DNA from: Tetrapyrgos nigripes
Lineage: Eukaryota > Basidiomycota > Agaricomycetes > Agaricales > Campanellaceae
NCBI GenBank assembly: GCA_013368315.1
Contig: JAACJM010000183.1
Location: 1-64,000 of the forward strand
DNA length: 64,000 nucleotides
Direction: 5' to 3'
A program made the translations under genes and the position numbers. The notes under the pieces are model-generated. The model worked only from the letters and a program-made list of their open reading frames with translations, was not told where the DNA came from and did not search any database. Shown piece after piece: positions 1 to 64,000 of the stretch (position 1 is its first letter; every line of letters begins with the position of its first letter).

Positions 1-1129
1 GCAAAAATCATGTCAATACGAGTGGAATCCTATTCTCGTGGTTTCAAGCCTACAAGTATCTGAAAGGACGAGATATCAGTACGATAAGGCAAGGAATAGC
101 GATGCACCAAGGCCCCAAATCTCCGGATATCTGTGCAGTAAAATGATATGTCAAAATATGCACACAACACTCTTTTGTTAGTCTCGAGTATCCAGACTAT
201 ATACACATCTTGACACACTTTGTGTGGTGTATATAGTCTGGTGCAAACCTAAGTATAGGCGCGGGGCAGCGCTGAAAAGTTATGACATAATCACCAGATA
301 TTCTCACGACCAATTTCCTTTCATTTTCGCTCCTAATTCCACTCAAAGAATATATATTATTTGATAAATATTTAGTGTGAACATTTCTGAGTCTACATGC
401 CAAAAATTACGAGCAGAAACGAAGCAGAACTCGCAAAAATACCCGAAGACCATTTCCGCGTCAACACAGCCACTTCCGCTCCAATCTTTTGGCTGCGCTT
501 TTGTCCCCTCCATAAGTAGTACTTCTAGCCTACCTCTCAAGCCAAAAATTTTTACGCATTTTACTCTGCTGTAAATACGTATATCTAAGAAAAATTGGAG
601 TAATTTGGTGCGGAAATGCGCATGCCTTTGTGTTGCCGGCGTTGATTATGTAATAACTTTGCAGCACTGCCTGCGCTGCGAGATTACCATAAGACTGCTC
701 TTTTGTTCAGGCAAACTGTCCATGATGCCTGCGCTGCGAGATTACCATAAGACTGCTCTTTTGTTCAGGCAAACTGTCCATGATACGATAGGCAGTCCTT
801 ATCACAATGAATGCAGTGTAAACTAATGTCGAGATGCAAAGCACATATGAAGACTAAGATCTAAGACTCAATCAGAGACTCGAAGACCACTTACCTATAC
901 AATGAACGAATTCCTAACTACTATTTTTGCACCAGTAATGCTCTAAGAAATGTCGTTACAGAAGAAGTTCATCATCTTTTTGGCGACGGCCCTCAAACTT
1001 TGTCGACGCACTCCTGAGATGCTAAAGCTGAATTCTACCAAGTTTCAGCTTTTCCCGGGAGGGGTAAGCGGGATGCCAGAGGCTCCCGAAGAGACCTTCG
1101 ATTTTAGCAGGAAGTGCACTATGTGACAG
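1..1129. other. Gene-free AT-rich stretch at the left edge
   Basis: No reading frame here has splice-consistent coding character or a motif I recognise. The only clear structure is the 58-bp tandem duplication at 671-786. The short frames present on both strands look random. Confidence 0.5.
671..786. repeat. 58-bp tandem duplication (two copies)
   Basis: The unit beginning CTGCGCTGCGAGATTACCAT at 671 is repeated at 729. The two copies are identical over 56 bases (671-726 and 729-784). Perfect identity suggests a recent local duplication. No function is apparent. Confidence 0.9.
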
Positions 1130-1290
1130 GGTGTGACAAAAAGCCGCGTAGGGTCCCCGACTCCGACCGAAGGGAGGAGAGGGACGTGTCCCACCTAGGC
1201 TTGGTTCCATCCGTTCTTTTCGAACTCCGGCTGCAGTTCGTCAGAACGGCTGGTACTTTTGGGCGTCGTTTTGGGAGCTTGGCGTGGGAA
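1130..1290. repeat. Dispersed repeat copy (shared with 2390-2514)
   Basis: Two blocks recur elsewhere. The block CCCCGACTCCGACCGAAGGG at about 1157 is repeated in the same orientation near 2479 and, diverged, near 8931. The block at 1250-1287 is the reverse complement of 2391-2430 (core CTCCCAAAACGACGCCCAAA). The piece GGTTCCATCCGTTCT near 1202 is the reverse complement of a segment near 9860. This is part of a low-to-middle copy family also seen at 8.9, 9.8 and 15.6 kb. No coding content. Confidence 0.7.
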
Positions 1291-1456
1291 TGAGGACTTA
1301 TAAACTTTTCTCAAACTCTCGTGTACATCAACGTTGCAAAATGCTTTTCTTCCTCCTCAACTGCTGTGCAACACTTAAACGTCGACATATTTCCTGCTGT
1401 ACTGGTCTGCTACGATATTTGGAACTTCTCGTGGCCGTCTATTTTGGAAACACGAA

Positions 1457-1861
1457 TAGGGAACAGCACGGGGATCCCGCGGGGAAAAAATTCTGACCCG
1501 TCCCCGTCCCCGTCAAAACCCGTCCCCGCCCTCACGGGTCACGGGGATTCAACGGGACAGACGGGGAAGAGGCAAAACCCGCGGGTTCACGGGTACCCCT
1601 ACATACATATCACTACTATGAAGCATGAGGACTTTTTTTCGCAATTGTGTAGTATGTAATCTACTTACCTATGACTCTGCCTGAAGGTTCCTGTAAATAA
1701 TTATTCCAACATCAACTTTCTGTAGTACCAGGCGGCGGGTTGTGTACCCGTGTGACGGGTCACGGGTTTGGCGCGGGATGAGAGAAGCAGCCCCGTCCCC
1801 GTCCCCGCCATACCCCGTCCCCGCGACCCGTCATTTCCCCGCGGACCCGTGCTATTCCCTA
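1457..1861. mobile_element. 405-bp non-autonomous hAT-type MITE, GC-rich
   Basis: The left end reads TAGGGAACAGCACGGGG and the right end, reverse-complemented, reads TAGGGAATAGCACGGGT, followed on both sides by CCGCGGGGAAA, so the terminal inverted repeats are about 27 bp. The element is flanked by a perfect 8-bp direct repeat AACACGAA (1449-1456 and 1862-1869). A TAGGG terminus with an 8-bp duplication is characteristic of hAT elements. The interior consists of repeated CCCGTCCCCG and ACGGGT words on both strands and encodes nothing. A related fragment lies near 43108-43175. Confidence 0.88.
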
Positions 1862-2389
1862 AACACGAAGACTTCAAAACCCAAAATGGCTGATACCTAC
1901 GCGCTGTGCCGTTGAAGTGTAAAACACATCACGATTCTGGGAACTACTTGAATGCTTGACTTATGGCCTGCTTCCCCTTTAATGGAGGCTATCCTTGACT
2001 TGCTGACTGATTTGTTACCTTTGATTGGGCCCTATTCCTTTGCCAAAAGCTGGTTTTGGTGTGAGGCAGTGACCTTTCTCTACCTATCTATCCCATCTCA
2101 TGGTTATGGTGACATGGTCTATCACTATTAGGTTCTTATTTGAATGACTACTGAACTCCCTTTTCTCACTGATACCCTTTCATTGCCAACTTTGTCAAAA
2201 CTTTGCCAAATCTGCATATGGGTCAGAAAAAGTTCTAATAATCATTCCATTCGCATGTCAGTACATTCTTCTAATGAATATCTTACTTCCAGATACCTTT
2301 TTCCTGTGAGTAAACGACTATTAGCGTCTGCAGCGGTCTCGCTGCTCTCTGGACACGCAGCGAAAATAAAATATTTACAAGTTCAAATT

Positions 2390-2514
2390 CCCACGCCGAG
2401 CTCCCAAAACGACGCCCAAAAGTACCAGTCTGTTGGGAATCTTGGCCCCATTCAAAGTCCGCCAGGCCATGTGAGATCCCCGACTCCGACCGAAGGGAGG
2501 AGAGGGACTAGACT
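2390..2514. repeat. Dispersed repeat, left part; target of the 6-kb element
   Basis: This is a copy of the family at 1130-1290, 9690 and 15600. It is interrupted at 2515; the continuation lies at 8528 (CGTTCCCAGCCGGTTGG). The rejoined flanks match, in reverse complement, the uninterrupted paralogue at about 15648-15682, where the words ACTGGGAATGAGTCTA and GTCCC are contiguous. That supports the insertion boundaries of the neighbouring element. Confidence 0.7.
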
Positions 2515-5500
2515 CAAGGGGGTTCGGATACTGCGGACCGGTACACTCCGGGGTCGGTCGGTTGGAGGTCCGTGGGCCACTAAAAAATTTTTGATGCATA
2601 ATATTTTTGGGCTTCGTAGACGCCGAAAAGAGCTGGATAGTGCAAATAAAATGATTTTACATCCCTTCCCGACAGTTTGAGCAATAAAGATGAGTAAAAG
2701 TAAGCTATTATAGGTGTAAAGCTGGTGCGGCGGCGAGGATAGGTCATGTAAGACGGAAAATCAAATATCCTCATTGGCTGGCCGGCGTCCACTCCATCAG
2801 TGTACTCGCAAGAAAAAACGGTAATGATTGACTCGGATGAGGAGCTTCCTCCTCAGGAATCAGTAAGTACTAGGAAATAAATCATCTTAACTGTAATTGA
2901 TGGATGTATAGATCCCCATTATCAATGGCATTGCCAAATGTCCATGGTGCGACACGGACGTGTCAGTTGGTGCAGCAGGAATCGCAAACTTGTACAAAAA
3001 ACATTTGAAGAAGGGTAGATGCAACAACCAATGCCAGAAAGAGAAGGAAAAAAGACGACCTAGACAGAAAGGACCCCTTTTCGCATGGATGAAGCCAAAG
3101 CCAAAGGCCAATCCATCGACTGTCTCAGCTCCGTTACCCATTCCCTCCAGCAGTAACCCGAGCAACTCATCCTCTCCTATTCCCGCAATCACTCCTCCTA
3201 TTGCTACATCGTCTCCTGAACCGCCATACCTCGCAGTACTGAAAGACTATACGGCTCGCTTGTCTCTTGATGTCCCTGAAGCGACGGAGACTGATTACTT
3301 GGCAAGCTTCTGCAATCCCGAACATTTATTTGGTCAGAGGGATGTCGATGTGCGAGAGATGTGGGAGGAGGGTGTCAACAGAAAGATGCATGTGTTTCAG
3401 GGACTCACTGTTGGTCAAATGGCTGCTCTGATACGTCGGGGACCAATGGGAGTGCAAGCCTTCTATTCCTTCGTCAAGTATTTCGTTGAGAAGGGTGTCG
3501 ATCCTGTGCTGTTTGAGCTGAGAGTGGAATGTCTGATTGAAGCAATGCGGCCAAGGTGAGCATAATTCGGACAAAATCTATTGTAAAGACTGACCCAAAA
3601 ATTCTATCATACAGGCTGGTACCTGAAGCTCCCCAATCTCCTCACAGTCATACACCTACAAGTGACACCATGATCGATCTAACCACGGAGGTCGATGAGC
3701 ACACACGACATCTATGCGAAGGATACACACTCACCTTTGCTGCTGGAAAATCTCCCTATACACACTATCCATTTGCAATGCACCATCATCATACACTCCC
3801 ATGGCGTCCTTTCGTAAACAATAATGATCAACTTACCATACGGTCACGAGAATGCACGATTTACACTCCTGGGGACCATTCTGCGTGTACCAGTTGCCAA
3901 CGGTTAGAAAAGAATGACATCTTGATTCGCATCATGGAGCGAGCAGAGGAAGGGGTGGAGGAGAGCACTATGTCGTCGTATTATGCGCACGTACATTGGG
4001 TTGAGAAGGTGGACAGGAAAAACCGTCAGATCAATACACTCAAACTTCGAGGGCTTAACAACTCACGTCTCCTTGATGGCCGTGCCTCCGCACTTGATAG
4101 GTACAAGAGCTTTGTGCGAGGTTTGAAGGATGGCAGGGTGGAACATGTGGATCGGTTGATCCGTGTTGGTTTGAAGCGGCAGCTGGGTATTGGAGGGTTG
4201 ATAGACCTCTACGAGAGGGCGGCTGTGGGAGCTTATCATCCTCGTTCGTACGCAGAGAAGGACTATCTGAAGGGGCTGGTAAATTTACGTCTTGGAGGGG
4301 TACGCATGGCACATTTTGCTCACCGTGCAGAAGGTCTTCCTTCTGTTTCCACATTGCGAGCCCACTCTACCACAAAACCCCTTGTTCCATCCTCATCCTC
4401 AGTCTCCCAAACAGAGATCCAACAGAACGTCGAAATTGTCTTGAACCCTCGGGAGCTTGACTTCGTTCGTAGCCAAACCAAGGAGAAGATTGTTCATGCA
4501 AATCTTCAAATTGACGAGCTTGCTGTTGAGCGTCGAATGCGTTACAGTAACCAGCTAAACAAGTTTCTTGGGGCCTGTCGGGAGCATGGGAAGTTGGTCT
4601 CTCTAGACTTCAACAGTATGGAGGAGCTGGATGAGTTGTACCGCGCTATTGATGGTGGTGAGGTGCATGAAGCACACGAGGTAAGCCTCAAATTCTCACG
4701 CGGAATGACATTGCTTCTGATCTCCTTTTAATTGCCTTTTCACGTCTACCAGGCAACTGTAGGCGCCGTAGGGATTTTTACAAGTAATAAACGACTATAT
4801 AACTGTCGTCCGGTACTCATATCTGGCACCTGTAAACGAGAGGATGCCCCCGAACACGCGAAAGTCATCAGAACACTTCTTGATGCAGTCCGGTCCAAAA
4901 AATCCCTCATTGGACTGCGTATCGTCTCAGTTGCCTCTGATGGTGAACCCAACCGAGGAAAATCTCTCAATTTACTATTCATGTCCTCCGAATTATCCCC
5001 TCAATCTCCAATCTACAATTTGCTTCATCCCTTGAAGTACATGAACCTTTTGGTGGGAGACGATGATATAACTATTGAAAAAGACAACCCACACAACTGC
5101 AAGCGAGAACGAGGGCATTTGATACGTGCTCGAGGCTTTGAAGTACTTGGTACCCAGATCACACCCACCATTCTCAAATCCCACCTACTCAGTGCAGGCC
5201 ACTCCGAAATTCACGTCAACTCTATCTTTAAACCCGATGATCTCCAGGATGTACCCCTTGCATATCAGCTGCTTCGTGACCTGTGGGCTCTAAGCCCGGA
5301 GACAGACACTCAGAATCCTCGCATTCGTTCTGAGAGAGCTGCTATCAAATTAGTGGGCACACTCTTTTACGAATATCTCCTCCTACCGTGGATCTGCATC
5401 GATTTCAGCCTCTCGGAACAGCTCACTCGGTTGAGTGCCGGTGCTTTCCTCCTGTTGGCAATGTACCGTCAGCATGGAAAGAGATTTATTCCGACACTCC

Positions 5501-8500
5501 TCTATCAGGATCTCATGATCACCATCAAGAACGTCTTCTTCTGCGTGGCAAAGGCAAAAGTTGATGACCCTGACGGCGAATTCTGGCTATGCTTGCTAGG
5601 AACTAACCGTCTGGAGATCCTCTTTGGTATCCTTCGCTCTGTAGTTGGAAATGACTGCAATGTTGATATTTTTCAACTGGTCTATCGTATTACCGGCAGT
5701 GTCGAACTTGCGAACATTCTTGCGAGATATCCAGAATGGGACAAAACTTCACGTCGTCTCCACCTTCCACCTGTTGGCGCTGATGGCAAGGTTCTCCTTG
5801 ACTCCGCCGTAGATCATCTCGCACCAGGATTATGGAAAGCAGATGTACATGTCAAATTTGTTTCTCTTGTCACATGTTGGAAAGCAGGCCTTACTCGGGT
5901 ACTACAGGGTTTCCCGAGTTGCAAAGTCTATTTGACGAGCTTGACGCTGATGTACGGAATGTTGACATCCTCAAACCACTTGGAGAGCTCCTCGTTAACC
6001 GTAAACTTGATGAAGACGACAACGAGGATGGCGACATGGTACCAATACAGGCTGAGCCCACAGATGCCGATGCCAGTCCTGCTGTAGATGTTTTTGGGGA
6101 AGATTCGGGTATTCGTCAGTTCGAGGACACTGCAGCGGATGAGGAGGAAAACGAAGATATACCGGAGCGACGGTTTAGCACCAAATTGGACATAGGCGAT
6201 GGCAAAATGGTCAACAAGTCTCGATTACTTAGTACATACGCCCGAGTTCGCAGACAAGACCCCACATCAACGGACAGAAAACGACGAGTTATCCAAATGA
6301 GTCGGTTCTCCACATCCATTGTCACTCCCCATGTCCCAAACATCATCGACAGCTCCACTGGCATGGAAGGTCCGAGTCTAATGGTCAGCGAACCCATTGC
6401 ATCAATCCTATCATGCGAGGATCAATTCTTCCTTTGTATTGGTGAGGTCATTGATATCCATACCCGAAATGGACCAGTGGACGACATTTTCGTAGACGAC
6501 CTGCTTGAAGAAGGAGTGACAGTCCAGTATCAGCTCTTGCATATCAAACCAGCAACAGAGGAAAATGACCCCACCAGACAGAATGATTGGCGCTCGTCTC
6601 CTGCCACACATATCCACCCAGTATGCTTTGACATCCCAGGACATCTGGTCCAACCACTGAATCCAATGCTCGTGACACCTGACGATCCCGCACAAAAATC
6701 CTTCTACCTATTTCGCAGCGATGTTCTCCGAGCACTTGCTGAGACATTACTCAACAAGCTGGCTGAACTTGGTGAAGGCCGTGCACATAAAATTCCAAAG
6801 ACACCTCGTTCTCAATTTTTTCCCTATTGGACAACTGGAGGTATGTCTTTCAACCTTGTACTCCGAAGAAAAGCATTCACTAGCGATATCAGGTGAAGCA
6901 GCGTTCTTGTGTGAGCATGACGGCATTGGGCATGGTGACATTGAGGGTTACTTCACCTGTCCATCGTGTACTGACCCGGTCGTATATCTTGACTCATCGA
7001 AACCTCAAGCCATTCTCAAACACATTGGGGCCCATGTCCTTAACGCACCTTCCACACTTTGTTCATCTGAACCATGCTGTTTCTGCTTATCGTCATCACC
7101 ACAATGTCAAATTTACTTGAACAAAAAAGGCGGCATCAGTCGGAAACTCACTCGTTGTCCAGTCTTCGAGAGCTTCAAAGGCTTCAGCTATGCCGCAGCT
7201 TCCAAATCAACGAAATCCAACCCTTGCACAAACGTCCCGGTCAAATGTGAAGCCTGCGCGCGCATAAATGCCAACTCACCTGCTGTCTGTAAATACAACC
7301 TCGAGGAGCATTACAAGAAACGTCATCCAAATACTGATAGTTCTGGTATAGCGATAATCTCACGAAGTGAGAGGCAAGCCATGGAAGGTCGCTTACAGAG
7401 ATCGCAAGAAGGTACCTAAACCTCGTGGAAAGAAGAAGGAGCAGGAGGCGCGTGGTCCCATTCCTATATCTCAAGGCCATGCTACTCGCATGACATACCG
7501 GTGAGTTGAAAAGTCATTCTATTCTTTGACTCTGATACATATACAGATGGCACAGCACTACCGATCTTCAAGAGGGCGATGACGGTAATTATGAGAATGA
7601 CGGTGGTGATGGTGAGGACGAGGGAGACGATCTCGATGACGAGGAACTTGAAGATATACCAGAAGAGGGTGAGGAAGGGTGAGTTTTGTACCTGTCCGAA
7701 GGTCTATTCACGCAAACGTCAGTTTCATGGTTTTAGGAGAAAAGACACAGATTTCGACTCACTTGAAGACGACGATATCGACCGCATACTACTCTCTGAT
7801 GCACTACTCTTCCAAGTACCGAACCCCAGGTCTAACTCCAGCCCTTCATCCAATCCAATGCCGATACAAACTGTCGAGGAAGGTCCTATGACAGCGGAAG
7901 ATGCCAGCAACCTTGAAGGTTGTTCCAGTGTCAGCAGAGGGTCCAATGAGCTAGAAAGCAGCACGACATACCAAGGAGACAAACGTGCTATTTCGGACGC
8001 CCATATTGACGGTCATTCGCACAGAGTAGAGGTGAGACAATACCTGTAAATGTCGAAGAATTATCAATGCAGGAGGACAACACACGCAAATCACAGCGTA
8101 CCAAAAGGCCCAGAGTGACAGAAGGTAACGATATCTTCGTATGTGTGTGCGGGGTGGTTGTCCAAGATGGAGAGAAGTCGACCGACGTTGCAGCTTGTTG
8201 CAGCAACCGAGGATGTACTACAAAATGGGTGAGTGCTACTATTACTTCCATTTTTGCGTCAGAAAACTCACCTTTGGGTTCCCACATCATAGTACCACCG
8301 TATATGTGTGCAGCTGGATGAGTTTGTGCCGTCTGGCTGGCTGTGCGAGGTTTGTGAGGCAGAGAGAGGTTGGTCTCAGAAACGTGGAAGGCGAAATTGA
8401 TGACGCATACATTACATAAGCTTCCTTTTATGGAAGGTCGGTTGGTCGGTCGGTCTGCTCAAGGTCCTTAAAAAATTTTTCGAGGTTATGTAATAAAATA

Positions 8501-8519
8501 AAATTTTCGAACCCCCTTG
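2515..8519 (+). mobile_element. 6.0-kb DNA transposon, probably P-element-like
   Basis: The ends are CAAGGGGGTTCG and CGAACCCCCTTG, a 12-bp inverted repeat. They are flanked by the direct repeat ACTAGACT (2507-2514 and 8520-8527). Because the target is partly palindromic, a 10-bp duplication GACTAGACTC with AAGG/CCTT ends is also possible. Subterminal direct repeats of GGTCGGT words followed by GGTCC and AAAAAATTTTT occur at about 2548-2600 and 8437-8480. The element holds one gene (2824-8400). CA ends, an 8-bp duplication and the encoded motifs fit the P superfamily best. An empty paralogous target at about 15650 supports the borders. This copy has two frameshifts. Confidence 0.78.
2824..8400 (+). 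pseudogene. Large P-element-type transposase-like gene, two frameshifts
   Basis: I infer nine exons: 2824-2862, 2912-3555, 3615-4680, 4753-6840, 6893-7500, 7547-7678, 7737-8031, 8073-8228 and 8314-8400. Exon 2 opens with a CPWC...H...C zinc finger (about residues 20-45). The core has SVASDGEPNRGK (candidate first catalytic Asp), LVGDDDITIEKDNPHNCKRE, and GTNRLEILFGILRS (candidate catalytic Glu; compare the glutamate-FG-R block of P/THAP9 transposases). An acidic stretch follows (about 7570-7680). The C-terminus has CVCG...CCSNRGC...GWLCEVCE, a PHD-like cysteine pattern. The frame shifts near 5905-5920 and again near 7385-7400 without a fitting intron, so this copy is probably inactive unless these are sequencing errors. 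Similar long proteins are known to me from many Agaricomycetes, but I cannot name the family with certainty. Confidence 0.7.
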
Positions 8520-9100
8520 ACTAGACTCGTTCCCAGCCGGTTGGTAGAAAAGCGCCCTGGGGGAGTTTGAATGGGGGCGCGATCACCAACCGACTGGTAT
8601 CATATGTCGTCGGTTAGGACCCCTACCCCGTGGGAGAAAGGACTTAGCCATATTTTGGCGTTGTTTTAGGCTGCCGCTGCGAGGAGGGTGCATTTCGTAG
8701 GGAGTAGCTATGTTCTTTCGCTCTGGGGAAACATTATACAATGAGAAGTATGTAATCAAGCGTAATAAGAGTTAGTTTGACAATTATTCACTCCTCGTCC
8801 GAGCCGTCCGAGTCATTTTCAAGGCTCGTATCGACTTCCACCTCTACGACATCCATATCCAGCGCAATGTCCTCCTCATTCTCCAGTGTAACCTTCTCCC
8901 ACGGGGTAGGGGTCCTAATCGACGACATCCCCGACTCCGGACCGAAGGGACAGGAGGAGGGACGTGTCACACCGATCGATCAACAAATTCGGGTTCTGAA
9001 AATTTAAATGGCAATTCCCGCATGAGGTCATTGTTTTCAGCGTTCCATTGGCTTCTACGCTTTACCACCATGACTCTCTCGCAATGCCTCGGTCTTGCTG
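8520..9100. repeat. Dispersed repeat: right flank of the 6-kb element plus a diverged copy
   Basis: 8528-8640 continues the repeat interrupted at 2515. From about 8928 a second, diverged copy has ATCCCCGACTCCGGACCGAAGG, GGGACGTGTC and ACCGATCGATCA, then GCATGAGGTCATTG, GCGTTCCATTGG and TTACCACCATGACTCTCTC. The same word order occurs at 9893-10010. No gene is seen. Confidence 0.65.
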
Positions 9101-9689
9101 CCAGCGCGTGCCCATTATTCCTTGCTCAACGTTGTCAGAGCTCTTGCAACTTTTGTCTGCTATCGACCTATTGCATCTCCACCAGCATGTAGTAGACCAT
9201 ACAGCTCCGAACAAGCAATCTAAAATATTGAGAGCTCGTTTCAAAGCCGATGTTATTGCCGAAAAGCTACTTTATTCAGAGAATTTTGTCTACAGCTTTC
9301 TTGTTTGCTCACGAATATGAAGCAAAGTGTCAAGTAATGGACCGCGCTTTCAGTGAGGGCTTTTGTCGTCTGTTCAGTGAAAAGGTTTTATATTCAATGG
9401 TTCAGTCTGGGTGCTGTCAGAACCGATCAATTCATTCCGACTCCAGATGTAACCAACAATCATCACAAATCCTAATTTTTGATCCCATTGATTTGTATCG
9501 ACCGCAGTTTTTGGAGGAATGAGATTGGTGGCCTGAGTTTGAAGACATGGAGAGTAATGGTCCTATACTGCGGAGTGTTAATTGGTCAATTGCGTGGGCT
9601 GCTTTATGGTGCATGAGTGGAAATGTTTTTGGAGCTACGCTGCTAGTAGTGAGTACTAGTACTGTCAGGGTCCAGGGAACTTGCATATA
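9101..9689. other. No recognisable gene
   Basis: Short frames only, on both strands, without splice-consistent extension or recognisable motifs. Confidence 0.45.
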
Positions 9690-10015
9690 TGTCTGACCCA
9701 GTTTAACACCGTGACCGAATGACTTGATTTTCGAACCTCAACTTGATGAACTGCTGCTGAGTTCAATTGGGCTTACAACGGAGTTGGGGACTGGCGCACA
9801 AGTTGCGCCGCTAAGAATTTGACACCAGCCGTTCTGTCGAACGACTGGCAGAGTTTGAACTGAATGGATGGAACCGAGCCTAGAGAGGGATGTGTCCCAC
9901 CGATCGATCAGCCAGTCCTGGCAAGGGGGGTTTAAATTTTGAAACGGAGATCTCCACATGAGGTCATTGCGTTCCATTGGTTTCATGTTACCACCATGAC
10001 TCTCTCCCAACTGGG
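9690..10015. repeat. Dispersed repeat copy
   Basis: Shares with 15590-15785 the words GGGGACTGGC, GTCCCACCGATCGATCAGC, CTGGCAAGGGGGGTTTAAAT, GAAACGGAGATCTC and CATGAGGTCATT, in the same order and orientation. A diverged copy lies at 8928-9090. The unit is about 200-300 bp, without clear inverted ends and non-coding, so it may be a SINE or MITE-like family. Confidence 0.75.
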
Positions 10016-10189
10016 GTAAAGAGCCATCGCTTCGCGTGGCAAGCTACGAGGCCTGTTCAATAAAGTCAAAAATTTACTCTTATATTGACTACGCTGCAGC
10101 CACTGAGAGAAGGAGAGCTAAAACAGCAAAAGATGATTTGAAGACAAACAGTGATACGTGAAAAATCAGTGTTCAAAAATCATACCTAC

Positions 10190-10517
10190 CCATGTTGCAA
10201 GACAAATCCCAACACAATACCGACATCGAAGCGTGAAGTGTACCTCACCATCTTCATCACTCATGCAATCACTGCCAAAAGGTGAATCACTCCTCCTCCT
10301 GGGTCCATCGTCGTCAGGCGTTAGAATCATATTCATTGCCATATGCATTCGTCCGAGTATGGACCTGTTGAGCCCAGCAGAGAAGCATTGGCACAGATGG
10401 GCCTCTGAGCAATGAGGTTCCGAGGGCAATTTGGGAAAGCCGCTATACCATTCCCAAGCTTCTGGGCTGATTGGCTCAATCACTGAGCTGGGGATGCGTA
10501 ATGAAGAGAGCTTGAAG
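10190..10517 (-). CDS. Possible exon of an unrecognised gene
   Basis: A minus-strand frame stays open between a plausible acceptor (CAG before the codons for DITGFKLSSLRI) and a plausible donor (ATGGGTAGGTATG at about 10190). The peptide is varied in composition and includes ISPEAWEWYSGFPKLP, a CQCF motif and an acidic DPDDDG-like segment. I do not recognise it. Flanking exons could not be placed with confidence, so this may be a remnant. Confidence 0.25.
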
Positions 10518-10519
10518 CC

Positions 10520-11600
10520 AGTGATGTCCTGCACAAACACAAAAGAAAGGTGGAAAAAGGGGTGCCTTTTAAGAAACACAGAATTAAAAAATCCAAAGCA
10601 ACAGTCTTGAAATGAGCATCAGACATTGGACAAAAGAACAACGGGAGGCTACTTCTGGAATAGCAGTGAATAATAAATTTGCAGATGTAAAGCTTCCTGT
10701 CATGCAAAAAACAAACACTCAGTACATAGAGATGGAGACGAAAAAATCAAAGAAATGTGCCACTGCTATTGTAGAAGTTTAGTTCAAACATGCTCCTTCA
10801 ACCACAATTTTATCAGAGCAAGTCTAGGATAGGTTTCTGTGGGTTTCAGCACAGATATTCCAGCGATTGGGACTGGCAGACGGAAAGAGAAAGAGAGCCT
10901 AAGAAGATGGGATAGAGAAACAGGACCGATCAATTGGTAGGAGTAGGCATCCAAAGGGAGGAGCCATGTCACAAGTGTGTATTATTTGCGATTTGGGGTA
11001 TGCAAACACTGCTTGGAGTCAGGTAGAATCAAGGGTTGCTGCAGAACAAGAGTCCTGAGAGAATGCCGACGTCACAGTTTGTCGACAAATCCTTGGGAAA
11101 AGGAGGACTTGACGAAAGAGAGGCAAGAATTACAACTTGAGGCGAATGCAAGCTTGAGGAGTGGAGGAATAGGGCAGTGGAGGTTGTCAACGCTGGCAGT
11201 GAAAACGACGCACTGACGTTTGCATGATGTTGTGGGTTGTGCCTAGACTGATCGGTTGTCGGCATCTCAGAGACCGGCAATAGAAATCTGAATGACCTAA
11301 CTTAAAGGCCTCGCGTTGTTCCGAGAAAGCCGTGAATGACGTCATGGGTCTCGACCGTGATTCCAGATGAGCGCTTGACGAGCGCCAATGCACAGGGGTG
11401 GGAGTTTGAACCCGTGGAAAAGATCGCTACGACATAAATTAACTCAGCCTAAAGGCCTCGTAATGTCTTCGTCTCGCCGCCAATGCTTGCCCTTTGTTTC
11501 TCATTCCAATGTTGTCTGAGTTGAGCAAATTTGACTGTGTGATCCATGTCAGTGGCCTCACTGAGTCTTCCTAACCTCTTTCAGCTGATACTGTTTGTCG
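10520..11600. other. No recognisable gene
   Basis: No frame with coding character or family motif. The sequence is unique within the window as far as I can see. Confidence 0.45.
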
Positions 11601-11602
11601 AT

Positions 11603-12400
11603 CAAAATGTCTGCATCATCACTTCTATGTATCCCTACCAGGAAAACTGCTGGGGTGGTACCAGGAGCTCCAACTCTTGGATTTAGCCTTCCCTACATAT
11701 ATTCTATCCTATAGATCATTCCAACAAGTAATAAAGAGCTTTGATTCTCAAAAAGTCGAAATCTCTGTATCATTACCCCTATGTATCCCTACCAGGAAAA
11801 CTGCTGGGGTGGTACCAGGGGCTCCGACTCTTGGATTTAGCCTTCCCTGGATCTATTTGATCCTATAGATCACTCCAATAAGTTATACAAAGATCATGCC
11901 AGTAAGTAATACAAAGCTTTGATTTCCAAAAAGTCGAAATGTCTGCATCATCACCCACATGTACCCCTACTAGGGAAACTGCTGGAGTGGTACATCAGGA
12001 AAAGGGTGTGTGAACTTTCAGGTTTTTGATGGTTGTCACACTTGTGAGTCAATTTCTCCAGATTTCCTTGATTCCTTGAGCTTGCCCAACTTCCTCCACA
12101 CTTCTTATCAGTGTCTCAAAAACCTTACATGGCTCAGAATGAAAGACTGATGAATGATGGGAATGAAGCCAGTAACTTGGAAAGGGAGAATGATTAGCTA
12201 GAAGACCAAGGTTACGGCCACCTTGTACACTGGTGAACTTTCGGGGTTATTTTGGCTGTACAACCAATCAAAACCACCATGCAATTTCCTGATGTACCAG
12301 GGGCTCCAACTCTTGGATTTAGCTTTCCCTGTATCTATTTGATCCCATAGATCAATCCAATAAGTAATAAAAGGCTTTAATATTCAAAAAGTCGAACTTT
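11603..12400. repeat. Degenerate tandem array, unit about 154 bp
   Basis: Successive copies share TATCCCTACCAGGAAAACTG, GGGGTGGTACCAGG, GGCTCC...ACTCTTGGATTTAGC, CTATAGATCA, CCAATAAGTAAT and CAAAAAGTCGAA. They begin near 11603, 11757 and 11937, and a partial fourth copy starts near 12297 after about 300 bp of other sequence. The copies diverge by substitutions and small indels. The array ends in the palindrome at 12356-12431 and abuts the Tc1 element. Confidence 0.75.
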
Positions 12401-12431
12401 TTGGAAATCAAAGCCTCTTATTACTTATTGG
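12356..12431. repeat. Imperfect palindrome at the array end
   Basis: CCAATAAGTAATAAAAGGCT near 12357 is followed by its reverse complement AGCCTCTTATTACTTATTGG ending at 12431. The centre lies in AAAAAGTCGAACTTTTT. It is an inverted terminal unit of the adjacent 154-bp repeat, able to form a hairpin. Confidence 0.75.
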
Positions 12432-12474
12432 AATGAAAGTAGTCACTGGTCTTGTTGAAAATGGGCACACAATA

Positions 12475-14100
12475 CAGTGGGTCAAAAAATTGTCCACATG
12501 TTTCGCATTTTTGGAAAGATTGCCAATTTAAGCAATACTGAGTAGAGATATTAAAATGTGGTCAGTGATGGGCAGAAAGCCCTTGATAAACGCTACAATA
12601 TTCTGTCTGTTTTGTCTTATTTGGCTTAAAACTCATGGAGATATGACTGATTTAAAATGGTATGTCATTTGGACAATTTTTTGACATGCAAGTGAAAATA
12701 CAGAAAGTGCTAGCTCAGTACTTGGTATGCCCTCCTTTGGCCTTCAACACAGCCTCAATCCTTCTAGGCATGCTCCTGATCAATTTCTGACAATCTTCTT
12801 CTGTGATTTCATCCCACTTTTCAGCTGCTCTGTCCCATATTTCCCAAACTCCAGAGGGTGCTGTGTCATATCCATTGAGCTTGTGTTTGAGGGTTGTCCA
12901 GAGGTGTTCAATGGGTTCAGGTCAGGAGATTGAGCAGGCCAGCTCATGCAATGGATGTTGTTGTCTTCAAACCACTTGGTGGCCAGTTTTGACTTGTGTT
13001 TAGGATCATTGTCTTGCTGAAAAATGGCCACCTCTGGATCAACACCCAAAATATCCATGCTCTCCAGAAGGTTGTTCTCCAAAATGTCCACATACTGCTC
13101 TGCATTCATCCTGCCCTCCACCTCTGCCATGTTTCCAACTCCTTCCCACCCCATACATCCCCACACCATGATATTTCCTCCTCCAAATTTGACTGTTTCC
13201 ACCACATTTCTCTCTCCCAAGGATTCACCCTTCCTCCCCCACACATACTGCTGTCCATCTGACCCATATCGATTGATTTTAGTCTCATCTGACCAAATAA
13301 CCCTTTTCCAGTCATCCACAGTCCAGTTTCTGTACTTCTGTGCAAAGTTTAAACGAGCCTTCCTGTGAGCTGCAGTGAGTTTGGGCTTCTTCTTCGTTTT
13401 AGATGTGTCCACATCATGCCTGAGAAGGGAATTTCGAATGGTTTGGGTGGAGACAGGTTGGTCAAGGAGGGGATTGATGTTTCTGGCCACTTCTGTAGCA
13501 TTTTCAGCTTTGCCAGTGTTGATTTGTTGGATAGCAGCACGTTCATCAGTGGTAGACAGCTTTCTAGGACGCCCTGCTTGATGGTTCTCCTTGTCAGGAT
13601 ACATCTCTTTGGCCAGAGAAGCAATCTTTGACTTGGATACCCCAGTTTTAGCAGAGATTTCCCTGGATGAAGCAGAAGTTTGGAGGAGAGAGAGGATATT
13701 GTCTTTCTGGGTGGATGTGATGGGTCTCATGATTTGATGAGGGCTATAGAACAACTGGATGCCCTTATATATGGTCCAGCTGGCAGCTATGATATCATTA
13801 TGATGTAGCCATTGCATCATTGTACAACTCCACTTATGATGTCATCTATGAGACATCACATAGTTACAATACTGATTTTGAAGTGGCAACTCAAAAAATT
13901 GTCCAAATGACATACCATTTTAAATCAATCATATCTCCATGAGTTTTGAGCCAAATAGGACAAATAAAACAGATTATTGTAGCTCTTATCAAGGGCGTTC
14001 TGCCCATCACTGACCACATTTCAATATCTCTACTCAGTATTGCTTAAATTGGCAATCTTTCCAAAAATGCGAAACATGTGGACAATTTTTTGACCCACTG
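12475..14100 (-). mobile_element. Complete Tc1/mariner transposon, 1.63 kb
   Basis: The element is flanked by TA on both sides (12473-12474 and 14101-14102). Its ends are CAGTGGGTCAAAAAATTGTC and the exact reverse complement. The terminal inverted repeats are long, about 212 bp (12475-12686 and 13889-14100). Each ends inside with an inverted copy of the tip (GGACAATTTTTTGA), giving two transposase-site-like motifs per end. One minus-strand transposase frame lies between them. TA duplication, long inverted ends and a DD34E transposase identify the superfamily. Confidence 0.95.
12715..13730 (-). pseudogene. Tc1-like DD34E transposase, frameshifted at the catalytic Glu
   Basis: Cut-and-paste transposase. 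From the start at 13730 the protein has an N-terminal helix-turn-helix region (SSREISAKTGVSKSKIASLA), a GRPRK hinge, and a second helical region. The RNase H-like catalytic core follows, with the first Asp in VIWSDETKI and the second in IFQQDNDPKH. The third catalytic residue should lie in SPDLNPIE. Here one base is missing at about 12911-12914, so the frame leaves the conserved path after SPDLNP. The intact downstream sequence continues in the next frame to a stop at 12715-12717. The copy is therefore probably inactive. An upstream in-frame extension to 13820 exists, but the start at 13730 fits the family N-terminus better. Confidence 0.92.
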
Positions 14101-14199
14101 TACTTCAGGCTAGACATAGAATGGATACAATTAACAAGATTTAGCTACATTTTTCTAGCCTTGACCATAGCCCTAGTTAGTCTCTGACTATGTGCTGAA

Positions 14200-15270
14200 T
14201 GTGAAGGTGTTGCCCTGACCCCAGCCTGATGAGGAATGATTTTGACAGGAGTGTAGGATATCTTGGTCAAATTTGATTGCGCCTTAGATTTACCTGTGGT
14301 GACTTTGGCAAGAAGTGGACACTGGCACAGGGCACCATCAACCACATATGTGGGCCTGCTACCGAAACTCTGAGTGAAAGTCCACTTCAGGACCAGCTTC
14401 AGATTGAAGAAAACCACAAATAATATACCTCAGAACTGGGCTGAAAGTTGGCCTCTGTACATTTCCACCAGAGATGCATAACATGTAAGGTAATAAAGAC
14501 CTGGTGGTCAACAAACACAAGGGTCCAATCTGCACAAACATAGGCAGCTTGTATGGAGATAAGAAGAGGTGTGTTTGTGCAAACAATAGGCCCATCTATA
14601 TATTCAGGAGGCAGTACTAAGCTCTCCTCATGTCTGTGAAGAGCCATTGACTATGTCATGGTAAGCCTCAACTAAGTAGAATGTGTGCCCCTCAGTGCTG
14701 AATGAGATTCGGAATATAAACTAACAGTATTGTTTAATGGCTCATTTTCAAAATGAAATAAAGTGCGAATGAACCTCACTGATACTGAGTGCAAGTTGTT
14801 TACCTTGGACACTGCAATACAAGGATCCTGCTGGATTTAGCTTGTTCATGATCTCAGCTGGATGGCCTTGATTTAACCTGCCCACTTTGTATGTCTATAT
14901 GAAATGCAGGTGTGTTAGATGTACATACTTGAAAATAAACCATAAGGGATACAATGACCTTACTTACCTGAAGAGCAGCTTTACTGCCTGCAGCCAAAGA
15001 AAGCCTCTTAAAGGCATCCTTACTAAGAGGAGCATTATTGCACTTGTTACAGCTTTTGTCATTACCAGGCATGGGCAGGAAATCAGGATCATCGACAGCT
15101 GGCTGGTTCCCAGTTGGGGATGCACAGCATTCTGGATGAAATTGGAAGACTCCTGAAGATAATAAGTGTCTGTTTAGGCTTGCATGGACATCAAAAAGTG
15201 CTCACCTTCAGCCTCACTGGTTTTCCCAAGGTTTTCCTTCTGAATTTGCCTGTCCCTTTTAAGGGTGGCA
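14200..15270 (-). CDS. Unrecognised multi-exon gene or relic
   Basis: Several minus-strand exons connect through good GT-AG borders. One is at about 15270-15205 (ending in KTSEAE). The next, 15153-14967, encodes CCASPTGNQPAVDDPDFLP then CNKCNNAPLSKDAFKRLSL. Another, about 14900-14805, encodes VGRLNQGHPAEIMNKLNPAG. The next, about 14647-14430, encodes EYIDGPIVCTNTPLL and HLWWKCTEANFQP. The last, about 14365-14290, encodes SRPTYVVDGALCQCPLLAK. The cysteine pairs (CNKC, CQC) could bind zinc. I do not recognise the family, and no good start codon is in frame with the first exon, so the 5' end is missing, split or decayed. Confidence 0.4.
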
Positions 15271-15589
15271 TTTTGGTGACTTCACGATCATTAAAGAACA
15301 AGCAACCTGCTTTGGGCTAGAGACCATGGGCTAGCAGAAAACAAGTTGAAGCAGAAATGGTGACAATGAACAGTAAAGTTAACCAGTACATGACTCAATA
15401 TTCAAACTCCAAGTCCCGCTTGCAATGAACAAAATTCTGCTCATTAATCTTGTATACCAATGATCTAAATTTCTGTGGGTTTAAAGGATCGTTGTCCGTA
15501 AGTACCTGACTTGTAACATACTAGTTGATCACAGACCAATTCTGGTCCTTAAAACCAACTGTAAGAAAACAAATGAATTTGTTTTGGAA

Positions 15590-15785
15590 ATAAAAGTATC
15601 AATGTGAGCGCTTGGAGTCGGGGACTGGCACATGAAATGCGCTGCTTGAATTATCAACCGACTGGGAATGAGTCTATGTCCCACCGATCGATCAGCTGGT
15701 CCTGGCAAGGGGGGTTTAAATTTTTGAAACGGAGATCTCTGCATGAGGTCATTTGTTTCCATAGTGTTCTATTTGCGTTCCATGG
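15590..15785. repeat. Dispersed repeat copy with uninterrupted target site
   Basis: Shares ACCGATCGATCAGC, CTGGCAAGGGGGGTTTAAAT, GAAACGGAGATCTC and GCATGAGGTCATT with 9890-9975. The segment at 15648-15682 is the uninterrupted paralogue of the site into which the 6-kb element at 2515 inserted. Confidence 0.75.
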
Positions 15786-17205
15786 ATGCCCGATTGTCTT
15801 TGTCAAGCCCCTCTATTCCTTGCTCTAACCGTTGGAACACTGCAAACCTCTCTAAATTATTGCTGAACCATTAAGTTTGGCTCCTTACATGAAGTTCTGT
15901 GACTTCTGTCTTGGGCAAGTCTGGGGGATGACCTTTTCTGAGAGCTTAGGGCTACAGTGCTGGTAAACTATGTGTTCTTTCCTTCTCTGGTATAGATTCT
16001 ACCTATAAAATGCGAAAGCTTGACACTCTCCAATGGCTGAAGTCTGCATGAGCTCTTCATCAAAATTCCATGTGGATCAAACCATCTTCCAACAAGAAAT
16101 AACCCAAAGCTTTTCAGTTATCTCTGGCCCACACTGTTTGCATATGGTGTTGGGACACTGAAATATGCTCCAATAACTCCAGAGCCCATTGGCTTTCACA
16201 GTGTTGAAATGTGGACACATGTCTCACATCTTTGGCAATCCAATCCAATCCAATCCGTCACTTTCAAACTCATCTACTCATCTTTGTAGTAGGTAATCTT
16301 TTACAACGGCATTAAACATTATTCAATAATGCTAAATTGGGGTGAACAAGTCTTGGTTTCCTTACATTGAGACTTTACTAGAAAGTATCACTGAAAAGAC
16401 AACCAAGGAATATTCTGAAAGGCTCAAAAACAATCCTTTCCACCAGCAAAATATCCCCAGAATAAGCTCATGTACTTTGTTGACAATCCCTTTCGCGCTG
16501 TCCAGTTCACCATATTGGGAATATAGGGCAAGGCAGCCAACATATAACCCAAATCTTGTTTGCAATGCAAGACTCAATGTTGTATTGCATACCTTGCAAA
16601 ATGCAATGGGAACAGATGCCATGCATTGGAGGAATTCTGATAAAATATAGAAATTATCATGGTGTAAAGAAACCCTGGCTTGCAAAAGGTGTGTTACAAT
16701 GAAATTCTAATGGTTCAGACAGCATGATGGGAAATGCATTGGAGCCTGATGCACTATATCTCAGAGACATCTGAGTCGTATCTGAGTAGTGATTATGGGG
16801 ACATTTTGCTGGTGTCACATGTCCTGAATCTGACAGTGAGGAAGGCTGCTGCCCAGCTGATTAACTACATAGGTGAGATTAATAGGAGAGTACTTATACC
16901 TGCTGTATACTTGGCTCAATGACTGAAGTTCAGAATATGTGTGAGGAGTTGTTTTCTATAGTGAATACTATTGCAATCAAGAGTGAGTTGGATTGTTTCA
17001 GAGGCGGTTAAGCCATAGGCATCCATTGCTTATGGTCAGCTCTGATTTTCTGGCTCCATGCTCAATGTCAGTACATAAATACTACATTTTTCACCTCTGG
17101 GCTATGTATTTACTGACATTGGTCAGCTATATAGTACATGTATGCAAGAGTTTGTTGTCAGTCACTCTTTAATACATCTTCTCAGTTCAGCATCTCCAAT
17201 TGCAA
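15786..17205. other. No recognisable gene
   Basis: The longest frame (minus, about 16685-16362) has no motif I know. A short run of CAATC(CAATC)n occurs near 16237-16256. The stretch between 16700 and 17200 lies where a gypsy integrase and 3' LTR would be expected, but neither is recognisable. Confidence 0.45.
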
Positions 17206-20200
17206 CTACTGCTCCTGGTCTTGTAGCTTGAATTCTGAAGAACTTAGGATTGAGTAATACTCTATCCTTGTTGTCATCTTCAACCCCCTCTTTATGATCT
17301 GGTCTTCGAGAGAGAGGATCGCTTCAGTTAAGACTTCCAGGTTTGTGGATGAGCGTGAAATCAAATCTGGTAAGAAACAGAACCATCCTTGCTTGTCATT
17401 GGCTAAGTTTCTGAGAGGTAGTGAATTATTCCAAGTTTTTGTGGTCCATAAGGATTTCAATAGTATGTGGTGCACCTTCAAGATAGTGTTGCCAAGCTTC
17501 TAAAGCCTGTATAATTGCCAACAACTCCTTATCATAATATCGTAGTTTCAATCAGTCTCGGATAAGGATTTTGATAGGTAGGCGACTGGATGCCACTTGT
17601 CGTCAGACCCTTTCTGTGATAGAATGCCTCCTGTAGCATAGTCAGAAGCATCTACTTCTACTCGATATGGTTTAGAATGATCAGGCATTAAGAGGACAGG
17701 TGAAGAAGTGAACACATCTTTGAGTGCCTGAAAGGCTTCTTCTGCATCAACAGACCATTTCCAATATTCATCCTTTTTCATTAGATTGAAAAGCAGTCAA
17801 GTGACTTTCGAAAAATCTTGTATGAATCAATGGTAGAAATTTCCAAACCCAAGAAACGATTGAACATCTTTGACTGTTCATGGGGTTGGCCATTTGGTAA
17901 TGCCTTTGACTTTGACTGGATCCATGGCCAATGTATTGTGAGAGACAATGAGACCTAGGAACTCTACTGAATTGGCTTTGAAGATGCACTTCTCTGGTTT
18001 GGCATAAAGGTTGTTCTCCTGGAGTCATGAGAGTACCTGTTCAAACATTTGTCAATGTTCTTCTAGAGTCTCTGTAAAGATCAAGATATCGTCCATGTAG
18101 ATGACCACCTTTCCAGAATCAATGAAGTCCTTAAAAAGGGTGTTCATCATTGCCTGGAACATTGCAGGAGAGTTCATAAGACTGAAAAACATCACTGTTG
18201 ATTCAAAAAGCCCTCTATTTGTCTTGAACACAGCTTTCCACTCATCTCCTTCTTTGATTCGCACATTATTATATCCCCATCAAAGGTCAATTTTTGAGAA
18301 AACTCATGCCCCTTTAAGTTTGTCTACCAATTCCGATATGAGTGGTAAAGGGTATTCATTCTTGATGGTTCCTTTATTTAATGCTCAATAGTCCTGTACA
18401 GGGCATAGCTTTCCGTCTTTCTTTTTAACAAAGAAGAAGGGACTTGCCATAGGAGACTTTGATAGTCTTATGTATTCCTTTTCCAAGTTCTCATCAATGA
18501 AGTTGTCAAGTTCCTTTCGTTTGTTAGGGGATAATGGATAGGTTTTGCAAGGACGAGGTTCAAAATCCGGCTTTAGATCAATGGCATGATCCCATTTGCC
18601 ATGTCTCAGTAATCATTCTGAAGTTTGTTTATCAAAAACTGGAGTGGAATCTTATCTGTAAGTGGTACATCCTCTTTCATCTTTTGGGCTGATTCTGCCA
18701 GTTCTTGAGCCTTTGTAAATCCTGCACAAATAGATAGCTCCAAATCTGATGTCAAGTACTCCTCTTCTTTTCCAAACAAACTCTCTAACACCTCCTGTTC
18801 CCATTGGTTCAGAACATCCTCCCGACCAAAGTCTTCTTCAGTAAAAATAGCTGTAGATTCTGAAGAACAATGAAAGGATCAAATAGGAACCTGACAGCGC
18901 TGTCCTGCAACCTTTGGCTGTGCAATCAGTTTGAACCTTGTGATTGGTTCATGGGTCAATAACAGTCAATTTGGGAGATTTGGGCTTGGTGCATAGGTTA
19001 AGGACAGGGGGTTGTTCCAAAGTACATGTTTCGGGACATCTAACCATATCCACCCTGGAAAATGACCAATCTACCTCTGGATTATGCTCCTCCAACGAAT
19101 CAGTACCAAGAATTATATTGTGATCTCTGATGTCTTTCAGCTGTCTCTTCATGATACGATTTTTTATCCTGAGAGTAGATATGGAGTTTTTGAATAGTGT
19201 AATGGTGTACCCATCCCTGTATGCAATGTTGACAGTTCTGAAAATACTATGGGAAAGGATTTTTGATAGGGAGAAGGGTTAAACAATTTTCTTGTGCAAA
19301 ACAGCTGTTGATAATAATGCCTTCCACACCACTGTCTATTAGAGCTTCTGCATCGATTTTTCTGCCAGTGATTTTGCCAATAAGTTCAGTTTTAAGTGTT
19401 ATCAAGGGTACCTGTCAGTTACGAGTGACTGCTGACATTCTCAATTCTGAAGGAAAGGTACACTCACAAAAGGAGTTTAACACATGATATCAATTGTTCT
19501 TATACTGTTCAGCATACTGTACAACCCCTTCTGACAACATAGCAGAGGAGTGATTCAAAAATCCATCATCTTCACCATAACATCTTTCAAATATACACTA
19601 GCTTGTTCCTTTTCTTCTCCTTCCAAACCCTTGACCTTGTTCATCATATCTGAAATATCTTTGATTACATTATGAGAGGAAGATGATGACAATGTTTGAG
19701 CCACTGTTACTGGTGGCGAACTAGATGACAACGATAGAGCTGAAGTTTCAGCTGTCCTAACAGCACGAGGAGGAAAGTTTCGAGAAACATTCTGAGCCAT
19801 TGGTGACCTCAGAGTATTGTTCAGGAACGTTGGACATTCGTTGCTCATGTGTCTGGGTTGTCTACATGCAAAGCATGCTCCTAATTTTCGGAGTCAGTCC
19901 CTTTCTTTGGGTGTCACTTTAGGTAGAGGAGTAAAGGACAAGTTAGCACCTGGTCCCATATTCATAAGCGCATTTACACTTGCTACCATCCGTCCCTGGG
20001 AAGGACCTGAGTTCGTCCTTGGCATAGAGAATGGTTTCAAACATGCCTCTTTCTCTCTCTCATTTATCCATTCCCTATCCCTATACTCATCAAAGTGCTT
20101 CCACTTCAGCCACATTTGCCCCACTGAATTCTGAAGATCCTTTGGAAGACCTGCTTTATAGAAATCTAGAAGGGCTGTTTCTCCATAGTCTGACTCTTCT

Positions 20201-20893
20201 CCATATGTATTGAAGATACTATTATAGCTACTGATGTCTGTTTCCTTCATTCTAGCATTCTTGATTATAGATCATGCAACCTCGTCAGCAGCAAGAGCTT
20301 TGAAATCTTTCTTAAATCTGTCCTTTATCTCCTTCAATGTTGTCCATCACCTGTCTTCTGGTTTAACCTTCTCATCCTCCTCATCATCTTCTCATTCTGT
20401 GATTCATTGAGTTGCCCAATCTCCTCCTTTTTCTCCTGTGAAGAACAAGAGGAATAAGGACACCTTGGAGTCCTCCATTGAGTATTTGGCCTTGTTATGA
20501 TGTAGGTAGTTGTTAAATGAAGCTAACCATCGCTTTGCCTTGTCACATTCTCCATTAAAGGCGTCAGGTTTCCTTCCTTGTTCAGAAGTACTATTAGAGT
20601 CATTAGGTGCTATGTCAGCCATGATTGAATTGTCTGGTTCTGATGGATCAGGAGAAGGGGAAGGAACTGGACGACAAGGAGCTACTGATGGTCCTTCAAT
20701 AGATGGAATTGTGGGAGAAGAAGGGTCATTTGGTTCTGATGGATCAGGAGAAGGATTTTCGGGAGGGGTTGACAGGTTATCAGAAGACGGATCTGGTAGA
20801 GGATCTGATGGATTAGGTACAGAGGAGGATTCTGGGTTTGGTTGAGTGTTTGTGGGGGTAGACGTTCCCTGGTCTTGTTCAGTTTCAGAATCA
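17206..20893 (-). pseudogene. Ty3/gypsy Gag-Pol, decayed and truncated before integrase
   Basis: Read on the minus strand from about 20893, the order is: a Pro/Ser-rich Gag N-terminus; Gag (RKPDAFNGECDKAKRWLASF and the helical region at 20250-19894); a zinc knuckle CFACRQPRHMSNEC near 19870; an aspartic protease DSG near 19345 (IDAEALIDSG); reverse transcriptase with [15 protein letters not shown] near 18440 and YMDD near 18105; and RNase H (VEVDASDYATGG near 17640). Coding homology stops at about 17206, before any integrase. Stops interrupt the frame at least a dozen times, and all those I checked are TGA where the family has Arg (CGA). Amino-acid changes such as ACG to ATG fit the same CpG decay. 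The element is inactive. Confidence 0.93.
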
Positions 20894-21600
20894 ATTATAG
20901 GATGAGCTTTTCAAATAGCGAGTTCTTGGTTGTGTGTTACAACTTCACACTCAATAGGAAGGGATACAGGAAGTGTTTGAGTGTTGTACCTGTTAATACA
21001 GGGCTGGTTTTCACAGAATATATAAGGATTCAGATTCTCCAGATTATGATGACAGTCAAGAGTGGTTGGTCTAAAGAAGACGTGTGGACGATCTGCACAG
21101 GGAAGATTTGGATCTGCAGATGTGGACTGTCAACTCATCATATACTGCTTTTACAATCTCTTAGAGCCTTCTCTTCTGCCCTTTAAATCAGAACAAGGAT
21201 TCAAAGATGAAGGAGGAAGGTGTGCTGTAGTCTGTAAGGAATGGAGGTCCTGTAGGTGTATTGTACTCTCTGAAGAACAGAGGTTAACAACAGTTTCCTT
21301 GGTATCAAGGTTGAGGGTGACTCATATGTACGAGTAAACAGAAAGGATTATGTCACCTGGTTCCAATTTCCAAACCCAACAATGTGTGCAGATGAAGTTT
21401 TGATCATAGTTCCAAGGATCTGCCCAGATGCCTTCCACATGGCTACACTAGTACTCGGTGTGTGGTAGATTGAGTGGAAGGGGGAGAGGAAGTTGTTTGT
21501 AGTCAGGCGGGCTCTCAGGGGGTTCGAAGCAAATCCAAGAGAATGCAGTAGACAGGATGAAAAGAATGTACAAAGGGGAGGACAATTGTTGCTACACTGT
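20894..21600 (-). other. Leader between gypsy LTR and Gag
   Basis: No independent gene is seen. By position this is the 5' untranslated leader and degraded Gag start of the retrotransposon read on the minus strand. Confidence 0.4.
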
Positions 21601-22188
21601 TACTCAAAGTACACAGTGGGTTGCAGCCTACTCAAAGTAGTATCTGCTAGCAATCAAAACAGAATACAACACTTGCAATATAAATGAATGGAGATAGAAA
21701 AGGGAAAGGAAATTTGAGAATAGAGATAAGCAAGATAGATGAGGAAGAGACTCAAGATAGTGAGGTGGGTGTAAGGGAGTTTGTTCAAGTGTCAATAGCA
21801 AACCACCCAAGTCACACAAACAAGAGAGATGGAAAGACAAGTAAGCTGACTAGGCTCTACACTGCGTAATGATAGTACAGAGCGGAGATGAAGTGAACGA
21901 ACTAAAGAACTAGCTAGAATGTCTACTGATTTATATAGAAGAGCAATGAGTAAGTGATAGGAAAAACATAGGAGAAATAGGAGAAACATAGGAGAAAGTG
22001 GAGAAATGTAGGAGAAAGATAGGATCAATAGAATGGAAGATTGATTGACAGGTTCTATAAGGTTCAAAGTCAGTAATATAAGGTTTAAAAGGTTTATTGA
22101 GGAAATGCAATAGACGAATGATCAGAAAATGGGTTCAGTAATGGAGTAGAAGAGGAAGGAGGACAAAGAACTGTAGCAGTTCATGACA
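21600..22188 (-). repeat. 5' LTR of the Ty3/gypsy element (approximate inner edge)
   Basis: On the minus strand it begins TGTCATGAACTGCTACAG at 22188. It contains a promoter-like TATATAAATC near 21935 and the words GTGTGACTTGGGTGGTTT and AGTTCGTTCACTTCATCTCC. These also occur in the partial LTR at 29975-30431, with the same TGTCATGAA start. The inner end, about 21600, is uncertain because the 3' LTR is missing. Confidence 0.65.
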
Positions 22189-23240
22189 GCCACTTGTCTA
22201 CACACTTCTCTTCACCTTCTAGCTCAACATACTCCAATTTGGCAGAACTGCTGATCCTTTTCACTTTGCGGATGAAATCAACCTTTGTCTTATCTCTCCA
22301 TCCCGACACATCCACAACTGCCAAAGTGTTGACAGTTATGAGGATATGAACAGTGTGGTGTTAACACTCACTGGTTTTGACAACATGGCTGAATCTGAAG
22401 CTGGGGATGAATGCTCAAATAGGATAGAGGAATGTGAGGTATTTGGGTGTTTCCAGGAGAGCTTTTGTCTGAAGCCTGTGGTGTCAATGACGTGGAGGGG
22501 AACTGAGTGTTGTGTTAAGTATACTTAAGTACAGTTATACTTCCAATGAACAGCAAAAAGCTGAACAACTCACCAGAGCACAAGGTACCTTGAAGTCATC
22601 CACTATAATCTCCTTTACTCTCCATTCAGAACCAGATCCCCAGACTTCCCCAGACTTCCTCAAAATAGACCACTCCCATACAAGGCAGTTGTTCTGCTAA
22701 GTGAAGGTCGTAAGTATAACACAGAGTCAGTAATGCATCAACTGTTTACTGTTTACCAGTTGCCAACTGATGGAGCTTGAGATAAAAGAACACCTTTAAA
22801 ACATCCAGATCCTTGAAATTGACCCAAGACAAAGGTAGAAGAGATTGAAAGACCTGGGAGAGACAACAAGTCAGATGTGTTGGACAGCAGGGTGGTTGAG
22901 GACTTGAGGATTTGCCTGACAAGGTGACATGGATTTCAGAGGGAAAATTTTACGTACCAGAGCCTGTGGCCTCGTACTCGCCACGCGCAGCGTTGGCCCA
23001 CATCACTTTATTTCATCATACTCACTGAAAATCAAAACAATTATAAGGCGGACACTCAATTTTTTTTACTATATTTGCTCTATATACATAAATAAAGCCT
23101 CACACAAAATTTTGTACCTTAGTGATAGATCCAGCGCTGTATAGGAAGCCGACGAGTGGACTTGTACAAAATCCGCGCGCGCGGCGCTCACATAATCAGA
23201 TCACGTGCCGGTGATTTTGGTGGGTGAATAGCATTTTGTA
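22189..23240. other. No recognisable gene
   Basis: A minus-strand peptide near 22320-22200 (DVSGWRDKTKVDFIRKVKRI) looks like a real coding scrap but cannot be extended or named. At 22969-23004 the words GCCTCGTACTCGCCACGCG and AGCGTTGGCCCACA are repeated at 51221-51257. Confidence 0.4.
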
Positions 23241-23288
23241 TCAAGAACTAGGTGGCAGTGTTATTTATTTGGCAAACAAAGATTTCAC
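23241..23288. repeat. Left arm of an inverted repeat around the aldo-keto reductase gene
   Basis: TCAAGAACTAGGTGGCAGTG followed by TTATTTATTTGGCAAACAAA and GATTTCAC. Its reverse complement, with a 3-bp insertion and one substitution, lies at 25805-25855 on the far side of the gene. Confidence 0.85.
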
Positions 23289-23564
23289 ACTTATCGCGGA
23301 CTTTTCGACTTTTTGTTCTGTAACCTTTCGGAAGGCTTTCCGCGTTGGCATACACTATCAATGTATGAGACAACAGACTTCGAGACTTCTCTCCGATATC
23401 CTACGCAATCTTTCGTCGGATAGCTTCCGGGGCGTGAGGGACGTGTCACCGGCAGAATGCTTGCGCAAGTCTTCACTTACTAACCCATTTTTCGATTCCC
23501 TTTCTAATCACTGACCATTAAGTTCTCAAGAGAATCGATGACGTTTTGTTTTATCGCGTCTGTG

Positions 23565-23572
23565 TATAAATA
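23565..23572 (+). promoter_or_regulatory. TATA box of the aldo-keto reductase gene
   Basis: TATAAATA lies about 53 bp upstream of the ATG at 23625. The inverted duplicate has the same box (reverse complement near 36757) at a similar distance from its ATG, so the promoter was duplicated with the gene. Confidence 0.6.
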
Positions 23573-23624
23573 GGAGCAGTTCTGGGCATAGTTTTCCCAG
23601 TCTTCATCTACCACCACCATCATC

Positions 23625-25380
23625 ATGCCTTCCGACCGTCAAAGCGCATTCCAACCTCACCCAAAACCCCCTACCTCCCTGGGAGTCCTACGCATTCTCT
23701 CCAGTCGTGCAGGTGTTCGCGTGTCTCCACTTGTCCTTGGAGCTGCGAGCATCGGAGACAAGTGGAACAGCTTTATGGGCTCAATGTCCAAGGAAGACAG
23801 CTTCAAGCTCATGGACGCGTATTTCGAGAAGGGCAGCAACTTCATTGATACCGCCAGTAACTAGTAAGGCGTTTTTGGTGTTCCGGGTACGCGTGTATGC
23901 TGACGACCTCGCTCACCGTATGCTTATAGCCAGGATGAGACGTCAGAGCAGTTTATTGGTGAATGGATGGAGGCGAGGAACAACCGTGATCAGATTGTTT
24001 TGGCTACCAAGGTGAGTCTTGTCTTTTGCTCATACATGCGTCGTCAAGTGCCCATAAGTATATGTGCTCGTAGTACACCACATGCTTCAAAGTTGTCGAT
24101 CCCGATATCAAGCAAACCACCAACTACGTCGGAAACAACACGAAATCCATGCATGTTTCCTTAAAGCACAGTTTGAACAAGCTCAAGACCGATTACATCG
24201 ATATTCTTTACGTCCACTGGTGGGACTTTGACACCTCCATTGAGGAGATCATGGACAGCTTGCATAACCTGGTGGTCTAGGGAAAGGTCTTGTACTTGGT
24301 GAGTGCCAACAGCGTTCTTGACTTTGTATGCTGTCCACTAACGTCATCCTAGGGCGTTTCCGATACACCTGCTTGGGTTGTCTCTCAAGCCAATCAATAC
24401 GCCAGGGCCTACGGCAAGACTCCTTTCGCCATCTACCAAGGCAAATGGGGTATCACTGACCGTTCTTTCGAGCGGGATATCATTCCTATGGCGAGAGCTA
24501 ACGGTACGTGATCAGATACCTATGTACACCACCCATATACTCATGTATTATCTTCTCTGACGCGCATATACTTTACTTGGTTTTCTGGACAATTGGCACG
24601 CATGTACTTCTCCTCGACATAACACGCCTACATCCACCGCTCTTCTTTGTGTCTCCTCTTTTCGCCACTCGCCTTCCATACTTCATGAAACAACCGATTA
24701 CCAGGCCTCGCACTCGCCCCGTGGAACGTCATCGGTGGAGGTCGTCTTCGCACCGACGAGGAGGAAGAACGCCGCGAGAAGTCTGGTGAAAACGGAAGAT
24801 CCGCGTGGGGTTCCGACTGGAAGAGAACACCTGAGGAGGTCAAGATATCCCGAGCCCTCGAGAAGGTCGCTAAGAAAGTCGGAGTGAAGAGTATTTCCAC
24901 TGGTGAGTCCCTTCCGTTCTTTTCCTCCATTACCTGATCTCTCTGACTGTACATGTACTACCAACCTTGTACGTTCGTTTCCACTCGTTTCTAGTCGCCA
25001 TTGCCTACGTCCTCCACAAAACGACCAATGTCTTCTCTATCATTGGTGGTCGCAAAGTAGAACACCTCGACCAAAACATTGAAGCTTTGGACGTGTCCTT
25101 GACGGACGAACAGATCAAGTTTTTGGAGACTGAGGCTCGGTCGTTTGATCCTGGGTTCCCTTTCACGATGATTGTAAGCGTTGTTTTTTCGTTGTTCTTT
25201 TACTGAAGGGTGCTAATGCGTTGTGATGTTCATTTCTTTTTCTTTTGTTTTTTTGTTTAGGGCGACGGCACGAATATATTCCGCTTGCTTGCAGCGGGTA
25301 CTTACTTCCAGAGACAGCCTTACCCTAGGCCTCTTGGACCTCCTCCAGCAGTAGGACCGGACGTAGTAGGGGCAGCGTAG
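23625..25380 (+). pseudogene. Aldo-keto reductase (aryl-alcohol dehydrogenase type), one internal stop
   Basis: Family role: NADPH-dependent reduction of aldehydes or ketones, cytosolic (AKR9, aryl-alcohol dehydrogenase / norsolorinic-acid-reductase type). Seven exons: 23625-23863, 23930-24011, 24074-24298, 24353-24503, 24705-24902, 24995-25173 and 25261-25380. Motifs: SPLVLGAASIGDK, the Asp and Tyr region FIDTASN-YQDETSE, the Lys region QIVLATK, active-site His in YVHWWD, SQANQYAR, LALAPWNVIGGGRLR, and the cofactor-binding SIIGGRKVEHL. Everything is in frame except codon TAG at 24278-24280, where the family has Gln (LVVQGKVLYLG). The shortened product would lack the second half of the barrel. 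The inverted copy at 35845-36699 carries the same stop, so the mutation preceded duplication. Confidence 0.88.
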
Positions 25381-25994
25381 AGACATTGATATGAAAGGAA
25401 GATTCGGGCGGACAACGAGTCTGAAGAAGGTTATATATACCTAGCTAGAAGAATTGCAATGCGGCATGCTGTATACGTGTAAAATGGTTCTGCACATGAT
25501 TGCTAGCACAATAAGGGAGTTGTCCATGGTACTATTATTCCCATATAGTGATGGTTACTTAGTCCGGCTGTCAGGGGTCTGCAGAGGGTTTTTGGAGACC
25601 ATGTAAGGTGTCTTTGTAGGGGAGCTGCTTTTAAACAAAATTTTGGAACCTCTGCCATAGTACATAAGTGCTCTAAGTGGTATCAAGGAGTGCGACGATA
25701 AAAAGCGGTCAAGTCCCGGTCAAGGTGCAGACAAGTGATTGTCCATGTAAGTTATCATGAAAATTCTGCACCCCCCTTGTGGGAAGTTGTGGCACAAGCG
25801 ACTCGTGAAATCTTTGTTTGCCAAACAAATAACACTGCCACCTAGATCTTCTTGACCACTTTGTACAGTTGCCTCGTTTCGAGTCAAATCGAGGTAGAAA
25901 TGGATGATAGCTTGAAAGGACAGACTCTGCAGGTAGAAGAAGCACATTACTGAATCCTGAAGTGTTCTTCGCTGACCAAAACTTGTAGAACGAC
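25381..25994. other. 3' flank of the aldo-keto reductase gene; no gene
   Basis: Holds the right arm of the inverted repeat (25805-25855) and a possible short upstream region of the F-box relic. No coding frame is recognisable. Confidence 0.5.
25805..25855. repeat. Right arm of the inverted repeat around the aldo-keto reductase gene
   Basis: Reverse complement of 23241-23288: GTGAAATCTTTGTTTGCC, then AAATAACACTGCCACCTAG, then TCTTGA. I could not find a convincing target duplication outside the arms. Confidence 0.85.
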
Positions 25995-26979
25995 ATGTCC
26001 AATTGCAGTGTTTCCCAGTCGCTCGGACTTCATCCTGGTACTGCTAGATCCTATCCAAAGATATCACTCGACTCTCGAGTGTGCATAGGACATCAGCCTA
26101 GCAATATGGACGTAGAAAGGACCAAACTATCCGTAATTTCTCAGGATATCGTACTCTTTGACCAGGAGATCAAAAAACTCGAGAAAATCTTGGAGAACCT
26201 GAAGGAGAGGCGGAGCAATGCCAAACTTCACCTTCGAATGGGCGAATTATTGCTTGCACCTATCAGCAGGCTTACCATGGACGTACTCGAAGAGGTGTTT
26301 CAGCATTATTGTCGGATGAGTACGAAGACCTGCCACTCATTCACGAACACCCTGCAGACAAGCTCGCCTCGGTTTGTGTCTTGTGGAGAGAGCTAGCAAA
26401 GAGCACTCCCTCGTTGTGGTCATATCTTCATGTCTCCACGTGTATGTCTGGCATGACGCAGAACGCCGTCGAGGCTACGGCGCAGACTTTGACGCGCTGT
26501 CTGTCGCTTTCACGAGATGCGCCACTCCATATTATTGTTTCATCCAGCATCGAATACAATGGAACTAGATACCTCGATAACAACGCCCATTCTCTCAAAA
26601 CGTTATTTCACCATTCTCGTAGATGGACCTCGGCAGACATCATGCTCGACCGACTGGATGTTATATCCGAGGCATTCAAGGAATTTATCACCGACTCATC
26701 ATCTTCCCTACCCAATCCATTCCCTTGCCTTCGTACACTCCACCTTCTCACAGGCGGATCTAGAATACGTGCCCAGCCTCCTTCTGGACTTGAAACATCT
26801 GAAACACCACCATTCCCTCCTCTACCTTTATCACTCCCAGCCCTTTACGAATTCTCAGTATCGTGCTATGACCTATTTAGCACTTCCTTACCAGAAACGT
26901 ATCAAACAGTTGTCGTTGACCCCCGGGTCACATCACTGGATGTTTTGGATCCATGTTACGATCAGGATCTCCTTGGTCT

Positions 26980-27622
26980 TAGGGCTGGGAACCGTACCCG
27001 TATACGGGTACGACCGTATAAAATACGGTCGTATTTTTTACGGACATGCCGAACCCGTACCGTATGCCTTGCAGAAAAAGTCCTCGACGGTACGGGTACG
27101 GGTCGTATACCGTACCGTATACCGTACTTACGGTCAGTGAATAGAAAATCCATCATCAGTCAATTTCAGGCATGAAAACAATCGCGTACCTTGAGTATAT
27201 TTCATTGATATTTCAGGTCTGCATGTGCGTGGAGAAAAATTCCTATTGAGGTATCACCGGGGGTCAGAAGAGGCAACGAATTCCCATGAAATGATCCAGC
27301 TTCTGTCCTAGAGTAAAGCAGAACAATGCAGTCAGTCCCAATGGCAACCCAAAATGTCGTCCCCGCCTGCACTGGGACTCACTGTTCCCTTTTTGGGAGA
27401 TGTCACAGTCACGTGAAAGCGTTACACTTTCCTTATAAGGCTAATGTGTCACCTACCCGTATCACGGTCGTAAAGACCGTATTCGGTACGGTCTGATACG
27501 GGTCAGACCGTACCGTATACCGTACCGTCTCGACCTCAGCTTGGAGTGGACACGGTACGGATACGGACCTGTATGTACGGTACCCGTACTCCGTCAATGT
27601 ACGGGTACGGCGCCCAGCCCTA
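26980..27622. mobile_element. 643-bp hAT-type MITE inside the F-box pseudogene
   Basis: The ends are TAGGGCTGGGAACCGTACCC and, reverse-complemented, TAGGGCTGGGCGCCGTACCC, about 23 bp of inverted repeat. A perfect 8-bp direct repeat CTTGGTCT flanks it (26972-26979 and 27623-27630). Both terminal regions are packed with ACGGTACGG and CCGTATACGG palindromic words. There is no coding capacity. The TAGGG terminus and 8-bp duplication assign it to hAT; its interior differs from the MITE at 1457. Confidence 0.93.
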
Positions 27623-28719
27623 CTTGGTCTAGACCCGAAGCTCCGAGTCAATCTCCTTCACCGTCTATACCTTCAAAGATACCAGGGAATGGGAGGCAAC
27701 AGTGCTCCCGTCGGGAACATCGTTCATCTACCATCCATGACACATCTCGTCGTCAGAGCGTGCCATGATATTGATTTCGTTACCTCGGTCACTCTGACTC
27801 TATTCTCTCATCTCTCCCTTCCCACTCTGACTTCACTCGAGATATCTCAATTTGGGTCAAACCCAAACGGTACTATCTGGTCATCTTCCAGTTTCTCCAC
27901 GATGATACAGAATTCAGGCTCTGCTTGCAGACTACGCTCCTCTATCTGGACGAAATACATATTAGTTTGGAGAATTTGATTGCATTGTTGCGTCTCACTC
28001 CTGATCTTACCCATCTCACGTTCTGCGAATATGGCGCCAAAGATACAGAGACGGATGTTGGAGCGACTCTTTGTTCGCTTCTCACTCAACCATCCGGAGA
28101 CGCTTTCCCGGACAACGGCCCGCATCAAAGCATCGGTATCCTTCCTCTCCTCAGTGATATCGACCTCAGAACACGTTCATACCTGGACCACACATTGATG
28201 GAGTCAGTCTGTGACTTAATAGAGTCGCGGACTACACTCTCGTCCCATTACCCAGCGAATAATCCAACAAACAGCCTCTGGTCTGGAGTCGTCACTCTCA
28301 AATACTTCCGGTTTGAACCGACTTTTTTCAGGTTCTCCTTACATCGCCAATGGTGTCGAACAAGCCATGAATCGCTTCGAAGAATTGGCACGGCGATCGT
28401 CGTTATCCAGAAAGGCTTTCTTTGTGGTCGTTCCCAGTACGGGCCTTGGATCCGACGACGAAGACTCTGGTATGGACTCTAGATCTGATGAATCTTGGAT
28501 AGATTCAGATGCTTGCTCCGACGATGAATTCAACATGTCATATGAGGAGCTTCAATCGTCTCTTTTGGGTACTCCGCCTGCGGGCCCGGGGGACAGTGGT
28601 ATCGATACGAGTTTATTCGATTATCCTTTGGGTATGGAAAGCAGGAAGGGCCCGCTCAAGCAGGAAGGGCTTGCTCACTTAAGCGAGCATAAGCGCGGTG
28701 ATGGAGCATAAATAAGGCA

Positions 28720-29885
28720 GTAGGACCCCGGACACTTCTATTTTTGAATAAATTATTATACACGTGCTGTTTACTCTGCCTCTTCGTCATCACTTAGTCC
28801 CCTAGGCAGACAACCGAATACGTTCCATGTATATGGAGTCCGCTAGGACGCGCGTCAATTGATTTTAGCCGTCAGCGGCTTATTACACATAAACTCCAAA
28901 AAAGGAAATCAGGTACTTACACGTCTTTTACATTCTTTTGTTCCTCTGCATGATTTTTTGTTCTCTATTCTTCATTTATGGCACCTATGCCAGCTGACAA
29001 AGTACTCGAAACCCATTTTTATCCTCAGACGGCGGCCCAAAACCGCTCAGAAGGACCCGCGGGAAAATTTTCGGCAATTGCCGTACCGCACTGTAACAGA
29101 CTTTAAGAGCCTTTGGACTCATTTTCCCCAGAATAACTCCCCTGAACATGTAGAATAGTAAATCTACATCCTACCCCTGGTCTAATCCCGAAAATCGCGC
29201 AGAAACATCGCAACTCAGAAGGTCAGTTCAGAAATTGACGGATGCGGCTATGAAAGGGGTGTGGGCCAGCACCGCAGCGTGGCGAGTAGAGGCCATAGGT
29301 AGCTAAAAACATAAAGTACACATTTTGTTATTGAAGTTCTTTATCTTCCCCCAATAAATACTGGTACATGTAGAAAACTATTTTGTCTTTTTAACTGGGT
29401 CAGATAACAGAATTAAAAAACTTGAGATTCAAAGCCAGTGTAGCTTCACCACTACCAATGTAATATCCAACTGTATACCTGACTGAGCACATACTTCCTG
29501 CTGGAATTTCCTCTGTTAATAGTGGAAGGGAAGATAGTAACGTAAGTAGGCGCAAACGAGAGCCATTTGATGGGTAGCCCGCTTAGAAAGCTCCATGAGT
29601 AGCATCCGAGATGATAGTTTGAGTCATAGAGGACAGAAAACAAGCAAAAAGGGGAGAGGTTGGTGACAATTAAGATTGAAATGGCACCGTCGTTTATAAA
29701 GAGTTTGATTTGATGTAGTAGTCAAGGGCCAAGGCGAAGACCAGGGAAAAATCGGGGAACAATTCATATAGCCACAAGCAGAAAATGGGTGTAAAGAACT
29801 CAGCCTCATTCTTCAGCCTCGTAACTACAGGATACAGGACTAATAATCACTAGACTCCTCATCTGAACACATTCCGCCACTTTAA
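28720..29885. other. Interior of the 4.4-kb element, left part; no gene
   Basis: AT-rich sequence with short frames only. The alpha-kinase homology starts at about 29889. Confidence 0.45.
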
Positions 29886-29966
29886 CAGTTGACCTCTCCT
29901 TTGACAATGAGATTGGTCATGGTGGCTTCAAGACTTGTCATCCGGCCTGTCTTATGTCAAGAACGT

Positions 29967-30431
29967 TGTCACTTAGCAAAACCACCCAAGTCACACGATG
30001 AACAAGATAGATTCAACGAGTTACAATGAGAAGAGATGGAGGGAAAATGATAGAGACGAGAAGGGATTGAGTAGCTGACTATGCTCGACACTGCACTGTA
30101 CTAAGAGCGGAGTGGAGACGAAGTGAACAGACTAAGGAATCTAGCTACGAGATCTAAGATATATATAGGAGAGGAATGAATATGTGAGAATGTCCATGGA
30201 GCCTAGGGATCGGAGGAGATAAGAATGTGAGTCAAGTAAAGAAATATATGTGTGAGAATGTCCATGGAGATAAAGGAAGCGGAGAAGTGAGTCATAGATC
30301 GGGATGGACGATGATGAGAAGTAATTAGTGTTTTATGGGTTTATGGAAGATGATAGAACAGTGAATAGAAGTGAATAGGTAGTAGAAGAAAATGAAGAGG
30401 GAATCGAAGAGACGGGAGGCGATTCATGACA
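29967..30431 (-). repeat. Partial LTR related to the gypsy LTR at 21.6-22.2 kb
   Basis: On the minus strand it starts TGTCATGAATCGCC at 30431. It shares TATATAT...CTAG, GTTCACTTCGTCTCC, AGTCAGCT and GTGTGACTTGGGTGGTTT with the element at 21600-22188. The 3' portion of the LTR is missing, and no target duplication was found. It lies inside the alpha-kinase N-lobe. Confidence 0.65.
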
Positions 30432-31063
30432 GCTTACTTCTGCCTCAGCGAAGGAGTTGTATCAGTGGAAGTGCAATCAAAATCCATGAGTTGTTTTCTT
30501 TCCTACCTGATATTGATCCTGATTGCATGATACCCAGAACTAGCAATAAGCGGTCTCGATTTCAAGGTTCTCTTGAATTTGACAAAATCATCATTGAAGC
30601 CAATTTGCATCATTATGCTGTTGCTTTGACCACATTTGCCCTTGGCTATATTGATAGACAAATACAGAACAAAGGTAAGCATTCATTCAGACAGTCCCTT
30701 ACCATCTAATTCACTTACTGTTTGATTTGAAAAGGACCTCCACCTGACCTTCCCATTCCTAGTCTGCGCTTTGTGGAGGCTGGAGTCTTTGTTGCACTCT
30801 CAAATGCAGCCCAACACTTCAAGGCAGGGTCTGGCTCAGATGCTCCTCAGAAGACCTATCTTCTAGAAGAACATATTCCCATCTCTGATGGTGGGGATTT
30901 CATCAAGTACATTCATAATGGCAGTCCTACCCCAAATATTTCTTCTTCTCATCCAGAGTATCAGACCACACTCTTTCTGTCAACCTTACAGCATATCCAG
31001 TATATTAAGACTCATCAATATGCTTATGTCTCTGACTATCAAAGCTTTGGTGGTATTCTTAGT

Positions 31064-31318
31064 TGTAAGGGACCGGGCCACGAGAGTACAGGAAGAGGCT
31101 CGAACAAGGCCTAGCACCTTAGGGGGAAACTATGGAGTTGATTCTGCTACAGAACAAGTAGCTAAATACAATGTATAAGTACCTAACGAATGAATACGAT
31201 CAATATGGAAACAATACAAGTAAGAACTATGAAACTAGCGGGAATGATCACTGACTAGTTAGATATATAGGGAGTTTAGGGAGGTGATCATGACATTAGT
31301 GATCCTCAAATTATGACA
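31064..31318 (-). repeat. Solo LTR, 255 bp, inside the alpha-kinase relic
   Basis: On the minus strand it begins TGTCATAATTTGAGGATC and ends GGTCCCTTACA, with typical TG...CA termini. A promoter-like CTATATATCTAAC lies about 55 bp from the start. No flanking 5-bp duplication is visible, so it may be old or rearranged. It differs from the LTR family at 22 kb. Confidence 0.75.
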
Positions 31319-31628
31319 TCTCCGTGAGTCCCATATTTGTATTCATTGATTTTTTGGTCCCTAATGGATTACAGAACACTTTTGTCTATCATTTATGGAC
31401 CAGAAGTTGATGGTGATGATGCAGCAGCAGCTCAATTGAGATCAACTCTTTGGTGATGGCAATATTGATGAATGCTTCAAAAAATTTCCTCTTGAGCATG
31501 ACTGTAATGATTATTGTCAATGGATGGGTTTAGATGTGTTCCCAAAGTAGTCCTCAACAAGTATTATAGTGGCATGAATGTAGAAGTGCATATGTATGTC
31601 AAATTGTACATAAAATGTACATAGAAAG

Positions 31629-31770
31629 GCTGAAAAGGGTAAAAATGCGTTCAGCCACAGGAGAAACTGGCATGTGGAAGTCACATGACTACCTGGCAGG
31701 CATTTTGCTCCAACTTATGTTCGACTCTACATACTTTGATACCTTTTCCTCCACATCTGGACAGTTCTGT
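31629..31770. repeat. Direct repeat, copy 1 (copy 2 at 32328-32462)
   Basis: Shares AAAAATG.GTTCAGCCA, GAAACTGGC, CATGTGGAAGTCA and TTTTGCTC.AACTTA with 32328-32462, followed in both by TACTTTGATRCCTTT and CACATCTGGA. The order and orientation are the same, about 80 percent by eye. Non-coding. Confidence 0.75.
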
Positions 31771-32007
31771 ATAATTTATCTAGACTTCTTGGATATGCTT
31801 CAGTGTGACTATACTAATTCCAAAGAGATTCCTCCAGCAGGACCAAATCTCTACATGAGTAAGGGATGGGAAATTATCTCCTAAATTAGCAATCACAACC
31901 CTCAAACAGCACATTCACATTGTCCTTTCCCATCCTCTCCTCTCTGTTTGAACAATGAATATGTATGTCAATATGTAGAGAAGGACCTATTGAGATTCAT
32001 TTAGTGG

Positions 32008-32166
32008 CACTGCGGGCATAATACGATTTACTGACTTAGTAAATTGATTAGTCAGCTTAGGAAATCGATAGGAAATTGGTTTCCTGGAATCTGATTGGCT
32101 GTTCACAATTTACTAATGATTTACTATCAATTTACGCAGTGAGAAGAAGGTATTATGCCCGCAGTG
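32008..32166. mobile_element. 159-bp CACTA-type MITE
   Basis: The ends are CACTGCGGGCATAATAC and its exact reverse complement GTATTATGCCCGCAGTG. It is flanked by the 3-bp direct repeat TGG (32005-32007 and 32167-32169). CACT termini with a 3-bp duplication are the hallmark of CACTA/EnSpm elements. The interior is AT-rich with TTTACT/AGTAAA words and non-coding. Confidence 0.88.
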
Positions 32167-32327
32167 TGGCTCTTGAAGAGTTGAGAACAATTGAGAACAG
32201 GTACTCGTGCCAGTATGGTGCTAGTATGGCAGCTGAAAGTATGTAAAAATGGTCTAATGGATATATAGAAGAGTCCTAAATTTGGTGTGTATTTTTCCTG
32301 TACATGAAATGAGCACAGAGAACCAAA

Positions 32328-32462
32328 AAAAAAGTCAAAAATGTGTTCAGCCAGAAACTGGCCATGTGGAAGTCATGTGACTCACTGGCAGACATTTTGC
32401 TCAAACTTACGCTCAACTTTTGTATACTTTGATGCCTTTCCTTCACATCTGGAGACCTTCCA
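32328..32462. repeat. Direct repeat, copy 2
   Basis: Second copy of 31629-31770. From here to the element end at 33062 I see no gene, only pyrimidine-rich sequence (about 32650-32860). Confidence 0.7.
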
Positions 32463-33105
32463 CTTACAAGTCAAAGACTACCACTACCAATTCCACTTCC
32501 ACTTCAAAAACTACCACTTTCACTTCAAAGACTTCTTCCTCAAAGGGTACTTTGACTCAGATCACCTCTTACTTCTCTCGTAAACAGAGAGGAGAAGCGA
32601 ACTGAAATAAATAGTTTCATTATATAACAGAAGCAAATATATAGCTACGGTCTTCTTCTCTTTCTCTTTCTTTTCCTCCCCGCTAAGTATAGAACATCTC
32701 ATACTTGTTCTATTAGGTGCATATTACTACTATTACTACGTATCTACTACTCAAGAATCTCTCTACTGGTACTCTATTGTCCCTGTGGACCAATATAGAT
32801 TCTCTTTCTACCCCTTCGTCCTCTCAATGCCTCTTTTAGTCCTCCCTTGGACTACCTGGTTCCGCCACAACAGATGAATGCTGCTTGAGTGCAGCGGAGT
32901 TCTTAAATTATAAATAGGAGTCGTACATCAGTTTTTTTAAATAGAAGTTTTAAATAAAAAAGGTACATATGGTAATATTCACACGATCCAGAGTCTCCGG
33001 GGTCTGAATGCTCGGCAATCAATTGTGGCGCGCTTATGAGCGGGCCCTTCCTGCTTTCCATATTTGGGGACTGATCTTTTAATTGGAAGTTATTATTTTC
33101 GGTAG

Positions 33106-35065
33106 TAAGTAGCGTAATATATTTTCTTTTTCTAAGCCGTTGCCTTGAATAAAAAGATCGCATGGACATCATTTCACATTTGAACAGTGTTACTAAATTC
33201 GTCCGTAAGTTTGCTCATCCCCAAGAATGACTACCACCCAATGTCATGCTGGAGTCTTTCAAGCCGAGTGAGTGATGGTGAAGTCAGGGCTGAAGTTACC
33301 AGAGTCTCCGAACGCTGTAGCAGATACATAAATATCAGTTCATCAAGATACAGTCATACCGCAATCGAGGTACCGCAATCGAGAGTGAGTTGCCCCCTTA
33401 AGCGATCGGAATAGCTCCGGCACCGGGCGCATACGGCGATTCGGAGTAGTATTTAATTTATTTAATCTCACAATATTTACAACTGTACTGTGACTCCGTC
33501 GTCGCGTCTGGTGTTGAGGGTCAAGAAGTAAGGTAGGAACTTCTTCATCCTGTATGTATGTACCTTGCTATGACACTGCTATTTTTTTTATCTAAACAAA
33601 CTCCTTTCGTTAGCGCGTTAGCCGTTGTTTTAGGGATCAAAATTATAGGCAAACATGGTGGCACCACCAACAACGCATGCGCAGGTGCCGATGCAAATCC
33701 TCTCATACCTGCACTACCTCCAACAGCGAGTATCTATCGCTACCATCCTTATCCCTCCCCAATATCTGCCCAAATGACTCCTGAATCTAATGGAGAATCA
33801 TATCCCGAGCTTCTGACCTGCAAGCAACTTTATCTGGTGGCTTCTACTACCACTCAAATCGACAATTCTTCCTCAAATTCACCCCTACTACAAAGCCCTA
33901 TCGTTCTTCAGTCAATAGACTCTGATACTCGCACATTACCACTCCTTTCCGACTTTTCTCCTTCTATCCTAGATCCACCCGGTCTGTAACGTCTTCGGAA
34001 CCCTAAAAAAAGTGCGTATGAGCATCCGAAGGATAATATGGTGCAGGTTGATAAGGTTTTGCGTCAACTTCGATTGTTTGGGTAATTTCCTTGAGCTTGT
34101 CTTTTGGAGCCGAGTGGGTGCACTGGATGAGGATGTACCACAAAATCTCAGTCATAAAGTTTCTCTCCGGTCGTAATTTCTTCAACGTTGCTCATCTCGT
34201 TGATTTAAATTTCAACCATTGCAACAGTTCTCCGAAACGACACTCCTTGCAAAGACGAATGTGAATGTTCTTCTGAAAGTCCTCACACGGAGCACCTTAG
34301 AAGCCAAACCTTTACATAGAAAGAAATAGATAGCGGACATCCGGAGGTACGTGAAATTTGAATGAGATATGATAGGCTATGGAGGTAAAATAGGATGTTT
34401 AAAAGTCGAGTGAGAATTGAAGAGAGAGAGGTTGAACTATGGAAAAATACAGATGTGAATGATAGAATAAACAATGCCGGTCTGAATTTGGCTGGTTGGG
34501 GGCAGAATGGAAGTGAAAGACAGCCCAGAAGTCTTTGCATGGAGTGTCTTCAAAGCTGAAAGTTTACATAGAAAGGATTAAAAAGCGGACACCCAGAGGC
34601 CCCTCACGGGGTGTCTTCAGTGAAGAAGAAAGATGTCATGAGAAACAATAAATGAGATTTTCAACCAGCATTAACAGATATAAGAGAGCAGAGTGATACT
34701 GCTGCAGGAAGCAAGAAACCAGAAGGATCGAAGACAAACGCAAGCTGAGAATTTTGTGAGAGTTGACAACAAATTAATACTATAACGCGGGCAAAGATGT
34801 GCAAGGTGGGTGACAAGGATCCGTGGAGACTGTCTGAACTTGAGTTTATAACTACTGTACATGAGTTTTCTACGTGTACTTACAATAGCCATCTACCCAA
34901 GTACAGCATACCCAAAACTCATACGCAGTCGTTGCATAGGCTGTCCGAAAACCCGAATTGAAATACGGATCCAATACATCGGTGTGCCAGTAACCGACGG
35001 TTGATGGACGGTGATCACTGTTAAGCGAGGGCAACTCACTCTCGATTGCGGTACAGTCAGACGTA
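33106..35065. other. No confident gene; repeats only
   Basis: A plus-strand frame (33558-33989) is open but lacks motifs and a good context. The segment 33372-33402 (TACCGCAATCGAGAGTGAGT then TGCC) is the reverse complement of 35028-35055. A pair of direct repeats (ACATAGAAAG...GCGGACA.CC..GAGG) lies at about 34313-34350 and 34564-34600. A minus-strand frame near 35085-34893 (FYTSDCTAIESELPSL) is unrecognised. Confidence 0.45.
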
Positions 35066-35069
35066 TAGA

Positions 35070-35525
35070 AAACCCGATCAAACCCACAGACGAGCGTGAT
35101 CATCACCATCAACAACTTCTGGAACGGTGACCTCAATTGAACCGATGAAGGAGAACTGTAGGTCATTGATGTGATAGCGACGAGTTTCCAAGTGAAGATA
35201 GTAAAAGCTTACTGTTGGTACTCTCTCCTCCTTTGCGAAGTACGATCTGCCCAACGGCGTGGGTGATTTGGTTGAAGCGTTGGAAGTATCCCGAACAACA
35301 TTCTAGCCTTAAAATACCATCGATGAAATACCCGTAGTGGCATCCACCAAGTGCCGTTTCTCTGCTGCCCAATGACCCAAACGTCTCCTTCAACGGGGGA
35401 CCGTGTGATGGGGGGCACAAAGACATCCAACGCCGCTCGTTCCTTGACGTTGACGGGAGTGGTGAATGCTGCAGAAGAGGCACGAGCATGGTGCTGAAAG
35501 TGGCAAGCTTGTTGAAACTGAGCAT
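35070..35525 (-). pseudogene. KNH/Kre9-like secreted wall protein relic
   Basis: The family comprises small secreted or GPI-anchored Ser/Thr-rich proteins whose Ig-like domain is related to yeast Kre9/Knh1 (cell-wall beta-glucan assembly). From the ATG at 35525 a signal-peptide-like MLSFNKLATFSTMLVP is followed in another frame by ALDVFVPPIT...GDVWVIGQQRN, the domain start. Past further frame damage come QIVLRKGGEST, an intron (about 35213-35163) and GSIEVTVPEVVDGDD, the domain end. At least two frameshifts separate these blocks, so the gene is dead. It lies 320 bp from the truncated aldo-keto reductase copy. Confidence 0.65.
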
Positions 35526-35844
35526 GATCGTAAACTTGAACCCTATCACCTCATAGCATCCGGTGCCAGTCGATGGCCTGAGCAACCCGAAAATCCCACT
35601 GTAGGATTTGTCAGATACGCAATAGTGGCAACGCATAACAACGCATGAGACTGGCATCCTGGCATAAGGAAAGCAGGAAAACATATGAGCAAAGCATCTC
35701 GGCATGAAGAAAGTTATATAATGACACAATGGCACTACAATCTACGATGAACATTTCATCAATAGAAGCAAAGTTGCATAAAGCAACATGTGGGAAGTAA
35801 CACGACAGGAAGGAACAAATGACGAGAGGGACCTTCATCGGCAA

Positions 35845-36699
35845 CGGCGAGTGATATCCCGCTCGAATGAACGGTCAGTGATACCCCATTTGCCTTGGTA
35901 GATGGCGAAAGGAGTCTTGCCGTAGGCCCTGGCGTATTGATTGGCTTGAGAGACAACCCAAGCAGGTGTATCGGAAACGCCCTAGGATGACGTTAGTGGA
36001 CAGCATACAAAGTCAAGAACGCTGTTGGCACTCACCAAGTACAAGACCTTTCCCTAGACCACCAGGTTATGCAAGCTGTCCATGATCTCCTCAATGGAGG
36101 TGTCAAAGTCCCACCAGTGGACGTAAAGAATATCGATGTAATCGGTCTTGAGCTTGCTCAAACTGTGCTTTAAGGAAATATGCATGGATTTCGTACTGTT
36201 TCCGACGTAGTTAGCGGTTTGCTTGATGTTGGGATCGACGACTTTGTAGCAGGTGGTATACTACGAAATAGACATATGAGCGCTTGATCTAGATTCAAGA
36301 CTCACCTTGGTAGCCAAAACAATCTGCTCACGGTTGTTCCTCGCCTCCATCCATTCACCGATGAACTCCTCTGACGTCTCATCCTGGCTATATACAAACA
36401 TGGCGAGCGAGGTGAAGTCGTCGGTACACATGCATATCCCAAACGCCAAAACCGCCTTACTAGTTATTAGATGTATCAATGAAATTGCTCCCCTTCTCGA
36501 AATACACGTCCATGAGCTTGAAGCTATCCTCCTTGGACATTGAGCCCATAAAGCTGTTCTACTTGTCTCCGATGCTCATAGCTCCAAGGACAAGTGGAGA
36601 CACGCGAACGCCTGCACGGCTGGAGAGAACGCGTAGGACTCCCAGAGAGGTGGGCGGTTTGGGGTGAGGTTCGAATGGGTGTTGACGGTCGGAAGGCAT
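35845..36699 (-). pseudogene. Truncated inverted duplicate of the aldo-keto reductase
   Basis: Reads from an ATG at 36699 through exons 1-4 of the gene at 23625 with the same intron positions, then stops near 35845 at the end of exon 4. It lacks the cofactor-binding C-terminal third. It shares the nonsense codon TAG (reverse complement at 36054-36056) with the first copy. It has a further stop in exon 1, where GDKWNS has become GDK-stop-NS (TGG to TAG). Homology also covers the promoter (TATA box near 36757) and upstream sequence to about 36990, so the duplicated block is about 1.15 kb. Confidence 0.88.
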
Positions 36700-37110
36700 G
36701 ATGATGGTGGTAGATGTCTGAGAGAAGACTGGGAAAACTATGCCCAGAATGTGCTCCTATTTATACAGAAGTGACTTCATCGATTTCTCTTGAGAATGTA
36801 ATGTCAATGATCCTCAAGACTAGAAAGGAAATCGGGGAAAGTGGTTAGTAAGTGAAGCTAGCGAAGACTCACGCAAGGTGACACACGCGCGCGTACGTCC
36901 ATAGAAGTTATCCGACTGAAAACTGTGTTAGTACCTAGGATTTCGGAGAGAAGGTTGTTGTCTCATACACTGATACAGTATGCCAGTGCGGAGGAGGAGG
37001 AGGAGTGTATTACCGGGCTGGGAAAGCTTGAAAGTTACGAGGCCCTTTAAAATAACTTCGAAAAATTTCCCAAGGGTTCAGTCTCCCACCCCTTTCCATT
37101 AATTTCATTA

Positions 37111-37772
37111 CACGCCGAAAAGGGACAAATTTCCGCTCGATGGATATGTGACCGGATATGTGTACGAAAATGAGATATATTGGGAAAGTAGATATAAATA
37201 CAAAAAGATGATGTATCCGTAGACTAGATATCTGAACAGAAAGCCAATATATCTGGAAGTCTTTTGGTACATTTGATTGGTGCACAGACACATGGCATAT
37301 CGAATGTATGGAAAAAAGTACAAAAAGACCTCATATCGAGGCTCCGGACATGGTCACGGACATGGGTCCGAAAAGACAATAAATCCGGCTTCCAGATATG
37401 AGTCCCAATAGTTCATATGTCCGTTGAACGGATAGGTGGATTCTGGCCTATCCGTTCAACGGACATATGAACTATTGGGACCCATATCTGGAAGCCGGAT
37501 TTATTGTCTTTTCGGACCCATGTCCGTGACCATGTCCGGAGCCTCGATATGAGGTCTTTTTGTACTTTTTTCCATACATTCGATATGCCATGTGTCTGTG
37601 CACCAATCAAATGTACCAAAAGACTTCCAGATATATTGGCTTTCTGTTCAGATATCTAGTCTACGGATACATCATCTTTTTGTATTTATATCTACTTTCC
37701 CAATATATCTCATTTTCGTACACATATCCGGTCACATATCCGTCGAGCGGAAATTTGTCCCTTTTCAGCGTG
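37111..37772. repeat. 660-bp near-perfect palindrome (foldback element)
   Basis: The left arm (about 37111-37436) is followed by a short spacer (TGGATTCTGG, 37437-37446) and its reverse complement to 37772. At the centre GTTCATATGTCCGTTGAACG faces its complement. The outer tips are CACGCCGAAAAGGG and CCCTTTTCAGCGTG, flanked by TTA on both sides (37108-37110 and 37773-37775). Differences between arms are few (for example CTCGATGG versus CCGTCGAG). It looks like a foldback MITE or a hairpin-derived insertion. The apparent coding frames inside are mirror images and not genes. Confidence 0.9.
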
Positions 37773-37775
37773 TTA

Positions 37776-38221
37776 CCAATCTCTTCTCGACTCAGTCTGG
37801 ACCAGGTCCAACTTCAACCAATCGGACCGTTGACGTCGACAGCCGCGTCGATGCCAAGCAGCCTTCACACCTCACTTACTGCCGCTCAAGCTTCCAAAGC
37901 ACTTCTGCCTTCGCTCAAGCTCTCAAGCTCGTCGACGTGAAACACCCAGGCCCATCAACCAACAGGACAAGCTTCAGACGCGTTTTCCCTCCCTTAGCAG
38001 ACCTCAAAAGTTATCAAGAACCGCTAAAACATGCCCTCTGTGAAATCTTTGGCCAGCGCAAATCGCCAGTTTCTATTTTCCTGGACAACTGGAAACAGCC
38101 CCTGTCGAAGACCTACGTATATATACACTGGGCCCTTTCTGCATTCTACGCCGTCCGTCAATCCAACAAATCAATCCACCGAGCCCTTGTTATCGTTCCC
38201 TCTTCCTCTTTATACGCTTGA
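37776..38221 (+). CDS. Unrecognised open frame beside the palindrome
   Basis: A frame continues from the palindrome to a stop at 38219-38221 with a mixed composition (YQEPLKHALCEIFGQRKS, FLDNWKQPLSKTYVYIHWAL). Just beyond, in the same strand, codons for QALKDYEVVMFEKGRVLVER and EVDWVKWINYL look like a continuing conserved sequence broken by stops. It may be a gene relic cut by the palindrome. I cannot name it. Confidence 0.25.
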
Positions 38222-38885
38222 AAACCTGTCCTGTGGAACCACGGAATGAGTGTGCAGGCGTTGAAGGATTATGAGGTGGTTATGTTCGAGAAGGGGAGGG
38301 TGTTGGTAGAGAGGTGAAAGAAGTGTGCTAGCAGTAAGGAGGTGAGGGATATGGAGGTGGATTGGGTAAAGTGGATTAATTATTTGAGGTGCGTCCTCTT
38401 CCTGGATTGGTTGCAAATAGGCTCGATCTTATGAGTGAAATGGCGCATAGGCGTACTATATATCATTGCCCGTTTCCTCTTCGATTCATTACTCTCTTCA
38501 CCTTGTCACATATGCCTATCATTTTGTCTTACCTTTCTACTTAACGTTCTCTATCTCTATCTCTCTCTTTCTTCAATTGGTCTATTCCTTTATCAATCCT
38601 TTATTTCTTTTACATCCACTTAGGGTTAACCCTACCCTAACCCTAAGACTCGGATATCACACGTGTGAAACATGTGACTGACGCGTCGCAAGTCGCGATG
38701 CGTTCCTCGTATTATAAAGTCCTTGGGCATTTCACCACGTGAAGTACTAGACATTTACCTGAAATCAAGACCACATATGTAGGAAAGATTCACGTCATTA
38801 ATGTCCTCAAGCAACTACATACATACACCCACTCCATACAAAAAGAATGCTCTTGTTCACTTCGTCGAGATCCACATTGCAATCC
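38222..38885. other. No intact gene; telomere-like tract
   Basis: Contains the possible relic continuation noted for 37776-38221, a pyrimidine-rich stretch (38470-38620) and the telomere-like tract at 38619-38646. The segment from about 38695 is the duplicated 3' flank of the PLC-like genes. Confidence 0.45.
38619..38646. repeat. Interstitial telomere-like tract
   Basis: TTAGGGTTAACCCTACCCTAA followed by CCCTAAG: one TTAGGG unit facing about three CCCTAA units. TTAGGG is the usual fungal telomere unit. The inverted arrangement resembles a head-to-head join or insertion of telomeric DNA at a break, but the tract is too short to be certain. Confidence 0.5.
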
Positions 38886-38889
38886 AAGC

Positions 38890-40333
38890 TCAAATCCCGT
38901 TCAACATATCAACAGCCGCCATACCCTGCCCTAAATTCACATAATCAAGCATGACAAAGTTCGGTGCAACTCCTCCGGCTAGTGATTGGCAACCGAACGC
39001 GTCGGCGAGGATTCTAGCATATGTGCATGTAGCGGTGTAAAGGTCAAAATTTCTCTGCTCAATATCTAAAGCACCAGAATAACTTACGAAGCCACGCTAT
39101 TCGTGGTTGGAGCGTCTCCCGGGTCGCTAATAAGGACTCCCGTATCAAATAGGTTGATGTCGAGATTATGGTTGAGCATGCTGAGGTGGTCTTCAGTCGA
39201 CAACGGGCCTTGGATACGGTCAACGGAACATGGGAAGCTGGGGTCAGTAGAGTCGAATGGAGGCTCCCATAGCTGCATATCAGAGCAATTAGAATATGAC
39301 TTCTGCATAGACTCGGGGAACGACAAAGTTAACACTCGCCATCGTAAACTCTGGCAGAATAAAATCAACGCTTCCATCTGCACCGGCGTCCATGAATACG
39401 ATGACACGTTTTCCACTATCAATGAGTTCTCCGAGAGTCGGCCATTCGAAACGTTTCATGGGTTGGTGAGGAGGAACATAGGTGAAGGGAGTGACACCTG
39501 TAAGTAGGAAGGGCATCAATTTTATGAGTATAATTGTCAATGAAGGTTGCAGGTATACGCACCGGAGTTGTCAAAAGCAGGCTTCCACATATCTGTGAGC
39601 GACAGTCCCTCGGGATTGGTGAAAAGAAGGGTAAGGACTTCATTAGGGTTGGCATCCAGGAACGTCTTAACCTGGGAAAGATAGTCGACGACAAGGCCTC
39701 CATCGAACAGGTCCTAGTAAATTGCGACGCGACACAGGTATGAAAGGTTCAGTGATGAGATGGTGATAAATTTATTCTACATACGCAACCTGTGGTACAC
39801 AGGTGGAAGAAAACAAAAATAGAATCAGTCATTCGTATCAAAAGGCCGCCAGATCGTGGAAGACGTACTGGTATGACAGAAATGTAGCTCCCCGTCATTC
39901 CTGTAAGTGCAGTCTCCATCAGCACCTTAAACAGAGACATCCAAATCGCAACAACAACACACTCGTGGGCTTGAGACTGTAAAAATCGTACTCCCAAGTT
40001 GAGCTGACTCGGGATATCCACCTCTTGATCTCTGGCCACTGTTCCAATTCCCATGAATATCATGCCAAGGAAGGGAAAACGTCATCACCACGCACGTGCA
40101 AGAGGATTCTCGCTGAAAAACGCAGAATCATGAGATCCCAGGAAGGTCGTGTTTCCATACGGCTTGGCACATAATTGGGCGTGTCCATTACAAACCGTGG
40201 CTCTGAAAACAGGTGATAAGTAACATGCAGGTCACTGGGAGTCCTCAGTGAAGTACCTTTTGCTTGGTAACGCAGCTCCAAGGGCACCAGAGATAGCAGA
40301 GAGCGCTAAAGCGGCTTGGAAAGCAACGAACAT
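38890..40333 (-). CDS. Secreted PLC-like phosphodiesterase, copy A
   Basis: TIM-barrel phosphodiesterase of the PI-PLC X-domain type, secreted; substrate unknown. About eight introns. Exon 1 (from ATG 40333) encodes the signal peptide MFVAFQAALALSAISGALGA. Exon 2 has CNGHAQLCAKPYGNTTFLGS and HDS with the catalytic His-Asp pair. The next exons have DQEVDIPSQLNLGVRFLQSQ and AHE, then NDGELHFCHTS (second His). They are followed by LFDGGLVVDYLSQVKTFLDA, NPEGLSLTDMWKPAFDNSG, VIVFMDAGADGSVDFILPEF, FPCSVDRIQGPLS and LMLNHNLDINLF-type sequence. The C-terminus is GGVAPNFVMLDYVNLGQG...LNGI, with the stop at 38890-38892. I see no break. It is the first of three tandem copies. Confidence 0.82.
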
Positions 40334-40339
40334 TGTAGA

Positions 40340-41257
40340 CTGTTGCACGTCAGCGAAGGACGCTATAAACCCAGTGGAGACGGCCTCGAGAAGGGAGGGC
40401 GAGGGCAATAAGAGCTTGGAGACACTATCAGGGCTTTATATCGTCGCTATTCACGTTCCATGTGGTCGAAGGTCAAGAAGATCACTGCCAATGCGGTTGC
40501 GAGTGACCCACGTTTTTCCAAAATTGTTTGGTAAAAACGTCCAAATTAAACATCGCCATCGTTGCCCAGGTGGCAATTGTTGGCAACAGCAAGCCAACAG
40601 CATCCAATTCAGATGATTGCTACACGAGAGCCTAAAATACCAATAAAGTAAAATTGGCAATATTCAGACTATTTTAAGCAGTACTCAAGAGGACCTACTG
40701 TACTTCATCTTTCCAACAAACTTGAGGCAAATTTCAGGTTAAAATAAATAGTAATCGTAACCCTCACATCATGCTCTTTTCTGGAGAGGAATGGGTTTAG
40801 GAGCAACGAAGGAGTTGTAGGGCGTCTTCAAGAGTGCAGGTAGATGGTTTTTGGCACTGTGTGTCGCGCAAGGAGTCAGAAAATGGCGGTGAAGAGAAGC
40901 CACGAACAACGTACTTACTTTGCTTCAGCCATAGTCTACGTCGAGATTGAGAGAAGAGGAAGTCGGAATGAAAAAGACTAAGGAGAGCGTCTAAAAAGAC
41001 TTGGAATGGATTTCGTAGACAAACACAAGAAAGAAAGGAGGTCACGACGCGTTCCTCGTGAAAGTCCTTGTGCATTCCATCACTTGAAGTGCTAGAAACC
41101 TGACTTCAGGACCACATACTAGCAAATATTCATGTCATTATAGATAGATAGATAGATGATGTCGTGAACAAACTACATACGTGCACCCACTCAATACCCA
41201 AATAGCTCAAGCTTTCACTGTTGCTTCTTCACCGTTCAAATCACTTGCAATCTAAGT
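40340..41257. repeat. Spacer between PLC copies A and B (duplicated)
   Basis: No gene. AGGACCTACTGTACTTCATC (40690) with AACTTGAGGCAA recurs at 50050. TTGGAATGGATTTCGTAGAC (40999) recurs at 51370. The block CGTTCCTCGT, AAGTCCTT, GAAACCTGACTTCAGGACCA (about 41050-41120) recurs near 51420 and, diverged, near 38700. The spacer was copied along with the genes. Confidence 0.7.
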
Positions 41258-42692
41258 TCAATACCCATTCAACCTGTCCACGGCCGCTTTGCCCTGCCCT
41301 ACATTCACCCAATCAAGCATCACAAAGTTTGGCGCAACTCCTCCAGCGAGTGGTGCGCAACCGTTCGCGTCGGCAAGGATTCTAAGTAGCATATATCAAG
41401 TCAAAAATCTCTCTTCTCAATATGTAAAGCACCAGAATAACTTACGAAGTTATGCCATTTGTTGTTGAAGCGTTTTCCCTGTCGCCCATAAGGATCGCAT
41501 TAAATAGGTTGATGTCGAGATTATGGTTGAGCATGCTGAGGTGGTCTTCAGTCGACAACGGACCATCGATACTGTGAACAGAACAGGGGAAGCTGGGGTC
41601 GGTAGGGTCGGTTGGAGGTTCCCATAGCTGCATGTCAGAGCAGTTAGAATATGACCTCTGCATAGACTCGGAGAACGACGAGGTTATACTCACCATTGGC
41701 AACTCTGGCAGAATAAAATCAACGCTTCCATCTGCACCGGTGTCCATGAATACGATGACACGTTTTCCACTATCAATGAGTTCTCCAAGAGTTGGCCATT
41801 CAGAGCGTTTCATGGGTTGGTGAGGAGGGACGTAGATGAAGGGAGTCAAACCTGTAAGTAGGAAGGCATGCATCCACTTTTATGTGTACATTTGTGAATG
41901 AGGATTGCATGTATACTCACCGGAGTTGTCAAAGGCAGGCTTCCACAGATCTGTGAGTGATGGTCCCTCGACGCGGTTGATGAACAGAAGGGTGAGGACC
42001 TCGTTAGGGTTGGCGTCTAAGAATGTCTTGACCTGGGAAAGGTAGTCGGCGCCGACAAGGCCTCCATCGAAGAGTATCTAGTAGATTACGAAGCGACACA
42101 TGCACGAAAGGTTTAGTGATGGGAGATGGTAATAAATTCACTCTACATACGCAACCTGTGGTACGAAAATGAAATAGCATCAGTCATGGATGAAAGGTCG
42201 CCAGATCGTGGAAGACGTACTACTATGACAAAAATGTAGCTCGCCGTCCTTCCTGGAACAAAGTAAGTGTAGTCCTCGTCAGCAGCTTGAGCAGAGATAT
42301 CAAAATCACAACAACGAACTCGAGACCCTGCGACTGCAAAACACGTACACCCAAATCGAGCTGACTGGGGATATCCACCTCTTGAGATCTGGCCGCTGTT
42401 CCCATTTACATCAACGTTACCATCATGCCAATACTATCATCACCACCCACTTGCAAAAGGATCATTGCTGACAAACCAAGAATAATGAGATCCCAGGAAG
42501 GTCGTGTTTCCATACGGCCTGCTGCACAATTCGGCGCGTCCATTACAGACCTTGGCACTATAACAGATGGTAAGTAACACTGTGCGGGTGACTGGGAGCC
42601 TCAGTGAAGTACCTTTTTCTATGTGATGCAGCTCCAAGAGAACCAGATATAGCAGAGAGCGCTAGAGCGATGTGGAATGCAACTCGAAACAT
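41258..42692 (-). CDS. Secreted PLC-like phosphodiesterase, copy B, altered active site
   Basis: Paralogue of copies A and C with the same exon layout, signal peptide (MFRVAFHIALALSAISGSLG) and C-terminus (NFVMLDWVNVGQGKAAVDRL, stop at 41258-41260). Two conserved positions differ. The His-Asp pair in GSHDSAF of A and C is GSHYSWF here, so the Asp that pairs with the catalytic His in PI-PLC-type enzymes is lost. QSQAHE is QSQGLE. The second His (LHFCHSS) is kept. Coding frames remain open as far as I can follow, so a protein with reduced or changed activity is possible. The DUF6589 element lies about 650 bp upstream of its start. Confidence 0.75.
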
Positions 42693-43338
42693 CGTAGACA
42701 GTTGCACGTCAGGCGAAGTATACTATGTACGAAGTGCAGACGCCCTTGAGAAGGGGAAGGAAGAGGACAAGATGAGACATCAGGGTCATATATTGTCGCT
42801 TTTCAGTGTTCTCGTTCCATATATTCTACACGTCGCGAACTCTGGCAAAATTATTTCAATGAAGATGTTTGCTCCCATACAAATTGACGTCAGTTCACGA
42901 CGTGTAGAATGTAATATGGACGGCAGGGGTCGACATACTTTGGTCCTTAGTCTATTTTTAGGCGAACATGAATGTATACTAACACTAAGTGAACTAATAA
43001 ATGTCGAATAAAAACTTTCGCAAAGAACGAGTCCTTTTAAAGGGCCTCGTAACGGGGCGTAGCTCACTTCTAGTGTCAAAATAGTATCATTTTGTAAACA
43101 TTGTAAACAACACGGGAGACCCACGGGGATTCATTTTTTTAACCCGTCCCCGCGCCCGCCCGATCCTGCGCCCGCTGATACGACTGCAAGTTGTACACCC
43201 TGTAAAATCGGGATGATTATAGTGGCGGCGGAGTATGGCCGCTAGCGGCAAGGGTCGAACCAAGGTCGAACCTTTGTTTGAGTAGTAAAAGTCCTTAGTC
43301 AATGGCACTGGTTTGGCGTTCAATGTACTTGAGAGTAC
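42693..43338. other. Upstream region of PLC copy B; fragment of the GC-rich MITE family
   Basis: No gene. At 43108-43175 CACGGGAGACCCACGGGGAT and TTTTAACCCGTCCCCGCGCC resemble one end of the hAT MITE at 1457. The palindromic word CTTTTAAAGGGCCTCGT lies at 43032. Confidence 0.45.
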
Positions 43339-43515
43339 TAGACTCGAACCACTCTCACTGTGTACACTTTGATGACGGTCGATCAAAAGTGTCAGCGTAG
43401 CGACTGGAGGGAAATCCCACACTTTTGTGAGGTCGCGGAAAAATCACGTGCTTGTTTTGACTTCAACAAAATTCTCCTCATCCCGAAAAAAACTTGCTCC
43501 ATTTTTCGAGCTTTG
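43339..43515 (+). repeat. Left terminal inverted repeat of the DUF6589 element
   Basis: Pairs in reverse complement with 49848-50021. The best-conserved blocks are the tip TAGACTCGA, GTCGATCAAA, AGCGACTGGA, CACTTTTGTGAGGTCGCG, AAATCACGTGCTTGTTTTGA, CATCCCG and AACTTGCTCC. The start codon of the DUF6589 gene lies about 160 bp inside, so this repeat probably also holds its promoter. Confidence 0.9.
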
Positions 43516-43671
43516 AGTTCTTGAGTAGTACCTAGGACGTGCAGGAAGTAAAACGAAGGACATTACCGTTTTCCGAATTTCAAAATACGCGCGTGATGTA
43601 AAGTTACGGACTAGATACTAATATAGGGGCTTGTCTCACTTTATCCTGCTGCTGTCCCTTCACGTCACGAA

Positions 43672-46600
43672 ATGTACAAAGGAAAGCGCAAGAAAGACGA
43701 CGAGAAGGCCTTCAAACCCCCTGGATCTGCACAGAGTAGTGCTAGAAGGCGTAGTACGCGACTTTCCCAACAGGTGGGATCCGAAACAGCGTCAAGCTCC
43801 CAGCCTGCGGAAACTCCATCAGGCCCATGGAGGGCTCGGCGGAGGCGTCGAGAAGATGATGTTGACCGGCAGGCTGGTCCATCTAAAAAGAGAAGAAGCC
43901 AAACTCCCGAATCACCAAAGGATTCTGAAATCCCTATTCCCCATCTATCCCCATTACCATGGTCATCCCCGCCTCAATCATCTTCACTGCCACTGCCCCC
44001 TCCACCTCCGAAAACTCCTAATAAAAGACGTCTCTTTCCACCACCGAATGGGAATTTGATTCTATCCCCATCAAAGCCCAGTCCCAGTCCCACTCGCGTG
44101 TTTCCCCAGTCTGATTCAATTGCGGATCCACATACATCTTCCTTCGTCTTTTCCAATCCAATCCAATACCCTTCCGAGAGTCCGGTGCAATCACCGGCAT
44201 CTAGTCCAAGCCCATCCGTACTGTCCAGTCCCAATCGGCCCCTAACAGGCAGACCACACACCTCGAGACATGTCCGAAATAGACGAGGTATTATGAAATA
44301 TCGGCAGACAGATGAATACAAGGAAAGGATGTTGAGAGAGAAAGCTGCGCAAGAAGCCGTAGAGCTATCCCGAAGGCTAGAGAGGAAACAGGAGCTTGAA
44401 CAGAATTTGGGCAGAGAGAAATTGAAAATGGTTGACAAAGCTCATGGGATTTTTCGAAATCTTGCAAAGCCTGAAGACGAAGGTGGACATGGATTTCAAA
44501 GTGCCAAGGACTTCTTCAATTCGCTCTTGGAGCCAGGCAGCGATAGCCAGACGACTGCGAATATCACTCGTTTAATACGATCTGATGGCGCAAAGTGGAT
44601 GGGAAAGATTGCTGATCGGCATGAGGATGCTTATCGCGGATTTGTGGACGATTATATGGCTGAGAGGATTGAAAAGGAGGGCCGAGCAATCCAGAAGTAT
44701 TTGACTCGCCAGTCTGGAATGCGAATGGCTGAGATCGTCGATGAATTTTCGTTGGAGACATTCAAGACAGAAATTCAGGCTATGGCTCCGATACTGTGGT
44801 CAGTGATGACGAGTGCTACAAATAGTGGTAGCGAGACAAGAAGAGACAAGGAGCTGGTGAGTTTACGGCATACCTTTTTGATTTTGCCACATTTCTCACA
44901 CCGAGCGTGATTGGAACAGGTTTTTGTGACAGTCTGTGCTATGTTCAGCCTTCTTCGCTCACAGAAGGCAAACAAATTTCAGATTGTGATTGGCCTTTTT
45001 CTCCTGGGATCTGGAGCCTCAAAGCGTGAGATGGAGGTCCTCGCTCACGCAGGTTTTACGATGTCATACAACACAATTGTTGATCATGTCCATTCCTTGT
45101 CCAAAGAGAACTTGGACGAAATTCGCGAACTCGTCCAAGAATTTATGTTCTCACTCCTCTGGGATAATCTCAACATCGCATTTCATATTGGAGAGCAGCG
45201 GCTTGACTCGAAAGCTCACTTCGACAGCAGTACAACATCCACACTTGTCCTCTCGTGGAATCCAATCACAAAATCACCACGGACACCATACGGCATTCTA
45301 CCTCTCGATCTAAAGCCTCCTCGCAACTCAGAAAAATTGCTGATTGACAACCCCGAGTCCCTGTTCAACTTATCACCATCAGATGCAGTTATCCTCGACA
45401 AGTGTCTGCTGTGGCAACTGAAAAGTTTGGCCATAACTCACCTCCCCGAATTCTCTCATCTATCCAGACAACTCGAGTCCTGCCCATCAGTTGATCAGAT
45501 TGAACCCCACATTACTGAGCAACATCCATTGCCGGCAATGTACATTGACGAATCCAGCTTGGATGGGACTAGTCAGGTGTACTCGGAGATCCTTCAATGC
45601 CTGAAGATCTCTGAAGAGGATCTCAAGAAACACGGACTTTTATTCATTGATGGTGATCTACTGACAGATAGTCTAATTGACAAGGTGAGTAAGTTTTCGG
45701 CGTCAAGCACTGATCTATCCAAAACTAACTATTGATCTTGAGCTTGAATCATCACGTCGTAATAACACTCAAGTACTCGATGGACTGCAAGCCGTCGTTC
45801 GGAGATTTGGATTGTTTCATTTCAAGATGGCGATATGTAGAATGGTTATCAATGAGCACTGGGGAAAGCCGAACTCCAAATGGCCTGGCGGGTTATGGTA
45901 CGAACATACCCAGCTTCTGAAAAGAAAGCCGATGATAGCAGGATGGAAGAGTAAGAAGGCAGCACCATGGAAACCTTCCCACGAACTTATCAGTATCTCG
46001 CTCCCTGCACACATCATTGATGGATTCCGGATCTTTTGCGGACGGGAAGACTTTCTCGAGTGGGCCAAGGAGGCAACAAAGGAGGAGTTTGATTGTGTGG
46101 TGCAATTAGTCTTTGACAACCTGTTCACCAGTGATGCTTACGAAGAGCAGCTTGATTGTGAGCACGACGACACTGTATTTCGAAACTCCATACTCTACAA
46201 TCACGATGCACTTCTCTATTGGATGGTTGTGACATCACTCAAGGCAGGAGACATTGGGTGAGTGGTTATACTTATGCGGAAGTGGATGATTATGATGCAT
46301 ACACCAAAGACGATGCCCAAATATGCAAGTGCGATTTTCGAGACACTTGGTCGACTTGAGTCCTTTGATCCTACTCTCAGGTAAAGTTTTTGCATCAGCC
46401 AGGCCTGTAGATATACTGATCATTATTTCAAAGGAAATTTTTCCTGCACAACTGGCTCATTAATTTAACTGGCAAGGCAGATCGTTTCAAGGAACTTGAC
46501 TTACTACAGGAACATCAGAACCTCTGGATGAAGGTATGTGCTCTGAGCCAAGGTTACACAAATTTGCACTAGTGACTTATATCTCACAGGTTGTGTATAG

Positions 46601-47138
46601 TGCGAGAGGCAGTAACAAAAGCTGGAACTGGCTTTCGATGATCTCCGTTTGCATTTATTCCCTCCGTGATGCAATGCGAACTGTCCAGAGTGCATTCAAG
46701 ATCACCGATTACGGTGTCTGGCATACAATTCCAGATATGTCTAAAGAAATTCAAACACTCACCAATGCGTTGAAGGCCGAGAGAATACAGGAACTTGTTC
46801 CCAACCGACCAGGAAATGATTCTGTGTTACCTGTCCGAAATTTGGTTCAGCAAGGGTCTCAATCGCTCATCAACTCAGCCTCCCCTGCATTCAGGAAGTT
46901 CACAAAATCCGAATACATAGTAGAGAACCTTGGACTACCAACAGGGGATGAAGCTGAACTGGCGATGGAAGAGCCAGACAATTTGGGAGAGAGTAGTAAT
47001 GGAGAAGAGCAGGATCCTGGTGATTACGAAGCTACAATGGAGGATCTTGCAGTTGATGCTGAAGAGCCATATGAATTTGCGGATGATCTTATCAACGCTG
47101 CGTCTGAGATGACTGATTTTATATTAGCCGATGATTAG
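43672..47138 (+). pseudogene. DUF6589 protein gene with one nonsense codon
   Basis: Five or more exons: 43672-44856, 44920-45684, about 45744-46380, about 46434-46533, about 46591-47138. N-terminus: basic, Ser/Pro-rich, disordered (residues 1-200), then a charged helical segment (YKERMLREKAAQEAVELSRR). The C-terminal two-thirds is the fungal DUF6589 domain: IGLFLLGSGASKREMEVLAH, then HGLLFIDGDLLTDSLIDK, RRFGLFHFKMAICRMVINEH, NWLINLTGKADRFKELDLLQ and RGSNKSWNWLSMIS. Function unknown; the acidic Asp in the FIDGD block and the conserved His/Asn blocks could form a nuclease-like site (inference). The frame is open except for TGA at 46259-46261, where homologues have Arg (DIGR...KYAS), a CGA to TGA change. 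No frame-consistent intron removes it. Confidence 0.85.
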
Positions 47139-47154
47139 AGAACATGTATAGTAC

Positions 47155-49712
47155 CTAAGACAATATAAAAGCTTCTGGAAGTTCAATCTCGTACTTGAGT
47201 GCTAGTTCAGAAAGTTTCTTGTTGAAAAAGCTTTCCAACTCATCAGCAGTGCGATAGATATCCGAGTCTTCCCTATTGAATGTCCTCGCGTTGGCAAACA
47301 TGATCTGCCAGGCATCGACGTACTGGGAGAGTGATGCGTATCCACTTTCAGCCTTCATCTTCATCATGCGATTGATGTGTGCCATCGATATTGGTGTCTT
47401 GATGATCTTGTAGTAGTCGGGCCAGTGCTTCAAAATCCCGAGTCAGCATACTAATAAGAACAGCGTTGTTCAAAGTCAAACAAATGACACACCTTTGAGC
47501 TCGGAAGTCTCAAGAACGGCTCGCATTTTAGTTCGCGTACTTCCTTCTTGTCTTTTCCTCGCCCCCTCGCCCCCACTTCACCTGTCTCTAGGTCATGCAC
47601 CGCATTGTAACACTCGTGGAACAGAGCAACGAGACGATTTCGCCGATCCTTCTCAGCTATCGATGCATGCTGACGCTCTGCTGCTTCCTCGCGACGTCGT
47701 TGTTCGGGATCTGGATAAAGCGCCAAGTGCCATTTGACAATTGCAATCACCTGGTTCCCATACCGAGTTGCCCATTGCCATGGAATAATGTGGCGAAAGA
47801 CATCCGAACCAAAACGTTCAACAACGGCTGGCCTTGCAACGATCTTTGCCAATGTTGCATCACTGAGTATCTGGCGGCTGGTAACATTCCTCTGGTCCAG
47901 ATAATCCTGCACTATGACATGGGTGCGCCATTGTTTCAAAGCGGCTTCAAGTTCTGTCTGTAGCTGCTCAGTTGGTTTTGACGATCTCCCAGCCCAGGTT
48001 GGATATGGTAAACGAAGGGAAATACGCTCGATGGGAAAGTAACGGGGAGCACAGTTGTCGCAGCATGGGACATCCAGTTCCTGAGGTTCAGGGAAGAGCG
48101 GCACTGCAGAAAGCACCGACTAAATCAGAGTATGATGCGAGTATATCAAATAACACAAACTTTTGGCATGATTCCCAAAAAATTCATCCCATGGTAAATG
48201 CCGGCACCGATTAGTAGCAATGATAAAGGTGAGATAGGCCAGGTCCCGCGCCTCTCTTGCAGATTTGACTTTGCAGCGCTTGCGCTTGACTACCAGATCA
48301 GGATCGGGTTCTGCGTCGGAGCCACTATTATATTCAGGCTCGTCTTCATCAATCACTGCTTCTCTATCCACCGGGTCCATGGCTCGGTCTATGATCTCCT
48401 CATCAATCTCAGCTCTATCCTCGCCGTTCTCATCATCAGATGCCTCATCTCTGTCGAAATCGGAAACGTGTCGAGCCATAGAAGCTCTGGTGACGAAAAG
48501 AATTGCTTGGCCAATGTCATGGGGGCTGCGAGCACATCGCCCAACCTTCTGCACAAATGATAGGAAAGAACGGGGTTCCAACCAAAGGACAACGCGCAGC
48601 ACATTCTTGAAGTCCATACCCTGACAGTAAGTTAGTATCTGAGATCATGAAGCAGATAATATCACAAACCATTCCAAGTGTATCTGTAGCAATGACAATC
48701 TTCAGATATCCGCTTCGTAGCTTTTCTTCAACTTCAGTCTTCCTATTTCCAATGTTTCGATGATAGAATTCAATTGTATCCGGGGACATAGTGGGAGGAC
48801 AATGGGCACGGAGAAAATCCTGAATGGCCTCGGCCTCCTTTCGAGTATTCACATAGATGAGGGTCTGCTTGAAGTCTTCTGGATTAGTGTCGTTCGGAAA
48901 AAGAAATAGAAGATCTGCGTATGTTTGAATAGGGTGTTGAATGACACGAACGGAGAGTCCAACGTTGGGTTTTGCATTAGAAACGGCAACAAGATCATAA
49001 TTCTCGCCCAAGTCGAGCTTTTCCGCTATCAGTTCACGAACATCTTGCGGCATAGTGGCCGACGCGATGAGAACAGGGACGTGACTCGGACAACGAGCAA
49101 GGAGCTTCCCTACAGCATCGTAATGAGGACGAAAGTCTCCGCCCCATTCCGCAATGCAATGAGCTTCGTCAACGACAACGGACACGCATGCAGATTTGAA
49201 TTCGTCAGTCTTCAAGAGCTTCTCGTGGAATGAAGACTTTAAGGCGGTCTCTGGGGAAGTAAGGATAACCTGGTGCTTGAGGTGACGTGTAGGGGGTTAA
49301 CTGGGATCCATGGTGATTTCCTGGCATCTTATGAGCACAAATACGCGAAAATATCTTAAGGAACACGCACCTCAAATAACTCTTCAGCCTTACTAGACGA
49401 GTTCAAGGCTACAGCTTGTATGCCCTTGTCCAACAAATCCTTCACCTGCGCATCCATCAGAGCATTGAGTGGACTAATGACCAGAACGACTTTCCGAGAC
49501 TGAGGGTTAAGTTCCGAGTGATAGAAAAGGGGATACCAGAAAGAGAGTGTTTTCCCGCCGCCTGTAGGTACGTCATAGATTGTACTTATGCCTTGTATGA
49601 TGTTACGGCCAGCTTTTTCTTGATGTTGGCGGAGCGAGGGGATACCCCAGGTCTCGCATAAGACATCTCTGGCGCGTTGAAGTGCTTCTTCATCTATCGT
49701 TGGTCGGTTCAT
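47155..49712 (-). pseudogene. RecQ-like helicase with C-terminal bromodomain, one nonsense codon
   Basis: ATP-dependent 3'-5' DNA helicase of the RecQ type. From the ATG at 49712: YDVPTGGGKTLSFW (Walker A), VISPLNALMDAQV (motif Ia), VVDEAHCIAEWGGDFRPHY (DEAH box), VLIASATM (motif III), QTLIYVNTRKEAEAIQDFL (motif IV), IVIATDTLGMGMDFKNV (motif V) and SFVQKVGRCARS (motif VI). A highly acidic insert follows, then a CCDNC zinc-type region. The last exon encodes HWPDYYKIIKTPISM, YASLSQYVDAWQIMFANART and FNREDSDIYRTADELESFF, the pattern of a bromodomain. Five exons. TAA at 49296-49298 (reverse strand), just after the second intron border, replaces an expected sense codon (probably CAA). The stop is 16 bp from that of the DUF6589 gene. 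Confidence 0.85.
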
Positions 49713-49847
49713 CGTACAGGAAGTGAAACAGAGAGCCGGAAGTGATCGAGGTCATTGCACGAGAACGGGAGCAAATATTGGGAAACGGAAAACGGTGAGT
49801 GCGTTGTATTAGACAGTACGATAGTTCTACATGGTCGTAGGTACCGT

Positions 49848-50021
49848 AAGGCGAAAATTTGGAGCAAGTTGTTGCGGGATGGTCGAGAAATCTGGCTAAG
49901 TCAAAACAAGCACGTGATTTGGGCGCGACCTCACAAAAGTGCCGGATTTTGTTCCAGTCGCTTCGCCAAGCGGTTTGATCGACTTTCATCAAACGTTGCA
50001 GACGTGACTGGATCGAGTCTA
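49848..50021 (-). repeat. Right terminal inverted repeat of the DUF6589 element
   Basis: Reverse complement of 43339-43515. The helicase start codon lies about 135 bp inside, so each terminal repeat sits immediately upstream of one of the two inward-reading genes and may act as its promoter. Confidence 0.9.
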
Positions 50022-51595
50022 TGAGAGTACTTATTCCGAGAGACAGGAGGACCTACTGTACTTCATCTTTCCGACAAACTTGAGGCAAGTTTCTGGTTAC
50101 AAAATACCCTCATATCATATTGTGTGTCGCGTAAGGAATCCACGAATTCGAAGCATGAACAACGTATAGCCATGATCCACGTGGAGATTGAGAGGAGAGG
50201 AGGTTGGAACAAGGTTGGAATGGAAAGGAGTAAGGAGAGCGTTGGAGTAGGGGTTTTGGGGCGGTCTAGGCCCTATGTTTCACGTGATCGCGTAGTCTAT
50301 TACGAGGCCGAATGAAATGAGGCTGAGTTTCTTACACTCTCTTTCCGCGTGTGGCTATGTTTAAGTGTTCCCTATTTTACCCGTCCGTTTCATTCCGCGT
50401 AATCTTCCATGTGATTTTCGTTTTGTTTGTTGTTGCTTTTCTTCTGCTTCCTCCATCCAGTTCTGTGATGTCACGACAAGCGCGATTTTGGCGGGCGCTG
50501 CCAAATGCGACAACGGACTTGCAAAAATCGACGTCCTTGACCTTCAAAAAAATTTTTTTTAGAGACTATCATATTTGTAGGATTTGAAGTTCGCTCTATA
50601 AGTTTATATAGGTCAAAAAAAATACGATTTTTTAAGTGGAATTTGACCGAGTACAGTGTACACTAGTGTAGCAAGAGTATGTATGGTTAAAGAGGGGAGA
50701 CATATCACCCCTACGAAGCCCTCGGGTGGTTCTGAGATCAACGCGAGCCGTTCTCGTGGGGTTCTGCACCTAGAAAACGTGTTGTTGGATGGTAAACAAG
50801 GTTTTCAGTAGAATTCTCACGGGTCTGTCTATTTGAGCAGGCGGTCGACTTGGCGTGGTGTCTCTGCAACTCATTAGCAAGCACGAAAATACAATGGAGT
50901 CTTAGTTCACAACAAGATGGGGTTGTGTAAGGGTTTAAATAAGGATTGGCAGTATTACGAGGCCAAATGAAATCGAGGATGAGTTGTTTACACTCCCTTT
51001 CTGCTGGTGGCTATGTTCTTACATTCCCGAGTTCTTCCCTCCGATTTTTCTCAAGGTCGGTCATCAGGCCCTATTCCAATCTGGATTCCAATTTCTTTTC
51101 CGAGTGATACAGAGCTCGACGTGTATTTCTGTTGACTCAATATGCTGTCACATCACTAGCTGCTCTTATGCATTTTCATACCCTATATTATACCCTTGAT
51201 CGTACTCCGCTGGAAATAGAAAGGCCTCGTATTCGCCACGCGTTAGCGTTGGCCCACAACCACTTCATAGCTTGCATGTACGCCGTAGCTAGCACTTGAC
51301 TTCAATCCACTGCGTTTGGCTCTGGCGTAGCGATAGCCAGCCCTCGGCCTACTCCAGCGTCTAAAAGGATTTGGAATGGATTTCGTAGACAAAGCAAAGA
51401 GGGAAAAGAGGTCGCGACGTGTTCCTCGTAAAGTCCTTAGGCATTTCATTACTTGAAGTTCTAGAAACCTGACTTCAGGACCACATAGTAAATATTCATG
51501 TCATTAATGTCGTGAACAAACTACACAAGTACACCCACTCAATTTCACTCTTCTTCCTTCTTCACGATCCAAATCAAATCACTTGCAATCCAAGC
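50022..51595. repeat. Duplicated 3' flank of PLC copy C; internal direct repeat
   Basis: No gene. 50050-50100 and 51358-51500 match the spacer at 40340-41257. A local direct repeat TTACGAGGCC.AATGAAAT, GATGAGTT, TTACACTC.CTTTC, GTGGCTATGTT occurs at 50300-50372 and 50954-51016. GGCCTCGTATTCGCCACGCG (51221) matches 22969. Confidence 0.65.
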
Positions 51596-53044
51596 TCAAA
51601 ACCCATTCAACCTGTCCACAGCTGTCTTACCCTGCCCTACATTCGCATAATCAAGCATGACAAAGTTCGGCGCAAGTCCTCCGGCGAGTGGTGCGCAACC
51701 GTTCGCGTTGGCGAAGATTCTGAGTAGCATGTTACATATATCAGGTCAAAAGTTTCTCCCCTCTCAATATGTAAAGCACCATAATAACTTACGAGGTTAT
51801 GCCATTCGTCGTTGGAGCGTGTCCCCTGTCGCTGATAAGGATTCCCGTATCGAATAGATCGATGTCGAGATTATGGTTGAGCATACTGAGGTGGTCTTGG
51901 GTTGACAACGGGCCTTCGATACGGTCAACAGAACAGGGGAAGCTGGAGTCGGTGGAGTCGAATGGAGGTTCCCATAGCTGCATGTCAGAGCAATTAGAAT
52001 ATGACCTCTGCATAAGTAGACTCGCAGAACGACCAAGTTAATACTCACCATTGGAAACTCTGGCAGAATAAAATCAACACTTCCGTCTGCACCGGCGTCC
52101 ATAAATACGATAACACGTCTCCCACTATCAATGAGTTCTCCAAGAGTTGGCCATTTTGAGCGTTTCATGGGTTGCTGAGGAGGGACGTAGGTGAAGGGCG
52201 TCACGCCTGTAGAGTTATATGTAAGACTTGTACACCTGCCAATGAAGTTGTATCTAGACGTACCGGAGCTGTCAAAGGCAGGCTTCCACGTATCTGTGAG
52301 TGATAGTCCTTCGGGGTTGGTGAACAGAAGGGTAAGGACCTCGTTAGGGTTGGCGTCTAGGAATGTCTTGACCTGGGAAAGGTAATCGACGACAAGGCCT
52401 CCATCGAAGAGTATCTAGTGGTAGCGACACAGGCACGGAAGGTTAAGTGATGAGGAGAGATGATAACAAATTCACTCTACATACGCAACCTGTGATACAA
52501 AAATGAAAACAGGATTAGTCATGGATGAAAGACCGCCAGATCGTGCCAGAAGACGTACTAGTATGACAGAAATGTAATTCGCCGTCCTTCCTGGAACAAT
52601 GTAAAGTGCAGTCCTCGTCAGCAGCTTGAGCAGGGACATCAAAATCACAACGACGAACTCGTGAGCCTGCGACTGCAAAAAACGTACGCCCAAACTGAGC
52701 TGACTCGGGATATCCACCTCTTGATCTCTGGCCACTGTTCCCATTTACATCAACGTTAATATCATACCAAAGCGTAAAAGAACTAATCATCACCACCCAC
52801 ATGCAAAAGGATTCTCGCTGAAAAACGCAGAATCATGAGATCCCAGGAACGTCGTGTTTCCATAAGGTCTGCTGCACAATTCGGCGCGTCCATTACAGAT
52901 CGTGGCTCTATAACAGATGGTAAGTAACACTGCGGGTTGGCACTAGGAGTCCTCAATGACGTACCTTTTTCTCGGTAATGCAGCTCCTAGAGCACCAGAT
53001 ATAGCAGAGAGCGCTAGAGCGATTTGGAATGCAACTCGGAACAT
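51596..53044 (-). CDS. Secreted PLC-like phosphodiesterase, copy C
   Basis: Third paralogue. Signal peptide MFRVAFQIALALSAISGALG from the ATG at 53044. The following exons encode CNGRAELCSRPYGNTTFLGS with HDS (catalytic His-Asp intact), DQEVDIPSQLSLGVRFLQSQ with AHE, and KDGELHFCHTS. Further on come EWPTLGELIDSG-type sequence (KWPTLGELIDSGRRVIVFMD), FPCSVDRIEGPLS and the C-terminus NFVMLDYANVGQGKTAVDRL, stop at 51596-51598. No break was noticed. Intron positions match copies A and B. It is separated from copy B by the 6.68-kb transposon; before that insertion the two genes were about 2.2 kb apart. Confidence 0.8.
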
Positions 53045-55155
53045 CGTAGACCTTTCGCGTCAGGTGAAGTATGCTATGTATCAAGTGCAGACGGCCTCGA
53101 GAAGGGGAGAAGAGGACAAGAAGAGTTTGCAGACACATCAAGGCCATATATTGTTACTTTTCACGTTCCATGTCGAAGGTCAAGGAAGTGAATTAATCAA
53201 CTCAGGAAGATCACTTGGCAATGTGGTTGCGCGTGACAAGTGATACACGTTTTCCAGGATTCTTTGGTTAAAACGGTTCGCCAGCATTGTGATACGAATA
53301 TCAGGCGGAAAGTCATAAAGAGCAAGAGATCAGAAGTGCACTATTGTGCGTTCCTGATCTTCAGCCTCTACATACTCGCCTATTTACACCTCCCATATGC
53401 ACGTTGCAGACGCCATGTGAGAATCACCACGAAAGGGATGCGCGATACCCTCAAGATAGTCTACTTCTGAAAAATGACTGACAATAAGTATCGATATCAG
53501 TGAACGGCCGTAAATATCCTCACATGCTCAGATCATTTGGAGGAGGGCTATCAGGCCTAGTAGGAGGGAGAACGCGCACGGCGTTCGGATCAAGAAGACT
53601 TGACTCAGTTAGCTCTGATGGAATAGCTTTCGGCCATGCCATAGACGGATACCGTCCCCATATAAGTACAGGTTAGATCAAGTTAGATCCAGATTATGCA
53701 CGGTATGAAGGGCTACGGGCCACGCACGTACTCTAATCATGCAGGTACACTTAACTCCGTGGGCACATACTACATAGTATGTACGAGAGAACTGGAAGTA
53801 GCGGATTTCATGCCTGCAGTCTAAGGTCAGCGAGATGAATGTACCAGGTTTAGTAATGCTCGTACTTCAAGTTGCCCGTATGAGATTCAACATCGGACCC
53901 AGTGGATTGGGGTGGGGCAGATTAAAGGCAAATAGTTAAGGTCTACGTATGGTTGCAGCCATATTCGTGAACTTGGGTAATCAGAAAAGCAGAAGAAAGT
54001 AAAATTTACCTGAGTTTGACCCTCGTTAAAGCTGCCAGTAGACTTCGGGTGTCACTAAACCAATAGTAGACTTTTGGCGAGCAAAATGCTGTCGACGTTG
54101 AGGAAAAGGGAAGGAGTTTGGCAGTGTTTGTATCAGAGTCTTTCGGCTGTGATGTACACGTGTACTTTCTATCCCCCTCTTCCACTGCCACGACGAACCC
54201 CCTACCCAGCCAGTGTTCCTTCTGCAAGGTCTCGACCAGCAAGAGACTGAGAACCGCATGTGATTGACTAGCTTTATTTTTCCTGCCCATATCGGGCTTC
54301 CAAAAATGCCGGTCCTTGAGTGTCCTTGCTATGATTTTGTTGTGATTTTGTATCAATTTTCTATGGCGATTCTCTCACCAAACGCCACTGAACACTCTGG
54401 TACAAAGCCTTGGTATCAAAAACCAGTCCCAAAATGCAATCTTGTGACCTCATACTTCGGGCTGACTCAAGGACTCAATGCGGATCAACAAGTTGCGACC
54501 CATCAAGTAAACTGTATACCTTTTTAAAGTTCGGATCCCTTGGTCTAGGATCTGCTCGGGATCCTCTAGAACATAGTATACTGGGTTCAGTATGTGCGAA
54601 GCCTCGCTCAAGTCAGTAGCAGAGTTTTCTCTCATTTTGCTCACGACTTTACTCTTGGTGGGCACTAGACGTCAAAATTGTGACGCGCCATCAACAGAAG
54701 GATTCGTGAATAGTTCTCAAGCTCTCAAGACCGTCCCGCAAGCTGCATTCTTTCCTATAGTTGACAACGTACCTTTCTTTGATGGCAGTCTTTTCTCGCT
54801 CTTTCTAGGCCTGGAAATGAGAATAGCGCAGTCAAAAACGACCTCGTGATGAACCAGAACGCAAGTGCCTACGCCAACATTATTCAGTCATCCCAGACAC
54901 CTTGCACAAAGACAAGATCAGCTGATAGCGGATTCCTTACTCTTCGCAGTTTATTTCAACGCGGAACTTGTCTCGAACAGGATATCAGAGATATCCCAAG
55001 CACAAAACTGAAATGCATCTGGCATCTGGACCTGATGACATCGGACAGTGCGGCAGTCCGTGAAGGCGTATTTATACCTGCACTACCCTTTCCTGTGTTA
55101 AAAAAAATCTGGTTCTTAGCCAGTTTTAACCCACTTCTCATCGACTACCTTCAAG
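53045..55155. other. No recognisable gene
   Basis: Short frames on both strands without motifs. The minus-strand frame at 54356-54006 and the plus frame at 54846-55178 are Ser/Leu-rich and lack splice support. The first about 450 bp are upstream sequence of PLC copy C. Confidence 0.45.
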
Positions 55156-56628
55156 ATGACGGACTCACCAATCCGTAGCCTCAGTAGTAATGAGAAGCAC
55201 AGCGTCGGGCACGACGACCAACCTTCCCCGCCCGCCCTGACATACTTACAGCCCCCGAAATGGTGGAGATATCGGTGCGTTGAGCATCTCTCCTTGATTG
55301 GATTTTTCCGATATTCAACTCATTCTACAGGCAAGCATTGAGACCATACGCCGCAGAGTTTGCTGGCGTCATGATCCTGATTATTTTCGGAGACGGTGTA
55401 GTTTGCCAAGTCGTTCTGAGTGCCAACTCTGGTGTAGCCTCAACCCCCAAAGGAGTGTGTGTCGATTGTCTCAGATGATTTCTACAGCGATCTAATGTCT
55501 TTCACTCTTAGGAATATCTTTCGATTAGTTTTGGATGGGCAGTGGGCGAGTATTATCTCTTTCTATCAGCCACACTTCTGAAAGCGTCTCTAGGCGTCGC
55601 CATGGGTTTGTGGGTGAGCGTAGGTATTTCAGGAGGACATCTCAACCCCGCCGTGAGTCTATCTTTTTCAACGTCTTCATCTTGCCTCAAGGGTTCTCAA
55701 TCTATTCGCAGGTCACCTTAGCTCTGGCTACTTTCCGCGGCTTCCCTTGGAAAAAGGTCCCTGGTACGCATGGTTCTACCCCTGTCTGTTAGACATTTCT
55801 GATCAGGTGGCAAACTATTTACCTAGGGTACATTCTCGCGCAACTGATGGGCGGCTTAGTGGGCGGTGGTATAATCTATGCGAATTATATCCATGCCATT
55901 GATATTGTTGAGGGTGGGAGGGGTATACGCACCTTGAAGACTGCAGGATTATTCTCAACATACGCTGTACGTTCCACACTTGTGCTCCTCCTCACACCTC
56001 CACTCAATCCCGAATCTATCATCTATGACGTACAATTGTATTTAGTTGGACTACATGACCAACGTCTCCTGCTTCTTCTCCGAGTTTATGGCATCTGCAG
56101 TCCTCCTTATCGTCGTCTTGGCCGCAACAGACAGAAGGAACGCCGCGCCTCCCATTTACTTGCTACCACTTGTGCTCTTCTTCCTCATTCTGGGTATCGG
56201 GGCGTGCCTTGGAATGGAGACTGGTGCGACTCTACTTTCTCATGGGGAGGTCAGATGATTGACTTTGAGCTCCATTTCTCCCATCCAGGCTATGCCATCA
56301 ACCCTGCTCGTGATCTGGGCCCACGTCTTTTGACTTCTATGGTCGGATATGGTTCCCAAGTGTACACGTTCAGAAAGTAAGCCTTGTGGGGACCGAAGTA
56401 GTCAAGTTGTTCTCACCTCTCGCGCTTTTTTGCAGTCAGTATTGGTTATGGTGTCCTATCATGGGCTCGATAATTGGATGCCAAGCTGGCGCCTTCCTGT
56501 ACGATTTGTTGTTGTATAACGGACCTGGGGGCTTGTTTAGTAAATGGTAAGTCAAAGCTTGCGGAAGGAGCTTCAAGAACTAACTGATGTTGATGTACAG
56601 GTACGCTGCTGACGAAACTATGGTATGA
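55156..56628 (+). CDS. Aquaglyceroporin (major intrinsic protein), copy 1
   Basis: Membrane channel for water, glycerol or other small neutral solutes. Ten exons (55156-55274, 55331-55454, 55512-55545, 55594-55652, 55712-55763, 55827-55966, 56046-56223, 56289-56376, 56436-56546, 56601-56628) give a 310-residue protein. Six membrane segments are evident. The first pore loop is [16 protein letters not shown]; the second is [12 protein letters not shown], whose Asp after the Arg is typical of glycerol facilitators. Both termini are short, unlike long yeast Fps1. The third intron starts with GC (TGG|GCGAGT) and ends with AG; the 34-bp exon before it equals that of copy 2, supporting this border. 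The reading frame is intact. Confidence 0.88.
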
Positions 56629-58070
56629 GCCCTCTGATACGAATTACGACTCGGCAAATGACGGCTGGAACGATAAATATGGCTTCAAGTATATTTGGAC
56701 GAAGGATATTTGTATTAACAAAAATGTAGTTCCACAGAGAAGGCTGACGTGTTGTACTAATTCTTCTTTTTTGGGTTTTGTTGCTGTATCCGTATTCTTC
56801 TCCAAACGAAGTACTCTCCTTGCTCCGAAGTCTGATTCTAGTGTCAAGCCCACGATTAGACACTGACTCATTGGTTATAGTCACTGTCGTTGTCTACTAG
56901 AGACGTATGCGGACTCGTTTTGTCTTCATGACCCCACAGGTGAGTCAGTATGAATTCTACCCTAACACACTGAAAGCGTGGGATGGTTCTTTCTTCACGT
57001 TACAGCGTACAGCATCACCTGTAGCTGACTGCGACCATCCAGAAGCAAAGTAGTATTCAAAGTAGTATCGAAAGTCACTCTTAGGTTTTCGCAAGTCATC
57101 GGACCAGAAATTGAAATAGTCCCTGCTTTGATTCCAGGGACTATCGATCAAATTAACTTCATATCATTGCGCCCTGCCGCTGTTGATGTCCGGATCTTGG
57201 GAACTATCACACAGGTCAAAGCTGTAAATATCATGAAGTTGCGAGCATCGGCAAGACTTGCCCGAAATCAATCCTCCAGTACTTACTAGGACGTAGTCAA
57301 TACTAATCAAGTATCATGATATGTCTCAGTCTGAGCGGTTGCTGGGCTAGAACATGCCATCAATCAGACTCGAAGCATCAGTAACTACGTGTACATAGTA
57401 CCCTGTTTCTCACCTGCAAGTTTACTACCAAGTTTTCGAAGACCTGCGATGTGGTTCCAGTGACTCTACTGGCGTCGTCATCGTCATCCATACAACGACA
57501 CTGCATGTGCATTCATCGTGTTCTGGTCAACGGCAGCAATGGTTTAAATTGGACAGACTCGCTATAGGCAAGATCATTCCAACCCCGGCGGTTGTTCCGT
57601 CGAATTGGAGCATCTCAGCTTCCTTCGTCGTCCCAAGTCTCCAATCATTAGAACTTAACAGGTTTATTTCTTCCTCCTAGAACATGGTTTATCGATCACT
57701 ACTATACTCTTGTACTCCAAAAATCAAATGCGAATGGTCAAATGCTTCCCGAGAATTGGAATAGCAACAAAATCGAACGTAATTGAACTTCGAGGTCAAA
57801 CTGATGATCATCCACACCTACTTGATGTGGTAAATTACTCAACCCCGAAACGAGTTCTAACCACTAATTCTTGAGTAATGTTATGACAAGGGCACGAGGC
57901 TAGCACCAATGAGCATCGGCGAACGGCAACGGCTGTGGAGAGCTGGTGGAACCCAAATTTACTGTCTTTGGGTATTTAAGTAGAGTAATCAGAGACGTTC
58001 CTCCTCAGTCTCGCAGCGCTGTCCTTTCCCTGCTTCCCTTCTGCTCTCTACACCCTTACCTTAATCCATC
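56629..58070. other. Intergenic region between the aquaglyceroporin genes
   Basis: No gene. A TATTTAAG box at 57973, about 100 bp before the copy 2 ATG, could be its TATA element. The rest has no recognisable feature. Confidence 0.5.
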
Positions 58071-59661
58071 ATGTCTAATCACATCCGTTCTGCGACTCCT
58101 CCTACTTCTGATCAACATTCCCAACACGTCGCTTCTCCAACAAGGTTGCTCCCTGTTAATGGTATTACCAGATCAGAGCAGAGCTTGCCGGAGAAGTACG
58201 CACGAGCTTATCCTCCTGTACCTGAGAGCCGAATCTGGAGAATCAGGTAAGTAGTTTCTCTCTCTCTCTCTTGGTCGGACACAGGCGCTGATTCCTGTCT
58301 ATGCTATGCTGCTCAGGCAATGGCTGAGAGAACCCGCCGCAGAATTTGCGGGGGTTATGATTCTGGTCATCTTTGGCGCTGGTGTCGGTTGCCAAGTGAA
58401 TTTATCGACCAATACTGGTGTGGCGTCGTCCCCGAAAGGCGTAAGTTTTTCCCGTACTCTTTGCTGATATATACTGATAACTATCGCTTGCAATAGGATT
58501 ATACCACTTTCGCTTTTGGCTGGGCTGTAGGTAAGTTCTTTACGTTGGTCTATGGCTGAGAATCATTCGTTGATAAATGCTATACCAGGCCTAGCTCTCG
58601 GTGTGTGGGTCAGTGCAGGTATCTCTGGAGGGCACATCAACCCTGCAGTGAGTCCAGTTTCTTCGACTCTTGTCAAGTACTCTTCATATCTAACGAACTA
58701 TGATCTATCCAGGTTACTTTGTCTCTCGCCATCTTCCGTGGATTCCCTTGGCGTAAAGTTCCTGGTATGCTTCGACTGGTCCTTGTCATGAACCAAATCA
58801 CTTACCTACTTACTATGTACGGTTAGTCTACATGCTCGCTCAACTCCTTGGGGGGATCGTAGGCGCCGGGCTGATTTACGCCAACTATTTCCACGCCATC
58901 GATATCGTAGAAGGCGGACGTGGGATACGTACGTTGACTACAGCAGGGATTTTCTCTACATTCGCTGTGAGTATTACCATATCCATCCCCAATATTACTG
59001 ACCTCGAACGAACATTGACTTCACTTTCATCGCAGGCTGGATACGAAACCAACGTCTCCGCCTTCTTCTCAGAGTTCCTCGCCACTGCTATTCTTCTCGT
59101 CGTCATTCTCGCCGTGACCGATAAGCGTAACACCCCTCCTCCATACGGTTTACTTCCTCTCGTTATCTTCATCTTGACTTTGGGCATTGCTGCTGCACTC
59201 GGTATGAACACCGGTAAGTATGAAATGATCCAGAGAATGGCGTTATTTGACTGACTCATCGACGCCTGTAGGCTTTGCAATCAACCCAGCTCGAGACTTG
59301 GGCCCCCGGATGCTGATGGGGATGGTTGGCTATGATAATGAGATTTGGAACTTTAGAAAGTAAGTGATTCCCCCGAGCTGCCATCTCTTAATTGCAATTG
59401 AATGAGGACTGATTATGAACAATTGCAATCAATGTAGCCAATATTGGTTGTGGTGCCCAGTAATCGCTCCAACCTTCGGCGCCATGGCTGGGACTATATT
59501 CTACGACGGCATTCTGTTCAACGGTCAGGAGAGTTTCTTTGTAAGAGCGTAAGTCATTCAAATTGATATGCATTCTGGTAAAGAATTCTCATCTCTAACT
59601 TACGCATGATAGTACTGCGCCACCATACCTGCTCGAAGGATGGGCAGACGACGTTGTCTGA
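58071..59661 (+). CDS. Aquaglyceroporin (major intrinsic protein), copy 2
   Basis: Paralogue of the gene at 55156 with the same ten-exon structure; exons 2-9 have identical lengths. Exons: 58071-58246, 58317-58440, 58497-58530, 58589-58647, 58713-58764, 58827-58966, 59036-59213, 59272-59359, 59438-59548, 59613-59661, giving 336 residues. The first pore loop is [16 protein letters not shown]; the second is [12 protein letters not shown]. The extra length is in the cytosolic N-terminus (about 60 residues, Ser/Thr/Pro-rich) and the C-terminus ([16 protein letters not shown]). All introns are GT-AG. The frame is intact. Tandem duplication with divergence in the tails suggests different regulation or location. 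Confidence 0.92.
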
Positions 59662-61570
59662 ATCATCCCCATTCTCCTCATTCCGGAATCCGAACTTTTG
59701 ACCGATTCCATACATACGAACCCATTCCTTACGACTCCAAACGACAAACACCCCTCCTTCACTCCGTTTCTCCAATACATACTCGAACATTCTACACATA
59801 TAGTTTCCAGTTTCCTTGCATACTTCTCGTCTTCCCTTTCTCTCTTACTCTGTCTCTGTTCATCTCAATCATCGCTGCCAGCCAGCTATCTCACTACCTA
59901 CTGCGTACACCCCAAAAAAGGTCATAGAAAAATCATCAATGTACTGGTACAACCACATCATATACGTAACAAATGTATTTCTAGGAACTAGCTGGCTAGT
60001 TTTTGAACGATGACATACTTGGTCAGAGCGTATATCAGGAGGCTCCATTACTTATTCCACTCTTAGATTCGTCCTTTGCATCCTCTATATCGACTGCTCT
60101 GGACAAGAAAACCCGCGACTCCGTTCCCGTCTCTTGGAAGAGGTGAGGTGTACTATCTAAGCCTGAGTGCGCACATTGTGTTTTTCCCGATGATTTACCG
60201 ACGATATACAAGCTCTGCGTGACCAGGGGATAGATGGGAAAGGCGACAGGAAAGGAGGAAGGACAAAGTTGAAGGAGTCGCCCAAGAATCGCCAAGGAGT
60301 CGCGCTGACTTGGCGCTGTTGATAGTTATTTGGCAACGGCTTCTGGGGCTGTGTGACGTCATAAAGGCAAAGAAAAAAAAACTTCTGCCGTCGGCCAAAG
60401 GTCCAGGACAAGGAGGAGCAGAGAGAATGATGGAGAGCGGTAGCATGGCGTACGACGTCGCGTATGAAGCTTCGAGGCTCTTGGCAAGAGTACTTATGAA
60501 CATCGAACATCACTGTGGGCCTTTCAGTTTGCTTTTAGTCCAGTCCAAGTCCAGTCTGCAACATCAACATGCATTACGGTTTGACTACATTTCATCCTTC
60601 TACATCTCCAGTTGGAATACAAACAAACTCCACCCATGAGCCAGCCGTGAAAACCATCCAGAAAGGGAGCTGTAAGCCGAAGCGCACAAAGAGGCAAATT
60701 TTGAAAGGATACAAGGAAAGTCTGAGTCCCCAGTATGTTGACACTTGACGGAGTGGAATGCTAGCCGTGCGTACAACCGTCAACAGAAGATTTCTCGACG
60801 GGCGGCGTTGCCAAGAAGATGAAAGGGCGAAAAGGACAGACAAGAGATCTTGAGGTTGGCAATAGCTCCCGGACAGAAGGTGGACGTGTCAGAAGCTTAG
60901 GTATGACGGACTGGAAGAACCTTTGGGAGATGACTAGGGAGCAGGTCGACGGCCTAGTATAGTCGTACGAGATGCCCAAGCTGAGACTGGCTACACTGAA
61001 GAGACAGTCAGCCTCGGTTATGAGGGGAAAAAGGAAAAACGGACAACCACGAAAAGGAACAGGCGAAGATTACAACGACAAAGGAAGAAACGCACCACCT
61101 AGCCTCTCAGAAAGCCTTATACACGTACTACACCAAGCACCCTTCGGTCCCATCCTATGCGCACAGGCCCTTCCTGTGTTCCATCCCTTCCAAGCAGAGT
61201 TGACGCGAAAGACGCTGAACCAGAGAGGATGGCACTGTAATGGTGTGCATAGACGAAAACAACGAACTGGGAGCGTTTCCCGAGGGGATATTGGTAGTAG
61301 TTGCGGAGAGGCGGAGAGGAGCCATGGCTACTGAGCTAGGTATAGAAGCTCGGAAAAGATAAAGATACTGGGCACCATACTGCATCTTAAACGAACAATT
61401 GCACAGCCACGGTAATCCTCCCTCGCACCACGGTCACCCTCATCTTGCCCTCCTCCTCCTCCTCGATATACCGTGAATCTTTCTCTCAAAATGACGGGCA
61501 TATATCCACTCCCAAGTTCATATCCTACATCTTTTATCAAAAAGAAAAGAATAACAATGATCACTCCTCG
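59662..61570. other. No recognisable gene
   Basis: 3' flank of the aquaglyceroporin followed by sequence with only short frames. No repeat shared with the rest of the window was noticed. Confidence 0.45.
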
Positions 61571-61574
61571 TATT

Positions 61575-61790
61575 TGCTCTACGGAACGTCATCAGCGGTA
61601 CCGTGTCGTCGTCTTCGCACCGACGAGGAAGAAGAACGTGGAGAGAAATCTGAAAAAAAATGGGTGACCGACTCTTGTTTCGGGGTGTTAGAGGACAACT
61701 GAGGTCTTCCTTGACCGACGAACACGCAACGAACACGAGACGAACAGATCAAGTACTATGTGGAAAGCGTTGGGAAAGCACTACTCCAGC
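61575..61790 (+). pseudogene. Aldo-keto reductase fragment
   Basis: GAACGTCATC, GTCGTCTTCGCACCGACGAG, GAAGAAGAACG and GAGAAATCTG follow the order of exon 5 of the gene at 23625 (codons for WNVIGGGRLRTDEEEERREK). Further on, GACGAACAGATCAAGT matches exon 6 (TDEQIKF). Intervening and flanking coding sequence is lost. It is a third, very degraded copy of this gene in the window. Confidence 0.6.
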
Positions 61791-61990
61791 GTTTCATGGA
61801 CCTATCAAGTTATGAGTACTATTATCAGTTCTCTCATTAACATCGGCTGCTGGACTCTATGAAATTGTGCAAAAGTAAATTTATTATATTTACTATACAC
61901 AAAGAACTTTATCGCTACACTTAAAACATGACCGATTCTACAAAAATCATTTTGAGCGTGAGGACGCCATCGGTATGAGCTGGAGTACAC

Positions 61991-62761
61991 TTACTCAATA
62001 GCATAGTCATTCCCTGGCCCTTCTTGGGGAGCTGGGTCACAAATTGCAGCTGAGATTGTACCAACCGGAGGTTCAATGAGGAGGCAATCAGTCATGGCAT
62101 CCTGTGCCGATCGGCCCTGTATACGTAGAAACGTAGGAAAGAAAAGTTTAAGAACGTCAGCTCTGACTAGTATCGCTATCAAACCAATAACAATAACAAT
62201 GCCAATGGCATCCGAAAATGCAACGTACAAATCCGCTAGTGCACACATCGTACTCGATGGTATCGAAATTGGCGTAAATGTAGAAACATGTCCCGCCGGT
62301 AGCTTCAATCGCCCCTTGCGGAGGTACAGCAATGGTTTCTGCGAGGCTAACGAGGAAGTTCGTAAGGGCATCGCAATCGGCGGGCACGGGCTGGGGGACA
62401 GCTGTGTTGGTGCAGTCGATCTCCACGCCTAAATTCAAAGAAAAAAGTTCTAGGTAAGTAAACAAGGAACTATCGCCAAAAGAACTTCTAACATCGAGAT
62501 GGACTTACAAAAGTTGCTACATTGTGAGATCTGGCGCTTCTCTACAGTGTTCCCGGAGGAAGCTGTTGCATTCCTCAGTCCTGCAAAGCCAGGGCATGAC
62601 TTGGTGACTATCTTGACCTCCTTGTTTTCATGCATGAAAGTTTTCTCTTCGATCACTTGTGCATCGGACCCACAGCTATGACGGAGTGAAGGAGGTGCTG
62701 CAGCAGAGGTGGCTGGTAGCAGAAGTGCAAATGAGAAGAAGAGGGAAGGGGTGAAGAGCAT
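61991..62761 (-). CDS. Small secreted cysteine-containing protein
   Basis: Three exons (62761-62509, 62428-62229, 62116-61991) join in frame to a 192-residue protein ending at TAA 61991-61993. The N-terminus MLFTPSLFFSFALLLPATSA is a clear signal peptide, and a KR site (VEKRQISQC, about residue 77) resembles a Kex2 cleavage point. The predicted mature part has paired cysteines (QCSNFCVEIDC, DCDALTNFL, GTCFYIYANFD, YDVCTSGF, TDCLL, ICDPAP). No family is recognised; similar small secreted proteins are common in basidiomycetes. It could be a secreted effector-like or wall-associated protein, but nothing in the sequence shows which. Confidence 0.75.
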
Positions 62762-64000
62762 TGTGGAGGCTATTTGAGTGCTGACCAGTTGGCTGGTTGT
62801 AGTTCAGACGTTGACTAGCTCGTTTATATGTGAAGACCTCAGGGAGAGTAATATTCTCCATTAAGCTCGTTGTTGCCTGAGTCGTGGACAATCTAGTGCC
62901 TTACTGTCCCTCGTGTGAGTCTTCTATGCCGCATGTTGGACAGACGCGGGATGAAAGCTTCCACGTCCTGGAAAGAGTTCCGACCTGATCAGTGATACGT
63001 TGATCAGATGGTAAATGCTTGTACATGTACGCGTCGGTCCTTACATGTACCTAGTGTAATTTAACACGAAGTATCGATTTTCAAAGGAACTACACACACG
63101 TCCAGGGCTTCTGACCGAGCGACCTGGCCTGACCGAGACACTCCCCGTAGCCAAAAATCATCACATACGTATCTAGGTAAGGAACCAGGACTGACACTAT
63201 GTGGAATGACGTACATATTTATGCGAAAATGAGCAATACCCGGCGGCGGCACTCAGGAGCATTCAAATTGATAGGATGAGGAGGAGGAGGAGTGTATTAC
63301 CCAGACTGAAATTATTTTGGGACCAAGTACTGATACGCCGGGGTTCCGAATAGGAATTGTCAAAGCCCTTTGGGAGGAAAAAGACGTCGAATTCGCTGTT
63401 GAGGCAATGTTGATGGCTGTTCGGCAACGGCTTCTGGAGTCTGGAGTCTGGACCGGTCATACTAGAAGAGGGAATCAGGAGCCCAGTCAGGTTACGAATC
63501 AGACTTTATGCCGAACCACGGCAAAGGTTTTGCCCCTAACCGCGGAACGCGTACATAATGACTGAGTTTCCCAACAGAGACTATCTTCGAGAGCAGGAAA
63601 GAAGGTATAAGTCTACTTATTATTGAAAGCATCATCGAGATAGAGCTAGTACAGCGGAAGAGAAGAATTAGTGAGAAGCATTGTGTACCAATACGAGTGT
63701 GAGCAAGGAGATTATAGCACAAGTAAATGTGAGGAGATTGTTGAAGAAGGTAATGTACGGGATCTGCAAGGGTATTTGAAACGGTCGCATACACGGAGCA
63801 AGAGTGAAATATTTAGTAAAGCTTGAAGAAATCATGATATAGCAAACTTTGATAATTACGACCTGAAAACTGACCCAAGAACAACCCAAGTAAGTACCCA
63901 AGTAAGATATTAGTCGCAGAGTAGGGGTACTTACTAGAACAATAACCATTCATTCAGATGTATGAGCCCTTGACAACATCTTCAACCCAGAATCAACCTT
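62762..64000. other. No recognisable gene at the right edge
   Basis: Upstream of the secreted-protein gene. GAGGAGGAGGAGTGTATTAC at 63280 also occurs at 36990. No other feature is seen. Confidence 0.45.

Follow-up and report, generated by a model that had tools for sequence, protein, structure and literature searches.

The DNA analyzed here, a stretch of 64,000 nucleotides from the genome of the basidiomycete Tetrapyrgos nigripes (the window), contains between positions 43339 and 50021 a pair of genes enclosed by inverted repeats. One codes for a protein with the Pfam domain DUF6589 (PF20231) and the other for a RecQ-type helicase. The locus raises the questions of whether this pair is mobile, what DUF6589 contributes to it and to which class of transposons it belongs. 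The unit is confirmed as a genuine DNA transposon, and it is very probably a full-length, slightly decayed element of the AcademH type in which DUF6589 acts as the DDE transposase with the assistance of the RecQ-type helicase.

Boundaries and gene content of the element

The window copy (43339-50021) is 6683 bp long and is flanked by two copies of TGAGAGTAC, a perfect 9-mer whose chance of occurring at a fixed place is about 4e-6. Over 174 alignment columns its two inverted arms share 77.6% identity, and local alignment of the two ends gave a score of 89 compared with a maximum of 17 for 1967 random window stretches. The terminal inverted repeats of about 170 bp and the perfect 9-bp flanking duplication described in an earlier note on this DNA were therefore both borne out. 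Subterminal hairpins were considered as well, and the idea was dropped: shuffled versions of the left end fold just as well (z 0.31), and the right end is slightly better than its shuffles (z -1.76; 10 of 200 shuffles equally good).

The positions of both genes are given in Table 1 according to splice models in which the sites are our own reading, with no annotation behind them. The spliced DUF6589 model has 1069 codons, including one in-frame stop, and the Pfam DUF6589 profile matches three plus-strand open frames with E-values of 8.5e-22, 5.2e-36 and 1.6e-07. The two genes converge, with the DUF6589 stop codon at 47136-47138 facing the helicase stop codon at 47155-47157. The predicted helicase carries Pfam DEAD (residues 29-195), Helicase_C (247-347) and bromodomain (661-735) matches. 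Among solved structures, the top helicase matches are 1oyw (E 7e-33), which is E. coli RecQ, and 4tmu, a structure named RecQ. The NCBIfam models recQ and recQ_fam are the best for this protein, both below their curated cut-offs. The splice models, open frames and domain matches agree with the earlier note in its description of two convergent genes coding for DUF6589 and for a RecQ-bromodomain helicase. It had also called the element autonomous in type. The helicase frame of the window copy is open, but the in-frame TGA in its DUF6589 gene makes the copy probably non-autonomous.

Table 1. Features of the transposon and its flanks in the window
Feature	Positions	Strand	Basis or remark
Left target-site duplication TGAGAGTAC	43330..43338	.	
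Left terminal inverted repeat	43339..43508	+	terminus TAGACTCGAACC; about 170 bp
DUF6589 gene, probable DDE transposase	43672..47138	+	splice model and PF20231
DUF6589 exons	43672-44856, 44920-45688, 45774-46380, 46434-46533, 46590-47138	+	splice model
Candidate catalytic Asp 1 (LLWDNLN)	45163..45165	+	D218 of P0038; conserved in 89/91 aligned DUF6589 proteins
Candidate catalytic Asp 2 (FIDGDLL)	45655..45657	+	D382 of P0038; conserved in 90/91
In-frame TGA in DUF6589 gene	46259..46261	+	splice model; overlooked in the earlier note
Candidate catalytic Glu (DLLQEHQN)	46510..46512	+	E632 of P0038; conserved in 76/77 ungapped, of 91 aligned
RecQ-type helicase gene, 763 aa, without internal stop	47155..49712	-	splice model, homology
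Helicase exons	49712-49371, 49275-48670, 48620-48161, 48103-47493, 47427-47155	-	splice model
C-terminal bromodomain of helicase	47242..47430	-	PF00439
Right terminal inverted repeat	49852..50021	-	terminus TAGACTCGATCC; about 170 bp
Right target-site duplication TGAGAGTAC	50022..50030	.	

Copies, deletion derivatives and uninterrupted related sites

A search of the genome (98.46 Mb in 587 contigs) with the left end as query yielded at least 41 matches (40 of 75 candidates scored). Contig C94 holds a 6.7-kb copy that matches the window element at 99.2% identity over 6672 bases and whose DUF6589 gene contains several single-base insertions and deletions. Internal deletions have removed most of the DUF6589 gene from the copy on C48 and everything except the ends from that on C71. 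End-only derivatives of about 117 bp are numerous, with matches that cover 110 or more of the 117 bases and have identities of 77-100% in at least 28 places (40 of 85 candidates scored). In a scripted test of 19 copies, target duplications were detected in 15, of which 13 are 9 bp and 2 are 8 bp long; none was found in the other four copies tested (L056, L060, L065 and L067). The duplication counted for C94 is that of the small element enclosing the copy. Outside the 19 scripted copies, 8 of 9 duplication bases match by eye on C79.

The copy on C94 (L061; C94:220900-228200) is a full-length element lying within an oppositely oriented end-only derivative of its own family, an arrangement more suggestive of capture, or of repair by template switching at a break, than of normal insertion. 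Three other copies (L043, L046 and L048, on C12, C4 and C107) form a separate subfamily of non-autonomous elements that are 1411-1428 bp long, have the termini TAGACTCGTAAC/TAGACTCGTTAC and are flanked by 9-bp duplications. A helicase piece of about 41 amino acids persists inside copies of this subfamily.

The flanks of the 15 duplication-bearing copies were joined with one copy of the duplication kept and searched against the genome (40 of 157 candidates scored); for 9 of the 15 the search was repeated with longer flanks (40 of 44 scored). With eight of the joined-flank queries, a related site matches straight over the junction: L066, L069, L068, L048, L063 and L062 with the first flanks, and L059 and L058 with the longer ones. 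The joined flanks of L066 match at 100% over the entire 120-base piece in 16 places. Letter alignments for six of these eight elements (seven alignments) are gap-free at the junction, each with a single copy of the duplicated bases. Within those bases L048 has one mismatch, and of two relatives for L058 the more distant one has two; the L063 alignment has a one-base gap directly outside them. These sites are related empty sites in repeats of the same genome, as distinct from the same locus in another strain, and they show insertion, not excision. For the joined flanks of the window copy, no uninterrupted site was found among the candidates scored in this genome, longer flanks included. The element is seen to insert as a unit, mostly with a 9-bp duplication, and copies that have lost most of DUF6589 or consist of the ends only have inserted too.

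The window flanks lie among tandemly repeated paralogues, a setting in which the inverted repeats and the 9-bp match could have arisen by chance or belong to some larger, unrelated element. We give this reading practically no credence. The same ends and duplications occur at many unrelated places, a near-identical copy resides on C94 and sister elements have uninterrupted related sites; the copies with other flanks already refute it.

The DUF6589-helicase pair as a recurrent mobile unit

The earlier note had proposed looking for RecQ genes in the vicinity of other DUF6589 genes, and the pairing indeed recurs. From 108 DUF6589 exon matches, 54 loci were listed by hand, and a piece of the window helicase used as query identified 59 helicase loci after merging. 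A helicase piece is present within 5 kb of 27 of the 54 DUF6589 loci, as against 0.34 expected under random placement of the helicase loci, in a count that includes two near-identical, non-independent loci on C80 and excludes a genome-wide Pfam DEAD search (36 of 205 candidates scored). All 27 pairs are on opposite strands, 19 of them convergent, 8 divergent and none tandem. A second, distant helicase query added the locus on C5 and, at E 3e-5, the one on C422, bringing the count to 29 of 54, all with the two genes on opposite strands. In some of these pairs the helicase piece is short or its match weak (E up to 7e-4). The C25 pair is doubtful, its helicase piece being located in a separate short derivative. 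At the other 25 of the 54 loci, several of which are fragments, no helicase was found within 5 kb; two of them have a helicase farther off, at 5.9 and 6.8 kb.

Eight pairs were extracted and their ends inspected: those on C179 (the window), C185, C107, C80, C24, C37, C8 and C94. The earlier note had named pairs without inverted ends or target duplications as evidence against a transposon. Inverted ends and a duplication of their own are present in the C179, C185, C107 and C80 pairs (9, 9, 9 and 8 bp, respectively), so three of the seven pairs besides the window's do not show the refuting outcome. The remaining four are incomplete in this regard: the C24 and C37 pairs have inverted repeats and no duplication was found for them, the right end of the C8 pair was not found, and the C94 pair, inside its end-only derivative, lacks 1 and 12 bases at its two ends and has no separate duplication. 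On C80, the stretches 5394-9156 and 72579-76341 are the same DUF6589-helicase element in opposite orientation, with helicase pieces 99% identical, and represent an inverted duplication or a feature of the assembly.

The DUF6589 frames of C8, C37, C24, C185 and C107 share 22-36% identity with their best window-clade match, and the profiles of the two DUF6589 clades align with 100% probability and 21% identity over 450 columns. In most of these pairs the termini remain alike (TAGACTCGA, TAGGCTCGG and TAGTCTCG), the terminus of the C185 pair is CAGGCTCC, and different termini go with different DUF6589 clades. Three distant DUF6589-helicase pairs are among the eight elements with uninterrupted related sites, which indicates that the pair itself is the mobile unit. 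The recurrence of the DUF6589-RecQ pair as such a unit is supported by these observations.

The bromodomain has a narrower distribution. Seven of the 23 bromodomain matches in the genome adjoin a helicase of the window subclade (on C179, C94, C48, C316, C29, C363 and C8), and these seven helicases are 47-100% identical to that of the window. On contigs C80, C24, C107 and C185, no bromodomain was found in a search that a diverged one could escape. The helicase-joined bromodomain thus appears to mark this one subclade and to have been gained late. When only long DUF6589 proteins were searched, one fusion to a helicase and none to XPG turned up: an annotated protein of Paramarasmius palmivorus has DUF6589 and a recQ-type helicase in a single chain, and may be either a gene model merging two genes or a one-strand arrangement unseen in the Tetrapyrgos nigripes genome.

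DUF6589 as the probable transposase

Two homologue searches with DUF6589 proteins returned 172 and 642 matches at E <= 0.001, sets that may overlap and the second of which includes many metagenome proteins. PF20231 is present in all 240 homologues listed (the best 120 of each search), and all named organisms among them are fungal. For analysis of conservation, 91 homologues were aligned: 41 from the window clade (alignment A1, which has 42, with P0110 taken out) and 50 of 121 later ones of at least 680 amino acids. In the numbering of P0038, the most conserved positions include D218 (W/Y-D-N), D382 (G-D) and E632 (D-x-x-x-E-x-x-N), with the counts given in Table 1, and H417 (G-L-F-H), kept in 90 of 91. 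Three conserved acidic residues are a trait of DDE transposases that the DUF6589 proteins share, and the D-D-E pattern is present across two deep DUF6589 clades. We propose D218, D382 and E632 as the candidate catalytic residues from their strand-then-Asp context, other acidic residues being equally conserved (D536 in 91/91 and D563 in 88/91). The Pfam DUF6589 model begins at residue 283 of P0038, after the first candidate Asp.

Among the best 25 of the 39 Pfam families that match any of 42 DUF6589 proteins at E <= 10, there is no DDE family and no convincing secondary relative of DUF6589; apart from DUF6589 itself, E falls under 0.001 only for Tas3-like_N, in 1 of the 42 and below its cut-off. 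Five PDB sequence matches to the DUF6589 profile (E 0.7 to 3.6) were judged to be chance.

The tested exons of both genes look selected. For two DUF6589 exons, five of ten comparisons gave dN/dS values of 0.07-0.15; against the decayed C94 copy the values are 0.52 and 0.57, one of them coming from very few changes, and 3 of the 10 comparisons were not computable. One helicase exon gave 0.05-0.18 in 5 of 5 comparisons. Codons containing stops were excluded throughout, and many of the dS values are near saturation.

It is very unlikely, in our estimation, that DUF6589 is non-catalytic and that the pair is cargo which some other genomic element mobilizes in trans. The many deletion derivatives must be moved in trans, and catalysis by DUF6589 is itself something that we infer. 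On the other hand, the window copy contains no gene other than those for the helicase and DUF6589, a helicase accompanies DUF6589 at 29 of 54 loci, DUF6589 has kept its Asp-Asp-Glu pattern in two deep clades, its dN/dS is low in half of the comparisons, and the termini differ between its clades. The recurring mobile pair, the duplications and the D-D-E pattern together point to DUF6589 as the probable transposase, as the earlier note had suggested.

Relationship to AcademH and other superfamilies

AcademH is, as Kojima reportedly set out in 2020, a lineage of the Academ superfamily, of which terminal inverted repeats are a trait. The mark of AcademX is a nuclease of the XPG kind. MULEs often make 9-bp duplications, and an element with such duplications and long inverted repeats could be taken for a member of MULE/MuDR; however, no MULE or other DDE domain was detected in the proteins of the window element or among the best 25 of the 39 families matching the 42 homologues, and this assignment was rejected. 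KolobokH elements, according to passages of PMC9587614, are likewise fungal, indeed found in fungi only, and likewise encode a RecQ helicase, next to a DDD/E transposase, but Kolobok duplications are TTAA, a sequence found in none of the 15 duplications here. KolobokH was rejected on this ground, and a placement in either KolobokH or MULE/MuDR is highly improbable.

Excerpts of PMC10045372 give the duplications as 9 or 10 bp for AcademH and 3 or 4 bp for its sister lineage AcademX, a difference seemingly tied to the helicase of the one and the nuclease of the other, and passages of PMC10799480 describe AcademH as low-copy elements of Basidiomycota, Ascomycota and Mucoromycota. Fungal Academ copies, in the sections of Muszewska et al. 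(2019; PMC6416283) that deal with them, encode the helicase domains PF00270 (DEAD) and recQ_fam and have frequently been annotated as host genes; those sections contain no occurrence of DUF6589 or bromodomain and do not state how long the duplications are. An excerpt of PMC8290104 reports putative non-autonomous Academ elements as widespread in Marasmius oreades.

The window element resembles AcademH, as portrayed in those excerpts, in its RecQ-type helicase, 9-bp duplication and Basidiomycota host, to which its terminal inverted repeats can be added, and it resembles the fungal Academ copies in its recQ-type and DEAD helicase domains. Its family departs from the 9 or 10 bp given in the PMC10045372 excerpts in that 2 of the 15 duplications are 8 bp. 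AcademX was rejected, since the element has 9-bp rather than 3-4-bp duplications and no XPG nuclease among the Pfam matches of its frames; none of the 10 XPG_I matches in the genome is on a contig bearing DUF6589 loci. Judged by the traits described in these citing papers, the element most likely belongs to the described AcademH, not to a new class, and is a probable new member of it. Two claims of the earlier note are not supported on this reading of the sources: that the element is undescribed, since helicase-bearing transposons with 9-10-bp duplications are reported from Basidiomycota (PMC10045372 and PMC10799480, in the passages above), and that no known superfamily has such a pairing, since fungal Academ carries DEAD/recQ_fam helicases (PMC6416283, likewise). 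No report linking DUF6589 to a transposon was found in the open-licence literature searched. As far as that literature shows, the new point is the link between Pfam DUF6589 and the transposase of such elements.

One could instead regard the DUF6589-RecQ elements as a superfamily of their own outside Academ, which came independently to have both a DDE transposase and a RecQ helicase and to make 9-bp duplications. No other Pfam family among the best 25 of 39 is common to the DUF6589 proteins, DUF6589 is unnamed in the relevant open-licence literature searched, 8-bp duplications do occur, and our comparison with Academ is one of described traits, not of sequences. Yet the combination of helicase, 9-10-bp duplications and Basidiomycota host fits AcademH as excerpted above, a second superfamily of this description would be a coincidence, and fungal Academ copies carry the same kinds of helicase domain (PMC6416283, in the sections cited). 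We consider a separate superfamily unlikely.

A model for transposition and its implications

We favor a model in which DUF6589, as AcademH-type transposase, would bind the terminal inverted repeats and cut the ends, then join them to the target at 9-bp staggered cuts, the repair of which would leave the 9-bp duplication. The RecQ-type helicase, whose gene lies on the other strand, probably opens the ends or processes the gapped joining intermediate, and in the subclade that has it the bromodomain may tether the complex to acetylated chromatin. Smaller copies would be moved in trans. A bolder version, in which DUF6589-RecQ elements are a superfamily apart from Academ with an obligate helicase and a captured bromodomain that steers insertion of the subclade to acetylated chromatin, is an outside possibility.

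If PF20231 marks the transposase of helicase-carrying Academ elements, genes of this kind should be masked as mobile DNA and not counted as host genes, and any mushroom genome allows an immediate check. A transposase that comes with its own RecQ helicase, plus a chromatin-reading domain in one subclade, would also provide a concrete system for asking why some DNA transposons need a helicase.

Other features of the window

Three paralogous stretches that are 80-84% identical lie at 38715-40480, 40986-42776 and 51356-53125, with the transposon between the second and the third; the three frames scanned in them gave no Pfam match. Long plus-strand open frames of 396, 451 and 364 amino acids occupy 3541-6896, and no Pfam family scored above cut-off in them. 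At 37110-37773 there is an almost spacerless, near-perfect palindrome of 664 bp (97.6% self-complementary), a fold-back element or an assembly artefact. A Tc1/mariner-type element is located at 12473-14102, with inverted ends at 12473-12684 and 13891-14102 and a minus-strand transposase frame (12780-13841) that matches DDE_3 and HTH_Tnp_Tc3_2.
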